This document shows positions 1 to 51,822 of a stretch of DNA of 51,822 nucleotides, in pieces. Position numbers and translations under genes: made by a program. The DNA is from Deltaproteobacteria bacterium (GTDB lineage: Bacteria; Myxococcota_A; JAADFL01). The notes under the pieces were generated by a model that was given only the letters and a program-made list of their open reading frames with translations, had not been told where the DNA came from and made no database searches. Numbering within the stretch: the stretch's first letter is position 1; the number at the start of each line of letters is the position of its first letter. The DNA lies in the NCBI GenBank assembly GCA_013152945.1, contig JAADFL010000151.1, positions 1 through 51,822 on the forward strand, given 5' to 3'.

Positions 1-52
1 ATAAACTGCTATATAACATAAATTATCCTTATATAATTATTCTTTATTGTCA

Positions 53-70
53 TGTAGACTGAAGTCTACT
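53..70. promoter_or_regulatory. Palindromic operator-like site, GTAGAC-N4-GTCTAC
   Basis: TGTAGAC (53-59), spacer TGAA, GTCTACT (64-70). The six-base arms and four-base spacer match the perfect sites at 1982-2005 and 22317-22338. It lies on the far side of the 210-244 terminator, so it probably does not serve the 272-1600 gene. Protein binding is inferred from symmetry and recurrence only. Confidence 0.5.
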
Positions 71-209
71 AGGCCGCTCAAGGCATCGGCTTGTCATAAT
101 TATTTGATATAACTATTAAAATATTAAAACACCCGTACCGGTCATTAAATTTGATGGGGATTATAGTCTACAGGTAGTGTTGCTAATTATCCCTATCAAC
201 TCTACTGGA

Positions 210-244
210 AAAAATAGAGGGCCGTAGCTGAAAGCCACGGCCCT
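210..244 (-). terminator. Rho-independent terminator of the TSP3/MYXO-CTERM gene
   Basis: Read on the minus strand, AGGGCCGT pairs with ACGGCCCT (237-244 with 218-225). One mismatch and a further GC pair close a short loop, and the stem is followed directly by a run of six T (210-215 region). GC-rich stem plus U-tract just past the stop at 272 is the classic intrinsic terminator layout. Confidence 0.85.
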
Positions 245-271
245 GATAAGGGATTGGGAATGAGGGTCAAT

Positions 272-1600
272 CTATCTCTTGCGCCTAATCAGGCTGAGAC
301 CAAGAAGGAGGAGGAGTCCAAGCACAGAACCACTGCCATTTGCTGCAGAGCAACCACTGCCGAGGTCTACCGCTTCACCCTCGGCCTTGAGCACGATTCT
401 CGAGCTAGCTTTGGTTTTCTGTGGATACTTTTCATCGCCGAATACCAGCTTTGCACGAAGTTCAACTACATAGTCACCGGGAAGATCCGGGGTGATTGTG
501 ACCCGTCTATTTTTCTTGTAGTGATAGTTGAATGTTGTGGACAATGTCACAGCCCCCCTCGGATACTTGATGACCGCATGTGATCCTTCAGGTTTGCTGG
601 CAATAATCCATTCGTACTCAATTCCGGCATTCTGCCGGTTGGCCCAAATCAGGAGGGGTATATTTTTTCCTGTGCGAACGGTCCGGTCTCCTCCGGCAGA
701 GACTGCAAAAGCGCTTTCCGGATTGAGGCAGGTTTCCACGTCGGAAACGACGTAGCAGAAATTCCTGTCACACACATCACCGATGCCGTCACGATCAGCA
801 TCCTTTTGCTTCGGATTGAAAACCGATGGACAATTGTCTACAATGTCAATCATCCCGTCATTGTCCCTGTCGGCGTCACACAGATCGCCCATTCCATCGA
901 GATCCAAATCTTTTTGGTCAGGATTACTGATAAGAGGACAATTGTCAGCAAAATCTTGTACTCCATCACGATCTTTGTCTTTCAAGCAGGCATCTCCAAA
1001 ATGGCCTGGATCTGAACTGTCCTGGTTAGGATTTTTCACGAACGGACAATTATCCTGGGTATTCTCCCATCCGTCACCATCGATGTCAGGGTCACAAGCA
1101 TCGCCCACGAGGTCTCCGTCAGTATCGGCCTGGCTCGGGTTCCTGACCCTGGGGCAGTTGTCATCCTCATTAATCTTGCCGTCCCCATCGATGTCGGTAT
1201 CGCATGCATCGCCAATACCGTCGCCATCAGCGTCTTTTTGAATTTCGTTTGCGCTATTCACGCAGTTGTCACACGCATCTCCCACTCCATCACCATCCCT
1301 GTCGGCCTGGGCCCTGTTTGGAACAAACGGACAATTATCAAAGTCATCCTCGAGACCGTCATCATCATAATCATCTGCGTACTGATAAGTGTCTCCAAGA
1401 TCGGTGTCAGCAATCAATGTTGAGCCGCCTCCAGCGCCACAGCCACAACCACAACCGCACCCGCCCGGTCCACCGCCCGACTCGTTCGGTGTTCCACATA
1501 ACCCACCGGTGCATTCACCGGGAGCTTCATCCTGTGCCGATGCCCCCATGGCTACAAAGACACCTACTGCAAAAACCATCATAACCAATTGCTTTTTCAT
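272..1600 (-). CDS. Exported TSP3-repeat protein with MYXO-CTERM-like tail
   Basis: A 442-residue secreted protein. An N-terminal signal peptide ends near ASAQ and is followed by a short Cys/Gly-rich stretch with alternating GCGCG. About seven thrombospondin type 3 units (DxDxDGxxDxxDNCP type) follow; these are calcium-binding repeats whose Cys residues pair between units. Next comes a roughly 110-residue beta-rich domain resembling an Ig/PKD fold. The C-terminus has Ser-Gly-Cys, a hydrophobic helix and a final RRKR, the layout of MYXO-CTERM sorting tails, which are thought to be processed at the Cys and held on the cell surface. ATG at 1600 is chosen because AGGTAGGTGGG precedes it; a TTG 18 bases upstream lacks such a site. 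A -24/-12 promoter candidate lies about 55 bases upstream and a terminator follows. The ligand is unknown. Confidence 0.9.
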   Translation of the reverse strand: MKKQLVMMVFAVGVFVAMGASAQDEAPGECTGGLCGTPNESGGGPGGCGCGCGCGAGGGSTLIADTDLGDTYQYADDYDDDGLEDDFDNCPFVPNRAQADRDGDGVGDACDNCVNSANEIQKDADGDGIGDACDTDIDGDGKINEDDNCPRVRNPSQADTDGDLVGDACDPDIDGDGWENTQDNCPFVKNPNQDSSDPGHFGDACLKDKDRDGVQDFADNCPLISNPDQKDLDLDGMGDLCDADRDNDGMIDIVDNCPSVFNPKQKDADRDGIGDVCDRNFCYVVSDVETCLNPESAFAVSAGGDRTVRTGKNIPLLIWANRQNAGIEYEWIIASKPEGSHAVIKYPRGAVTLSTTFNYHYKKNRRVTITPDLPGDYVVELRAKLVFGDEKYPQKTKASSRIVLKAEGEAVDLGSGCSAANGSGSVLGLLLLLGLSLIRRKR

Positions 1601-1654
1601 AACCCACCTACCTTTCAAGCCATCTGGCCTTTTCTATTCTAACCTATGTAGCAT

Positions 1655-1670
1655 GCAAACCCCACACCAA
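1655..1670 (-). promoter_or_regulatory. Candidate sigma-54 (-24/-12) promoter of the TSP3 gene
   Basis: Minus-strand TTGGTGTGGGGTTTGCA has GG and GC separated by exactly ten bases and matches the consensus TGGCACG-N4-TTGC at 8 of 11 informative positions. A transcript would start near 1643, leaving about 43 bases of leader before the ATG at 1600. Palindromic sites lie 130-340 bases upstream, the usual range for enhancer-binding activators. Predicted from sequence only. Confidence 0.5.
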
Positions 1671-1869
1671 GTGTTGACTCATATACCCATATATTATTTA
1701 TTTAACGTGTTTTCAATATGTTAAGCAAGGCTGGTATAATGAATTCAACATTGATCCCACAAATAATATGTAGACTATAACCCCCAGCGGCAATTCGCCC
1801 AAAAGCACCGAAGTTGACTTTATACTTTTTAATAAATTATTTTATCTAATTATATTAAGTCAATAGCAT

Positions 1870-1891
1870 CTTGTAGACTATATGCTACAAG
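1870..1891. promoter_or_regulatory. Imperfect palindromic operator-like site
   Basis: CTTGTAG (1870-1876) and CTACAAG (1885-1891) are inverted repeats. Aligned to the perfect sites it reads TGTAGAC-TATA-TGCTACA: one arm intact, the other changed at two bases, with the same four-base spacer. It sits about 230 bases upstream of the predicted start of transcription of the TSP3 gene. Confidence 0.45.
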
Positions 1892-1981
1892 TCTTCCAAA
1901 GCCTGCTGCTTTTTATAATAACAAATTATTATAAAAATTAATAATAAAATAAAGCATTTTGCCATTAATGAGATTAAAATA

Positions 1982-2005
1982 AAGTGTAGACTATTGTCTA
2001 CACTT
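1982..2005. promoter_or_regulatory. Perfect 24-base palindromic operator-like site
   Basis: Two ten-base arms, AAGTGTAGAC (1982-1991) and GTCTACACTT (1996-2005), flank a TATT spacer. The inner 20 bases (1984-2003) are the exact reverse complement of 22318-22337, twenty kilobases away in another intergenic region. A dimeric DNA-binding protein is the simplest explanation. The position upstream of a -24/-12 promoter suggests an enhancer site. Confidence 0.65.
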
Positions 2006-2028
2006 GTGGCAATACAGTACGATGAAGT

Positions 2029-2046
2029 AAATACCTTCAGGTATTT
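2029..2046. promoter_or_regulatory. Inverted repeat AAATACC-TTCA-GGTATTT
   Basis: Seven-base perfect arms with a four-base spacer lie 23 bases from the perfect GTAGAC palindrome but differ from it in sequence. It could be a second operator or a small hairpin; there is no T-tract, so a terminator is unlikely. Confidence 0.3.
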
Positions 2047-2171
2047 CGAGTAGTGGTAAAGCACTTGGATAACGGGCGGAACGCATGAGAATCCTATCTG
2101 CAACGGCTATGGCGTCTACTCTGTTATTATACTATTATTATAAAGAACGCATGTACGCGTTTGCACTAATC

Positions 2172-2193
2172 AAAAAAAATCGAATAAGATTTT
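2172..2193 (-). terminator. Weak terminator candidate after the GMC gene
   Basis: On the minus strand AAAATC (2193-2188) can pair with GATTTT (2181-2176) around a six-base loop, and the run of T continues to 2172. The stem is short and AT-only, so termination here is uncertain, but it is the only hairpin with a U-tract just beyond the last gene of the long minus-strand cluster. Confidence 0.3.
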
Positions 2194-2246
2194 GTCCTGA
2201 TCACTTCCATTTTGAAGACAAAAGATTAAAAAAACAGACAGTATAA

Positions 2247-3917
2247 TCAAATTTCCCTTTTCAAGAATCGTTCCCTAATGGCATAGGCTACCCTCAAGCT
2301 GTTGGCCATTATGGTTGGAGTCGAAGGAACCGCCCCGGATGTAGGCATGAAACTTCCATCTGTTACATACAGATTTTTAACTTCATGGGCTTGGCAACTG
2401 GGATCAAGCACTGATTTGTCCGGGTCTTTACCAAAACGGCATGTACCCTGTTGCAAATGCATTGTCGTACTTGCCCATGTCCAGGGATAGACCTTCTTGG
2501 CAGCCGGCTTCATAGCCTTCAGGACCTCTAGTCCACGGCTTGTCATAGCCCTGTTAACATCGTCTGTGATCGGGTGGTTCTGAAGCGTAATCCTTGCAGC
2601 CGGAAAACCGTGATCATCCTTTATATAGGGGTCCAGGTCTGTATAGCAGCCTTGCCAGGGCAGATGTTCACCAAAGATTTCGAATTCAATAATCAACTCA
2701 TCCTGGAAATAACGCCTTAGCCTGTCTTTCAGCGCCTGACCCATCAGTTCCCATTTGGAATCCATTACCAATCGAATGGCAGCGTTGATAATATTGGGGT
2801 GGTGGATAAGAAAATTGTAAGTGCCACCCTTTGGAATCGCAAAACCCGCTTTTTCATTCCAGTAATCATCTTGAATCGACCTGAGCATGAAGGGCAGGTC
2901 CATGTTTTCCTTTCCAAAGGCTGCAATAAGGTCTGCCCTGTCGAAGATCGCCGTTCCTTTGCCAAATGCAGAAAATGTAAGATTTCTCCCTACCAGTCCG
3001 TTGTTGTTCGCCAAACCGTTGGGGAATCTCGCATTCCTGGATAGCAAGAGCAATCTGGCACTTTCAATTGCACTGGCTGCCACACAAACTACCCGGGCCT
3101 TTATCAAGTGAGTTTTATCATGTTCGTCGATGTATTCGACCCCCTCCACTTTGTCCAAGGCGTTGGTTATGATACGCGTTGCCCTGCTATTGGACCGAAT
3201 CTGGCAGTGTCCAGTGGCCTCGGCATCAGGTATGAAAGTAACAAGCGTGCTGGACTTCGAAGAATTCTCACACCCATAGTCTCCACACAGTCCGGCATAA
3301 TTACATGGAGGCCTTCTTCCGTATGGTCTTGATACAATGGCCCTCGGGGTGGGAAATGGGTGAAATTTCAGTTCCCTGGCGGCGACATCAAGTGATTGTG
3401 CCGCCGGGTGCGGCTGCAGCGGCGGCAGGGGAAAAGGTTTCGTCCTTGTCTCGAAAGGATTGATTCCAGCCCGCCCTGACACGCCGATCCTGGCTTCCAT
3501 CAGGTCATAGAAAGGCATAAGATCTTCAATGGTTATCGGCCAATCTTCAATATCGGAACCCTTTACCCCCCCTGTCAGGGTCGCCAGTTTCAAATCCTGT
3601 TCCTTGAGACGGTAAAAGAACCCACTCATGTGAACGGTTGCACCGCCGACACACCTGCTCGTCCATCCATCCCTTGTCCTGGTTGCCCTGGTTTGCTTTC
3701 CCCGCCTGATTGTATGTGGATCGGTCGAGATGTAAGGAACCCAGAAATCCCTCCTGCATATCTTGACTTCATCGTGCAGAAAATCACGGTTCGTATAGTA
3801 TGGACCTTTTTCAAGCACTACAACGTCGGCACCCGCTTCTGCCAGAATCGCTGCTACAGGTGCGCCGCCTGCACCGCTTCCAATCACTACTACATCAGTT
3901 TCGTCTGTTGAAGCCAT
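2247..3917 (-). CDS. GMC-family FAD oxidoreductase
   Basis: A 556-residue flavoenzyme of the glucose-methanol-choline family. The N-terminal Rossmann motif GSGAGG (residues 13-18) precedes a beta strand ending in VVLEKG, which binds the ADP part of FAD. The C-terminal GMC domain has HLQQGTCRFG, then VTDGSFMPTSGAVPSTPT, the usual active-site end of the family. Members oxidise alcohols, sugars or sugar acids; the substrate cannot be read from the sequence. The gene starts nine bases after the Tat protein, with an AGGGG ribosome site inside the gap, so the two are very probably co-translated as large and small subunits of a gluconate-2-dehydrogenase-like enzyme. No Tat signal of its own is present, so export as a complex with the Tat-bearing partner is plausible (inference). 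Confidence 0.9.
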   Translation of the reverse strand: MASTDETDVVVIGSGAGGAPVAAILAEAGADVVVLEKGPYYTNRDFLHDEVKICRRDFWVPYISTDPHTIRRGKQTRATRTRDGWTSRCVGGATVHMSGFFYRLKEQDLKLATLTGGVKGSDIEDWPITIEDLMPFYDLMEARIGVSGRAGINPFETRTKPFPLPPLQPHPAAQSLDVAARELKFHPFPTPRAIVSRPYGRRPPCNYAGLCGDYGCENSSKSSTLVTFIPDAEATGHCQIRSNSRATRIITNALDKVEGVEYIDEHDKTHLIKARVVCVAASAIESARLLLLSRNARFPNGLANNNGLVGRNLTFSAFGKGTAIFDRADLIAAFGKENMDLPFMLRSIQDDYWNEKAGFAIPKGGTYNFLIHHPNIINAAIRLVMDSKWELMGQALKDRLRRYFQDELIIEFEIFGEHLPWQGCYTDLDPYIKDDHGFPAARITLQNHPITDDVNRAMTSRGLEVLKAMKPAAKKVYPWTWASTTMHLQQGTCRFGKDPDKSVLDPSCQAHEVKNLYVTDGSFMPTSGAVPSTPTIMANSLRVAYAIRERFLKREI

Positions 3918-3926
3918 GATACACCC

Positions 3927-4535
3927 CTAGTCGTGAAATCCCTTGTCTGGGTTCAGCAAACGCCCGACTCCAACCGGATTCCACCAACGGGATTTCATAC
4001 CATCCGGTATTCCGATAAATTTCCATCCGACTCTGTCGCGGTTACCGCCGTACTTGGGATCAGAGAGATATCCCTCGATAACAAACTCCACCAATTGCTT
4101 ATAGAAAAGATAGCCATCGAATTTCTTTATTCTTATTTTTTTTCCCTGGAACATACGCAGTATTACTTCCTGCTCCCCGTGCTTCAATGTTGTGAATTTC
4201 CTCTTGTATTTCCGCTTGGCCACATTGTTCAACTGGATTGCACCAACCATTAAATACTTTCTGGTATTATCGAAAGGCTTTTGCGTCAGCCAATAATCCA
4301 TGAAGGCCGGAATACCTGCATCAATGGCGCCGGGCAAGATAACTTCCGCTGCTGCTGCAAGGATTTCCTCGATATCCGGTTCAAAGGCCTTGCCCAAAGA
4401 AAGATTATTTTCCCTCCCCGCAACCGGCACTGCCTTGGCCAAAAGAATACCACTGCCTGAAAGGACCGCGGTTTTTACAACCTGTCTCCTGGTCATCAAC
4501 AACTCTGGCTTCTTTTCCGTTCTCTTTTTTCCCAT
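3927..4535 (-). CDS. Tat-exported gluconate 2-dehydrogenase subunit 3-like protein
   Basis: A 202-residue protein with a twin-arginine signal: TRRQVVK at about residues 15-21, then a hydrophobic stretch and an AxA-like end. The mature part fits the gluconate 2-dehydrogenase subunit 3 family, with the typical end YLSDPKYGGNRDRVGWKFIG. In known complexes this small subunit escorts the FAD-containing large subunit through the Tat pathway. The start ATG at 4535 is preceded by TAGGAGGG, where TAG is also the stop of the cytochrome c gene, so the genes are tightly coupled. The subunit has no cofactor motif of its own. The heme subunit of a classic gluconate dehydrogenase could here be replaced by the upstream multiheme cytochrome (inference). 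Confidence 0.88.
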   Translation of the reverse strand: MGKKRTEKKPELLMTRRQVVKTAVLSGSGILLAKAVPVAGRENNLSLGKAFEPDIEEILAAAAEVILPGAIDAGIPAFMDYWLTQKPFDNTRKYLMVGAIQLNNVAKRKYKRKFTTLKHGEQEVILRMFQGKKIRIKKFDGYLFYKQLVEFVIEGYLSDPKYGGNRDRVGWKFIGIPDGMKSRWWNPVGVGRLLNPDKGFHD

Positions 4536-4544
4536 GTCGCCCTC

Positions 4545-5564
4545 CTAGTGGCACACAGAGCAGGAAGCTCGTCTCTTTTCCACCACGGGGCACCTGCCTT
4601 TTCCCGTTAGCGAAGGAGCGGGCGGGCCTGACGGATGACAAGATCCGCAGCTAAGCTCATGCTTGTGCTCTATTATAAAGGGACACTTGTGGCTGAATAC
4701 TCCGGATGCCTTGGAATCAGGCCCGGCGTGACATGACGCGCATGGCATATCTACGATGATCTTGGCCTTTGTACGTTTCGTACACGCCGAAGGCTCGGCA
4801 AGGGCCAGACTCTCGAGAAATACCACAAGACTTTCCATTGATTTCCTGTCGTGCCCGAGTGCCAATTTAAACGAAGGCATGCTGGAATCCGCGAAATTGG
4901 CTGTTGGATCGAGTATACTTGTCACGAGGTATTCAGGACTTTTCCTTCCGATTTTTGTAAGATCCGGGCCAAAGTCCCATGAGCCCTTTCCTTGAGTGCC
5001 TAACGGATGACAACCTGTACAACCAAGCCCCAGGTACAACCTGGCGCCCTTTACCAGTACTTCCATGCCGGGCGCATCCCCGGGGACATGGCATCTGCCA
5101 CAGCTCGCCTGAATGTGAGGCTCTCGAAGCAAAGGATCCTTTCCACCGGCCGGTCCCTTGTGTGCACCTTCAACAGTCAATGCCCTCCCGTTTCCACCAT
5201 GACACGAAGAACAGCCGAATCTCGTTGCCGGATGGTACGTAAGAAGGCCTCCTGGATGAGGCTTGAATGGATTTAACAATTTTTTTTCTGAAATATCCTT
5301 GCGTTCAATGCCGAGGTGGCAGGTGGTACAACGATCCACATTTCCATCACAGGCATGAACTTGCAATATTTGTATATTCTCACTGCCGGCCGGGTCTACA
5401 GTGGAAATGAACTCTTCTTGCTTTTGTTTCCAGTCCGGTTCAGCCTGCCTGTACATTGTCAAGCCCATAGCTGCAAACAGTAACAATATACTGGCAAACA
5501 AGGCTAATTTCAGCCTCCTCGTGTCTCTATTCCTGAAATCTTCTCTATTGGAATTAGAGGACAA
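4545..5564 (-). CDS. Membrane-anchored seven-heme cytochrome c
   Basis: A protein of about 339 residues with a short cytoplasmic N-terminus, one membrane helix (around residues 17-36 from the chosen start) and seven CXXCH heme motifs: CTTCH, CSSCH, CGRCH, CTGCH, CASCH, CGSCH and CSVCH. The last motif is the final five residues. A TTG at 5564 is taken as start because GGGAGGA stands about nine bases upstream; it overlaps the end of cytochrome b by 11 bases. An ATG at 5636 in the same frame would add 24 residues rich in Cys and lies deep inside cytochrome b. By position it replaces cytochrome c1 next to Rieske and cytochrome b genes, and it could accept electrons from the GMC enzyme or pass them onward. 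Confidence 0.85.
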   Translation of the reverse strand: MSSNSNREDFRNRDTRRLKLALFASILLLFAAMGLTMYRQAEPDWKQKQEEFISTVDPAGSENIQILQVHACDGNVDRCTTCHLGIERKDISEKKLLNPFKPHPGGLLTYHPATRFGCSSCHGGNGRALTVEGAHKGPAGGKDPLLREPHIQASCGRCHVPGDAPGMEVLVKGARLYLGLGCTGCHPLGTQGKGSWDFGPDLTKIGRKSPEYLVTSILDPTANFADSSMPSFKLALGHDRKSMESLVVFLESLALAEPSACTKRTKAKIIVDMPCASCHAGPDSKASGVFSHKCPFIIEHKHELSCGSCHPSGPPAPSLTGKGRCPVVEKRRASCSVCH

Positions 5565-6909
5565 GCCGCCATTCCTCCCAGGGCCAATAAAGCTCCCAGC
5601 CCGGTCCTCTGAACATACCGAGCACTGTAAATACAATAACAGCGACTATCAAGACTGTGGCGGAACAAAGAACAGCCGCCCTGGTAGAGCCGGTGATTAT
5701 TCCTGACAAGAAAAATCCAAGTACCGACAACGCCAACGTGGCAGTAGCCGGATTAAACAGGTCCAACTCCAGGAAAGACATAGCGCTGTTCCGGATATCC
5801 GCCTTGAGGTACAGGGCTTCTATTCCAACGAGTAATCCCGTGGCTGCCAAAAGGGTTAAAAGGACAATGATTTTTTCCGTCCTACCCCCGAACCACCGGC
5901 CGGCCATGGATCCTCCCTTATCCAGAGCAGGTACCATTGCCATGAATACCATGAGAAACAATGGGAATATCAATCCACCCACAGTTGCGGAGTAGCTGAC
6001 CATTTCCTGGAGCCAAAGAAAGTACCATGGGGTCTTCTCTGGGTTGGACGGATTGTGGAGATTTGCAGCAGGGCCCAAGGGCGCGGGTACCAAGTTGGCG
6101 ACAACCAAGATAACCGCCACGACTATGAAGAAGATGATCCCCTGCCTTGATGTCAAGTGAGGCCTGGCGGAGAGAGTATCCGATTTTTGACTCTCCCCTT
6201 GCTGGGAAGCCACCAGACCTTTATCCCTGCGGATCCTCCACAAGTGAAGCACCAACAGGATTGCCAGCAATAATGGCAAGATAGCCACATGAAGTGCATA
6301 GAACCTGGTCAGAGCCTGTTGGCCGACCTCATCTCCCCCCAAGACAAGCAATTTCAGCCCATGTCCCAGCACAGGCAGTTGATCAAACAGGTTCGTGCCT
6401 ACCCTTACGGCCCAGTAGGAAAGCTGGTCCCACGGCAACAGGTACCCGGTGAAGGCAAGACCCATTGTAATCAGAAACAAGCCCATTCCTATAATCCAGT
6501 TGAATCCCCTGCCTGAATACCCGGCGGTGAAAAGCACACGCAGGAAGTGGAGAAAGACAACCAGCACCATGGCATGACCGGCCCACCTGTGCATTGCCCG
6601 CACCACAGCACCCAAGGTGACTACGTATTCCAGGTCGTTAGTGCTGGCCAATGCCTGCTCTGTGGTCGGCACATAGTAGATCATCAACAAAACGCCGCTC
6701 AAAACCAATACAACCAACAAGGACAGCGTTATAAAACCCAGTCCCAAGGTTGTCCATGGTGACAAGGCAATCCTGCTTATCCTCGGCGGATTTGGATGTA
6801 GGAAAAAGCTCTTTTTTACGCCATGGGACGGGTCTCGCCCCGTGCCGTCCGTAAAGCCAAGACGATTCAAACGTAAGTTATGTCCGATTTGAATTAAAAA
6901 CCTGCTCAA
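5554..6909 (-). CDS. Cytochrome b of a bc-type quinol oxidoreductase
   Basis: A 451-residue integral membrane protein with eight or more helices. Heme ligands are visible as H107 and H121 in one helix (RAMHRWAGH...FLH) and H207 and H222 in another; the 15-residue step of the second pair is the b6-type spacing. TPWYFLWLQE stands in for the PEWY motif of the quinol-oxidising site, so the N-terminal (b6-like) and C-terminal (subunit IV-like) halves are fused in one chain. The start codon is a TTG with GGTGAAAG upstream, 20 bases after the Rieske gene. Together with the Rieske protein and the multiheme cytochrome it should form a complex III analogue. Confidence 0.92.
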   Translation of the reverse strand: MSRFLIQIGHNLRLNRLGFTDGTGRDPSHGVKKSFFLHPNPPRISRIALSPWTTLGLGFITLSLLVVLVLSGVLLMIYYVPTTEQALASTNDLEYVVTLGAVVRAMHRWAGHAMVLVVFLHFLRVLFTAGYSGRGFNWIIGMGLFLITMGLAFTGYLLPWDQLSYWAVRVGTNLFDQLPVLGHGLKLLVLGGDEVGQQALTRFYALHVAILPLLLAILLVLHLWRIRRDKGLVASQQGESQKSDTLSARPHLTSRQGIIFFIVVAVILVVANLVPAPLGPAANLHNPSNPEKTPWYFLWLQEMVSYSATVGGLIFPLFLMVFMAMVPALDKGGSMAGRWFGGRTEKIIVLLTLLAATGLLVGIEALYLKADIRNSAMSFLELDLFNPATATLALSVLGFFLSGIITGSTRAAVLCSATVLIVAVIVFTVLGMFRGPGWELYWPWEEWRLVL

Positions 6910-6929
6910 TAGCTTTCACCGATTTTTCA

Positions 6930-7625
6930 TTAATGATTGTCACCGTCATTATCCGATGATTCAAATTTAACTATTTCACCCTTGTCCACCCAGAGTTTAC
7001 CGTCCGCTTTCAACCATACCTTGTATTTCGGCAAATCCCTCCTTGCAGGGCCCTTCGTGACCCGGCCGGATTCATCATACCTTGCCCCATGACAAGGACA
7101 CATGAACCCTTGATCAGACTTTTGGACGATACATCCGAGGTGGGTGCAGATTGCAGAAAAGGCGACTACCCCTTTTTCTGTCCTCTTAATAAAGAGATCG
7201 CGCTCCCGCAAAAAGGTCAGCGTGTTCATCCTGAAATCACCCGGCGCTCCAATCGGAAACCTCTTGGGCTTTCCAGCCGCAACCTCTGGAACAGCCAGGG
7301 CTGAAATTCCGGCAACAGTCATGAGCCCGCAGGTGCCAAGCAAGGTCGTGCCTGCAAGGGATAGAAAATCACGCCGGTTAGTCGCTTGTTTCCCAGTGTC
7401 TTCTTTCAAAGCGCCATGATCAGGAAGTGAGATTGCGGCCCGTGCATCGTTACCTTGTGGTGTCTCCAAAGGAGATTGATCAGGCACCTGTTCTTCCTGC
7501 TGATTGGACTTTTCCAATCGAAAATCGTCTTTTTTCTTTTGAGGGAAATTCCGATCTTCGCCCTTTTTCACGACTTGTCTTTTTACAGCTTTCTTTGGCG
7601 CACTTTTCTTTTTCTTTCTTCCCAT
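6930..7625 (-). CDS. Rieske iron-sulfur protein of the bc-type complex
   Basis: A 231-residue protein. C160-T-H162-L-G-C165 and C176-P-C178-H179-G are the two Rieske boxes: C160, H162, C176 and H179 hold the 2Fe-2S cluster and C165-C178 form the disulfide. A twin-arginine signal ([10 protein letters not shown], from about residue 83) begins the membrane anchor. Unusually, about 80 residues of Lys-rich and then Gln/Pro-rich sequence precede the Tat motif and would lie in the cytoplasm. The gene sits 20 bases ahead of cytochrome b and 55 bases behind the spermidine-synthase-like gene. It transfers electrons from quinol to the c-type cytochrome. Confidence 0.93.
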
Positions 7626-7680
7626 TGTGCTTCAAGTCTAATCTGATGTTTCAAATGAATCAAGAACTTCGACAAGCAAT

Positions 7681-10056
7681 TCAACGATCCAAATCTCCTA
7701 TCAAGGCGACCAAAAAATAGGCTGCGACTCCACACAACAACACGGCAGTATATCCCCATAGCATTCCGAGTAAGACAGCTGATTCCGAACCCACCACTGA
7801 AGCAAATCCATTCATGCCATAGGCCCAAGGCACCCTTTCTGGATAACTTTTTTCAATATTTGAAATGAGTATGGGGAACGTCATACCCATGAAAAACCCT
7901 ACGGGAAATATGAATGCTATTGCAATCATAATCCTGGCGATTTCAGGTAATGCCAGAGTAGCATTCACCAGGTAGGGTGCTGAAAATGCGGTCACAAGGG
8001 CCATTGAACCAGCAGCAGCAGCGGTCCATCGCGCTTTGAGCCTGCCCGAATAATTTCCTGAAACAAAACTGCCGATACCTGAACTTATCAACAGGCCTCC
8101 CAGCACGGCTGCGAACACCACCATGGGCTCGCCCAGGAAAAGTGTGAGGCGCTGGATCAACCCGACCTCGACCACCATGTATGCAAGGCCGAGCCCTGCA
8201 AAGGCCGCAAGTGTTTTCAGCCTTCTTTTACCATCCATTGCCCGTCTTCGAAACACGGCCAATGGTAGAAGAATAAGCAAGAGACCGATTGCAGTCGTTT
8301 CTAGAAGAAGCACCACGAGAGATGCCTCGGCTATGGGCGCGTCCTCCAGGGCCATTCTACCGCCATGCCCTTGTGAAAAAAGTAATGAAAGGTCTTTCAG
8401 GCCGATATCTCCCAGGGCAGTCCTCCTGTTGAAAAAAGGCTTGTCATCCGTGGCCGGACTCAACAAGACCTTGAACGGCACCTTCACCTTTGTCGGATCG
8501 TTTGCAGTAAGCAATTTACGGTAGTAACTTTTATTTTTTCCACTACCCGGAACATAGAGCGGCTCCATGCCTTGCCGTGCCAGGACTTCAAGAAAATCAC
8601 GGGACATCCCGGAACTGAAACCATCCTTGCACATGGCAAAACCGGCGTAGAAGCTTGTGTGCCTTGCAGGCCGTCTCCATGCCATCACCTTGTCCCGACA
8701 ATTCTTGATCCCGATGCGACCCAGCACACTCCGGGCTGTTACGAACAGCCTCGGGATTTGCGCCTCCGGCCTGGTTATTAGTAAGATTCCCCCGGGCTTC
8801 AGGTGATCGAGATAGCTGTTGAATGCCTCGACAGTCAATAGGTAGTTCTCGGCAAGGCTCAAAGACCCGGAGGCCATTGCAGCATTCGATATTGTGTGGG
8901 GACATTGAATCAAGTCGAATTTTTTCCTGGTTCGTTCTATGAAACTCCTTGCCTCGTCCGTGTATGCATGGACTCTTGGATCATCGTACAGTCTTCCGGT
9001 GAAATCAGACATCTTGTCCATGACTACATGATTGATGGCCGGATTGATTTCCACGGCAGTCACCGATTCGGCGCCGTTTCTAAGTGCGAGCAGCACCTCC
9101 CGGCCTCCGCCGGAGCCGACGATCAGGACCTTGGGATTCTTTTTCAGTTTCACAAAAAATGATTCGTCGTCACCCGTAGGCCCAAGGTCGGCTATAGGTG
9201 CAGTAGGATGGGCAAGCCTTGTAACAGCAGTCCCTCCATCGATTAGTATGCTCCTATGCACCCTCCTCCATTGGTCCCTAAATTCTATTACATCAATGCG
9301 GGAAAGCGTATTCCATGCAGAGTACCTGTGGAACCGTTTATCTCTAATCAGTTTTTGTACAGGCATCCCGCCGCCGGTTACCTTGTTACTGCTGATACGG
9401 ACCGGCAGAATGTTCTCTGCAAACAACGAGCTGGCTGCCAATACAACAAAGAGCCCCATGGCAAGGACTTTGTACCTGCTCCGCATATTCCAGGAGAGCA
9501 GCAGTGCGGCAATAGAAGCTAGTGCGGCAGAGGCGAAAATAGTTCCCGGCCCTCCAAGGAGAGGAAGAGCCAAAACTACAAGGATGCATCCGAACCCTGC
9601 GCCTGCCAGGTCGAAAAAATACAATTTGTGGACATTCGCTGCGTACCTGGTCAGTAGTGCTGCAACCGTCAAGCCGGAAAAGAAAAAAGGCAGGGTGACC
9701 GAAAGATATGACAAAGGCAAATAGAGCCATTGCATGGCATCTTTACCCAAAGAAAATGGTTCATATGGAATCAGGTCGAACAAGATATATCCAAGTACGT
9801 ATGAAACCGGTGTAGCCAAGGCCAACCAGGTTATCAACTTTGGGGATACTCTTTCCGCCTGTCTTCTCAGAGAAAGGACTACGCCGGCGAAACCCAGCCC
9901 GAAAAGAGCGGTGCTCAACACCATGAAGGCGAAGTGATACCAAAGTGTGACCGATAATATCCTTGTCCAGGCTATCTCGAGAGCCAAGACCGAAATCGAG
10001 AGGAAAAAAAGGCCTGATAGAGTCGTCTTATCATTCCTGCGGCCATCCGGATTCAT
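7681..10056 (-). CDS. Polytopic membrane protein fused to a spermidine synthase-like domain
   Basis: A 791-residue protein. Roughly the first 205 residues form about six membrane helices. A soluble domain follows, with LIVGSGGGREVLLAL (around residue 315), an acidic second strand ending in VEINPA, and DARVHAYTDEARSF-like features typical of spermidine synthase-type class I methyltransferase folds. The last 230 residues are again helical membrane segments. Fusions of this kind are common in environmental bacteria. Most have no proven activity, and the usual aminopropyltransferase residues cannot be confirmed by eye. The start ATG has AAAGGA upstream. It lies between the surface lipoproteins and the Rieske gene in the same orientation, so it probably belongs to the same transcript; a role in the redox complex is unproven. 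Confidence 0.85.
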   Translation of the reverse strand: MNPDGRRNDKTTLSGLFFLSISVLALEIAWTRILSVTLWYHFAFMVLSTALFGLGFAGVVLSLRRQAERVSPKLITWLALATPVSYVLGYILFDLIPYEPFSLGKDAMQWLYLPLSYLSVTLPFFFSGLTVAALLTRYAANVHKLYFFDLAGAGFGCILVVLALPLLGGPGTIFASAALASIAALLLSWNMRSRYKVLAMGLFVVLAASSLFAENILPVRISSNKVTGGGMPVQKLIRDKRFHRYSAWNTLSRIDVIEFRDQWRRVHRSILIDGGTAVTRLAHPTAPIADLGPTGDDESFFVKLKKNPKVLIVGSGGGREVLLALRNGAESVTAVEINPAINHVVMDKMSDFTGRLYDDPRVHAYTDEARSFIERTRKKFDLIQCPHTISNAAMASGSLSLAENYLLTVEAFNSYLDHLKPGGILLITRPEAQIPRLFVTARSVLGRIGIKNCRDKVMAWRRPARHTSFYAGFAMCKDGFSSGMSRDFLEVLARQGMEPLYVPGSGKNKSYYRKLLTANDPTKVKVPFKVLLSPATDDKPFFNRRTALGDIGLKDLSLLFSQGHGGRMALEDAPIAEASLVVLLLETTAIGLLLILLPLAVFRRRAMDGKRRLKTLAAFAGLGLAYMVVEVGLIQRLTLFLGEPMVVFAAVLGGLLISSGIGSFVSGNYSGRLKARWTAAAAGSMALVTAFSAPYLVNATLALPEIARIMIAIAFIFPVGFFMGMTFPILISNIEKSYPERVPWAYGMNGFASVVGSESAVLLGMLWGYTAVLLCGVAAYFLVALIGDLDR

Positions 10057-10102
10057 GGGTTTTCCTTTACCTGTGGAGCCCTTGACTTCGATCCTGTGGA
10101 AA

Positions 10103-10621
10103 CTAATTGGGTGTTATCAACTCTATCCGTAGAAAGTAATGGGTATGAGCATCGGAATCTATCTCTACCAGGTGGTCGCCCGAGCGCCTCATCTTTTCTT
10201 CCACGGCGAATATCCTGTCACCTCCTGCCTTGAGAAATAGATCGGCCCCATTACTTTCATACTTATGGGAATCAGTACAACCCGGTTCATACCATGTTAT
10301 AGTAGTATCCTGACCAGGATGTTCCCTGGTCTTGAAAAAGATTTTAATTTTGATTTTTGTATCTGCAGGACTTGTCACGATAAAATTTCTGAACCCGGGG
10401 AAATCGCCTTCAAGGTACTTGTATTCAGTCAATGTACAACCCGCAGTTCCCCTGCAAATCGGGATGTTGGCGAGACATACATCATAATCGGCTCCGGCAA
10501 TGAACTCGGCTTCGGGCCGTGTACATCCGGGGAAAAGAGCCATTTGCATGAAAAAACAGAACCAAAACCCTGAAAAGATTACAGGCCGGGGCCTTTTTTT
10601 CTTGAAAGCATCCATGGTCAT
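10103..10621 (-). CDS. Small lipoprotein, unknown function
   Basis: A 172-residue protein with a basic N-terminus, a hydrophobic stretch and a lipobox FPGC (Cys about 33), so an outer-membrane or inner-membrane lipoprotein is expected. The mature part has four to five Cys and a beta-rich pattern reminiscent of a PPC-like sandwich, but no family is recognised with confidence. Its ATG overlaps the stop of the preceding gene as ATGA, which fixes the start at 10621 and indicates translational coupling with that lipoprotein. The pair may work together at the envelope. Confidence 0.8.
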   Translation of the reverse strand: MTMDAFKKKRPRPVIFSGFWFCFFMQMALFPGCTRPEAEFIAGADYDVCLANIPICRGTAGCTLTEYKYLEGDFPGFRNFIVTSPADTKIKIKIFFKTREHPGQDTTITWYEPGCTDSHKYESNGADLFLKAGGDRIFAVEEKMRRSGDHLVEIDSDAHTHYFLRIELITPN

Positions 10622-11772
10622 CTTCCCACGACGGCCTCGAGACTGAAGGACAGGTCCACCAGAGCGGCGGCATCCGTGGTCCCTCCCGTTTTCTTACTCC
10701 AAATACGGTTTAAATGACGATCCAGCTTCATCTTGAAATTGGTTGCCTTATCCAAAGCCAAATGATCCAATGCCTCGGCCGGAACGCGGAGACATCCGTC
10801 ATCAAACGTAACGCATCGCAATTTGCCGTAAGGTGTTTCGGTTCCCGCCTTTGGCGTAAGCGTGAAGACCATGTAATCACCATTACCCGGCACCCAGGAT
10901 ATCCACAAGGGATCTTCGCGGTCCACAGCAAGGTTCAATGATGGTGATTCCTCGAGAACCGGATTCGTTATCTTGTCGAACCTGGTCATCACTACGTCCT
11001 CTGGAACATCCATTTCCATGGAAAAAGCAGGATAGCTCCATTGGCCTTCACTTGAATCCACTTGTATTTCGATTTTGTTTCCGTCCTGAAATGCAAGTTC
11101 GTTGATAAGCCTGGGTTCGATATTTCCATTCTCTTTGGGTTCGAGCTTGACCTCTCCCCCCTTCAATCCCTTGAAGCTTACCGAATTGACTTCGAGGGGA
11201 AATGACTTACTCTTGGTGCATTCGAAGCCCTTCGGACAGGAGTCCAATTCCCCCTCCCGGCACGGCGGATTCGTGCAACATGGCGGGGATACGCAATAAC
11301 CGGCCTCACATACCATTATGCCGCCGGGACAATCATCATCACCGGTACATGTCTTCCATGTTGGCCTGCAATCCTGGAACATGCATGAATAACCCTCTGG
11401 GCAAGGGTTTTGGTCGTCACATCCCACCACCCTGCATCTTTGCAAGGTCACGGGCTGGCTCGTGTAAACCTCGCAGGTGGCGGAGTATGAAATCCTGTCC
11501 GATACATAGATCCTGTATTCAATGAAATCACTGAAATGAGCCTGCACCTGGGTGTCCCTTTCTGTTTGCGCTCCCAACTTGTTCAGGGCATTTATGCTAA
11601 GTGATGCTACTTTGAACGTGTCCAGGTCGGTTTCATCTTCCACCAGGTTGGGGACCAGATCTGTGTCGCCCGGGCATATTCCACCGTTGTTGTTATCACC
11701 ACATCCGAACGAACTCAAAATAATCGACGACAGCACGGAGATCGATATTACCGTAATTTCTGAATACTTCAT
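10618..11772 (-). CDS. Cys-rich lipoprotein
   Basis: A 384-residue lipoprotein (lipobox SFGC, Cys 24). After an N-terminal segment of about 95 residues there is a Cys-rich block with units of the form C-x-x-D-x-x-CP-x-G-x-x-C, also seen in the VWA protein at 16735-19908. A C-terminal beta-rich region of about 190 residues without a recognised family follows. The gene lies 96 bases after the VWA lipoprotein ending at 11869 and overlaps the next gene by four bases. It is probably part of the same envelope unit; no enzymatic motif is seen. Confidence 0.85.
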   Translation of the reverse strand: MKYSEITVISISVLSSIILSSFGCGDNNNGGICPGDTDLVPNLVEDETDLDTFKVASLSINALNKLGAQTERDTQVQAHFSDFIEYRIYVSDRISYSATCEVYTSQPVTLQRCRVVGCDDQNPCPEGYSCMFQDCRPTWKTCTGDDDCPGGIMVCEAGYCVSPPCCTNPPCREGELDSCPKGFECTKSKSFPLEVNSVSFKGLKGGEVKLEPKENGNIEPRLINELAFQDGNKIEIQVDSSEGQWSYPAFSMEMDVPEDVVMTRFDKITNPVLEESPSLNLAVDREDPLWISWVPGNGDYMVFTLTPKAGTETPYGKLRCVTFDDGCLRVPAEALDHLALDKATNFKMKLDRHLNRIWSKKTGGTTDAAALVDLSFSLEAVVGR

Positions 11773-11868
11773 CTTTCATTTATTCCTTCCATCTATTGCC
11801 ACGGCCATGTCATTTAGAAATTCTAGTGCTCTCTACGAAATCGGTCAACCAGTGTGTCAACCGAATGC

Positions 11869-14475
11869 CTATTTTTCCTCGATGGGGAAAAAGTCGGCAT
11901 CGGTCAAAGGAACGTCGTTCCAATTCGGAGTTTTCTTTCCGTCATGGTAAACTATTGGAATCAATGCAGCCCTGAATATGGCGTATGCATTTGGATTGCC
12001 GTCCGGTGTCTGAGCGAAATAGACGTAAATGTTGTTGTGTCCCGGACCGAAACCCAAGTCCAATGTTTCCATCAACGTGATATTCTTGACCTTGAATGAA
12101 ATACAGTTTTTCTCTGAAACACCCACGCGAATAGTCTCCCTTATCCTGCAGATGCCGCCATTCTTGCAATCTGCCTGGGAGGTGCAGGGTGGATCGTCAG
12201 GCTCCCCATCACACCAGAATCCATCTTTGGGAAGAAGATTGTCGTCTACTTCCACGGTAACCCAGGCTGGTTTGATGTCATTTTCGATTCTCATTCCAGC
12301 CGGGCATGTGGCGCCTTGACACGGCGGACCGGAACACACACCTGCCTCGGCATCGCAACGCTGACCCGATGAACAGTCCACGTTCATGCATCTGTCCGGC
12401 AGGCAGGAACCGAGAATGAGATCACACCTGGTACCCAAGCCGCACTCGGCCTTGGTACAATCAGGCCTGCACATACCACTGATCGGAACACACTTTTCCG
12501 TAGACAGGCATGTGGTATGCGTACACTTGTCCGGTACGCAAGTGCCGCTGGCCGGATTGCACCATTCGCCGGTTGAGCATGCCACGGCGCAATCCTTGAC
12601 ACACGTGCATGTAGAATAGAGGAGATACTTCCCTGAGCCTGTAAGAGCCACCTTCTTTCCTGATTGACCATCTCCCGGGGCCTGCCAAGTAAGTGCCCGA
12701 GGATCCGGATAGTAACACAGAACGCCAAGGCCGGTCGGTGACCGGCTGGACACATCGGTAACGCGTACGCCGGTCAACTTGTACGGCTGGCTGGAAAAGG
12801 GCACCATTTTCAATCCTTCGTCCGTAATGTCGTATTTGTAGGCCATGCCCGAGCGGGATGAAACGTCATCTGCCCAGGGGTCGAGATGCATTTCAAGTTC
12901 GGAGCCATTGTTCAAGCCGTCCCTGTCCAAATCTTTTAGATTGTCACTTTCCAGGTAATTGGTTCCATAGAGAAACTCCAGCCTGTCCGGGTACCCGTCC
13001 TTATCCGTGTCAAAGAGGCTGGGATCCGTTCCCAGTATTTTTTCCTCACAGTCATTTAATCCGTCTGCATCCTTGTCCCCATACGGCCGGGTAAGTTCGA
13101 CACATGCGTCGGGAATATCCATTCTAAGGGGGTCCAGGTTCACCGTGGAAAACAACATCTCCACCATGTCGCTTATTCCGTCGCCGTCGGTATCCGCCTT
13201 GGCCGGATCGGTATCGGTGCCGCCGGGGTTGGTATTCTTGTTCCATGTATCCTTGGTACAGTTGCACCTGGAGTAGTCGCTGCAAATGCCCGACAGTATT
13301 TCTCCATAACAGTTTTCTTCCTGATCGCTCATGCCGTCCATGTCACTGTCGGGCAACAGCTTGCCTGCTTGCGCCTTTGCGTTCAGGTTGGATACGATGA
13401 ATGCCTTTTTGAGAAATATTGTGCTCCTCGACTCGTAGTTCAAAGCACCGAAATTAACCTGGTCGCCTTTTACAAACCGTAAAGAACTTCCCATGCCTGC
13501 GGTTGCCATGGCCTTGAGAAGCTCGTATGTATAGTCATTGGTTGCGCCGTTCGGATCGTTACATGCCAAAGTAGGACAGCAATGCTTGTCTATCTGGCAA
13601 ATCTTGGAATTGTCGTTGTTACAGACCTTCAGATATTCACACGTGCTTCCACAATCCGAATGTGCCGTACATGTAACCGTTGGATCGTCCGTACATCGCT
13701 GTTCGGGATCGAGGCACTTCTCGTCGCCCGCACAGTTGACGGGGCAGGGTGCGGTCGAACTGCAATTTCTGTCTGCCATGCCCTGACAAGTGCCGGGCTT
13801 GTCGTCCAGTTGAACCGTATGAAAAGAGACATCGGCCACGCCGTTCTTCTTGCCGAAATCAACCAGGCCGGTCACCTGCTTGACAAGCCTGCACTTCTCG
13901 TCACAACCGTTATTAGGATCTACCGGAATGGGCGGGTCTGGCGATCCGTTGACCAGAAAGATAAAGACATACCTTGTCCTGGAAAGCGTACCTGGATTTG
14001 TGGTCAAAACATCACCGGTGAAAATACTGCCTGCCAGGGATATGGCCCCCATCCAGTCGCGACAGGATCCTTCCTCGCATGGATCTATAATTGCAAGACT
14101 TGCCGTAGCTTCCCTTAAAGCAACTTGGTTCTTCGTATAACCTTCTTCCGTGAGCTGAATGGCCTTTCCGGCAAACTTTACTATGGCAAAGGTATAGTTG
14201 GAGGCTGTCTTGTAACGATCGATTACATCTTCAACCGCGAATCTCCTCCTGGTGTTGGGATCGTTTTCCGCCATGGATCCGGACGTGTCGACAATGAACA
14301 TGATTCGAACCGGGAACTGCCTTTGAGCCGGATCATCGGTGCACACACGGCCCGAAATCGATATCTTGTCCGGCACCTTCGGCGCTATGCCCTGGTGGTA
14401 TATATTTGTATCCGTACAACCAGGAGAAAATACGGCCAGCAATGATATGAAAGCCAGGATCTTCGATGCCATCAT
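11869..14475 (-). CDS. VWA/TSP3 lipoprotein with a Cys-rich insert (paralogue 3)
   Basis: An 868-residue lipoprotein; the start is one of two adjacent ATGs (14475 or 14472) behind GAGAGGTG. Lipobox SPGC (Cys 20). The VWA domain has the metal site DTSGS (63-67) after FPVRIMFIV, a strand shared by all three paralogues. Its second half contains an extra stretch of roughly 90 residues with about 14 Cys, absent in the paralogue at 20071-21921. TSP3-type Asp-rich repeats follow, then another Cys-rich block and a C-terminal beta domain opening with VKNITLMETL, matching VDEISL and VDNITL in the paralogues. VWA domains bind protein ligands through a metal; TSP3 repeats bind calcium. Surface adhesion or scaffold roles are likely but unproven. 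Confidence 0.9.
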   Translation of the reverse strand: MMASKILAFISLLAVFSPGCTDTNIYHQGIAPKVPDKISISGRVCTDDPAQRQFPVRIMFIVDTSGSMAENDPNTRRRFAVEDVIDRYKTASNYTFAIVKFAGKAIQLTEEGYTKNQVALREATASLAIIDPCEEGSCRDWMGAISLAGSIFTGDVLTTNPGTLSRTRYVFIFLVNGSPDPPIPVDPNNGCDEKCRLVKQVTGLVDFGKKNGVADVSFHTVQLDDKPGTCQGMADRNCSSTAPCPVNCAGDEKCLDPEQRCTDDPTVTCTAHSDCGSTCEYLKVCNNDNSKICQIDKHCCPTLACNDPNGATNDYTYELLKAMATAGMGSSLRFVKGDQVNFGALNYESRSTIFLKKAFIVSNLNAKAQAGKLLPDSDMDGMSDQEENCYGEILSGICSDYSRCNCTKDTWNKNTNPGGTDTDPAKADTDGDGISDMVEMLFSTVNLDPLRMDIPDACVELTRPYGDKDADGLNDCEEKILGTDPSLFDTDKDGYPDRLEFLYGTNYLESDNLKDLDRDGLNNGSELEMHLDPWADDVSSRSGMAYKYDITDEGLKMVPFSSQPYKLTGVRVTDVSSRSPTGLGVLCYYPDPRALTWQAPGDGQSGKKVALTGSGKYLLYSTCTCVKDCAVACSTGEWCNPASGTCVPDKCTHTTCLSTEKCVPISGMCRPDCTKAECGLGTRCDLILGSCLPDRCMNVDCSSGQRCDAEAGVCSGPPCQGATCPAGMRIENDIKPAWVTVEVDDNLLPKDGFWCDGEPDDPPCTSQADCKNGGICRIRETIRVGVSEKNCISFKVKNITLMETLDLGFGPGHNNIYVYFAQTPDGNPNAYAIFRAALIPIVYHDGKKTPNWNDVPLTDADFFPIEEK

Positions 14476-14516
14476 TTCACCTCTCTTGACCTGACCCAGG
14501 AACATCTCAATACAAC

Positions 14517-16712
14517 TTAGTTACCACACCAATACGGCGGATTCGGCTGATTCTCGTTGGGACAACACATCTCGGCGCAATCAGCCTTGCACCCGGAACA
14601 AGCAAGGGGACATTGCCTCTTTGCCCTAATCGTTACCCTGTAGGGATTCTTGTAGTCATATTTTTTCCTGTCATAGTGCATCACCCTGAAATAGAAAGGC
14701 CGGGCTGAATCCGTTTCTCCGCAGAAGTACACGCACTCGTCATCACCGAACACGCCGCCCGCAGTGTTTTTGAAACATGCACCTTCTACGCTCCTGCTCC
14801 CGGGAGTAGCACAAAACCCGACCGTGCCCCTTCTGGTGCCTCCAAGAAATGCTGTGTAGTATATTTGCAAATCCGGGTTGCCGTTGAAGCTCCATTCGAA
14901 GGACAGATCCCAATCTACGAATTTGTCACAATCCTGATCAGGCTTTTGATCCTTGGGCGGAAAGTCGCCTCCACCCTCCATTTTCATGACGTACCAATCC
15001 TGGTCTCCCCTGAAGGAAAGGTAGCCCTCTATGGTGTCACAAACAATCTCGGAGGTCTCCAGGTGCGCCGGATCCGTTTCCCTGCAGGTTATGCTCTTGG
15101 CAAGTTTCTTGTTGAGCTGTATGGTGGCGGCTTCCTGGTCGTTCGTTGCATAAGGCAGATAGATTCCATTCGGCGGGAATTCATATTTATCAGGCTCCTG
15201 CATCGTAGTAACGGTCAGTGTATACGAAGTATCCGGATCCATTTTTTCCGCTTGAAAGTCCCGTACAAGCACATAATAAAGATTCCCGTACATCGGAGCT
15301 ACCGTGTGCAAGTGCCTGGGATCACCTGTTTCACTCCACTCCTTTCCCTGCAAAGTCAGGTGTCTCAATGCACATCCATCCGGCAGGCAAATGCTTGCGC
15401 CCCTGCATTTGCCCTTGTTTTGATCACATTCGTGCGATGGACACTCGGCATCCAGGCAATCCTTGTCTCCCTCACAGCCCGAGCAATTCCATTCCAGGTA
15501 TTCACATGCGTCTCCTTGTTCGCATGAAGACCTGGGATCGGCCACGATTAGATCAACGGCAGGCTGAACAGGACTCGATCCATTGTACTTGAGGTCTACC
15601 TGGATGATCCCCGGATTGGTATCAGTGACCCCCGGCGCTGAAATCCGGTACCAATCTTCATCCCCCCTGGTGGCAAGGTAAGCAGAGACAGGACTACCAC
15701 TTTGTATGGATGTGGCCTTGGACCAGCCATTGTTTTCCTCGTTTTGATCCGGGTCCTGTCTCTTGCTCAAAGTCAGGACGTAGCCTTGTTCCAGATCCAC
15801 ATCATCATTGCCCTCGTCCTTGACCACCAAGTAGTAAGTTCCCGTTTTGTAAAGGGGCAGCACGTCGTGAAGTTTCGTAGGTCCCTTGGTCCCGTCGAAA
15901 TTTCCGCCGGTATTGACCACGGTTTTTCCGTCCGGCTCGATCAATGTGTATCTCAGGTCCACCGGTGTTGCAGCTTGCGTACTCAAATCGATTATTACTA
16001 TCTCGCCGGCCGTAGCATCCAGCTTGAACCAGTCACTGTCAGAGTTATAGGAAATATACCCCTTTTGGCCCGGCACAACGGCCTTTGCCTCTTCCTTTGA
16101 ATCGTTGGGCTCGTATTTGTCCGGATCTTGGGCCAATACCAAGGACACCTGGTAAGGTGTTCTTGTATCCTCCTCGTCCTTGCCCTCATCGTAGATCTCT
16201 ACAAAATAGGTTCCTGCCTGCCTTGCATAGTACTTGTCATCGATGAGTGTACCTTGGTTCTGGTGATCCTCCGCATAGTCACAAGCAGCGCCCAAAACCG
16301 ATTCGTCATTCCCCTGCCGGGTTATCCTGTAACAGTAATCCACTCCGCCGAGCCTTACTCCGGTCTGTATTTTCAATTCCACGATCGTGCCGGGAGATGC
16401 AACGGTAAACCAGTAATAGTCCTTGTCGATCGGTGGGCAAATATAACCTGTAATGCCGTCACTCCCGGACTTGAGTTCCCACGCCGGGGCTGTCGAGTCT
16501 GGTTGTGAATCATCGACATGGCATTCCACGTCAGTATCCGTATCGGTATCAACATCAGTATCACTGTCTCCTCCCGTGCCTGCTCCACAACCTCCGCCCC
16601 AGGGCACGAACAAGAGAACAAAGCCGGCGGCCAAAATGGCTCCGATAGCGGTCCCGAGCAGTGCGGAAAACCTTGGTACTGTTTTTCCGGTTTTTTTTCT
16701 TGTACCCTCCAT
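14517..16712 (-). CDS. PPC-domain surface protein with Asp-Thr linker
   Basis: A 731-residue protein. An N-terminal hydrophobic segment ends in GGGC (Cys 42), a weak lipobox, then a short acidic linker of Asp-Thr/Asp-Val pairs. About four bacterial pre-peptidase C-terminal (PPC) domains follow, each with the pattern D-x-Y-E-x-N-D ... D-x-D-W-(F/Y); the clearest begins DKYEPNDSKEEA. A Cys-rich insert lies near the middle, and a Cys-rich tail ends the protein. PPC domains are beta sandwiches found on secreted proteases and adhesins; no catalytic domain is present. It lies 22 bases after one VWA gene and about 40 before the next, so it is co-transcribed with them. ATG at 16712 is supported by AAAGGAGAT upstream. 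Confidence 0.87.
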   Translation of the reverse strand: MEGTRKKTGKTVPRFSALLGTAIGAILAAGFVLLFVPWGGGCGAGTGGDSDTDVDTDTDTDVECHVDDSQPDSTAPAWELKSGSDGITGYICPPIDKDYYWFTVASPGTIVELKIQTGVRLGGVDYCYRITRQGNDESVLGAACDYAEDHQNQGTLIDDKYYARQAGTYFVEIYDEGKDEEDTRTPYQVSLVLAQDPDKYEPNDSKEEAKAVVPGQKGYISYNSDSDWFKLDATAGEIVIIDLSTQAATPVDLRYTLIEPDGKTVVNTGGNFDGTKGPTKLHDVLPLYKTGTYYLVVKDEGNDDVDLEQGYVLTLSKRQDPDQNEENNGWSKATSIQSGSPVSAYLATRGDEDWYRISAPGVTDTNPGIIQVDLKYNGSSPVQPAVDLIVADPRSSCEQGDACEYLEWNCSGCEGDKDCLDAECPSHECDQNKGKCRGASICLPDGCALRHLTLQGKEWSETGDPRHLHTVAPMYGNLYYVLVRDFQAEKMDPDTSYTLTVTTMQEPDKYEFPPNGIYLPYATNDQEAATIQLNKKLAKSITCRETDPAHLETSEIVCDTIEGYLSFRGDQDWYVMKMEGGGDFPPKDQKPDQDCDKFVDWDLSFEWSFNGNPDLQIYYTAFLGGTRRGTVGFCATPGSRSVEGACFKNTAGGVFGDDECVYFCGETDSARPFYFRVMHYDRKKYDYKNPYRVTIRAKRQCPLACSGCKADCAEMCCPNENQPNPPYWCGN

Positions 16713-16734
16713 GCCATTTATCTCCTTTGGAATC

Positions 16735-19700
16735 CTATTCTCCGTACTTTACACAGTCCCGGTCCGCATCGAACCAATCGGTGCACCTTTTCCGTTCACT
16801 TGGATTGGAAGGAACACACCTGCCCTTGCATGGAATGTGCGCACAATCCTCATCAGTGCTGCAAGGCTTGTAGCAGAAACCGGCATCACAAATCATATCG
16901 GCTTCAGGACAAGGGGTGTCCTGGCTACAGGAAATGCTGCCGGGATAATCACACCTCCCCGATGCCGGATTGCACTTGTAGTATGGGCAATCCTGATCGC
17001 TGGAACAGGATTCCTGTTCCAGGGTGTCACAGTTTCCAAGCCCGTTTTCCCTGTGGCACAAGAATCCTGTTTCACAAACCCTGTCCGTGCTTTCCGTATC
17101 AGGGTTGCACGTTATGGAAGGATCGTTGATGCAGGTATGATCCGTTGAGCAGAAATGCTGAGGGCAAGTCAAATCAGTATCGCATTTCCGGGAGGGATCG
17201 TTCAGGCAAACCCGGTAACTGTTGCACATGTTGGGGGGACAATCCATATCGACCTGGCACTGGGTGCCGCTAAGCGCACATGTGCCAAGTCCACTGACAG
17301 GATCGATGTTTTGGCATGGGTTGACCGGGCAATCTCCGGTCTTTTGGCAGTTATCATCCGAAAGGGAGCATTTACTCGCTTTACCGGAGCAAAACCTGTA
17401 TGGACAGTCAATATCACGATCGCAAGGCTCCCCGATCAGGGCATTACATGTATATCCCCGTTCTCCCCTGCAATCTTCGTTACTTTCACAAGGCACTCCC
17501 GTGCATACACCAAGCACGGGCTCACATTTCCGGTTGGGACATTCACGTGAATCCACACAGGGTTGAATTCTGCACTTTTTGAGTTCCGGATCGCAAGGTT
17601 CCACCGGACAATCTCCATCAGCAGTACAAGGCACACCGGCACATATCCCTCCGTGATGGTCTACGCAATGGTGGCTTGCACAAAAATTATTGACACAAGT
17701 ATCTGTCAAATTAGGACAGTCGCTGGCCGAGGTGCAAGGTGTTTGGCAAAGTCCTTGCTCGCACTGTTGACCGGCATCACAATCCGCCGGACTCGTGCAT
17801 TTCTTGTAATCGCCGGGCAGATCTTGTTCGCAGGTTTCACCCGCATTACATGCATAGGACCCGGCGCACGGGCTCCTGCAGAATCCGCTGACACAATCAT
17901 CGTCATTATCCGGATCAGAGTCCCGGTTGTCCGGACAATCGGATGCGACAGTACACGTGGGATACACAGGTTCACAAATTCTTCTCGGACAAAGCCCTGT
18001 AATAGGATCCGGAGTACTTTTTGCCGAGTCCATACAAAGTCCGGTGTCCTTGTTTATCGGGTAAGGCGGGCAATCCTCGTCCGAAGAACATGCGGACCTG
18101 ATAGGATAGATACAATTCTTGACTCCTGTTCGCGGATCCTCTGCACAAGTGAAATGAGGACAGGGAGTATTCTCATCACACTTTTCTCCAAGCGGGGCAA
18201 GGCAGAGATGGTTCGAAGGATCGCATACAAAATGGGGGCACTCCTCATCATCCGAACACCGGGTGGCCACAGGACGCTTGAAGTCTTTCTGTTCCAACCT
18301 GACGACGCCGCTCGGCGGGTACTTCACGTCAGGTTCAGGATATCTTGGTATGTACCTGACCCTTGCACAGGCCACCCTGAATGTTCCATAGTCTTTCGGG
18401 TTGTCCAGCGGAACCTCACCTGCGTACACCATTACATCGTTGAACCCCTTGAGCCCTCCCTTGGTCCTGGCCTGTGTCCCCACGAGCGTGATATTGTCCA
18501 CTTTGAACTGGTAGCAAAACCTGCTTTCGTACACACCGGGCTTTTTCGTAAAATGGTACCTATAAGCACGCTTGGAGAAAAATGCCGCATCATTGGCTCC
18601 CGGGTTGGTATGCCATGCAATCTCGTCACCATTCAAAGAACCATCGAAATCCTTGTCTGTATCGGAATCGTTGTCTACCGGGCTTGTGCCTGCCCTTACT
18701 TCCAGGTTGTCCGGTATTCCGTCGGAATCTGAATCGAACAAATCCGGGCTGGTACCGATGAATCTCTCTTCGCAATCCAAGAGAGTATCTCCATCCCTGT
18801 CCATTCGTTCAAGTGCTGTCCTACAGTCTGCATCGTTCGGGTCGAGCGGATCGAATCCGGAATCTTTCAGCCTTTCCTCGAGGTAATCACTGAAACCATC
18901 CCCATCCGTATCCCGCAATCCCGGATCAGTTCCCAGCATCGCCTCCTGGATATCTACGAGACCGTCACCGTCTGTATCGATATTTTCGTTGATATTCCAT
19001 GCAGGATCCGCATTATCATTGAATACCAGAAACGATCCGTCCTTTACCTCATACATTCTCTTTACCGAGGTAAAATTTATATCAAGGTAGTTTATGCTCT
19101 CTCCATTGGGGAAACTCCTGAATGTTCCTCCTCCTATCTCCGCCATGCTCTGCAACAACTTGTCGGCTTCGGCTTCCACGTACTCGGGCATACCCGTAGC
19201 CAAAAGGGCTGTATGAAAACTTAATTCCCTAACCTTGAACCGGTCTTTCAATCTGACCAGTTCTCTTACTGCATCCCTGATGCTTGCCGGGGTGTTTACA
19301 CCGTTTCCCTGGGGATAGGGGAGCCCGTCTGTTAAAAAAATCACGATATACCTTGACCTAGCCCGTTCCTGGACCGTGTTCATACTCATGTCCATGGCCA
19401 GTGTCGCCTCGGCAAGTCCCAGCGCCGCCTGGTAACTGGTGTTGCCGCCGGCGGCTTGTAAGGAATTGAGAGCTCTCAATAATGAGGGCAGGTCGTTGAC
19501 AAAGCCGAACATGTCGGCGAAGCCGTCTCCATTGGTATCGGCCTGGGTAGAGACATTCGCAGAGCCGGAGAATCTTACGATTGCAAATGACACTCCCGGA
19601 TCATACCGGAATTTCTGTATTACATCCCATACAGCCCTCACCCTGCCCGGATATTCGTTCGGTGAGGGAGGGGGATCTGTCTGTGACATGCTCTGGGAAC

Positions 19701-19908
19701 AATCCACTATGAACATTATCTTGACCGGGAAGTCGAGTTCGTCCGGATACTCGGTGCAGAAATTCCCAATCACCGTCAGCCGGTTGTCGGACTGCATCTT
19801 GCTCGTATCATGTGTTTCAAAGACATCCACATCGGTGCATGCCAAACCCATTGCAGTCAATGCAATGAACAAGGCCAAGACCCGGATGTCAAGCATTTGG
19901 CTTTTCAT
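16735..19908 (-). CDS. VWA/TSP3 lipoprotein with long Cys-rich tail (paralogue 2)
   Basis: A 1057-residue lipoprotein; the ATG at 19908 has GGAGGT nine bases upstream and is preferred over a start seven codons earlier. Lipobox GLAC (Cys 24) is followed by TDVDV. The VWA metal site reads DCSQS (69-73), which still fits DxSxS although the second residue is Cys. TSP3 repeats (about residues 310-430) precede the shared C-terminal beta domain (VDNITLVGTQ). Unlike its paralogues it carries about 510 further residues (DNA 16735-18275) of some twenty short units like D-x-D-CP-x-x-x-C-x-x-x-x-G-x-C, each disulfide-rich. It is likely exposed on the cell surface; the ligand is unknown. Confidence 0.9.
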   Translation of the reverse strand: MKSQMLDIRVLALFIALTAMGLACTDVDVFETHDTSKMQSDNRLTVIGNFCTEYPDELDFPVKIMFIVDCSQSMSQTDPPPSPNEYPGRVRAVWDVIQKFRYDPGVSFAIVRFSGSANVSTQADTNGDGFADMFGFVNDLPSLLRALNSLQAAGGNTSYQAALGLAEATLAMDMSMNTVQERARSRYIVIFLTDGLPYPQGNGVNTPASIRDAVRELVRLKDRFKVRELSFHTALLATGMPEYVEAEADKLLQSMAEIGGGTFRSFPNGESINYLDINFTSVKRMYEVKDGSFLVFNDNADPAWNINENIDTDGDGLVDIQEAMLGTDPGLRDTDGDGFSDYLEERLKDSGFDPLDPNDADCRTALERMDRDGDTLLDCEERFIGTSPDLFDSDSDGIPDNLEVRAGTSPVDNDSDTDKDFDGSLNGDEIAWHTNPGANDAAFFSKRAYRYHFTKKPGVYESRFCYQFKVDNITLVGTQARTKGGLKGFNDVMVYAGEVPLDNPKDYGTFRVACARVRYIPRYPEPDVKYPPSGVVRLEQKDFKRPVATRCSDDEECPHFVCDPSNHLCLAPLGEKCDENTPCPHFTCAEDPRTGVKNCIYPIRSACSSDEDCPPYPINKDTGLCMDSAKSTPDPITGLCPRRICEPVYPTCTVASDCPDNRDSDPDNDDDCVSGFCRSPCAGSYACNAGETCEQDLPGDYKKCTSPADCDAGQQCEQGLCQTPCTSASDCPNLTDTCVNNFCASHHCVDHHGGICAGVPCTADGDCPVEPCDPELKKCRIQPCVDSRECPNRKCEPVLGVCTGVPCESNEDCRGERGYTCNALIGEPCDRDIDCPYRFCSGKASKCSLSDDNCQKTGDCPVNPCQNIDPVSGLGTCALSGTQCQVDMDCPPNMCNSYRVCLNDPSRKCDTDLTCPQHFCSTDHTCINDPSITCNPDTESTDRVCETGFLCHRENGLGNCDTLEQESCSSDQDCPYYKCNPASGRCDYPGSISCSQDTPCPEADMICDAGFCYKPCSTDEDCAHIPCKGRCVPSNPSERKRCTDWFDADRDCVKYGE

Positions 19909-20070
19909 GGGACCTCCATAAAGCCACAAGGGTCACCCGGCAACACCTGCCCGGATCATTCTTCGACCTCGAAGCCTCATCCGCATCACCCGCTTATACC
20001 AACCTGTTCCCGGAAAAAATACCAAAACATATCCTGCCCCCTTTGGATGGATCCCTTTCAGGATGAGTTG

Positions 20071-21921
20071 TCAACGATCCGCCGTGACACAATCTCCACC
20101 CGGAAAGCTTAGATCCAACATTGCGGGATCCTTGAAATCATCATCTTCAATGGTTATCTTGCCGTCAAAAGGCACCTTGTAATCAGGAGCTATGTATTGC
20201 ACCCTGACACAGGCGACCTTGAAGGTGCCCGTGTCCCACGGGTCATCATATGCAGCGACGTCGAACCAAATCAGGATATCATTGTATCCCATGCCATCCA
20301 TATTGTTTCTTTCCTGGGTAGTTACCAGGGATATCTCGTCCACGGTAAACTTGTAGCACTGCCTTCCATTGTTGTCTTTCTCCAAGGCCCCCATTGAATA
20401 CCAGTATCGTTTGTTGTTCCACAGTTCCGGATCTGATTGTGAAGGATTGGACCTCTCCAACAGCTCGTCAGCGTTTCGCCGTCCATCTGCATCAAGGTCG
20501 CCATCCCCATCCGGTTCGAGAGGGTTGGTATTGAATCTTACCTCGTACAAATCAGGAAATCCGTCGGCGTCCGTGTCAACCAGCTTGGGATCGGTTTTGT
20601 ACAATGCCTCCTCGCATGCGTTTAGTCCATCACCGTCACTATCCGACAGATCGTTGCAAGGAACTTCGGGCTTGTCAGGATCAGTCGGATCATAGCCTGC
20701 GGATTTCCATTTCGTTTCAATGAAATCGCTGTAACCGTCATTGTCAGTGTCCGGGTTCAGAGGATCCGTGGCCGGGTCACTCTCTTCCTCCTCCTTGTCA
20801 GGGATACCATCGCTGTCCGAGTCGGGTAAAAACTTATTAATATATGGGAATGCCGTAATATTGCTGACAATGAGATTCTTGGCAGAGTAATTGCGCTTGA
20901 TTGAAGTATAGTCGATACGAAGGAAATTGATCTCTTCACCGGAAGTGAAATCACTGAACGTGCCGTTTCCCTGCCTTGACATCTGTCTTAGCAGGGCCCT
21001 GCCCCGGTCGGGATCGAGATTATAGGCCGCCTCTGCAGCAGCGCACAGGGCAGAGGTGGGATTGCCGTTTTTATCACGGCAGTAGAGAAATGCCGTGTGC
21101 AGCCTCAAATCTCCCACCTTGAAAGCATCTTTGAGGTCCATGATATCATCCACCAAAGCAAAGATTTGGTAATCATTGTTATAGTCCACGCCACCTTCAA
21201 GCAATGGGAAATAACCCTGGCTAACCATGTTGGCGAAGTTGCCCATTTGGAAATCAGTAAGAACCCGGTCGCCCAGGGTGCACGTGACATGCAAATCTTC
21301 GTTGCAAGTCGGCGAATACCTTGGATGGTCCGGCGGCTCTGTGACACATCCGTAACAAACCGGGTCAGGGGTTCCGTCGGAAAAGAATATGATTACGTAT
21401 TTCGTCCTGGTCAACTCGGATCGGTCGGAGTTCATCATGTCCTTCAGCAGTTCCTGGTAGGCTACGCCCAATGCTCCCTGGTAATCAGTCTGTGAATCCG
21501 CCTGGAGCAGTCCGGCTGAACCGAATATGGCTTCCTTGTTTGCAACGCTTCCCGCAGGTTCGAAACCTTCGGTCAAAACGTCAACCTTGCCGTTGAACTT
21601 GATGATATCGAAATAGACCTGTGGGTTGTCCGCAAACTTGTTCACCACGTCTCTGACGGCCTGGGCCCTGTAATCCCCCTCGTCTGTCTGCTGCATGCTT
21701 CCGGAAGCATCTACGATGAACATTATCTTCACGGGAAAATCGGAATCCTGTGGAGGCTTGGAACACACTTCCCCTGAAATCGACAGCAAGTCGTCCACTT
21801 GGGAAACCTTGAACTTGGGCTTGGCTTCAACGTCAGCATCAGTACATGATGACAACATGGAGAAAAGCATTGCCAGCGCCGCTGCCATTGCGAAGTAATT
21901 GAGTTCTGCGACGCGTTTCAT
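20071..21921 (-). CDS. VWA/TSP3 lipoprotein (paralogue 1, first of the cluster)
   Basis: A 616-residue lipoprotein, the most compact of the three paralogues. Lipobox LSSC (Cys 26), then TDADV. VWA domain with FPVKIMFIVDASGSM (metal site 71-75), TSP3 repeats with DSDSDGIPD-type units (around residues 365-480) and a C-terminal beta domain (VDEISLVTTQ). GGAGGTGCCGAA precedes the ATG. The gene faces the 21922-22613 control region, with a strong -24/-12 element about 160 bases upstream. It is likely the first gene of a transcript that runs through the following lipoproteins; a 160-base gap separates it from the next start at 19908. Role inferred as metal-dependent surface binding. Confidence 0.92.
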   Translation of the reverse strand: MKRVAELNYFAMAAALAMLFSMLSSCTDADVEAKPKFKVSQVDDLLSISGEVCSKPPQDSDFPVKIMFIVDASGSMQQTDEGDYRAQAVRDVVNKFADNPQVYFDIIKFNGKVDVLTEGFEPAGSVANKEAIFGSAGLLQADSQTDYQGALGVAYQELLKDMMNSDRSELTRTKYVIIFFSDGTPDPVCYGCVTEPPDHPRYSPTCNEDLHVTCTLGDRVLTDFQMGNFANMVSQGYFPLLEGGVDYNNDYQIFALVDDIMDLKDAFKVGDLRLHTAFLYCRDKNGNPTSALCAAAEAAYNLDPDRGRALLRQMSRQGNGTFSDFTSGEEINFLRIDYTSIKRNYSAKNLIVSNITAFPYINKFLPDSDSDGIPDKEEEESDPATDPLNPDTDNDGYSDFIETKWKSAGYDPTDPDKPEVPCNDLSDSDGDGLNACEEALYKTDPKLVDTDADGFPDLYEVRFNTNPLEPDGDGDLDADGRRNADELLERSNPSQSDPELWNNKRYWYSMGALEKDNNGRQCYKFTVDEISLVTTQERNNMDGMGYNDILIWFDVAAYDDPWDTGTFKVACVRVQYIAPDYKVPFDGKITIEDDDFKDPAMLDLSFPGGDCVTADR

Positions 21922-22079
21922 TTCGGCACCTCCATTTTTTCAAGCAATCATTACTCATTCATTAGTCTATCGAACCAAGCACATAAAATCGAGCTGAACT
22001 ATGCGAGCAGCCGGATACATGCAAAATTTCTTTCAACGCTTTGTGCTTTACCATATTCATCGCAAGTATACATGTGTAC

Positions 22080-22094
22080 GCAATACTCGGGCCA
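22080..22094 (-). promoter_or_regulatory. Sigma-54 (-24/-12) promoter of the VWA cluster
   Basis: Minus-strand TGGCCCGAGTATTGC matches TGGCACG-N4-TTGC at 10 of 11 informative positions, with GG and GC ten bases apart. The transcript would begin near 22068, giving a leader of about 147 bases. The perfect palindrome lies about 250 bases upstream of that point and the half-site stem-loop about 170, the geometry expected for enhancer sites. Confidence 0.65.
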
Positions 22095-22231
22095 TAAAAA
22101 ATATTTCAAAAGCCGTGTACCCAAAAAAGAAAATCAAGCCGGCAAATCGACAACGCATTGAAACTCAAGGTTTTTTTCAGACATGCCGTGATTCTTGAAC
22201 GAACTACTGTCAAGGCTGACAATATCCCACG

Positions 22232-22257
22232 AGGAATAAAGTCTACACTTTATTCCT
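22232..22257. repeat. Ten-base inverted repeat with TCTACA loop
   Basis: AGGAATAAAG (22232-22241) pairs with CTTTATTCCT (22248-22257) around TCTACA. The centre reads GTCTACA, a half-site of the palindrome found at 22317-22338. The hairpin lacks a T-tract. It may be an operator with one recognised half, or a structured leader element of an unseen transcript. Confidence 0.4.
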
Positions 22258-22316
22258 TTGTACCAGGCCCTTATGACAGGATTGTTTAAATACGTTAATA
22301 ATTCCGACATGTTATA

Positions 22317-22338
22317 TGTGTAGACAATAGTCTACACA
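22317..22338. promoter_or_regulatory. Perfect palindromic operator-like site
   Basis: TGTGTAGAC (22317-22325), spacer AATA, GTCTACACA (22330-22338). The 20 bases 22318-22337 are identical, in reverse complement, to 1984-2003. It stands upstream of the -24/-12 element of the VWA cluster and about 200 bases upstream of the plus-strand promoter at 22542, so either or both could be controlled. Confidence 0.65.
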
Positions 22339-22541
22339 CGCCTCCCTTGGACGTCTTTCCTTGAAACAATATTTATTTAAATATAACGTATGGTTGCTTG
22401 TTTGAGCCAATTCCACTATCAATTGTGCGTTGCCAAGGGGCAACAATTGTTCATCCGAATTTGCCGAGTTTGAAGCTTTTTCTTTTCCATGAAAATAATT
22501 TTCCCAGGTAAATGCAGTGATTGGCAATAGTTCTTCGGTAA

Positions 22542-22570
22542 TTGACCGAATTTTGCATACAGTATATTCT
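22542..22570 (+). promoter_or_regulatory. Sigma-70-like promoter of the 22614 lipoprotein gene
   Basis: TTGACC (22542-22547), 17-base spacer, TATTCT (22565-22570). Transcription would start near 22577, leaving about 37 bases of leader that contain the AAGGAG ribosome site before the ATG at 22614. Confidence 0.5.
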
Positions 22571-22613
22571 CTTGATGGTATGAATTTAAGCATTGCCTGA
22601 AAAGGAGTAAGCC

Positions 22614-24173
22614 ATGTTTGCCAAAAATGGAGTTAAATCTTTTAAAATTATTGCTCCGATAATCCTGGTGGCAGTTTTTCTATTTTCATTTTCTTTTATG
22701 CAGTGCAGTTCCAAAAGCAACAATGGATCAGATGCGGACACCGATACAGATACAGATACCGATACAGATACCGATACAGATACCGACACGGACACGGACA
22801 CAGGTGTTTCACTAACCCTGACATGGAGTGAACGCCAGGAGGTAGACCTGGACAATGCGGGTTTGGCCCTGGATATCGCGGCAAGCCGCGACGATTCTTT
22901 TGGAATCGCCTACTACAAGAGGGGGGATGATGCTGGCCTTTGTGAAACTCCTATTCTTGGAGGTCCACCTACACCTGTTCACAGGGACGTGGTCAGCTAT
23001 GCGTGGCTCGAAAACGGTGTATGGCAAAAGGAAGATATCAAACCGGATCTGGAAGACGAGTACCTCACCGGAATTTCTATCGTGTTTTCGAATGATAACA
23101 CCCCCATGGTGGCTTACCTTGGCGGGCAGGAGTCATCGCAATGTTGTGGCGGAAGCGACCTGATAGTCGCCCAAAGAACCGGTCCCGGTGCCTGGACCGA
23201 AACCCCTGTTGTAACAGATTCCAACCAGGCGGCTGCAGGTGCCGCCTGCCCCAAGATGCAGGCAATTTGTGATACCGGGGACACAGTGGGCTTATGGCCG
23301 GATCTTGCTGTTGCTCCGGATGGAACCATCGGCGCCACATATCGTGACATCCATCTTTGCTATGCCAAGGAAGACCAGGACAGCTCGGACCTGGAATATG
23401 CAGCAATGCCGCCGAACGGCGCGTGGAGCATACACCAATGGATAGACATAGCAAGGGGGGCCGGGAACTTCAGCCACCTTGCTTTCGGTCCCGACAACCA
23501 GCCTGCGGTAGCACATTACGACGCCAAGTTCCAAATGCTCTTGTTCGCACGCAGAACCGATGATGGTTGGAGTAACCAGCCTTGCCCCGGCGGGTCGAAC
23601 GATGAGTGCCCTAACGGACAAAAATGTATCCACTTCTATTGTGCCCAGCTTGTTCATACCAAGGCATTCGATCATCCGCCGCCGGAAGGTTCCATGGATA
23701 TGGCAATCGATCCCCAGGGTGGTTTTTTGGTGGCGTACTTCGATCCGGACGAAAAGAGCCTGAGAATGGCCTACTCCCAGGATGGACTTTCCTGGAAGTC
23801 GGGCGTGGTGGATTCCAAGGGTTCGACAGGCTTTTCTCCATCACTGGTATTTGATCCGAATACCGGGAAACCCGGCGTTGCATATTACCGCTGCAGCGAT
23901 TATGAAAAGAACAAGCTGGAATGCAACAGAAATCAGGACGGTGTGTACTTCTCTTATCTGATTGGCGATTATCCGGCAGATGTTACGAACCAGAAAAAAT
24001 GGAAGCGTACAACCGTATCGGCGGATAGCGCAGCGGCGGATGGATTACACCTGTCGGCCGCGGTTCTGTCTGACGGAACCCTTGGTGTGGCCTACTCGTA
24101 CAGTTGGTGGGATCCATCCGGAGGAGGAGAAGGAAAGCTGCACCTGATGTTCAACAAAGGAACATGGAAGTAG
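22614..24173 (+). CDS. Lipoprotein with Asp-Thr linker and propeller-like domain
   Basis: A 519-residue lipoprotein with lipobox FMQC (Cys 31), then a linker of about a dozen Asp-Thr pairs (residues about 40-63), then a long beta-rich domain. Recurring patterns such as SRDDSFGIAYY, GTIGATYRD, QPAVAHYD, GGFLVAYFD and GTLGVAYS resemble blades of a sialidase/BNR-type beta propeller, though no active-site set is seen. AGGAG six bases before the ATG supports the start. The next lipoprotein follows at 24235 in the same direction. The linker probably holds the domain away from the membrane. Function unknown. Confidence 0.87.
   Translation: MFAKNGVKSFKIIAPIILVAVFLFSFSFMQCSSKSNNGSDADTDTDTDTDTDTDTDTDTDTDTGVSLTLTWSERQEVDLDNAGLALDIAASRDDSFGIAYYKRGDDAGLCETPILGGPPTPVHRDVVSYAWLENGVWQKEDIKPDLEDEYLTGISIVFSNDNTPMVAYLGGQESSQCCGGSDLIVAQRTGPGAWTETPVVTDSNQAAAGAACPKMQAICDTGDTVGLWPDLAVAPDGTIGATYRDIHLCYAKEDQDSSDLEYAAMPPNGAWSIHQWIDIARGAGNFSHLAFGPDNQPAVAHYDAKFQMLLFARRTDDGWSNQPCPGGSNDECPNGQKCIHFYCAQLVHTKAFDHPPPEGSMDMAIDPQGGFLVAYFDPDEKSLRMAYSQDGLSWKSGVVDSKGSTGFSPSLVFDPNTGKPGVAYYRCSDYEKNKLECNRNQDGVYFSYLIGDYPADVTNQKKWKRTTVSADSAAADGLHLSAAVLSDGTLGVAYSYSWWDPSGGGEGKLHLMFNKGTWK
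22735..22802 (+). repeat. Hexanucleotide (Asp-Thr) repeat tract
   Basis: In-frame GAY-ACN repeats; a 12-base unit GATACAGATACC recurs without change across 22750-22787. Because each unit is six bases, gain or loss alters linker length but not the reading frame. Confidence 0.8.
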
Positions 24174-24234
24174 TAAAGGCGGCTACTCTGACCGGGGTAT
24201 GAATACAGCCTATACTATATGGAGGAACCGTGTA

Positions 24235-24732
24235 ATGGCGGCAAGAGATATTAAAAGAGGCATCTTGGTTATGGCGGTAACTGCATCGGCCATGCTTATC
24301 GGGGCCTGTGGAGATGAAACAAGCCCTCTTGACGGAAGTGAATGCACGTTGATGAGCTGTAACTTCACCACCATCAAGTGCCAGGGTTTTTTCGACAAGG
24401 ATCAGGGCACGCCGAAAGACTTGAAAGTAATATACTTGAATACAGATGATACAGGTACGACCTATACAGCCGTGATTACCATAGATGTACGAAATATCTC
24501 GCCTGTAACCGGCGCTACCTTCAAGGGTCAGGATATGCTGGACCGGGTCACGCTTTACAGGCCTCCTCCGGGAGAGCCGTGGCCTGTGTTCACCGGCAAC
24601 TCGTGCCATATTTCAAATGGCGGCGACAAGCTTGGAGGAAAATACCAAGGCAAGTGCGGCTTCTTTTTTGATAATGGCAGGACCTTGACTGCCAGGTGGT
24701 CTTGCAAGCTGGAAGAGCCGAAACAAGAATGA
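24235..24732 (+). CDS. Small lipoprotein, unknown function
   Basis: A 165-residue protein with a signal ending in IGAC (lipidated Cys about 25). The mature part of about 140 residues has seven further Cys and alternating strands, and includes an Asn/Thr/Asp-rich beta segment. No family is recognised. The ATG at 24235 is chosen because GGAGG lies nine bases upstream; an in-frame ATG at 24199 lacks a ribosome site. It lies 61 bases after the propeller-like lipoprotein and is likely co-expressed with it. Confidence 0.78.
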   Translation: MAARDIKRGILVMAVTASAMLIGACGDETSPLDGSECTLMSCNFTTIKCQGFFDKDQGTPKDLKVIYLNTDDTGTTYTAVITIDVRNISPVTGATFKGQDMLDRVTLYRPPPGEPWPVFTGNSCHISNGGDKLGGKYQGKCGFFFDNGRTLTARWSCKLEEPKQE

Positions 24733-24809
24733 TTGCAGTTTGAAATTATCGCGATAGAGTTCACTCCGATACCTTACAAATAAAAGTGCTGAACAAAAAA
24801 GGATTCAAG

Positions 24810-25511
24810 ATGAGGGCAAAAAAAACTCTCGTGTCATGGAGCAGCGGCAAGGACAGTGCATGGACACTTCATGTTTTACAGCAGGATCCTGAAATAGATG
24901 TAGTTGGCCTGTTCTGTACCATCAACACCAAGGCTGATCGTGTGGCCATGCACGCCGTGCGGACAAACCTGCTGAATCGGCAAGCAAAGAGCCTTGGTTT
25001 GCCTATCGAACTGATCGGCTTGCCCAATCCATGCACGAACAAGGATTACGAGGAGATAATGGCCGTTTTCGTGGACAAGTCAAAGGCCCGTGGCATCGAG
25101 CAATTCGCGTTCGGCGACCTGTTTCTTGAAGATGTACGTACGTACCGGGAAAAGCACCTCCTTGGCACGGGCATCAAGCCGATCTTTCCTCTTTTTGGAA
25201 AACAAACGCCGGGGCTTGCAAGGGAGATGATAGCAGGTGGACTGGAGGCGGTCATAACCTGCGTAGATCCGAATCAGGCCCCGGAAAACTTGATCGGAAG
25301 GCAATACAACGAGGAATTATTCGCTGAATTACCCGAAAAAGTGGATCCGTGCGGTGAAAACGGCGAATTTCACACCTTTGTTTCCAACGGCCCGATGTTT
25401 GAATTTCCTTTGGAAATCAAGGTCGGCGAGATAGTTCAAAGGGATGGTTTTCTATTCGCCGATATATTACCTGCCCTGGACAAACAAAGCCGGACAAGTC
25501 CGGATACGTAA
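24810..25511 (+). CDS. Dph6-like ATP pyrophosphatase (DUF71 / diphthine-ammonia ligase family)
   Basis: A 233-residue soluble protein of the N-type ATP pyrophosphatase fold. SWSSGKDSAW near the N-terminus is the PP-loop that binds ATP, and the C-terminal CGENGEFHTF followed by NGP is the signature of the Dph6/MJ0570 family. In archaea and eukaryotes Dph6 amidates diphthine on elongation factor 2. Bacteria lack diphthamide, so the substrate here is unknown. ATG at 24810 has AAGGA upstream; an ATG eight codons earlier is possible. The gene stands alone between two lipoprotein genes and converges on the next one. Confidence 0.88.
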   Translation: MRAKKTLVSWSSGKDSAWTLHVLQQDPEIDVVGLFCTINTKADRVAMHAVRTNLLNRQAKSLGLPIELIGLPNPCTNKDYEEIMAVFVDKSKARGIEQFAFGDLFLEDVRTYREKHLLGTGIKPIFPLFGKQTPGLAREMIAGGLEAVITCVDPNQAPENLIGRQYNEELFAELPEKVDPCGENGEFHTFVSNGPMFEFPLEIKVGEIVQRDGFLFADILPALDKQSRTSPDT

Positions 25512-25562
25512 AAAAACCATGATCCGACGTTTGATTTGCTGAAATCGAAAAACGCTTGACCG

Positions 25563-26450
25563 TCATTTCCCGCAAGAAGGAGTCTCGTTGTCAAAGTCTT
25601 TGAAATCCTTTTCGGAACAGGAGATAGCTTTCTGGCACTCCTTGTCGTAAGCTATATCACACACATTTTCAACACCCTGTCCGCAAAGGGCCAGTTTTAG
25701 AGGATTCAGTGTGCTCGAGTTGCTGAATATGTATATCAGGGCCCGGAAGTCACCGACAGAATCCGGTGTAAAGTTTACCCGCATCATAGTTGAATCTCCC
25801 GGTGCCAGCTTAATCGGGTCGTCCGTCGAGGCCCATTCCCAATGCATGAATGCACATGCACTGTCTCCGCCATGAAGTTCGGTCTTGTTCGGATAGATCA
25901 AGAGATCCTTGTCACCGGTGTTGTCGAACAGGAACTCGGTATTATAGGCTACGGGTCTGCAATACCCACCTGAACAATACTGGTTCGACTTGCAGGTTTC
26001 CTTCTTTGTGCAGGTTTCATGGCACCAGCCATTGTCACATTCGCCGCCGCCGGGGCATGTGCCTCCATCAGGATTGCATTGCTTGCAATAACCAAACGTC
26101 TGGTTGGCACCTGTATCCGTATCCGTGTCCGTATCCGTATCCGTGTCCGTGTCCGTGTCCGTATCCGTGTCTGCATCCGTGTCCGTATCCGTGTCCGTAT
26201 CCGTGTCTGCATCCGTGTCCGTATCCGTATCGCCGGATGACTCGGGCATCCAGCAGAAAGATCCCTGCTCCGTGCAATCCCCTGCCTGCTTACACCTTGT
26301 CTCCTCCTCTCCCGAGACTCCTATGTTATTGAGAATACGTACATTCAGGTCTACGCTGATCCTGGGTCCCGTGTCACTGCCACAACCAGATACAATAAAG
26401 AACAGGCCTATCAAAACCACCTTGAACAAATTTACATTGGTCGAATTCAT
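25563..26450 (-). CDS. Lipoprotein with Asp-Thr linker, Cys-rich and HYDIN-like domains
   Basis: A 295-residue lipoprotein (lipobox VSGC, Cys 23; ATG at 26450 behind AAGGAGGGATGAC). A 60-residue N-terminal segment with a Cys pair leads into a long Asp-Thr linker (about residues 74-113), then a Cys-rich module with CPGGGECDNGWC and YCSGGYCRP. A 90-residue beta domain, FDNTGDKDLLIY ... LCGQG, resembles ASH/HYDIN Ig-like folds. The gene lies 37 bases after the FHA-type activator gene in the same direction, so they are probably co-transcribed. The lipoprotein could sense or display envelope state for the activator, but that is inference. Confidence 0.85.
   Translation of the reverse strand: MNSTNVNLFKVVLIGLFFIVSGCGSDTGPRISVDLNVRILNNIGVSGEEETRCKQAGDCTEQGSFCWMPESSGDTDTDTDADTDTDTDTDTDADTDTDTDTDTDTDTDTDTDTGANQTFGYCKQCNPDGGTCPGGGECDNGWCHETCTKKETCKSNQYCSGGYCRPVAYNTEFLFDNTGDKDLLIYPNKTELHGGDSACAFMHWEWASTDDPIKLAPGDSTMMRVNFTPDSVGDFRALIYIFSNSSTLNPLKLALCGQGVENVCDIAYDKECQKAISCSEKDFKDFDNETPSCGK
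26107..26231 (-). repeat. Hexanucleotide (Asp-Thr) repeat tract with 36-base tandem unit
   Basis: GAY-ACN repeats on the coding strand. A 36-base unit at 26161-26196 is repeated exactly at 26197-26226 for a further 30 bases, including the one Ala-coding variant, which indicates recent tandem duplication inside the linker. Confidence 0.8.
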
Positions 26451-26487
26451 GTCATCCCTCCTTTCATTTACGAACAAAATTTCCCGG

Positions 26488-27921
26488 TTATTTCTTGTCT
26501 TTTGGAGAAGAGCCTCCCTTTGGCCTGCTTCCGACTCCAGAAATGCCGGACACCCCCGTGCCCCTTCGTGAAGGCCGGCCCAAACCGTGCTTTTCCAAAA
26601 GATTGTATAGATGTTTCCTGTCTATGCCTGCTGTTCTTGCAGCACCTGCAATGCCGCCGGAGGAACGTAGCATTAATCTTTTGACGTACTCACGCTCGAA
26701 TACATCCAGGAGCTTTTCCTTTGCCTCCTTGAAAGGCATTGAATAATCCGGCACCAGGGATCCTGTTGGATGATCCTGCCTGACGCCCAACACACCGGGA
26801 GGACCGCCGGTCAGTCCATCTTCATCCAGGGCCAGGCTTCTCTCCACTGCATTTCGAAGTTCTCGAACATTACCCGGCCATGAATGGTTGAGCCAACGCT
26901 CTCTCACGGCTGGAGCAAGCTTTTCGAACTGTCCCGGCTTCCCTGCAAAACGATCGAACAACAACGGGATATCTTCGGGTCTTTCCCGCAATGGCGGCAT
27001 CCTGATGATTACAACCGACAATCGATAATAGAGATCTTCCCTGAACCTGCCGGAAGCCACTTCCAGGGCCAAATCCTTTTTGCTTGCAGCCACGACCCTT
27101 GCATCGAACTTGACAGGTTGATTCGATCCCAGCCTCACGAATACCCTCTCTTCAAATGCACGAAGCAATTTCGGCTGGAGTTCCAAGGGCAGATCGTCGA
27201 GTTCGTCTATGAACAGGGTGCCTCCTGTAGATGATTCTATGGCACCAACCCGGGAGCTTGACGCACCGGTGAATGCACCTTTGACATGGCCGAACAACTC
27301 GCTCTCGATGAGAGACTTTGCCACTGCGCCGCAATCGACCACGACGAGAGGTCCCTTCTCACGCTTACTGAACTCGTGCAAGGCATGGACCGCAGCTCCC
27401 TTGCCCGTTCCGGTCTCCCCCATAAGCAACACCGTTGCCTCTGTCGGGGCCACCTTTTCCAGCAAGGCGAATACCTCACGTATTGCCACCGACCTGCCGA
27501 TCATGCCCCCGAAAGATTCGCGTTCGGAAGGCGTTATGTGAACCGGATCATACTCGGTGCGAAACCTGAATACTACTTCCCCGGCCTTGATAACCGCACC
27601 AGGGCGTAAATAGGCCTCCCTGACAGGTGCGCCATCAAGTTCCGTACCGTTCGTACTTCCGAGGTCTTTGATCAGGTACCTTCCTCCCTCGTTCACTATC
27701 TCGAAGTGCTGCCTGCTTACAGTGACGTCCGGTATGGTAACGTCACAGTCCGGACTCTTTCCGATGACCACTCTGCTTTTGCTTATCGGGTGTATGCGGC
27801 CGGGGTCAGGGCCTTCAGTTTCCACCAGTGTGCATCGTTGGAGGCTCAAGCCTCCATATCCATCGGCCCTTATGGCCCTCGTAGCCAAGCCGGTCTGGGT
27901 TTCGTCATCCCTAATCGACAT
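26488..27921 (-). CDS. FHA-domain sigma-54 activator (enhancer-binding protein)
   Basis: A 477-residue regulator. An FHA domain (about residues 40-118) has the core VVIGKSPDCDVTIPD...VSRQHFEI and LIKDLGSTNGT, which recognises phosphothreonine. The sigma-54 AAA+ domain (about 138-370) has Walker A GETGTGKG, the sigma-54-contacting loop GAFTGA and Walker B GGTLFIDELDD. A Fis-type helix-turn-helix (GGIAGAARTAGIDRKHLYNLLEKHGL region, about 418-447) binds DNA. There is no receiver domain, so control is probably by a Ser/Thr kinase, as known for FHA-type activators of myxobacteria. No such kinase is in the window. It is divergent from pyruvate kinase and is the only local candidate to bind the GTAGAC palindromes. 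Confidence 0.93.
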   Translation of the reverse strand: MSIRDDETQTGLATRAIRADGYGGLSLQRCTLVETEGPDPGRIHPISKSRVVIGKSPDCDVTIPDVTVSRQHFEIVNEGGRYLIKDLGSTNGTELDGAPVREAYLRPGAVIKAGEVVFRFRTEYDPVHITPSERESFGGMIGRSVAIREVFALLEKVAPTEATVLLMGETGTGKGAAVHALHEFSKREKGPLVVVDCGAVAKSLIESELFGHVKGAFTGASSSRVGAIESSTGGTLFIDELDDLPLELQPKLLRAFEERVFVRLGSNQPVKFDARVVAASKKDLALEVASGRFREDLYYRLSVVIIRMPPLRERPEDIPLLFDRFAGKPGQFEKLAPAVRERWLNHSWPGNVRELRNAVERSLALDEDGLTGGPPGVLGVRQDHPTGSLVPDYSMPFKEAKEKLLDVFEREYVKRLMLRSSGGIAGAARTAGIDRKHLYNLLEKHGLGRPSRRGTGVSGISGVGSRPKGGSSPKDKK

Positions 27922-28084
27922 TCAATCCATCCAATCCTTGGTAGTATATGAATAGAGCGTACGTATGTAAAGAAAGAATCCAGGGCAGGAGGCGTTGTCC
28001 AGGACTATTCATTGACAATTCCAGGGAAAAAGGCGTTAGTTCTTTGCTAAAATTATTTCTGACGGAAAATCCGGAGGAAAAGAT

Positions 28085-29491
28085 ATGAGACGGACAAAGA
28101 TAGTCGTGACACTTGGACCCGCCACAGACTCGAACGATACCTTGTTGAAATTGATAGATGCAGGGATGGACGTGGCCAGGCTGAATTTTTCACATGGAGA
28201 TGAGCCCGGGCACAGGAAGCGGTTTCTCGCGGTAAGGGAGGCTTCCAGACAGACGGGCAAAGCGGTTGCGGTCATTGCTGACCTGGGCGGACCGAAAATA
28301 AGGCTAGGCCTATTGCCCGAGCACATGATTTTAAAGACCGGGAAAAAGATTACTCTGGTTCATGCAGAAAAGACCGATTCGACCGAGGTTCTCCCACATT
28401 CATACAGGCACCTGGCCGAAGAGGTGAAACCAGGGCAAAAAATTTTACTGGATGATGGCCGGATAGGTCTCCTGGTGAACAAGGTATCGGAAGAAAAGGT
28501 CCTGTGTACTGTTTTAAACGGGGGCCCGCTGTCGAGCCACAAGGGAATTAATTTGCCGGGATGCAACCTGTCCGCACCTGCTTTGACAGACAAGGACAAG
28601 AAAGATCTCGAATTTGCCAAGGCCCTTGGTGTGGATTTTTTTGCTCTGTCCTTTGTCAGAACCGCACAGGAGGTGCGGGAGACCAAATCATTGGCCGGCG
28701 ATATTCCGGTAATCGCAAAGATAGAGAAGCCTGAGGCGATAGACGACTTGGACGAAATCCTGGATATTGCAGACGGGGTGATGGTGGCCAGGGGAGACCT
28801 GGGAGTAGAGGTAGGCCACGAAAAAGTGCCGCTCTTACAAAAAAGAATAATCAGAATGGCAAACAAGCTCGCAAAGCCCGTGATTACAGCGACCCAGATG
28901 CTTGAATCCATGATCCACAATCCGTCGCCCACCAGGGCCGAGGTTTCCGATGTTGCAAATGCCGTGCTGGATGGGACCGATGCACTGATGCTTTCCGGAG
29001 AGACCGCAATTGGTGATTATCCTGTAGCATCAGTGAAAACCATGGCAAAGATTGCCCTTGAGGTCGAATCCAGTGATTACTACGAAAGCCATATGAAAGA
29101 GCCGGGGATACGTATCAGCTCTTTCTCCAATGCTATTGCCGATGGTGCAGCCGAGATAGCAAGGACTCTCAACCTGGCCGCCATTGCGGTGTACACCGAA
29201 TCGGGCATGAGTGCGGCCCTGGTGAGCGCCCACAGGCCCAGGGCCCAGGTTATTGCCCTGTCCAGGCATGAAAAGGTGATTCGAAGGATGTGTCTCTATT
29301 GGGGCGTTCATTCATATTTCGGAGATTGGGCCATAGACGTAAAGGAACTCCAGCAAAAGGCTGAAAGCAAACTGATTGAGCGCGGCGTAGTAAAACCCGG
29401 AGACGAGATAGCCATGACATTTGGATTCACAAACCTTGATTCTCCGATACAAACCACCACGTTGAAACTCTGGCGGATTGAAGGCGAATAA
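28085..29491 (+). CDS. pyk: Pyruvate kinase
   Basis: A 468-residue glycolytic enzyme converting phosphoenolpyruvate and ADP to pyruvate and ATP. The N-terminus TKIVVTLGPA and NFSHGD contains substrate-binding residues. VIAKIEKPEAIDDLDEI has the catalytic Lys, VMVARGDLGVEV the metal-binding acid, and ATQMLESMI with SGETAIGDYP completes the active site. The length and C-terminal allosteric domain are normal. GGAGG seven bases upstream of the ATG fixes the start. It is monocistronic and flanked by the divergent activator gene and a convergent rsmI gene. Confidence 0.97.
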   Translation: MRRTKIVVTLGPATDSNDTLLKLIDAGMDVARLNFSHGDEPGHRKRFLAVREASRQTGKAVAVIADLGGPKIRLGLLPEHMILKTGKKITLVHAEKTDSTEVLPHSYRHLAEEVKPGQKILLDDGRIGLLVNKVSEEKVLCTVLNGGPLSSHKGINLPGCNLSAPALTDKDKKDLEFAKALGVDFFALSFVRTAQEVRETKSLAGDIPVIAKIEKPEAIDDLDEILDIADGVMVARGDLGVEVGHEKVPLLQKRIIRMANKLAKPVITATQMLESMIHNPSPTRAEVSDVANAVLDGTDALMLSGETAIGDYPVASVKTMAKIALEVESSDYYESHMKEPGIRISSFSNAIADGAAEIARTLNLAAIAVYTESGMSAALVSAHRPRAQVIALSRHEKVIRRMCLYWGVHSYFGDWAIDVKELQQKAESKLIERGVVKPGDEIAMTFGFTNLDSPIQTTTLKLWRIEGE

Positions 29492-29533
29492 AGTAAAATC
29501 GGTTTCTTGCCTTGTCGTAAAAAAGAAAGCTTG

Positions 29534-30823
29534 TCAGTTTCGGTTGCGAACAGTCACTTTCATTACTGAAGACGGCTCCCTCATGAGTGCAACCATTTTC
29601 CGATCAACCTGTGCCGCGGTCATTTCGGCTTCCACGCCCAGGGTTTTCCTGCAATTGAACCTGCTCCTGCGAAATACAATGGACTTGTTGCTGGAAAATC
29701 TCGGATTCCTTGTTGCCCTGAATACAGCAGTCATGGAATCGACCTGTAAAACCACTTCAATCTCGTCGGACAAGATCGAAAAATCCAAGTCTCCAATCGA
29801 TGCTGAAACACCGAGAACACAGGTCTCCCTGGGGGTAAGAATTTCTTCCGCCTTGAATTCCATGGTTTTTTCATGAGTTGCCCTGATTTTCTCGTGTCCC
29901 CTGCATACAAAGCTGACATGGGCTTTCTGTCTTTTTCCACTCGTTTCAACGCCTTGCTTTTCTTGTTCACCTGCTTCAAGCAAGAGCTTGTAGGCCCGGC
30001 TTTTCGAAAAACCGGATTTAGCCGCAAGGGCCTTGGCAACCCCTGACATAGACATGCCCGATTGTCTCATTTTCTCCAGATCGACACTAAAATCCTTTGG
30101 AATTGCAATTGGATTATCGGCGGCCGAAATACTTTCGGATTTCGTCTCCACCACCACGACACACTCTCCTCTTGGTTCTTCGGTAAGCATGGCTATTACT
30201 TCGGGCAATCTTCCCCGCATGATCTCCTCGTGAGTCTTTGTGAGTTCTCTTGCAATCATTACTTGCACTTCTCCCAACACATGAAAGATATCTTCAAGCA
30301 AGCTTCGAATTCTCCTTGGCGACTCGTACATGACCAAGGGTTTGTTAAGGGATGCGCTTACTTCTATTTCCTGTCTGCGCTTCTTCCTGCTTCTTGGCAG
30401 AAACCCGATGAAAACATAACCCTTTCCGGCCAAACCGGACACAGAGATGGCCGCAACTGCCGCACACGGCCCAGGCACGGGCACGGTCCTGAATCCGGCG
30501 TCTGCAACAGCCTTGACCACCTTACCGCCGGGGTCGGAAATACCCGGAGTCCCGGCATCTGTCATAAGGGCAATGTCCTTGCCCTTTCCAAGGTAATCCA
30601 ATATTTTTGGAATCCTGCGTTCCTGGTTGTACGAATGACAAGACATGACAGGTTTCTTTATTTGGTTGCGTGACATCAGACGCCGTGCCGTCCTTGTGTC
30701 TTCGGCAGCCACAATGTCCACGGACCCAATGACGTCGAGTGCCCTTTTCGAAATGTCTTCATCATTGCCTATAGGCGTTGCAACCACGAACAATCGGCCG
30801 CAAAGGCCTGGCCTTGATCCGGA
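29534..30823 (-). CDS. rsmI: RsmI-type 16S rRNA C1402 2'-O-methyltransferase with C-terminal DUF371 domain
   Basis: A protein of about 429 residues, against about 280 for ordinary RsmI. Residues 1-230 are the tetrapyrrole-methylase-like catalytic part: LFVVATPIGN, AAEDTRTARRL, ALMTDAGTPGISDPG and PVPGPCAA are RsmI signatures for methylating C1402 in helix 44. A helix-turn-helix segment (about 258-285) is the usual RsmI tail. Residues about 303-426 are extra and read like DUF371, best known from archaea: CRGHEKIRATHEKTMEF, LTPRETCVLGVSA and a late NCRKTLGVEA. ATG at 30823 has GGAGG ten bases upstream and lies five bases after the stop of the KamB/NpmA-like gene, so the two are translationally coupled. 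The function of the DUF371 part is unknown. Confidence 0.9.
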   Translation of the reverse strand, partial: SGSRPGLCGRLFVVATPIGNDEDISKRALDVIGSVDIVAAEDTRTARRLMSRNQIKKPVMSCHSYNQERRIPKILDYLGKGKDIALMTDAGTPGISDPGGKVVKAVADAGFRTVPVPGPCAAVAAISVSGLAGKGYVFIGFLPRSRKKRRQEIEVSASLNKPLVMYESPRRIRSLLEDIFHVLGEVQVMIARELTKTHEEIMRGRLPEVIAMLTEEPRGECVVVVETKSESISAADNPIAIPKDFSVDLEKMRQSGMSMSGVAKALAAKSGFSKSRAYKLLLEAGEQEKQGVETSGKRQKAHVSFVCRGHEKIRATHEKTMEFKAEEILTPRETCVLGVSASIGDLDFSILSDEIEVVLQVDSMTAVFRATRNPRFSSNKSIVFRRSRFNCRKTLGVEAEMTAAQVDRKMVALMREPSSVMKVTVRNRN

Positions 30824-30828
30824 CATAT

Positions 30829-31527
30829 CTATGGTTCCTCCGTTTCCTGCTTGATTCCCTGAATATCGAATGTTTCCCTGCGGCTGGCCCTGGATAGTCT
30901 TTTGCCCCATGTCGATACCAACGGCGGATCTCCCGGCGGCAATCTCCTGCAACCGATGGTTCGTATTCCAACAAGATCCAAGGCCGGGACCAGGCGGCTT
31001 TCCAGGTAGGCTTGGTCCAGATTTGGAAGGCCGAGTCTTTTTGCCAGGCCGTCCATCTCGAAAACATGGGTGTTTATCAGTAATCTTATTTCACAGCCCG
31101 GCCTTGCAAGTCTCGAAATATTCGCAAGCGCTTCATGGCTTGCATTTGCAATCGCCCTTAAAAGAGCGGCCCATGGGTACAAGACTGTGATCATGTCAGC
31201 TTGTCCGGACAGGCAGGATGGAGGGTGTTCGAGTTCTCCCCGAACCATGATAAGGTTGTCGACACCTCCCCTGGACATCTTTCTCGATGCCCTGAATGCT
31301 GTTTTTTTCATTACCTCGAAATTTGGATCCATCCCGACACAAAAAGTATCCCGGTGCTCTCTGGCCCATCGCAGGGGAAACTTGCCGTCACCTGTTCCAA
31401 TATCGATCAGCACTCTTTTGTACCGGCTTTTCAATGTTTCGAACTCCAGGCTGGAAAGGCAATGCATCCCTGTTCCGATTCCGGTCACAATATCAAGCCC
31501 GCACCCAATCTTTTCCATGAACCACAT
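30829..31527 (-). CDS. KamB/NpmA-like 16S rRNA (adenine1408-N1)-methyltransferase
   Basis: A 232-residue class I methyltransferase. IDIGTGDGKFP (44-49 core) binds S-adenosylmethionine. MSRGGVDNLIMV, TVLYPWAALL (Pro-Trp 118-119), LGLPNL and STWGKRL (Trp 207) fit the A1408 methyltransferase family in order and spacing. The two Trp residues correspond to those that grip the flipped adenine in NpmA. These enzymes give aminoglycoside resistance in producers and pathogens, and chromosomal homologues of unknown role exist. The start is uncertain: ATG at 31527 and an in-frame ATG at 31518 both have weak ribosome sites. Coupled to rsmI, whose product methylates a nucleotide of the same helix. Activity is predicted, not shown. 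Confidence 0.85.
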   Translation of the reverse strand: MWFMEKIGCGLDIVTGIGTGMHCLSSLEFETLKSRYKRVLIDIGTGDGKFPLRWAREHRDTFCVGMDPNFEVMKKTAFRASRKMSRGGVDNLIMVRGELEHPPSCLSGQADMITVLYPWAALLRAIANASHEALANISRLARPGCEIRLLINTHVFEMDGLAKRLGLPNLDQAYLESRLVPALDLVGIRTIGCRRLPPGDPPLVSTWGKRLSRASRRETFDIQGIKQETEEP

Positions 31528-31654
31528 GATTTCAGATCAAGCCATTGTGAGCAAGTACGGTCGTGCTGAATGTCTTTTTGACAACATATTTTGGGCAATA
31601 TAAATGTCCAAATTTTAAAATCTGTTTTTGATATTTCGCTGCAGCCGTATTTTT

Positions 31655-31663
31655 TGCTATTCT
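31655..31663 (+). promoter_or_regulatory. Extended -10 promoter candidate for the zinc-ribbon operon
   Basis: TGCTATTCT is an extended -10 box (TG-n-TATTCT). The matching -35 position has only TTCGCT. Transcription would start near 31670, about 46 bases before the ATG at 31716. Confidence 0.35.
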
Positions 31664-31715
31664 GATAACAGCATTTGCCCATATGCGGTTCTATCATGCC
31701 GCTGGAGGAATTAAA

Positions 31716-31997
31716 ATGGCATGGGAATGTACACAGTGCGGTTTTACGATCGAGTCCAATACCCCTCCCATGGAATGCCCGGAGTGCGGCGCGGACCAGG
31801 AGATGCTCATGTGGGTCCAGGATGCAGAGACCGATACAGAGGAGGACGTGTATGATGAAAATGATGACTTTATTGAAGGCCTCCAAGAGGATGTTGAAAA
31901 AGAAGACTCTGAAGATGATGATGAAGAGCATGTTCCGGAATTGGGGGAGGAATTCGGTGTCTTCTTCGAGCCTGATGACAGCCCGGAAGAAGAATAG
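31716..31997 (+). CDS. Small rubredoxin/zinc-ribbon protein with acidic tail
   Basis: A 93-residue protein. The first 35 residues form a four-Cys knuckle, CTQCG and CPECG, typical of rubredoxin-like or zinc-ribbon domains that bind iron or zinc. The remaining 55 residues are highly acidic, with runs of Asp and Glu, and probably disordered. GGAGG seven bases upstream of the ATG at 31716 defines the start. It is first in a plus-strand run with a lipoprotein, a hydrolase and a methyltransferase-like membrane protein. Role unknown. Confidence 0.85.
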   Translation: MAWECTQCGFTIESNTPPMECPECGADQEMLMWVQDAETDTEEDVYDENDDFIEGLQEDVEKEDSEDDDEEHVPELGEEFGVFFEPDDSPEEE

Positions 31998-32051
31998 ATA
32001 AGGTTATTCGTTAGCCATGCATGCAAGACAATTCCTTGGATACCGCGAACC

Positions 32052-33182
32052 ATGACGAATCTGAAGAGCATGTTTTCGAGTTTGTACCCGCTGTTCATGT
32101 TGTTTTTGCCTGCCATACATCTTGGATGCGCTGTCGATGACAGCGGAAAACCGTGCGGTACTTGTGGTGAGGGACGCATTTGCAACCTGGGTCTATGTAT
32201 GGATGTTTCGATAGACCTGCCCAGGGATGCAGGGCCCCATGACTTCGACACTGAATGGTGGTATTACACCGGCCATTTGCAAAAAGACAATCAACGATTC
32301 GGCTTCGAGGTAACGGCTTTCTCTTATGATATAAATGGAACGCCTGCGTACATGTGCCACGTGGGATTTACGGACCAGCCTGCTCAAGCCCACTATCACA
32401 CGGACGGGATTACCTTTGAGCCGGCTCGATGGTCTTCGTCACCCTTGATTCTGGAGGTAATGACGTGCAGGATTGAACTTTCAGGAGACGGACACGATCA
32501 TATTACAGGCAGGATTCCGGATGGCAAGGAGAGAGATGGAAATCCAGGGGAATGGTTGATTGATCTCTTTGTCCAGCCGGTGAAGAGACCGGTATTTCAT
32601 GGCAGAGGCGGAATTATTCAAATGAGCGACAATGGTGGAAACAGTTGGTACTATTCGTACACCAGGCTCTCGGCTCGAGGCAGTATAACCACTCCCAGGA
32701 CAGGCAAGCTGGATGTGCAGGGAATAGCCTGGATGGATCACCAGTGGGGTGATTTCAACGTGAACCAGTTCAAGGGCTGGGACTGGTGGAGCGTTCAACT
32801 CGACGATGATTATGAACTGATGCTCTTCAAGTTCAGGGACTGGCAGAACCGCCCCGCAGGGGGTGCCGGCACGATTATACTGCCCAAAGGCGACTTCATT
32901 CCAATCAAGGACCAGGACATCCATATCAAGCCCTTGAGGACCTGGAAGAGCACTCATACCGACGGGATATACCCAATGGACTGGGATATCGACATCCTGG
33001 ACGATTCCTGGCACCTGGAAGTCAGGAGCGTACTGGATGACCAGGAAATGTACAATCCTGCACAGAATTACTGGGAAGGTTTGGTCGACATAACCGGTGT
33101 AAGGGACGGCTGCAAGATCAGAGGGGCCGGTTACACCGAGTTGAGTGGATACGCAACAGATCCCTTGGATCCGAAGCCATGA
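32052..33182 (+). CDS. CrtC/AttH-like lipocalin-fold lipoprotein
   Basis: A 376-residue lipoprotein (lipobox HLGC, Cys about 26) with a short Cys-rich knot (PCGTCGEGRICNLGLC). The rest fits the carotenoid hydratase (CrtC) / AttH family: DFDTEWWYYTGHL near the start, a central GRGGIIQMSDNGGNSWYYSYTR, then WMDHQWGDF. These double-lipocalin proteins bind or hydrate hydrophobic molecules. The usual cofactor-independent hydratases act on carotenoids, but no carotenoid genes are near. It is 54 bases after the zinc-ribbon gene. Surface exposure and substrate are inferred. Confidence 0.85.
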   Translation: MTNLKSMFSSLYPLFMLFLPAIHLGCAVDDSGKPCGTCGEGRICNLGLCMDVSIDLPRDAGPHDFDTEWWYYTGHLQKDNQRFGFEVTAFSYDINGTPAYMCHVGFTDQPAQAHYHTDGITFEPARWSSSPLILEVMTCRIELSGDGHDHITGRIPDGKERDGNPGEWLIDLFVQPVKRPVFHGRGGIIQMSDNGGNSWYYSYTRLSARGSITTPRTGKLDVQGIAWMDHQWGDFNVNQFKGWDWWSVQLDDDYELMLFKFRDWQNRPAGGAGTIILPKGDFIPIKDQDIHIKPLRTWKSTHTDGIYPMDWDIDILDDSWHLEVRSVLDDQEMYNPAQNYWEGLVDITGVRDGCKIRGAGYTELSGYATDPLDPKP

Positions 33183-33210
33183 GGTCAACAGACAAAGGAG
33201 AGCCCGTAAA

Positions 33211-34218
33211 TTGACTGCCAAGCAAAGAGACAGCTCAAAAAAGCCAAGGACGAGGCATGTCTTTGTTTGGGTATTGGTGCTGATGACAGTGGCGGGCTTG
33301 TGGATTGCTGACAGGGGAATTTCTCCTGCCGGCCCAAAAGACAGTGCATGGGTGAAGAAAACCTCGACCTTTTCGAGGAACCTCGTGGTCAACGGGCACA
33401 ATATCAGGTTGCTGGAGATAGGATCGGGTGAACCGGTCCTCTTGTTGCATGGTTGGGCGGATTCGACCTACACCTGGAGACAACTAATCAGCAGGCTCAA
33501 AAACAGGTTCAGGCTGGTGGCATTCGACTGGCCGGGTTTCGGATTTTCCGATAAGTGTAATATGCCGCTTTCCTATTTTGAACTCGCTGCTGTCGCAGCA
33601 TCCGTGATGGATGCCTTAAGTGTGCGTTCGGCCTTTGTGGTCGGCAACTCCATGGGCGGGGCCGCAGCACTCCAGCTTGCAGCGGATTACCCCGAAAGGG
33701 TAAAGGCTCTTGCATTGCTGGATCCTGCGGCAGGAATGAATGAAAGTGACGGGCCTTGGATCAAGCGGATTGTACTTGCACCGGCGTCCGGCAGGATATC
33801 GACTTTTCTCATGGGCAGGCTGGCTTTTAAAATCGGGCTCGAATCGGCCGTGTTCAGGGATGACCTGGTATCGGACAAGGTGGTTGAAGAGATGTACCTA
33901 CCTTTAATGTCACGCGGAGGACGGTCTGCCATGGTAAAGCAACTTAACGAGATCATGGAGAGACCGGTCACGATGAATGTGATCAGAAGGGTATCGGCTC
34001 CAACCTTGCTTATATGGGGGGCGAGAGATGCTTGGGTTCCCCTGGACTGTGCAAAAAGGCTTTCTTCCTGGCTTAAAGGTTCGATATTAAAGATTATACC
34101 AAATTGCGGTCACTTGCCGCAGTGGGAAGCCCCGGACGAAACAGCCGGGGCTATCAAAGGGTTTTTCAGCAGATTCCAAGGCCCGGCCGGTACTGGCAGT
34201 GCCGCTGAAAGGCTGTAA
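33211..34218 (+). CDS. Membrane-anchored alpha/beta hydrolase
   Basis: A 335-residue protein starting at a TTG (33211) with AAAGGAGAG about eight bases upstream. An in-frame ATG at 33145 would overlap the previous gene by 38 bases and lacks a ribosome site. One membrane helix near residues 17-33 is followed by a classic alpha/beta hydrolase: LLLHGWADS (oxyanion site), nucleophile elbow GNSMGG, acid in RDAWVPLD and His in CGHLPQWE. This is the MhpC/epoxide-hydrolase-like group. Substrate unknown; it may act in the periplasm because the domain follows the helix. Confidence 0.88.
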   Translation: MTAKQRDSSKKPRTRHVFVWVLVLMTVAGLWIADRGISPAGPKDSAWVKKTSTFSRNLVVNGHNIRLLEIGSGEPVLLLHGWADSTYTWRQLISRLKNRFRLVAFDWPGFGFSDKCNMPLSYFELAAVAASVMDALSVRSAFVVGNSMGGAAALQLAADYPERVKALALLDPAAGMNESDGPWIKRIVLAPASGRISTFLMGRLAFKIGLESAVFRDDLVSDKVVEEMYLPLMSRGGRSAMVKQLNEIMERPVTMNVIRRVSAPTLLIWGARDAWVPLDCAKRLSSWLKGSILKIIPNCGHLPQWEAPDETAGAIKGFFSRFQGPAGTGSAAERL

Positions 34219-34251
34219 CAGGGATAAGGAATCACGCTTGGAGGTCTGGCA

Positions 34252-35010
34252 TTGGCCAATGACATAAAAGATAAGAGTGACAAGGACAAGGAAGGTTTCG
34301 GCTGGGAGGACATAAAGCTTACAGGTGAACAAAAGGCCCGCATCAAGAAAGCGAGATTTTTTTTCCAGCCCTTCAGACTGGTATACACGTTGATAATATT
34401 CTCTCTGCTTGGAGCAGGACCGAAAAATTTTATCGAGAATAAATCCGGCCTTTTCTTTTCCATCTTCTTTTTTCTGGTCTGGCTCGTGGACCTGGTATTC
34501 CAGCCGGTGGAGCTTGGAGGAAAGAGAGAGGACAGGGGATCATTTTTCGTACTACGCGGGGCCTTCTTTACATCGTATTCAATCGCCATCATCGACCATT
34601 TTTGGTTGCAACCAAGGCTGTGGTTCCTGGACCTGCCCGGCAGACTATGGAGTTACATCCTGGTCGGGGCGATTTTTGTCATGCTCGGCCAGATTATGAG
34701 GCTTACAGCCATAAGAAAGTTGGGCAGGTTTTTTACCTATGGTGTCCGGGTCCAGGATGACCATAGATTGATAACTTCAGGCTTGTACTCGATAGTCAGA
34801 CATCCTGCTTACACCGGGCTTCTGTTTTCCGGCATCGGCTTCGTGATAATGTTCAAGAGTGTTCCGGGCCTGTTCTCGGTTATCGTATTGGGCTTATTGG
34901 CATTGCACAACAGGATGAGCATAGAAGAACGCGCCCTTTCAAGGGAGTTCAAGGAAGAATACAAGGAATATAGAAAGAGAACCAAGAAAATCATACCATT
35001 TATCTATTGA
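34252..35010 (+). CDS. Isoprenylcysteine carboxyl methyltransferase-like membrane protein
   Basis: A 252-residue protein with about five helices. The C-terminal part, ITSGLYSIVRHPAYTGLL ... EERALSREFKEEYKEYRKRT, is the S-adenosylmethionine-binding signature of the ICMT/PEMT superfamily. The start is TTG with GGAGG seven bases upstream. It is last in the plus-strand run and converges on a histidine kinase gene. Bacterial members act on unknown lipids or thiols; the substrate here cannot be told. Confidence 0.87.
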   Translation: MANDIKDKSDKDKEGFGWEDIKLTGEQKARIKKARFFFQPFRLVYTLIIFSLLGAGPKNFIENKSGLFFSIFFFLVWLVDLVFQPVELGGKREDRGSFFVLRGAFFTSYSIAIIDHFWLQPRLWFLDLPGRLWSYILVGAIFVMLGQIMRLTAIRKLGRFFTYGVRVQDDHRLITSGLYSIVRHPAYTGLLFSGIGFVIMFKSVPGLFSVIVLGLLALHNRMSIEERALSREFKEEYKEYRKRTKKIIPFIY

Positions 35011-35088
35011 CAACTTCGGAATGCATTACTCTGGTTGGATATTGGAGCCAGGCACCTCGATTTCAAGGCCAACGAGTTGCAGAACAAC

Positions 35089-37101
35089 CTACAAGGGCTG
35101 GTATGAATCCTGTTCCCTGTCATCCGGGTCACTTCTATCAATATACTTGCCCAGGCCAAACGAGAAGAGGATTCTCTTCATTTCCTTGGAAACATAAGGC
35201 TTTTGTAAAAAAGCATCCGGTTTGGCCTTCCGGCTGTTCGACTCTACCAATCCCTGACTGTAACCGCTGGACAGTATTACCGGGAGATCCGGTCGCTCTG
35301 CTTTCATGACCTGGAGCACTTCTGTACCGGAAAGATCGGTCATGCTCATATCCAAGACCACGAGATCAAGTTTTTGTCCCCTGTTGCATACTATTTCGAT
35401 CGCATCCCTGCCAGTGCTGGCTTCTATTACCTCCATGCCCAATTTTTTAAACATTCTGCCTGCCACCTGCCTGACGATCGCCTCGTCATCCACAATCAGC
35501 ACCTTCCCGTTCGCATTGAATTCGATCTTTTCTTCTGCTGTTTTTTCATCCTGGGTTTTTTGACGAAAATCTTTCCCTGTGTTTATTGAAGGCAGATATA
35601 CCCTGAAAGTGCTTCCCTTGCCGACAACCGATTCAACTTCTATTGCTCCCTTGTGGCCCCTCACGATTCCAAGCACTGCCGCCAAGCCCAGCCCTCTACC
35701 CGGAAACTTTGTCGAAAAAAACGGATCGAAAAGCTTTTCTTTCACATCGTCCGTCATTCCATGCCCGGTATCGGTTATTTCAAGACAAGTATATCTGCCG
35801 GGTTCCCGGCCTTCATGGTAAACAAACCTTGAAAAATCGTTCTCATCCAGTTGTCTCGAATAAACTGATATTTTTATCTTGCCCTCGTGTTCATCCAATG
35901 CCTCTGACGCATTAAGCACCAAGTTTACAATCAACTGGCGGAGTTGAGACACATCCCCTTCGATTTTGTGCACGTTCTTGGAGATATCGAAAACAAGATT
36001 GGCCTTTTTCGTTGCCGAAGCATCCATCAACAAGGCCGTCTGCTCGACAAGTCTTTCCAGATCAACGGCTTGCATAAGAAAATGTCCCTTGCCGGAATAG
36101 TGTAACATCTGCATGCTTAGTTCAGACCCGCGTTGGGCGGATTTCCTGATTGTCTCTATCATTTGTTTCTCTTCATCACCAAGCCCCATCTTTGCGAGAA
36201 GAAGCTCTGCATTGCCGATTATCGCCATCAAGATGTTGTTGAAATCATGAGCCACCCCCCCTGCAAGCACGCCCAGGCACTCCTGTTTCTGGGCCTGGAG
36301 CATCTTGGCTTCAATCAGTGCCCTCTCCTTTTCAGCCTTTTTCCGCTCTATTATTTCCCTTTCTGCAGATGCATAAGCTTTTGCTACCTTTTCCTTTTCT
36401 TTTTTCTCTTTTTGCCTTAAATTTTCCAGGGTTATATATATCCTGATCCTTATTGCCTGGAAAATCAGGGACACTGTTGATGATATGGCAATAGCAAAGG
36501 CAAACTGTACGAATGACGACCCAGGCATCATGGCATTGGCTACAAGTCCCCAGGAGATACCGGTTACAATAATCAACAATACCAGCCAAGACAGGGAGAG
36601 CATGACAGCAGCAGCCCCCATGGGTATGATCATGACGAATACGCTGTAATAAGCCTCATGCAGCAAGTGCATGGAAAGCAAGGTGTCCGTCAATGTCAGC
36701 ACCGCCAGGACAAAAGATGTAACATTTGCACAATTCGAGGGAATTTTTTTATACCTGACAAAAGACCAAATTGCCGAGTATAGGAAGACCATTATGAAAT
36801 CCAGGGAAATAACGATCCACATTGCACTATTTTGAGACCTGTATTCGATGAATTCGAATGGAATGAATACCAATACTATTGCTGCAAGAGCAAGGGATAC
36901 AGGAGCCAACGACTGGAATACCGCCTTGTTTAGAGCCTTCCTGGTTCTGTTTGTTCCCTCAAAATCAATGATCCTGGAAAACAAGGGAATCTTCAGGACC
37001 TGTAACCAATGACATAACTTGCTCAACCAACCGGCATTGTCATCTACAGAATTCTCTTGCTCGGAATTCCTATCTTTATATTCATATTCCATGCCATTCA
37101 C
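35089..37101 (-). CDS. Hybrid sensor histidine kinase / response regulator
   Basis: A 670-residue protein. The N-terminal third has about six membrane helices of no named sensor family. A charged coiled coil (about 230-285) leads to the HisKA box GGVAHDFNNIL, whose His is phosphorylated. The ATPase domain has N box NLVLNASEAL, then DTGHGM and GLGLAAVLG. A receiver domain (about 545-665) holds VLIVDDEA, the phosphoacceptor Asp in LVVLDMSMTD and a late Lys in LQKPY. The start is ATG with GGAAG upstream. No separate response regulator gene is adjacent, so phosphate may go to a remote partner. A -24/-12-like sequence lies 40 bases upstream. Confidence 0.93.
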   Translation of the reverse strand: MNGMEYEYKDRNSEQENSVDDNAGWLSKLCHWLQVLKIPLFSRIIDFEGTNRTRKALNKAVFQSLAPVSLALAAIVLVFIPFEFIEYRSQNSAMWIVISLDFIMVFLYSAIWSFVRYKKIPSNCANVTSFVLAVLTLTDTLLSMHLLHEAYYSVFVMIIPMGAAAVMLSLSWLVLLIIVTGISWGLVANAMMPGSSFVQFAFAIAISSTVSLIFQAIRIRIYITLENLRQKEKKEKEKVAKAYASAEREIIERKKAEKERALIEAKMLQAQKQECLGVLAGGVAHDFNNILMAIIGNAELLLAKMGLGDEEKQMIETIRKSAQRGSELSMQMLHYSGKGHFLMQAVDLERLVEQTALLMDASATKKANLVFDISKNVHKIEGDVSQLRQLIVNLVLNASEALDEHEGKIKISVYSRQLDENDFSRFVYHEGREPGRYTCLEITDTGHGMTDDVKEKLFDPFFSTKFPGRGLGLAAVLGIVRGHKGAIEVESVVGKGSTFRVYLPSINTGKDFRQKTQDEKTAEEKIEFNANGKVLIVDDEAIVRQVAGRMFKKLGMEVIEASTGRDAIEIVCNRGQKLDLVVLDMSMTDLSGTEVLQVMKAERPDLPVILSSGYSQGLVESNSRKAKPDAFLQKPYVSKEMKRILFSFGLGKYIDRSDPDDREQDSYQPL

Positions 37102-37140
37102 ACTTCCAATCCCCCTTAATCGCCCCGACAGCTAATATAT

Positions 37141-37154
37141 GCATATTCCATGCC
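37141..37154 (-). promoter_or_regulatory. Possible -24/-12 promoter of the histidine kinase gene
   Basis: On the minus strand GGCATGGAATATGC has GG and GC ten bases apart; with the preceding base it agrees with TGGCACG-N4-TTGC at 8 of 11 positions. A start near 37129 would leave a leader of about 28 bases. No GTAGAC palindrome is nearby. Low confidence. Confidence 0.3.
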
Positions 37155-37318
37155 GTATCCTGCGTACAGAACTCCATGCAAATACAATTAAATTTCGACA
37201 CCTGTTATTTTTGACTGAGGTGCCCCAAAACCCAGCCTGTACCAGCCAAAAATTTATCCGGCGGTAGAATAAAGGGCCACCCGGGGAAACAGAGCAGTTT
37301 CAGGTAACCGAATCTGCC

Positions 37319-39070
37319 CTATTTTCCACCCTTTTTATCCTTTGGCAAGGGAGCCACAGGCACCAGGGCCGGAATTTCCATTTGACTCGGCTCATTCTCC
37401 AGGATCCTGAACTCAACCCTTCGGTTCGCAGCCCTGCCCCGCCTGGTCCTGTTGCTGGCAATAGGCTTGTCAGGGCCGAATCCGACAGCCTCCATCCTGT
37501 CAGGCTGGACACCCCTCTTGGCCAAGTACTTCATAACTTCTGCAGCACGCCATTTGGAGAGCTTGAGATTCCAGCTTCTTTTTCCACTGTTGTCGGTATG
37601 CCCCTCGATTCGAATCTTCTTGATCTCGGGATGGGCTTTCAACACCAATGCCACCTGGTTTAGTATGGAATGGGATCTCCGCCTGATTTTCGCCCGGTTC
37701 CTGGCAAAATATATTTTCTCTTTTATTTCTATTCGCTCTTTTGTGATTACAACCTTGACCGCTCCCTTGTCAGGACAGCCATCATTATCTCTCACTCCAT
37801 TGATTGTTTCAGGTCTGTTAGGACACTTGTCATCCTTGTCCAATATGCCGTCCCTGTCGTTGTCATTGTCCGGACAGCCGTCTTCATCTTCGAAATTGTC
37901 CTTGTCTTCCGGATCATTCGGACACTTGTCATCCTTGTCCAATATGCCGTCTCTGTCGTTGTCATTGTCCGGACAGCCGTCTTCATCTTCGAAATTGTCC
38001 TTGTCTTCCGGATCATTCGGACACTTATCCTGGTCATCCAGTATCCCGTCCTTGTCACTGTCCATGGGTTTGACTTTCGGCTTGGGAACCGGCTTCCTTT
38101 CGACTACGATTACTTTTGTCTTTGTTTTTCCCTTTGTCAGCGGAGGGGGCAAGGTTTTGACCTGTTTTTCCTCCGGGGGAGTCCAAGACATGCCGAAGAT
38201 AACCCTGTATTTCGGGCAGCCATATCCTGGAAGCAATCCAAAACCCATGCCGGCACGAAAGGTTATACCCGGACCCGGCCTGTACCTGGCGCCGAGCACG
38301 CCTTCCAGTGTATTTTCCACTTCATGTGAGCCGAAGGGTGCGTGAGCAGTGGTCGAGCCGAAAATTTCGCCTAACAGATCAAAGTCTTTCAAGACTGAAA
38401 ACACTGCTGCTCCGGAATAGAACCACTCATCGCCTATGCGCAGGCCTAGAAGCTTGCTGGTCGGCCTTGTCCTGTATCCCAGGTTTGCTGCAAGCAGCGC
38501 AGGGCCCAACTTTGAATCCAAAACCAATCTCGGCTCATACATCACTCCCTGGTCCGAGCCGCCTTGGAAAGAATTTCTTGGTACAGCGGTAGGAAATTCC
38601 AAAGCATTTTCAAATCCGAAACCAACAGGATTCTTCTTCCTGTCTACAATCTTCCATTTCACCAAGAGCCTTGTGTCTGAAAGGCCCCCGATGGACAAGT
38701 CGTCCCCCGGCTCGATTCCGTTTCCCCCTGTATAAAGGGCTACAGGAAGGGTGATGGTCACCTGCATAAGGTCGAACAGACCGATACCAGCGTAAAGATC
38801 TGCTCCCAGTGTAGCGCTGACGATTTCCCGTTTCGCCGACCTGCCTGCCACCAGTATTAATGGATTCCTTGCAAAATCCAAAGAAAATCCAAAAATAGGC
38901 TCAAAAGACCTTAAAACAGAACTTCCAACCACTGAAAAAGAGCCAAATTCATCAGTAGACGGTTCAAACAGCCTGATATTAATATCTTTCCCGCCCGCTC
39001 GGACAGGCATCGGCGCCAAGACCATCAAAAATAAGGCAATCATCAACCGGAAACATTTCAGCATGTTCAT
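37319..39070 (-). CDS. OmpA-family outer-membrane protein with TSP3 linker
   Basis: A 583-residue protein with signal peptide (ending at VRAG). The N-terminal 300 residues look like a beta-barrel with alternating strands and aromatic residues. A Lys/Pro-rich stretch follows, then three to four TSP3 units (about 338-430) with repeated [28 protein letters not shown] blocks. The OmpA C-terminal domain has [28 protein letters not shown] and a closing NRRVEFRIL, which binds peptidoglycan. Its ATG overlaps the stop of the giant gene as ATGA; a second ATG at 39064 has better ribosome-site spacing. It is the likely cell-wall anchor of the operon. Confidence 0.93.
37838..38027 (-). repeat. Duplicated TSP3 block in the OmpA-like gene
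   Basis: A segment of about 96 bases (from roughly 37920) is repeated almost exactly just downstream (37838-37935). It encodes two nearly identical 32-residue TSP3 units. Very few base differences indicate recent duplication. Confidence 0.7.
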
Positions 39071-42000
39071 TCTCCCTTATTTCGCCTTCTTATTCCAATG
39101 AGCAACATAGACAACCAAATCCAGGGTATGGATCCTCCTGTGCCACCACCCGTTGTGCCACACATGCATCCGCCTCCACGAATTCCCTTTCCAGCCAGGT
39201 AGTCTTCCGGCTTCTCTATTACAGAGCAGCGTTTTTGTCCGAGCGGTCCGTCTGTGCATATTTCCGGATCCACACACCTTTGGATCACCATCCATGAACC
39301 CTTTCCACAATATTCGACAGCAGTAAGACTGGAATTACACCTGTAAGCACCTTCTTTACACTTATTTGTGTCTGTATCTGTATCCGTATCCGTATCCGTA
39401 TCTGTATCTGCATCTGTATCCGTATCTGTATCCGTATCTGTATCCGCATCCGTATCTGTGTCGGTGTCGGTGTCCGTGTCTATATCTGTGTCGGTGTCGG
39501 TATCCGTGTCGGTGTCCGTGTCGGTGTCCGTATCTGTGTCGGTGTCCGTGTCGGTGTCCGTATCTGTGTCGGTGTCCGTGTCGGTGTCCGTATCAGCATC
39601 ACCGGTTCCACAACCAGGCAGGCCTTCATCAAATTGTCCATCACAGTCGTTGTCAAGGCCGTCACAAATCTCATTCGAAGGGCCGATCTCGCCATCGCAT
39701 GGCCCCCATTCACCAAACAGGCATATTTGTATGCCGGTCTTGCATTGACCCACATCGCTGCCGCAAAGACGACTCAAGTTTTCATCTACTTCACCATCAC
39801 AGTCATTGTCCAAACCGTCGCACACCTCGCTCGATGGTTGAGTCGAACCTTCGCAAGCGCCCCAATAACCGCCTGTGCATGACTGAGTTCCCTTGACGCA
39901 CTCTCCGACATCAGTTCCACAAGCTTGCGTTTGGCCATCATTACACTGGCAATCCTCGTCATAAAGCCCGTCACAGTCGTTATCCAGGCCGTCACATACC
40001 TCGACCATCGGACCTACCGAATCCTTACACGCGCCCCAGGAACCTGCAATACATTCCTGGAGCCCTGCATGGCATTCTCCGACATCACTGCCGCACGGTC
40101 TGAACAGATCCTCGTCCACGAGCCCGTCGCAATCATTGTCCAGCCCGTCACACACCTCTTCAGAGGGACCCTTGCCTCCCCAGCACGCACCCCAGGAACC
40201 ATTTTCACATTTCCTCACACCGGAACTGCATTCACCGACATCACTGCCGCACGACATGTAAAGGCCCTCGTCCGTCTCCTGGTCACAATCATTGTCGAGT
40301 CCGTCACAAATTTCGTTGGAAGGCTCAACTGCACCATTACATGCCCCCCATGTTCCGGACACACACTCCTGTACACCCGGCCTGCATGAGCCCACGTCTG
40401 TTCCACAAAGTTGGTTTGTGCCGTCGATGCACGAGCAGCCTTCATCCACATCTCCATCACAGTCATCATCAAGACCGTTACAAGCCTCTTCACTTGCAGG
40501 TTCGACCTGGCCGATACAGGCTCCCCATTTTCCTCCAACACATTCGGAAATACCGGACCTGCATATTCCCCTGTCCGTTCCACAAACCCTGCGCAGGTTT
40601 TCATCCACCAGCCCGTCACAGTCATTGTCCTTTCCATCGCAAATTTCGTCTTTCGGGCCTACTTCCCCCTCGCATGCTCCCCAAGCCCCATTTACACAAG
40701 ACCTGGTTCCCCGAACGCATTCACCGATACTCGAGCCACATGGCATGGTCAAATCTTCATCAACCAGCCCGTCACAGTCATTGTCGAGTCCATCACAAAC
40801 CTCTGGTTGCGGGGGTATCGCTCCATTGCAGGCACCCCACGTGCCGTCTATACACTCCTGGATGCCCGGAACACACTCGCCGACATCACTGCCGCATGCC
40901 TGGGTGGAACCTGCCTGACAAGAACAATCCTCGTCGATCCGGCCGTCACAATCATTGTCGAGTCCATCACATATTTCCGTTTCCGGACCTACACCACCAT
41001 CACAGTTTCCGAAACTACCGGACCCGCAGATTTGAATCCCCCGCCTGCATATGCCCACATCACTACCACAGAATCGCCGGAGATCCTCGTCGGTTTCTCC
41101 ATCACAGTCATTGTCCACCCCGTCACACGTTTCACTGCTTGGATCTTGTCCTCCGACACACGGTCCCCACCGGCCTCCGCTGCATGTCTGCATTCCCTGT
41201 CGGCATTCTCCTGTATCCATTCCACAGGAGCGATTCAACTCCTCGTCGATCCGGCCGTCACAATCATTGTCAAGGCCGTCACAAAGCTCCACGGAAGGCC
41301 CTATTTCTCCCATGCATGGACCCCATGAACCTGCTTCACAAGTACTTATGCCGCTCTTGCATTCACCAATATCCAAACCACAGCTCTCCTGCAGGTTCTC
41401 GTCCACCTGGCCGTCACAGTCATCATCAATGTTGTTGCATACTTCAGGAGATGGCCTTATTCCGCCCACGCAAGGCCCCCATTGGCCGCCGCTGCATGTT
41501 TGAACTCCCTGCTCACAGGCCCCCACATTGCTGCCGCATGCCTGGGTATCCCCGTCAGTGCACGAACATCCTTCATCGTAATCGCCGTCGCAGTCATTGT
41601 CCTTTCCATCACATTTCTCTTCACTCGGTTCCAGGGAACCGTCACATGTCCCCCATGAACCATTGATACAAACTTGGATCCCTGACCTGCACTCGCCTTG
41701 GTCGGTTCCACATATCCTAGACAGGTTTTCATCGATTTGGCCGTCGCAGTCATTGTCCAAGCCATCACAGATTTCAGGCTCCGGGTTTATCATGCCCGTA
41801 CATTCTCCCCAGAGACCATTGGCGCACACCTGTATGCCGGAAGCGCATTCTCCTTCATCCGTCCCACACGGTTTGGTTAGATCCTCATCGGTCTCACCAT
41901 CACAATCATTGTCTATTCCGTCACACACCTCGCTCACAGGCCCGATGCCGCCCTCACAAGATCCCCAGGCGCCGCCTACACATGTCTGAACGCCGTTTTG

Positions 42001-45000
42001 ACATGCTCCCACATCAGAGCCACAAAGCTGTGTCTGTCCGTCCATGCAATCACATCCCTCGTCGACCAGACCGTCGCAGTCATCATCCAGCCCATTGCAG
42101 CTCTCGATTCTTGGTCTTACCTCGCCTACACACACACTCCACGACCCGCTGTAACATGTCTTGAGTCCACTCTGGCAAAGTCCCACATCAGAGCCGCACA
42201 CAGCGGTTATGTCTTCATCCACCAGGCCGTCGCAATCATTGTCCAAGCCATCGCATATTTCGGTCGCAGGATTAACATTACCTGTACAATCACCCCATGC
42301 GCCGTCCGCACAGACCCTGAAGCCCCGCTTGCACTCTCCGACATCACTGCCGCACGGCATCACCAGGTCTTCGTCCACAAGTCCGTCGCAGTCATTGTCC
42401 AAGCCGTCACATACTTCGGTCGAAGGTGGATTCTCTCCGAGGCAAGGTCCCCAAAAACCGGCGTCACAGGTTTGGGTGCCCCTCTTACATTCTCCGACAT
42501 CACTGCCGCATGCTTGGGTTTCTCCTATGTTACAGGGGCAATCCTCGTCAGTGGCGCCGTCACAATCATTGTCCAAGCCGTCGCATGTCTCTGTTGCAGG
42601 CGCAATTTCACCGATGCAATCACCCCAAGTGCCGCCGGAACATACCTGGGTCCCCTTTTGACATTCACCTACGTCGCTTCCGCAGAACCTTGACAGGTCC
42701 TCGTCTGCAGAACCGTCACAATCATTGTCCAGACCGTCGCATACTTCCGTACTCGGTGCGACTCCACCGGAACAGGGTCCCCATTCACCAGCCGTGCAAA
42801 CCTGAGTTCCGGCCACACAGGCGCCCACATCACTGCCGCAGGACCTGGACAGATCCTGATCGATCTCCCCGTCACAGTCATTGTCCAAGCCATCACAAAT
42901 CTCGGCTGTTGGCACTACTTCGCCTACGCACTCGCCCCAATTGCCTTGGGTGCAGGTCTGAATGCCTTTTATGCATTCACCCACGTCGCTTCCGCATACT
43001 CTGCTGATGTTATCGTCCACCAATCCGTCACAGTCGTTATCAAGACCGTCACACGTCTCGGGTTGCGGATTCACCCCGCCGCTGCACTCACCCCATTTTC
43101 CATCCGTGCAGAGCTGGGTGCCTTTCCTGCATTCACCCACATCACTGCCACAAACCTGCACAGAACCATCCACGCAGTCACAACCTTCGTCCACTTCCCC
43201 GTCACAGTCGTTGTCAAGGGTGTCACAAAGTTCGTCTACCGGATCGATAGAGCCCTCGCAATCCCCCCACTTGCCGGCATTGCATGTTTGTATGCCTGAC
43301 CTGCACGTGCCCACGTCACTGCCGCATTGTCTTGAAAGGTCCTCGTCGATGAAACCATCGCAATCATTGTCCAGGCCGTCACAGATCTCCTCGCTCGGAT
43401 TGTTGCCTCCCTGGCAAGAACCCCAGGTTCCGTTGGTACAGACCTGCGTGCCTTGTTCACAAGCACCTACGTCAGAGCCGCAAGGCCTGATAAGGCCATC
43501 ATCGATCGCGCCGTCACAGTCATTGTCAAGACCATCGCATATTTCCACCTGGGGCCCGATTTCCCCTTCACAAGGGCCCCATTCGCCGCCCACGCAGGTC
43601 TGGAGTCCTTTTTTACACTGCCCCAAATCCGATCCGCAAACCTGGGTCCATCCATCGATGCAGGAACAGCCCTCATCGGTCTCTCCATCGCAGTCGTTGT
43701 CAAGACCGTCACAAACCTCGGGCCTTGGCTGTACCTCGCCCTGGCAAGCGCCCCACGTACCACCGACACATGTCTGCTGCCCGCTCACACATTGGCCCAC
43801 ATCACTGCCGCAGGACCGGTTCAAGTTTTCGTCGATGTTTCCATCACAATCATTGTCGAGACCGTCACAAATTTCAGGCTTCGGCCCGATATCTCCCTGA
43901 CACGGCCCCCATTCACCTCCCACACAAGTCCTCTGGCCCAAAGCACATTCTCCGGTATCGGTTCCACAAGGCGCGAACAATCCCTCGTCCGCAGTGCCGT
44001 CACAATCATTGTCCAAGCCGTCACAAATTTCGGGTTGTGGGCCAATATCACCCACACAAGGTCCCCAGGCTCCGCCCACGCAAGTCTGTTTCCCTTGCGT
44101 GCAAGTACCTTCGGCAGACCCGCAGAGTTGCACCTGTCCATCTATGCAAGAACATCCTTCATCCACGACTCCGTCACAGTTGTTGTCCAATCCGTCACAG
44201 ACTTCCGGTTGCGGACCTATTGCGCCGACGCACGAGCCCCACTCGCCGCCCGAACACGTCTGTATTCCCCGCCTGCATTCTCCGATGTCGCTTCCGCAGA
44301 ACCTTGAAAGGTCTTCGTCGATTTGCCCATCACAGTCGTTGTCGAGGCCATCGCAAATTTCAGATGCAGGAGGGGTTTCCCCTATACACGCGCCCCATTG
44401 GCCGTCCGTGCAAGTCTGTAATCCCTTTGCACATTCACCGACATCACTTCCACACTCCATGCTGAGACTTTCATCCGTTTCCCCGTCGCAGTCATTGTCA
44501 AGGCCGTCACACACCTCTGGTTTGGGGTCTATCGCTCCCAGGCAATCCCCCCAGTTGCCGGCATTGCAACGCTGTATCCCGAACCTGCAGGCACCGATAT
44601 CGGAAGTCCCGCATTGCTTCACCAGGTTTTCATCCGTGGCGCCGTCGCAGTCGTTGTCAAGGCCGTCACAGGTCTCATCCTCTGGCCATACGGCTCCCTC
44701 GCATGCTCCCCACAGCCCGTCCGTACAAGTCTGCGTTCCCTTGACACATGCTCCGACATCCGTGCCGCAATCCTGTTGTTGCCCATTTACGCAGGAGCAC
44801 CCCTCGTCCGTTTCACCGTCACAGTCGTTGTCGACACCGTCACACACTTCTTCCACAGGAGGAATCTCTCCTGCACAGGATCCCCATTTGCCGCTCGTGC
44901 ACGTCTGAATCCCGGACCTGCACGCGCCCACGTCGGATCCGCACTGTCTCGAGAGATTCTCATCCACTGCGCCGTCGCAGTCGTTATCGAGGTTGTCGCA

Positions 45001-48000
45001 AATTTCTTCCTGTGGTCCCACCCCGCCCTCGCATGCGCTCCATTGGCCGGCAGTGCATGTTTGAACACCCTTCTGGCACGTGCCGATATCAGAGCCGCAC
45101 TGTCTCGAGAGATTCTCATCCACTGCGCCGTCGCAGTCGTTATCGAGGTTGTCGCAGGCCTCGGGCTGGGGATTCACTCCGCCCAGGCATTCTCCCCAGG
45201 CTCCATCGACACATGTCTGTGTTCCCTTCGTACATGTGCCCACGTCACTGCCACATTGCTGTATTTGTCCGTCGATGCATGAACATCCTTCGTCAGTCAC
45301 TCCGTTGCAGTTGTTGTCCAATCCGTCACACTTTTCATCCGACGGAGGAATCTCGCCCACACAGTCGCCCCAGAACCCGGCGTTACACGTCTGTATTCCG
45401 GACTTGCACTCACCGACATCACTTCCGCAGGCCCTGTTCAAGTTCTCATCGACGGCACCGTCACAATCATTATCAAGGTTGTCACATTCCTCGGGCTGTG
45501 GACTCACGCCGCCTATACATTCCTCGCCCCAGAATCCGCCCACACAAACCTGGACGCCATATTGGCACTGGCCCACGTCACTTCCGCAGGGCCTTGTTTG
45601 GCCTTCGACACACTCGTTGCCCTGTCCCGGATCATCGAAGGGATCCACCCAATTGGGAATACCATCCTTGTCCAGATCTCCTGTTCCTTCAAGTGCGTCG
45701 GTCTTTCCGTCATTGTCGGAGTCATAGTCCACGCGGTTGGGCGCTCCATCGAAATCCGCATCCGGATCAGGCTGACCGTCACCATTGGCATCCACCGCTT
45801 CTTCGGTCGCGTCCGGAATCCCATCGCCGTCCGAATCAAGATCCCTGAAATCGTACGTTCCGTCGCTGTCCGACTCCTTGGGCTTTGTTACGATGGATAG
45901 GTCCCCGGCTTCGTCAAGGTCGGATATACCGTCGCCGTCCGAATCATCGTCCAGGGCATCTATCGTTCCATCTCCATCAGTATCGCACGGATTGTTGACA
46001 TAGTCCGGGTCGCATCCTTTGACCTCGTCATCGTCCCTGATCGCATCGTTATCAGAGTCCGGGTTGTTGGGATCGGTTCCTATTATGCCTTCTTCCTGGT
46101 TAGTAAGGCCGTCGTTGTCCGGATCACCGAGGGGCCCGGAGTCATCAGCATCATCCAGGTAGTTGGGCAGGCCGTCACCATCGTCATCCTTTGTTCCACT
46201 GCCGTCGTCTTCCAGGATGTCCGGCATTCCGTCATTATCCGAATCGCCGTCTATCATGTTGGGTCTTCCATCTCCATCCGCATCAGGAAAAAGAGATGCA
46301 GGTTGACCAGGGAGGCCGTCCCACTCGATATCATCGGGAATACGGTCGTCATCACTGTCCAAGTCCCTGAAGTCGGGGATATCGTCCAGGTCGGATGACG
46401 CCGGGGGAGTGTCCAGCAGGGCATCCCCGGCCTCGGTCGAGTCCGGGACACCATCATTGTCTGAATCGGTATCCTCGGCATCAATGGTGCCATCGCCGTC
46501 AGTGTCGCAGGGGTGGTCGACAAAGTCCGGATCACAGCCCTGAACCTCGTCATCATCCCTGATTGTGTCGCCGTCTGTATCCGGGTTGTTCGGATCCGTG
46601 CCCAATATAGCTTCTTGTCCGTTGGTCAATCCATCCGAGTCCAGGTCTCCGTCAGGACCGTCCTGATCGTTCGAGTCTATCCAGTTCGGTATACCGTCAC
46701 CATCGATGTCTCCTGTTCCCTCGGTTGCGTCGCCCTTGCCGTCGCCATCCGAATCGGTATCGAGAAAATCCGGTACACCATCGAAGTCGTGGGCAGGCAG
46801 ATTTGACGGATCGCTGATTATCGGGTCGCCCGGGTTTGTACAAGCGCCCGATTTTCCGGCCTCGATCCAATCCTCGATGGAATCACCGTCTGCATCTATG
46901 TCCCTGAAGTCGGGGGTGCCGTTGAAATCTGAATCCCTTGGCGGCGAGAGCAGGCTGTTATCACCCGCCTCGACAGAGTCGGCTATACAGTCGTTGTCGG
47001 AATCCAAGTCCAGTGCATCCGGAACACCGTCCGAGTCTGTATCGCACGGCGGGTTGGGTCCGCATTCCGATCCATTCACCTCCTGGTCGTCACGAATACC
47101 GTCTCCATCCGAATCCGGGTTCGTCTTGTCAGTGCCTATCGAATCCTCCAGTGAGTTGTTAAGTCCGTCACCATCCAAATCGCCCAACGGCCCGTCCTCG
47201 TCGTTCGGATCCAGGTAGTTGTAAATCCCGTCGCCGTCGTGATCATCGAGTTCCCCTGCCGAGTCGCCCACATAGTTGCCGGAATCCGGTCCATCGGTTC
47301 CCGCCTCGTCCCTGTCGAGTTTACCGTCGCCGTCCGAGTCGGCGTCCCGCAAATCAGGCTGAGTATCGCCATCCGTGTTTACCAGGCTGTTCGGGTCGGT
47401 AATCCTTGGAGTGCTTGCGTTGCACTCGCTGAGCCCGGCCTCGACCCAGTCAGGAATCGAATCCTTGTCTGAATCGTATTCCCTGTAGTCTTTCACTCCA
47501 TCAAAGTCTGTATCCCCCCCCTCTATGGAATCAGCGATACAATCGTTGTCGGAGTCGGTGTCGAGCGCATCTATGGTTCCGTCCGAGTCAGTATCGCAAG
47601 GAGGATTGGGGCCACAACCCTGGCCGACCACTTCTTCACCGTCCGAAATACCGTCGCCATCCGAGTCTGGTTTCGTCTTGTCCGTTCCTATTGAGTCTTC
47701 GAACTGGTTCGTGAGTCCATCTTTATCCAGGTCTCCTGTGGGACCGTCATCATCATTCGAATCACGCCAATTAGGCACTCCGTCCGAATCCTTGTCTCCA
47801 GTGCCTTCGAAAACATCGGATTGCTGGTCCGTGTCCGAATCTCCGTCAATATAGTCGGGCCAGGTATCTCCTCCCGGAAGTCCACCGTCGGTGTTCACGA
47901 GATCGGCCGGGTTGTGTAATACATCGGCCGGGCCGCTGCACACGGCATTGCCTGTGGGTTTCGCTTCCACCAGGTCGGGTATGCCGTCGCCGTCCGTGTC

Positions 48001-50007
48001 AGTGTCCCTGAAATGAGGCTCGCCGTCCTGGTCGATATCGGACGGGACCCTGCCAAAGCTGTCGTTAATGGCCTCTACGTAGTCAGCAATACAATCTCCG
48101 TCCGAGTCCTCGTCCCTGGTATCGGGCGTTCCGTCACCATCAGTGTCACAAGGAGGAACAGGACCACATCCTGCTGACGCATCGACAGCCTCGAAATCAT
48201 CCCTTATTCCGTCGCCGTCCGTGTCCTGGTTGTTCGGATCCGTCTCATTCGCATCCAGTATATGATTCCAGTTCAAATCTTCCTGGCCGTTGAGCAGCCC
48301 GTCTCCATCCAGGTCACCGAGCGGCCCGTCGTTGTCGTTCGGATCGATCCAATTGGGAATACCGTCGCCGTCTATATCTCCCTGGCCCTCGTCAGCATCC
48401 AGAGTTCCGTCATTGTCACTGTCCGTGTCCTGGAAGTCGGGTATACCATCCATGTCCGTATCAATGGGTGGAGTATCCGGGTCGCCATCTCCTGCTTCTG
48501 TGGAATCATCTATACCGTCGTCGTCGCTGTCCAGGTCCCGGTAATCGGGAATGGTGTCATTGTCCGTATCAACGGCAGGTGTCATGGGATCATCGTCTCC
48601 AGCCTCATCCAAGTCTTTTATGCCGTCATTGTCCGAATCAGTGTCCAACCAATCAGGGATGGAATCATTGTCCGTGTCCGGGGGGGATACGTCCCTGCCA
48701 CCCTCGTCATAATCGAGGATATTGTCCTGGTCCCTGTCCTCGAATGGCAATGGAGCGAGTTCTATCTGGTAGTTGTCGTAAGCATTGCCTCCCCCGGTCT
48801 GAACCAAGACAGGTTTATCGGCTACCACCTCGTACAAGGTTCTTCGCTCGAGCTGTGGGCCTGTCCCCTCTGTTGTCAGGTAATCGTCAGCATTCATTAC
48901 ATATGTGCCATTGCTGGTACCGTCGGTAAGGTCCGTCACCTGGACCGTGGTATTGTCGTATTGTGCAAAGACATGTGCGTCCAGCGTAAGGCTGCGAAAA
49001 TATATGTGCCGTCCAAGCTGTCCTGCGCCAATATTGCCGGCGGACTGGGTTACGTCGTCCCCCAAGTAGTCGATAGTAGTTCCACCCTGGGTATCACCGG
49101 CCCACACGCCTGCCTTGGCCGTGGCCGTTATCTTGTATACCCTGGATCCGGGACTGATGCCCAGGTTGTTTCGAAAGTCATAGGTGCCTGCATTTACGCT
49201 CCTGTTTTGAAACACATAGGTGCTGTCTGTTACATTGTACAAATCATAATTCAGGTCTTCGTACGCATACAGAACATAGTCGCCTCCATCAGTCGTCAGC
49301 CTCTTGACCCCGAACAAAAATTCGGTTCCTATCTCGGTTCCGTTCTTTGCAGGAACCACATCGAACCCGTCGACTGCATTGGCCTGTACCATAATGTTGC
49401 CGGTAGAGTTTATTCGCGTCACGTCGTGGAATCCTATGTACGCGGTCACGACCTCGTAACTGTCCGCATCCAGGTGAAAGGTGTACTTTGGATTGCCCCA
49501 TTCATCCGTGATATTTATATCCGAAGGCTCGTACGCAAGAACCAGGTAATTTGTCTCATCTCTTGAGAGATTCCCCACTGGCGTATAGAAAAAGAAGTCC
49601 GTGCCAACCCTTGTCCATGGATCCGTGGTTTCTATGTAATAGGTTCCACTGTTCTCATGATCGAAGAAGGCTGATCCACCGCCGAGAAAAACAGATATTG
49701 GATTGTCGTACGACCTGACCTTGAAATGGCACACCTGGAGTGGAACTATTTTCAATGTTCCGGGCCATAGTGTAAAAGGCCCATAGTGAGTACCGTTGTC
49801 CATGTCCCAGACCTCGGCTACGGTCGCATCGTGCAACCCGTAAAGGTACAGTCTCCCGCCGTAACCGCCGCCCAATGGGTTGTAACCATAGTACAGCGTT
49901 CCCCTTGCCGAAGCCATCCCCGGAATCAAAGTGGCTATCGCCAGGATGATTGACAAGAAAAGCAGGCCTGTTTTACCAATTCTTGAATAGTTACATCTAC
50001 CCGTCAT
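39067..50007 (-). CDS. Giant TSP3/MopE-repeat surface protein with MYXO-CTERM-like tail
   Basis: A 3646-residue exported protein. The signal peptide ends near ASA (residue 34). Residues about 35-420 are a beta-rich domain, perhaps akin to IgGFc-binding N-terminal domains. Residues about 422-1460 carry TSP3-type repeats arranged in five long superrepeats. Residues about 1470-3467 hold 37 MopE-type repeats of about 50 residues (CGSDVGxCxxG...[14 protein letters not shown]), each likely binding metal through the acidic loop. An Asp-Thr linker (about 3470-3547) and a Cys-rich domain lead to GGGCMCG, a helix and RRRNKGE, a MYXO-CTERM-like sorting end. GGAGAG eight bases before the ATG supports the start. 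The gene lies 31 bases after the repeat-rich membrane protein and overlaps the OmpA gene, so the three form an operon. Probably a long surface fibre or adhesin. Confidence 0.9.
39366..39600 (-). repeat. Long Asp-Thr hexanucleotide tract with exact 30-base units
   Basis: The coding strand repeats GAY-ACN for nearly 80 residues. A 30-base unit at 39511-39540 is repeated exactly at 39541-39570 and again in part (39571-39594), so the tract has expanded recently. Changes are in multiples of six bases and keep the frame. Confidence 0.85.
39608..45600 (-). repeat. Array of 37 MopE-type repeats in ten-unit higher-order order
   Basis: Each unit begins CG(S/T)DxG and ends CDxxDNDCDGxxDE. Units 2, 5, 9, 12, 15, 19, 22, 25, 29, 32 and 35 end in an extra GCxCxDGxxQ-type linker; the intervals are 3,4,3,3,4,3,3,4,3,3, so the pattern repeats every ten units. 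Units 22 and 32 also share the rare [10 protein letters not shown] variant, and units 21 and 31 both begin MPCGS. This implies duplication of ten-unit blocks. Confidence 0.85.
45630..48745 (-). repeat. TSP3 superrepeats of about 165 residues
   Basis: Five long blocks each start with a [14 protein letters not shown] unit, then a GPxGDxDxDGLxN unit, an [17 protein letters not shown] unit, a CDTDxDGxxDxxDxDSDND unit and a closing EAGD segment. A sixth copy stops after its first unit at the border with the MopE array. Asp loops of this form bind calcium. Confidence 0.8.
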
Positions 50008-50038
50008 ATCTTTCTCTCCGACATTAAAAAAAGAAACG

Positions 50039-51787
50039 TTAAAAGCGCCCGGGATCCGGTCCCAGGTTATCAGGCCATATATTATAAGATGGAACGAGCT
50101 CCCTTAAAAGTTCAAAATTGCGTTCTTCCAGTGCCTTGAGGATTCGCGACGAATCCTTGTATTCAGAACCCTTGTCAACGATTTGTTTGAACAGATCTCT
50201 TGCCTCGTCGTGTCTTCCCTGGTGGAGCCTGGCCATTGCGAGCAAATATGATATCTTCTTCCAATCCGCTTTTTCATTGTCAGCTAAAATCAGAAGCCTT
50301 TTTTCCGCGTCTTTGTACTCCCCTGAGTCGATTAGCACTTCGGCAACCATGGTTCCGGCCAGCACGGATGTCTCATCACCTTCTTTTACAGATGCCTTTT
50401 CAAGGACTTCCAGTGCCTTTTGCTTGTTGTCCAGATCGAACCACAATTTGCCAGCCCTGAAGTCATCCCCTGCCTTTTCAAATGATGCCGCAGCCATTGC
50501 AAGGTTTCCCGCCGCCTCGTACACCTTCCCGGCCCTGACCCAGTCGCCGGCCTTTTGAAAATACCCGGCTGCCGCAGAAAGATTGCCACAACTCAAATAT
50601 GCCGCTCCTGCCTCGATATAGTTTTTCGAGACTGAAAAAACATCTGCAGCCTGCTCGAACTTATGTGCCTCCAACAGGATCTTGCCTGCGGTTTCACTTA
50701 TGCCTGCGGCCAGGAATATACGGGCCGCTTCTTCTGCGAGTTCAGGCCTTTCTCTGATCCTGAAAACCATTTCATTGCGAAACTCTTTATCCCCTTCTTT
50801 TGCAAGTTGGGCGGACCGACTCCGGTCACCCGCTAAAATGAGCAATTCGAGCGCCTTTACCCTGTCTCCGGCAAGAATGTAGTACTCTGCGGCCCGCCTG
50901 CGCCTCCCGCTCTTTTCAAGCAGGCCTGCAAGGTAGCCCGCCTCTTCTCCTGATTCCACCAACCCCTGCTCCACCATGGCGGAAAGGGTCTGGCTGGCCA
51001 TGCCCAAATCACCTGCCGATTCATAGTTGCGCAAGGCCTTGTGCAAGTCTCCCACGGACTCGTACTTTATTGCTGCTTTCAGGTAATTGCCGCATGCCTC
51101 GTACATCTTTGCCGAGAGATCGTTCCTGCCTGCCATAGAATAGGCCTGTGCAGCTTTCTCTTTGTAACCAGCAAGCTCGAATAACTGGGCAGCCCGCCCG
51201 GGCCTGCCGTGTTTCATTAGCAATGAACCCGCCTGCTCGTGCTTTCCCTGTTTGGTCAAGCAGGAAGCGGCCCTCTCAAAATCTCCTGCAGAGATAAAGC
51301 ACCTCGAGGCCCTGGATAAATCCCCGGCCCTTTCGAATACGTCACCTGCAAACTCAATCTTTTCCTTGTCGGACTTGTCCGGCCTCTTGAGAATACGCAT
51401 GGCTTGTTCCAGCGTCTTCCTGGATGGATAGCCCTTGCTTTCCTTGTAACGATTCAATGCTCTTTCCCTGCGAACAGGTTCTATTACAAGGTTGGATGCG
51501 AGCTTCACCACAACAAAGACTGACAGGACGGCTATCAGGCCGACTGCAAGCCAGTAAAACCAGTATGCGATTCTCTCACTGGCCTCTCGGGCCGCGTTCA
51601 TTGTATCCCTGCTTATTCCACTACTCTTGACATGAACTGGCCGGCCTCCTGTCGGCTCCTGATTGGAAGAGGACGGGGCATAGATCGGCACCTGTGCCAG
51701 GGCTGCGTGGACAGGCAACAAAGAGAGCAAAAGGCAAAATAGACAAAAAATTAATCCTCTATTTCCTATGTGAATCAAATCCTGCAA
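50039..51787 (-). CDS. Exported or membrane-anchored TPR-like repeat protein
   Basis: A 582-residue protein. An N-terminal signal-like helix (to about residue 32), a Ser/Pro/Gly-rich spacer and a second hydrophobic helix (about 73-94) are followed by some twenty helical hairpins of TPR/Sel1-like type; the motif (A)xxYxxAGDxxxAxxxF recurs every 30-35 residues. Such domains bind proteins. Because the gene stands 31 bases ahead of the giant surface protein, it may help export or assemble it (inference). The start is uncertain: a TTG at 51787 directly abuts GGGGGA, while a TTG at 51778 has that site at a better distance. The promoter lies outside the window. Confidence 0.85.
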
Positions 51788-51822
51788 TCCCCCGGCATAC
51801 GCCGAATGTAATGGTTTGGCGT

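Follow-up and report, generated by a model that had tools for sequence, protein, structure and literature searches.

The perfect palindrome P (GTAGAC-N4-GTCTAC) occurs in the host genome in small arrays that, judging by their sequence and surroundings, most likely constitute the UAS (enhancer) of one Fis-type sigma-54 activator (EBP), which would control genes for two exported proteins (one TSP3, one VWA/TSP3) and for a Ser/Thr kinase and a receiver-domain protein, together with one off-contig gene. The motif, which an earlier sequence-only reading did not recognise, can now be assigned to the enhancer-type sites of sigma-54 activators. The regulon is very probably real, specific and small, with a mechanism of a well-known sort. 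What was an unrecognised palindrome would thereby define a small sigma-54 regulon in a lineage without close relatives among the genomes examined. The regulon would connect a kinase and a receiver protein with two exported, so far uncharacterised TSP3/VWA proteins, and TGTAGAC-N4-GTCTACA, which is found again in other genomes, would be an additional sequence-specific EBP site.

Genome-wide occurrence of the palindrome

We scanned the whole host genome (4.84 Mb, 218 contigs); the window, that is, the complete stretch of 51,822 nucleotides analysed here, is one entire contig (G000:C151). Five exact GTAGAC-N4-GTCTAC matches were found (base chance, ~0.3; 4.84 Mb / 4^12), at positions 54, 1986 and 22320 of the window and 8986 and 9098 of contig C182, and all are intergenic. 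The sequence-only reading had placed its sites exclusively in non-coding DNA and had named equal frequency in coding DNA as grounds for abandoning the motif; the scan bears out the former, and the latter did not occur, given that all five exact sites are intergenic. With the 14-base form, the genome contained five sites at ≤1 mismatch (reversed control, 0) and 105 at ≤3 mismatches (control, 128), so weak sites form no large population around the exact ones, and the strong form alone is meaningful. Relaxed matching (≤3 mismatches) within the window likewise gave no excess (13 sites versus 10.5 expected from shuffles). A genome scan with the half-site form TGTAGACTATAAYCCCC (≤3 mismatches) returned the four array regions described below, two background matches and nothing more.

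Every site listed in the sequence-only reading is present at its coordinates. Positions 1984–2003 are the exact reverse complement of 22318–22337, a perfect GTAGAC-N4-GTCTAC lies at 54–69, and the fourth site, reported at 1870–1891 with one arm kept, is an imperfect copy at 1872–1889 with two mismatches. The half-sites proposed at 165–172, 1769–1776, 2114–2119 and 22241–22247 are all present, but that at 2114 is unsupported as an array member. A literature search for the exact motif returned nothing relevant, and neither PMC4641369 nor PMC3333781 has GTAGAC or GTCTAC in its main text; the motif may already be known under some other name.

Anatomy of the arrays

The sites are grouped in four arrays (A–D) of 2–3 sites each, spaced 89–113 bp apart (A, 102 bp; B, 103 and 113 bp; C, 89 bp; D, 112 and 102 bp), and every array includes one degenerate half-site H (of the TGTAGACTATAAYCCCC type), in which one arm is intact:

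53..70, no strand: palindrome P of array A, TGTAGACTGAAGTCTACT, with exact GTAGAC-N4-GTCTAC
156..172, minus strand: degenerate half-site H of array A, TGTAGACTATAATCCCC, 102 bp from P
1769..1785, plus strand: half-site H of array B, TGTAGACTATAACCCCC
1872..1889: imperfect palindrome P' of array B, TGTAGACTATATGCTACA, two mismatches, 103 bp from H and 113 bp from P
1984..2003, no strand: perfect palindrome P of array B, GTGTAGACTATTGTCTACAC
22231..22247, minus strand: half-site H of array C, TGTAGACTTTATTCCTC
22318..22337, no strand: perfect palindrome P of array C, GTGTAGACAATAGTCTACAC
Contig C182: array D, with P at 8985, P at 9097 and H at 9199

The half-sites of arrays A and B (at 165 and 1769) are an identical 17-mer, TGTAGACTATAAYCCCC. 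P reads TGT-AGACNNNNGTCT-ACA, a TGT-N12-ACA dyad that falls within the TGT-N9-12-ACA class of EBP enhancers. The array-bearing intergenic regions are 33–38% GC in a context of 51% GC. Weak similarity of the inter-site DNA between A and B and between B and D (0.5–2.5% level) is unconvincing because of the AT-rich composition. A second perfect palindrome, AGGAATAAAGT-CTAC-ACTTTATTCCT, at 22232–22257 overlaps H of array C. The four-base cores are inverted matches in two pairs, 1984–2003 with 22318–22337 (TATT/AATA) and, in array D, 8986–9001 with 9098–9113 (TGGT/ACCA). We considered and rejected H sites as promoter-like elements or RNA hairpins (TATAAT beside TGTAGAC), as they show no consistent orientation with respect to the genes.

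Chance resemblance among AT-rich intergenic DNA, which would suit the chance-level number of relaxed matches, is contradicted by the genome scan, with its excess of exact 12-base sites confined to intergenic DNA, and also by the matching spacings between arrays and the co-occurrence of half-sites; we regard it as extremely improbable. Scarcely more credible is that the palindromes serve site-specific recombination and bracket short invertible promoters (phase variation). In favour of this reading, the inverse cores in array D enclose 94 AT-rich bases, the sites of B and C, 20 kb apart, are inverted copies of each other, and an AT-rich inner segment adjoins exported-protein genes. However, cores mismatch within arrays A, B and C, where identical cores would be expected, the best promoters are not within the flanked segments (array D included) and no recombinase was present among the flanking genes examined. 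Most known P cores, moreover, read NNNT in one orientation, so that core matches are likelier to arise by chance.

Predicted sigma-54 promoters at the arrays

Promoters were sought with a sigma-54 -24/-12 matrix that approximates the published consensus (background at ≥12 bits, 0.07 per kb). All three arrays with a visible target gene (B, C and D) have a gene-directed sigma-54 promoter, and array D has two, divergent ones. The genes and predicted promoters are as follows:

272..1618, minus strand: putative array B target, exported protein with seven TSP3 repeats (Pfam TSP_3, 2.8e-55; start more likely at 1600)
1654..1669, minus strand: predicted sigma-54 promoter of the TSP3 gene, TGGTGTGGGGTTTGCA, 12.5 bits, top score in the intergenic region, aimed at 272–1600
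20071..21921, minus strand: putative array C target, exported VWA and TSP3 protein (Pfam VWA_2, 1.7e-10)
22079..22094, minus strand: predicted sigma-54 promoter of the VWA/TSP3 gene, TGGCCCGAGTATTGCG, 13.0 bits
22614..24173, plus strand: divergent Asp/Thr-rich lipoprotein gene, flanking array C opposite the VWA/TSP3 gene, best sigma-54 score 7.0 bits
C182 8839–8854, minus strand: predicted sigma-54 promoter of the kinase gene, CGGCACACATTTTGCT, 14.4 bits
C182 9291–9306, plus strand: predicted sigma-54 promoter of the receiver-protein gene, TGGCGTAATATTTGCT, 13.7 bits

Across the window and C182, scores of ≥12 bits were obtained for four of five P-bearing upstream regions versus none of 12 others (Fisher p = 0.002; rank test p = 0.0003), p-values that are somewhat optimistic because, of the four promoters, two had already been noticed by eye when the matrix was made; the promoters of array C and of the kinase gene were found blind. 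Predicted transcription starts are at ~1643 (TSP3) and ~22068 (VWA), and arrays B, C and D place 2–3 sites at roughly -110 to -380. The lipoprotein gene is probably outside the target set of array C, as it lacks a strong sigma-54 promoter. No promoter is visible for array A, which is cut by the contig end; the target gene of this array would be beyond the left contig end, and no contig overlapping that end of the window was found. An intergenic two-mismatch site on contig C205, which has no sigma-54 promoter, is probably due to chance. A sigma-54-like site (11.4 bits) without P lies at 37140–37155 of the window, upstream of a hybrid histidine kinase gene.

The suggestion of the sequence-only reading that the sites cluster upstream of exported TSP3/VWA genes applies to arrays B and C, but array D, flanked by the genes for a tandem Ser/Thr kinase and for a receiver-domain protein, would serve those two instead. 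No conservation of an array upstream of these genes was detected at the phylum level in a scan of 377 genomes, the nearest of which share with the host only its phylum. Elsewhere in the window we observed a cluster on the minus strand (2247–7625) encoding a Rieske-like protein, cytochrome b, multihaem cytochrome c, a gluconate-2-dehydrogenase subunit-3-like protein and a GMC oxidoreductase; a tetrapyrrole methylase domain fused with DUF371 (29534–30952); and a 3,646-aa protein with 34 putative MopE-type metal-binding repeats (39067–50007).

Restriction to four intergenic regions and the co-occurring sigma-54 promoters support the dedicated dimeric regulator that had been postulated earlier. 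This activator, presumably a single EBP for all four arrays, would bind as dimers at 2–3 sites ~90–113 bp apart and 110–380 bp from the transcription start; the intervening AT-rich DNA would loop back, allowing the AAA+ ring to open a sigma-54 RNA polymerase poised at the -24/-12 promoter.

The palindrome in other genomes

Outside the host, the 377-genome phylum scan found exact P in G010, G174 and the g27 genus, and a scan of the collection for P together with the half-site gave seven matches. Exact P lies beside a strong sigma-54 promoter in three other genomes, in two of which (L083 and G010) an EBP gene is adjacent. In L083, from the Deltaproteobacteria MAG AS06rmzACSIP_61 (G377), the promoter TGGCACGCGAGTTGCG (15.7 bits) is 82 bp from P, P is ~117 bp upstream of the predicted start, a PAS-AAA-Fis EBP gene adjoins, and just one further P-like site exists in this MAG, 70 bp from P. 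Directly after the EBP gene, L083 also carries a 34-bp perfect palindrome, GTATACGAAAGTCTACATGTAGACTTTCGTATAC (1198–1231), which holds two overlapping P-like sites and is either a terminator or a tandem operator. Among 79 relatives of this MAG, one more genome (G406) has exact P, ~180 bp from a sigma-54 promoter (TGGCGCGCTGCTTGCT, 16.2 bits) that precedes a membrane-protein gene and then a CoA-transferase gene. In G010, which belongs to the host's phylum, a 15.2-bit promoter is next to P, and the operon encodes an AAA-HisKA kinase and a REC-AAA-Fis EBP; here the palindrome is placed at the predicted start site rather than upstream. The main text of PMC4641369 describes a few EBP sites downstream of the promoter, which could cover this placement. 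Sites of ≥15 bits occur at ~0.03 per kb in the pooled loci, and the pairing of P with a sigma-54 promoter is seen in three of roughly eleven unrelated clades with P (~0.1 expected by our own estimate).

Most exact P copies in other organisms (g27 genomes, G174 and L077–L082) have no sigma-54 promoter, and six of the seven collection matches (Cyanobacteria, Bacilli, Intrasporangiaceae, Chloroflexota, Rhodospirillales and Mycobacterium) lack a convincing sigma-54 context; such unpaired occurrences are either a chance-level number or sites of other regulators. In the g27 genus (G063, G193 and G029), conserved copies of P precede paralogous genes for Asp-rich lipoproteins that have no sigma-54 promoter (L039 6643, L040 7770, L041 1324 and L042 7597), and each P is followed ~10 bp later by GTGTAG[CA]GAAAGGTCGATTGC. 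No homology was found between these lipoproteins and that of the window, and their P may belong to a different regulator sharing the same dyad.

The g27 loci bear on whether P is instead the operator of a sigma-70-type dimeric regulator, such as a member of the CRP/FNR family or a TetR/GntR-type repressor. Conservation at the lipoprotein genes of these three genomes (four loci) begins exactly at P, in the absence of a sigma-54 promoter; the spacing fits CRP/FNR TAGAC-N4-GTCTA-like sites; a perfect dyad with half-site centres 10 bp apart suits many helix-turn-helix dimers; and H sites have a TATAAT-like sequence beside TGTAGAC. An operator 110–380 bp upstream, accompanied by a sigma-54 promoter at every testable host array, would nevertheless be unusual, and we consider this explanation unlikely for the host. 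NtcA, NifA, BlaI, LexA and the lux box, whose sites or spacing differ, were set aside as explanations of P.

Candidate activators in the host

Consistent with a sigma-54 enhancer, the host encodes RpoN and 24 sigma-54 activators. One of these cognate candidates, singled out by position alone, lies in the window:

26488..27921, minus strand: FHA - AAA+ - Fis-type sigma-54 activator (Pfam Sigma54_activat, 3.3e-61; FHA, 3.6e-18)

For all 24, there is neither a P near the EBP gene nor an EBP gene adjoining an array. Helix-turn-helix similarity to the EBPs of L083 and of G010 picks different host proteins; those closest to the L083 PAS-EBP are L071 and L073 (only 37% identity). Shared sites and a search for an orthologue of the kinase likewise singled out none of the 24. 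The FHA-EBP is attractive because one array would control a Ser/Thr kinase, but it stays a guess because the genome has at least three further FHA-EBPs (L058, L065 and L069). A more far-reaching and rather improbable idea is that one EBP, possibly this one, links the Ser/Thr kinase to expression of the exported TSP3/VWA proteins. With the kinase gene itself under the same enhancer, this would create a feedback loop in which phospho-Thr signalling passes through sigma-54 to the cell surface.

Comparison with known EBP sites

In Desulfovibrio vulgaris, according to the main text of PMC4641369, three groups of EBP sites have TGT and ACA half-sites separated by 9, 11 or 12 bp, and the UASs are at least ~100 bp upstream of tGGcacg/tTGCt promoters. 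The host sites resemble these in the TGT-N12-ACA form of P and in their distance upstream (~100 bp or more) but differ in that the GTAGAC motif does not appear in that main text and in that a Ser/Thr kinase and exported TSP3/VWA proteins are the putative targets here. The EBP sites of Clostridiales (NifA/FhlA-like class) are inverted TGT/ACA repeats with a 10–12-bp spacer, mostly 100–250 bp upstream and often multiple, and some of the EBPs are unclustered with their targets (PMC6615313). The host shares with this class the TGT/ACA dyad, several upstream sites and EBP genes away from the arrays, whereas the inner GAC-N4-GTC is unmentioned in the text of PMC6615313 and the phylum differs. L083, whose neighbouring target is a small membrane protein unlike the TSP3/VWA proteins of the host, shares with it the identical palindrome, a sigma-54 promoter and tandem sites (70 bp apart in L083).

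Follow-up and report, generated by a model that had tools for sequence, protein, structure and literature searches.

The stretch of DNA analysed here (the window; 51,822 nucleotides) is the entire contig C151 of a Deltaproteobacteria bacterium genome (G000) of 4.84 Mb, which comprises 218 contigs and is 94% complete. It carries a surface-protein gene near its start, a cluster of genes for VWA-domain proteins and, beyond the cluster, the gene of a predicted sigma-54 activator:

272..1600, minus strand: mtsC, TSP3-repeat MYXO-CTERM surface protein (Pfam TSP_3), ATG at 1600
11869..19929, minus strand: VWA2-PPC-VWA3 stretch, the remainder of the cluster after VWA1
11869-14505, minus strand: VWA3, last gene of the cluster, order as in relatives
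14517-16712, minus strand: PPC-domain protein, between VWA2 and VWA3, order as in relatives
16735-19929, minus strand: VWA2, second gene of the cluster, order as in relatives
20071..21921, minus strand: VWA1, MtsD-like VWA-domain protein (Pfam VWA_2), first gene of the cluster
21922..22613, no strand: intergenic region of ~0.7 kb with promoter and dyads; EBP-A and mtsC stand at this cluster point in relatives
22614..24732, plus strand: g519 and g177, divergent; between EBP-B/g304 and EBP-A in relatives
25563..26477, minus strand: g304, next after EBP-B in relatives whose flank was read
26488..27921, minus strand: EBP-B, with FHA domain, sigma-54 activator AAA+ domain (GAFTGA) and Fis-like C-terminus, kept in the cluster

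The product of mtsC was assigned to MtsC with 553.3 bits against NCBIfam NF047638 (cut-off 350), and VWA1 reached 279 bits against NF047639 (MtsD), under the cut-off of 800, so that it can be called MtsD-like only. MtsC and MtsD are both annotated by NCBIfam as cell-cell cohesion proteins, and a passage of a myxosortase paper (PMC11980579), in which the name is spelled 'MstC', attributes to the former, with reference to Zhang et al. 2007, a part in cohesion between cells, in social motility and in development. Compared with the Myxococcus MtsC/MtsD pair, as that passage presents it, the window is alike in an MtsC above its cut-off and in MtsD being the best NCBIfam match of VWA1, and unlike in that VWA1 stays under the MtsD cut-off and that the cluster adds two VWA proteins and a PPC-domain protein. 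Just upstream of mtsC, at 2247-7625, genes for a GMC oxidoreductase, a gluconate dehydrogenase subunit 3-like protein, a multihaem-like cytochrome, cytochrome b and a Rieske protein form one run.

Five relatives carry the cluster (G377-G381; loci L038-L042), and G075 is a more distant relative. The full order in the relatives, which was pieced together as few stretches cover all of it, runs EBP-B, g304, g177/g519 (other strand), a second activator gene (EBP-A), mtsC (1-2 copies), VWA1, VWA2, PPC and VWA3. EBP-B, g304 and g177/g519 keep this order in four relatives, in three of which EBP-A comes next on the same contig, and in G075 a VWA gene directly follows mtsC. On the minus strand of the window, EBP-B, g304, g519/g177 and VWA1-VWA3 are ordered as in the relatives; EBP-A and mtsC are absent between g519 and VWA1, the gap at 21922-22613 lies in their place, and mtsC is found ~20 kb from its usual cluster position, at 272-1600. 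Comparison of the sequenced loci thus demonstrates a conserved cluster order from which EBP-A has been lost at its place. The two envelope units, which the earlier note had described as unlinked, are indeed separated here, but in the relatives they are neighbours in one cluster.

EBP-B lies 4.4 kb from the VWA1 promoter and has orthologues in 5/5 relatives. Its AAA+ domain matched PF00158 with 206 bits, with GAFTGA present, and its C-terminus is Fis-like by eye, HTH_8 not being reported at E up to 1; for EBP-A, HTH_8 was reported. EBP-A matches EBP-B best in this genome (48% identity), and the G380 query shares 67-72% identity with the EBP-A proteins of the other four relatives. In the tree, the window protein falls within the EBP-B clade with full support and EBP-A forms a separate clade, and EBP-B as the orthologue of the relatives' mtsC-adjacent activator was rejected on this ground. 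A search of plasmids with EBP-B returned generic activators alone, which match 65% of its length. FHA-domain enhancer-binding proteins are a known class in myxobacteria. EBP-A and EBP-B resemble it in combining an FHA domain, an AAA+ domain and a Fis-like C-terminus, and differ from it in being two FHA activators linked by gene order to a cohesion cluster, one of them lost here.

The elements located upstream of VWA1 and mtsC, and at the contig edge, are listed below; each distance is counted between the 5' ends of the 18-bp dyad and of the -24/-12 site. A longer form of the dyad reads GTGTAGACN4GTCTACAC.

22080..22094, minus strand: -24/-12 (sigma-54) element TGGCCCGAGTATTGC, 10/11, toward the VWA cluster, 5' end 173 bp from the ATG
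22230..22247, minus strand: dyad with one good half (TGTAGACTTTATTCCTCG), 153 bp 5' of the VWA1 -24/-12 element
22319..22336, no strand: perfect dyad TGTAGAC-N4-GTCTACA (20-bp form GTGTAGAC-N4-GTCTACAC at 22318-22337), 242 bp 5' of the VWA1 -24/-12 element
1655..1669, minus strand: -24/-12-like element TGGTGTGGGGTTTGC, 8/11, toward mtsC, position in agreement with orthologues
1769..1786, minus strand: dyad with one good half (TGGGGGTTATAGTCTACA), 117 bp 5' of the 1655-1669 element
1872..1889, minus strand: imperfect dyad TGTAGCATATAGTCTACA, 220 bp 5' of the 1655-1669 element
1985..2002, no strand: perfect dyad TGTAGAC-N4-GTCTACA (20-bp form at 1984-2003), 333 bp 5' of the 1655-1669 element
53..70, no strand: fourth GTAGAC dyad, at the contig edge just beyond the 3' end of mtsC
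155..172, no strand: half-dyad (GTCTACA at 166-172), accompanying the 53-70 dyad

Promoters were scored against the 11 bases of the consensus TGGCACG-N4-TTGC, and the best -24/-12 score within 200 bp 5' of the ATG was compared with dinucleotide shuffles and with the antisense strand. The element TGGCCCG-N4-TTGC, claimed previously to face the VWA cluster with 10/11 bases, was found at 22080-22094 (minus strand) with P 0.002 against shuffles of the 200 bp upstream, and it is supported by the relatives, in which VWA1 orthologues have a -24/-12 site at the corresponding position in 5/5 cases. A point against it is that VWA promoters of the relatives often show a substituted -12 C (TTGT, TTGG, ATGA, TTGT, TTGA). 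The predicted sigma-54 assignment of the VWA gene is correct. The 8/11 site of the TSP3 gene is present too, at 1655-1669 (minus strand) compared with about 1643 in the earlier note, but taken alone it is no better than chance (P 0.234, 200-bp upstream shuffles); backed by position and orthology, this putative site is plausible but weak. An rpoN gene with an open frame and no stops (PF04552, 214 bits) is present, so that the objection of a genome lacking rpoN, raised together with the original proposal, falls away.

Match counts of the -24/-12 pattern over the window or the genome were rejected as proof, since the background is large. The window contains 16 sites with at most two mismatches vs 15.6 in shuffles, and the genome 114 sites with at most one mismatch vs 66 for the reversed control pattern, which means that many -24/-12 matches are background. 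A set of 21 family promoters with hand-placed start codons was more informative. Four belong to this genome (mtsC, VWA1, a second mtsC copy on contig C183 and a Ser/Thr kinase gene on contig C182) and 17 to relatives (mtsC and VWA genes of G377-G381, the ExbB-type operon of G380 and the mtsC of G075). Scores of at least 9/11 were reached by 19/21, where shuffles expect 0.67 and the antisense strand gave 0/21, in a set of which two units (G380 locus L166) were chosen for their dyad and both depend on the hypothesis; among the relatives' promoters the count is 16/17, with 0.57 expected. The two promoters under 9/11 are the window mtsC (8/11) and the G380 ExbB-type operon, whose 10/11 site lies beyond 200 bp. 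By sequence comparison, conservation of these predicted promoters within the family can be regarded as demonstrated.

Farther out, 29 matches to mtsC were obtained outside this genome, of which 22 formed a wide set, one (G075) belonged to the first set, and six were left out (one match that lacked a locus, L124 and the four partial matches L126, L127, L128 and L130). In the wide set of more distant homologues, the sense strand reached at least 9/11 in just seven and the antisense strand in three. Ranks searched for more VWA homologues gave this genome alone at order and class level, and one besides its own below 1e-90 in the phylum sample (2/377 genomes). Upstream of the EBP genes themselves, -24/-12 sites scoring more than 9/11 were not found; two of 9/11 precede EBP-A, and none was seen at EBP-B.

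The palindromic half of the arrangement is rare in this genome. Exactly five copies of GTAGAC-N4-GTCTAC occur in 4.84 Mb, with 0.29 expected at equal base frequencies. Palindromes had been placed 130-340 bases upstream; the distances of 153 and 242 bp (VWA) and 117, 220 and 333 bp (TSP3) come close to this, but the mtsC and VWA1 loci each contain one perfect palindrome, and their remaining dyads keep one good half. Nine places have paired TGTAGAC halves 81-110 bp apart. Four are tandem repeats, and the other five fall within just three regions, which lie upstream of mtsC, VWA1 and the Ser/Thr kinase gene on C182. Dyads within these arrays are spaced 89-113 bp (~100 bp), and in all three complete arrays they lie 117-362 bp 5' of a -24/-12-like site. 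The dyad at 53-70 and the half-dyad at 155-172 make up a fourth, incomplete array at the contig start, and the target gene of the 53-70 dyad may lie beyond the contig. Palindromes as terminators were rejected, as no T-run follows those inspected.

The kinase gene (L043, G000:C182, 6066-8811) encodes a Ser/Thr kinase with two kinase stretches (Pfam Pkinase). A -24/-12-like element, CGGCACACATTTTGC, lies 44 bp 5' of its start (9/11, first base unusual, P 0.023), with dyads 148, 260 and 362 bp further upstream. The surface-protein regulon proposed in the earlier note gains backing from this locus, which has the same arrangement, and from the relatives. On the same contig, a lone receiver-domain protein (9313-9918) is divergent from the kinase with three GTAGAC sites in between, and a TSP3-OmpA protein (1393-5340) is encoded nearby. 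The second mtsC copy is seemingly split between L072 (G000:C183:1-504, minus strand) and L073 (G000:C177:5-550, plus strand), the parts being 85% and 71% identical. Its C183 part has a -24/-12-like site, and GTAGAC is absent within 3 kb; TGGCATGAATCTAGC stands 87 bp 5' of its ATG, and a perfect dyad TCCACAT-N2-ATGTGGA 90 bp 5' of TGGCATGAATCTAGC.

The same pair of motifs was expected upstream of homologues, and this expectation held for the -24/-12 site, which is kept in the relatives, but not for GTAGAC, which was found at 0/5 of the relatives' orthologous promoters (L038-L042). TGTAGAC-N4-GTCTACA is absent from the complete genome lists of G378, G380 and G381. The search for GTAGAC in the relatives led instead to a TGAAAC-type dyad. 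TGAAAC-N6-GTTTCA (or a near form) lies 91-94 bp 5' of the -24/-12 site at 8/8 mtsC promoters examined in cluster genomes (three in G377, two in G378, one in G380 and two in G381); farther out, at 177-180 bp, two of these have another full dyad, and two more have a half site at 178-181 bp. At 4/6 VWA promoters of relatives, TGTCAC-N6-GCTTCA (or a near form) lies 99-110 bp 5' of the -24/-12 site. The TGAAAC-type dyad is absent at two mtsC promoters, those of the extra G380 copy and of G075. In the window, TGAAAC-N6-GTTTCA and TGTCAC-N6-GCTTCA occur at or below shuffle level, with none near the mtsC and VWA1 promoters, and the change of dyad between this genome and its relatives is thus plain at the level of the DNA. 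A one-mismatch version of the relatives' dyad (GGAAACAGAGCAGTTTCA) at 37285-37302 precedes a hybrid histidine kinase gene (35089-37101); such matches are expected by chance.

Among 12 stretches of the relatives with further TGAAAC-like sites, only L166 (G380:C258) clearly had one directed toward a -24/-12 site of at least 9/11. At 3649-3668 of this locus, GTGGGGAC-N4-GTCCCCAC stands 145 bp 5' of the 10/11 -24/-12 site of the extra mtsC copy, a likeness to the layout of this genome that was noticed post hoc. The extra copy is followed by ExbB/ExbD-like genes (by eye), which have a separate TGAAAC-type dyad and a separate 10/11 site.

In sigma-54 systems, a closed complex is formed at -24/-12, and an activator bound to dyads contacts it through DNA looping and drives opening with ATP. 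The enhancer dyads lie roughly 70-300 bp upstream and are often in tandem. The dyad-promoter spacing in the relatives is, as predicted from sequence, typical enhancer geometry, and the dyads of this genome are also at enhancer distance, 117-333 bp (mtsC) and 153-242 bp (VWA1) upstream of the -24/-12 site. The GTAGAC palindromes are probably enhancers as well, other than those of the relatives, and mtsC and VWA1 look like parts of one sigma-54-controlled cohesion-protein set, in which the promoters were kept and the distant activator sites exchanged. It is quite likely that the mts genes form a conserved sigma-54 regulon of which the enhancer, and probably the activator, were exchanged in this genome.

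Under this reading, sigma-54 RNA polymerase would wait at the -24/-12 element, and an AAA+ enhancer-binding protein would gather on upstream dyads ~90-110 bp apart and contact the polymerase by DNA looping, so that MtsC, the MtsD-like VWA operon and the Ser/Thr kinase would be co-activated. In the relatives, this activator would be EBP-A, encoded directly upstream of mtsC and most likely acting via TGAAAC-N6-GTTTCA. This lineage has lost EBP-A from the cluster and the TGAAAC-type dyads from the examined promoters, which now have GTGTAGAC-N4-GTCTACAC arrays; their most likely reader would be EBP-B, the FHA-type activator that was kept, or else another activator of this genome. The enhancer role of the dyads and the candidate binder are inferred. 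In a weaker step, the kinase could phosphorylate a partner that is read by the FHA domain, giving positive feedback. The more specific scenario, in which a fixed regulon lost EBP-A and TGAAAC-N6-GTTTCA, kept its -24/-12 sites and gained a new array, with a kinase loop wiring cohesion to a phospho-threonine signal, is conceivable and is held here with somewhat less than even confidence.

The choice of EBP-B as binder has a competitor, in which another activator of this genome reads GTAGAC and control of the regulon passed to an unrelated signal pathway. EBP-A has 24 matches in this genome that span its AAA+ part, and one AAA+ activator match, on contig C160, also has an FHA-like motif. The EBP-B recognition helix is near-identical in the relatives, and its conservation, set against the absence of TGTAGAC-N4-GTCTACA in G378, G380 and G381, argues against EBP-B as the binder. 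On the other hand, EBP-B is the sole activator that the cluster retains and the one that EBP-A matches best in this genome, and one EBP-B-bearing relative has the dyad GTGGGGAC-N4-GTCCCCAC in the same layout, so that capture by another activator is a tenable but doubtful alternative.

Real -24/-12 promoters could also be combined with GTAGAC dyads that are operators of an unrelated regulator, for example a repressor or a sigma-70 activator of the TetR/GntR type. Perfect short palindromes are common operators, relatives lack GTAGAC at orthologous promoters, and so does the C183 mtsC copy despite its sigma-54-like site. We consider this unlikely, given three complete arrays 117-362 bp 5' of a -24/-12-like site without promoter overlap, sites that recur at 89-113 bp, an equally long dyad at a similar position in relatives, and one relative (L166) with the same layout at a sigma-54 promoter. 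In a further alternative, the -24/-12 matches would be chance hits in A+T-rich intergenic DNA, with palindromes that serve something else. Window counts do equal those of shuffles and the mtsC site alone has P 0.234; but 19/21 family promoters against 0.67 expected, 0/21 on the antisense strand and a near-constant dyad-promoter distance in relatives make chance, already disfavoured, a highly improbable explanation.

The preferred reading of an exchanged enhancer at conserved sigma-54 promoters shares with sigma-54 promoters driven by the NtrC family a -24/-12 element whose G and C keep a fixed spacing, dyads farther upstream, a GAFTGA AAA+ activator, a Fis-like HTH and rpoN. It differs in that the GTGTAGAC-N4-GTCTACAC dyad, which has candidate binders, was not found in the literature examined, and in that sites repeat ~100 bp apart. 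Inference from a conserved sigma-54 promoter and a dyad beside an EBP gene is shared with the Desulfovibrio EBP regulons derived by comparative genomics (PMC4641369), for which the parts of that study drawn on here give one motif across orthologous promoters, whereas the motif here differs from that of the relatives at the same promoters. Myxococcota are described as rich in sigma-54 activators in the portion of PMC12316311 used here. Open-access literature yielded nothing on mts gene regulation or on sigma-54 enhancer exchange at conserved promoters, which is weak evidence as most subscription journals lie outside it.

Sigma-54 promoters require an activator, and loss of the activator should therefore silence its genes. 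The mts genes would offer a small gene set with a fixed promoter in which the enhancer and the resident activator differ between relatives, so that the passing of a sigma-54 regulon from one activator to another could be studied with two proteins and two dyads. They would also provide a candidate switch, with sites and proteins named, for MtsC/MtsD-type cohesion proteins of Myxococcota. Elsewhere in the window, a 3646-aa frame at 39067-50007 adjoins an OmpA/TSP3 protein and has weak NCBIfam Sdr/Clf adhesin matches near its C-terminus, possibly due to low complexity.

Follow-up and report, generated by a model that had tools for sequence, protein, structure and literature searches.

The locus raises the question of what a DUF371 domain does at the end of a bacterial RsmI. 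DUF371 occurs in many archaeal phyla and is represented by two crystal structures, and no paper on its function was found in the open-access literature, only its place in the ECOD structural classification. A preliminary description of the window (the whole analyzed stretch of DNA, 51,822 nucleotides) proposed that RsmI is fused here to DUF371, that no described fusion of this kind is known, and that DUF371 works on the ribosome or rRNA. The fusion was borne out as one open reading frame with matches to both TIGR00096 and PF04027, but it is not confined to this genome and recurs in others.

The fusion gene and its upstream neighbor

The fusion is encoded on the reverse strand at positions 29534 to 30826, with the start codon ATG at 30826-30824 and the stop codon at 29534, and comprises 430 amino acids. 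The open reading frame, its frame and its motifs agree with the preliminary description, except that the coding sequence includes this ATG and begins at 30826 instead of 30823. Based on profile searches, a single open frame without stops spans an RsmI part (29978..30793, reverse strand), a linker of about 23 codons without an in-frame start codon (29909..29977, reverse strand) and a DUF371 domain (PF04027; 29549..29908, reverse strand), which harbors RGHEKIRATHEKTMEF ... TCVLG ... FRRS ... KTLG in this order. Counted without the initiator methionine, the two domains cover residues 11-282 and 306-425. No in-frame start codon occurs from residue 282 to residue 322, which already lies inside DUF371, and thus DUF371 is not a separate gene. 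The ATG is preceded by GGAGGAA, and the stretch GGAGGAACCATAGATATG holds both the Shine-Dalgarno sequence of the fusion gene and the stop codon of the gene upstream. A sequencing frameshift joining two genes is unlikely in view of the single frame, the complete RsmI tail, the linker and the missing internal start, and is also countered by the presence of the same two domains in one open reading frame in four other assemblies.

The RsmI part belongs to the 16S rRNA C1402 2'-O-methyltransferases with a tetrapyrrole-methylase fold. It matches NCBIfam TIGR00096 over residues 11-282 (E 8.6e-63, model positions 2-272 of 275) and passes the equivalog cut-off with 212.3 bits against 167.9, and Pfam TP_methylase covers residues 11-209 (E 4.2e-27). 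The motifs TPIGN, AEDTR, DAGTPGISDPG, PGPCA, FLPR and RELTK..EE are intact, and those of the AdoMet pocket and the conserved catalytic domain are invariant in an alignment with four fused RsmIs. The protein resembles the solved RsmI proteins (5hw4, 9pzg) in its full set of motifs, its helical tail at the C terminus and its match to TIGR00096 along its length, but differs from them in the additional C-terminal DUF371 and in the position of its gene 2 nt behind an NpmA-family gene. As judged from its family membership, C1402 would be its methylation site. The fusion is the sole RsmI found in the 94%-complete genome of the window, in which PF04027 likewise occurs once.

PF04027 was matched by residues 306-425 of 429 (E 7e-23; profile positions 2-130 of 133) with 81-84 bits against a gathering cut-off of 25, and by the tail alone with E 1e-23. 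An AF2 model of the domain, built from an alignment of 68 window and locus sequences, reached a pLDDT of 96.7 and a pTM of 0.90 and superposes on the solved DUF371 proteins 7y7n (M. ruminantium, Z 21.3) and 3cbn (MTH639, Z 21.2). Both the profile match and the predicted fold confirm the earlier assignment of the tail to DUF371. The modeled domain is predicted to be a duplicated 8-stranded barrel fold, a small closed beta-barrel. Its next fold relative is the PTS glucitol IIA component 2f9h (Z 7.4 over 108 residues), a related barrel that shares only 8% identity; this link was proposed earlier by the ECOD classification (PMC4256011). Foldseek and VIA returned no fold relative beyond the DUF371 family and 2f9h. 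Across the 68 sequences, which come from two domains of life, G, H, H, C and R do not vary, and N, A, T, E, S and T hardly do. The window copy retains the complete domain and the invariant residues, but carries substitutions (N to K, T to K and G to E) at three sites with 94-100% conservation among the archaeal rows. Whereas the archaeal members examined are free-standing, it is fused to RsmI and has a shorter loop, and the G-x-P motif of the second repeat is replaced by RNP, which corresponds to x-NP in the other bacterial copies. The net charge of bacterial DUF371 domains varies from -4 to +6. Due to this lack of a consistent positive charge, simple RNA binding is not evident. The model of the full-length fusion was poor (pLDDT 62, 5 sequences), so that no interface between the domains can be argued from it.

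The gene directly upstream (30829..31527, reverse strand), whose stop codon lies 2 nt before the ATG of the fusion, belongs to the NpmA/KamB/Kmr family of 16S rRNA A1408 N1-methyltransferases according to its profile and its closest solved relative. Pfam PF24675 was matched with E 2e-54 and 184.5 bits against a cut-off of 60, and the closest solved chain is Kmr of Sorangium (4rwz, E 1.4e-39). It has been shown that two conserved tryptophans of A1408 methyltransferases hold the flipped A1408 (PMC4705659). Both are kept in the upstream open reading frame as W119 and W207, and the YPW and STW motifs align with those of Kmr and the other cassettes. With 74-119 bits against 305-470, the product remains below the curated NCBIfam cut-offs for KamB, NpmA, NpmB and WarA, and indeed below every equivalog or exception cut-off. 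On these profile scores, it is a predicted member of the same family as KamB, NpmA, NpmB and WarA, but none of these named enzymes. In contrast to the known members, its gene is located in an operon with the DUF371–RsmI gene and not on a resistance element. Family membership points to A1408 as its probable methylation site.

Further features were observed elsewhere in the window. Positions 24804-25511 (forward strand) harbor a diphthamide synthase family gene (PF01902, 6.8e-29) in this bacterial genome; the family is best known from archaea and eukaryotes. A predicted secreted protein of 3646 amino acids (39067-50007, reverse strand) contains dozens of repeats with long DTDTDT runs and ends in a sorting-like tail, and DTDTDT runs of a similar kind occur in several other lipoprotein-like open reading frames. 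A tRNA scan of the window found none.

DUF371 and its gene neighborhoods in other genomes

DUF371 was surveyed in a GTDB-based genome collection with one genome per species by means of two short peptide patterns, which yielded 228 places, and the best 80 of these were examined. Among these 80, free-standing archaeal genes form the majority, the bacterial DUF371s are all fused, and the order with RsmI first is restricted to the window protein. DUF371 precedes RsmI in MAGs of an Acidimicrobiaceae member (L017), two alphaproteobacteria (L042 and L043) and a further bacterium (L060), and in each of these genomes no RsmI other than the fusion exceeds the cut-off. The DUF371 of seven Streptomyces continues into a stretch of about 250 residues colinear with RsmI (shortened by the contig end in L023). 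The relationship of this part to RsmI is indicated by hhalign (97.7% over 199 columns) and by own-profile matches of 1e-4 to 1e-7, but all RsmI catalytic motifs have been lost; an ordinary RsmI is encoded elsewhere in all three Streptomyces genomes tested. Among the same 80 places, the nearest relative of the window domain (40%) is a free-standing DUF371 from a Thermoplasmatota MAG (L003). A profile search found no RsmI in the genome of this MAG, for which bin contamination is possible. DUF371 was rare in background samples (1/377 and 1/256 genomes), absent from the phages searched and present on one haloarchaeal megaplasmid among the plasmids searched.

The genomic context is more informative than the fusion itself. 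An NpmA-family gene above the cut-off was present in all eight tested genomes with a window-type DUF371, compared to 6/256 Actinomycetota genomes, one of the six being a DUF371 carrier, and to 1/188 genomes in the phylum of the window, the one being its own. For seven bacterial genomes versus 5/255, Fisher's test gave p = 5e-11, a value that ignores kinship, though the carriers belong to at least five separate lineages. Wherever both genes are located on one contig, they are neighbors. They are directly adjacent in the window, L003, L017 (divergently oriented), L042 and L043, and in both alphaproteobacteria the NpmA-family and DUF371–RsmI genes overlap by ATGA. In all seven Streptomyces loci, one gene for a SpoU-type RNA methyltransferase separates the Kam-family gene from the DUF371–pseudo-RsmI gene. 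In L060, adjacency is not visible because the two genes sit on separate short contigs of a fragmented MAG. The association thus persists without RsmI catalytic motifs in Streptomyces and without any RsmI in L003. As both keep the NpmA-family neighbor, this gene is a more constant partner of DUF371 than RsmI.

Five other Actinomycetota NpmA-family loci (L140-L144) have neither DUF371 nor RsmI nearby. Apart from L003, the NpmA family was found in 0/26 archaeal DUF371 genomes by the same search that was positive in the eight DUF371 carriers and in the Actinomycetota sample. Archaeal DUF371 genes repeatedly adjoin those for the RNA methyltransferases Trm5/TYW2 (17 loci), PCMT, a protein-isoaspartate methyltransferase (22), and FEN1 (16), and these neighbors occur in several phyla (for example L013 6397-7458, L071 958-1641, L056 16-1041). 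Two further methyltransferase genes were observed in the cassettes: the SpoU-type gene of the seven Streptomyces loci, encoded on the opposite strand (L029 5393-5887), as a third RNA methyltransferase, and a class I methyltransferase gene directly after DUF371 in the Thermoplasmatota cassette (L003 6356-7132).

A possible role of DUF371 at helix 44

The assembled 30S subunit is the substrate of RsmI as well as of Kam-family enzymes, which act on it at helix 44 (PMC5053481, PMC4705659). Resistance methyltransferases of this helix disturb housekeeping ones, namely ArmA with RsmI at C1402 and NpmA with RsmF at C1407 (PMC12406665), which provides a reason for coordinating the two modifications. 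The 16S rRNA of the genome itself keeps both targets, C1402 and A1408. On these grounds, and in view of the recurrent linkage and of the RNA methyltransferase genes beside archaeal DUF371, the gene pair may represent a two-gene methylation cassette for the decoding center in which DUF371 has a coordinating role, the most likely reading, to which we give about an even chance, the part of DUF371 being suggested by genome context. On the assembled 30S subunit, the upstream Kam-family product would methylate helix 44 at A1408 (N1), and the RsmI of the fusion would 2'-O-methylate this helix at C1402, at a distance of six nucleotides. DUF371 would be a non-methyltransferase module that engages either helix 44 and the decoding region of the 30S subunit or, on this subunit, the A1408 enzyme, and that determines where or when RsmI acts with respect to A1408 methylation; for example, it might admit RsmI to a subunit that already has m1A1408 or will receive it, or synchronize RsmI with such a subunit. 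The RsmI-like body kept in Streptomyces could serve as a docking platform. The ancestral role of DUF371 cannot have been to serve these enzymes, as the NpmA family is absent from the 26 archaeal DUF371 genomes and RsmI from L003; in archaea, DUF371 might have an earlier function at that site. The earlier proposal of a putative function on the ribosome or rRNA is thereby partly supported; it gains from the opposite-order fusions and the constant A1408-family gene, but it had missed this second partner. The own 16S fragment (L136/L138) was also found to carry A1409-U1491 and G1410-C1490 pairs in helix 44, beside A1408, compared to C-G and A-U pairs in E. coli.

The invariant polar residues of DUF371 (G-H, H, T, E, C, R) appear to resemble an active site as much as a binding surface. 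As the main rival reading, DUF371 could itself have enzymatic activity and introduce, remove or process another modification in the same rRNA region, with the fusion to RsmI serving to share the substrate. The invariant and near-invariant residues, with the motif RGH..(I/V)RATH..T.E, are consistent with this, as is the relationship of the fold to PTS IIA with its catalytic-type histidine, but a cofactor motif is absent and the window copy departs from the archaeal rows at the three highly conserved positions. The best candidate product, C* (N330) at position 1404, is also present in Thermotoga maritima (PMC2584109), in which PF04027 had no match, and this disfavors DUF371 as the enzyme for C*. 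We regard an enzymatic DUF371 as rather unlikely.

An improbable alternative is a regulatory or structural add-on that acts off the rRNA, either as a sensor of a ligand such as an aminoglycoside or SAH or as an oligomerization module tuning both enzymes. Such a function would suit a small closed beta-barrel that lacks a consistent basic charge and is joined to RsmI at either end, and the classical modification in aminoglycoside resistance is methylation of A1408. However, archaea carry DUF371 alone without NpmA-family enzymes, and L003 carries it without RsmI.

In the DUF371 tree, which is poorly resolved, one group (95/84) unites the bacterial copies with L003 and three archaeal rows. By path length the window copy is close to L003, and the N-terminal fusions form a loose group with Streptomyces (94/67). 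The fused RsmIs do not cluster, as about 1% of bootstrap trees unite them, but the hypothesis that these RsmI parts have a single origin was not rejected (p-AU 0.234). Only the opposite domain order speaks for two independent fusion events. The common DUF371 group and the single origin compatible with the RsmI data would fit an archaeal DUF371 gene that moved with the NpmA-family gene as a cassette and was fused to RsmI without functional meaning, but such hitch-hiking is very improbable given the opposite domain order, the differing gene orders and orientations (co-directional, divergent, SpoU-interrupted) and the persistence of DUF371 and its conserved residues along long branches, in contrast to the decay of RsmI in Streptomyces.

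Implications for DUF371 and the Kam family

Beyond the coordinated methylation of C1402 and A1408, it is conceivable, and put forward here only tentatively, that DUF371 is an unrecognized decoding-center factor, a reader of helix 44 or an enzyme acting on it, that is widespread in archaea and that some bacteria adopted for a coupled C1402/A1408 system through fusion to RsmI and pairing with a Kam-family methyltransferase. The fusions at either end of RsmI together with the constant A1408-family neighbor point to helix 44 of 16S rRNA as a specific substrate region, and the question of DUF371 function can be tested in culturable Streptomyces and Haloferax. Kmr does not bind SAM on its own (PMC4705659), and the cassette offers a possible reason why such relatives of the upstream enzyme do not bind SAM alone. 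Outside antibiotic producers, Kam-family genes on the chromosome may be part of a housekeeping system and not only of resistance.
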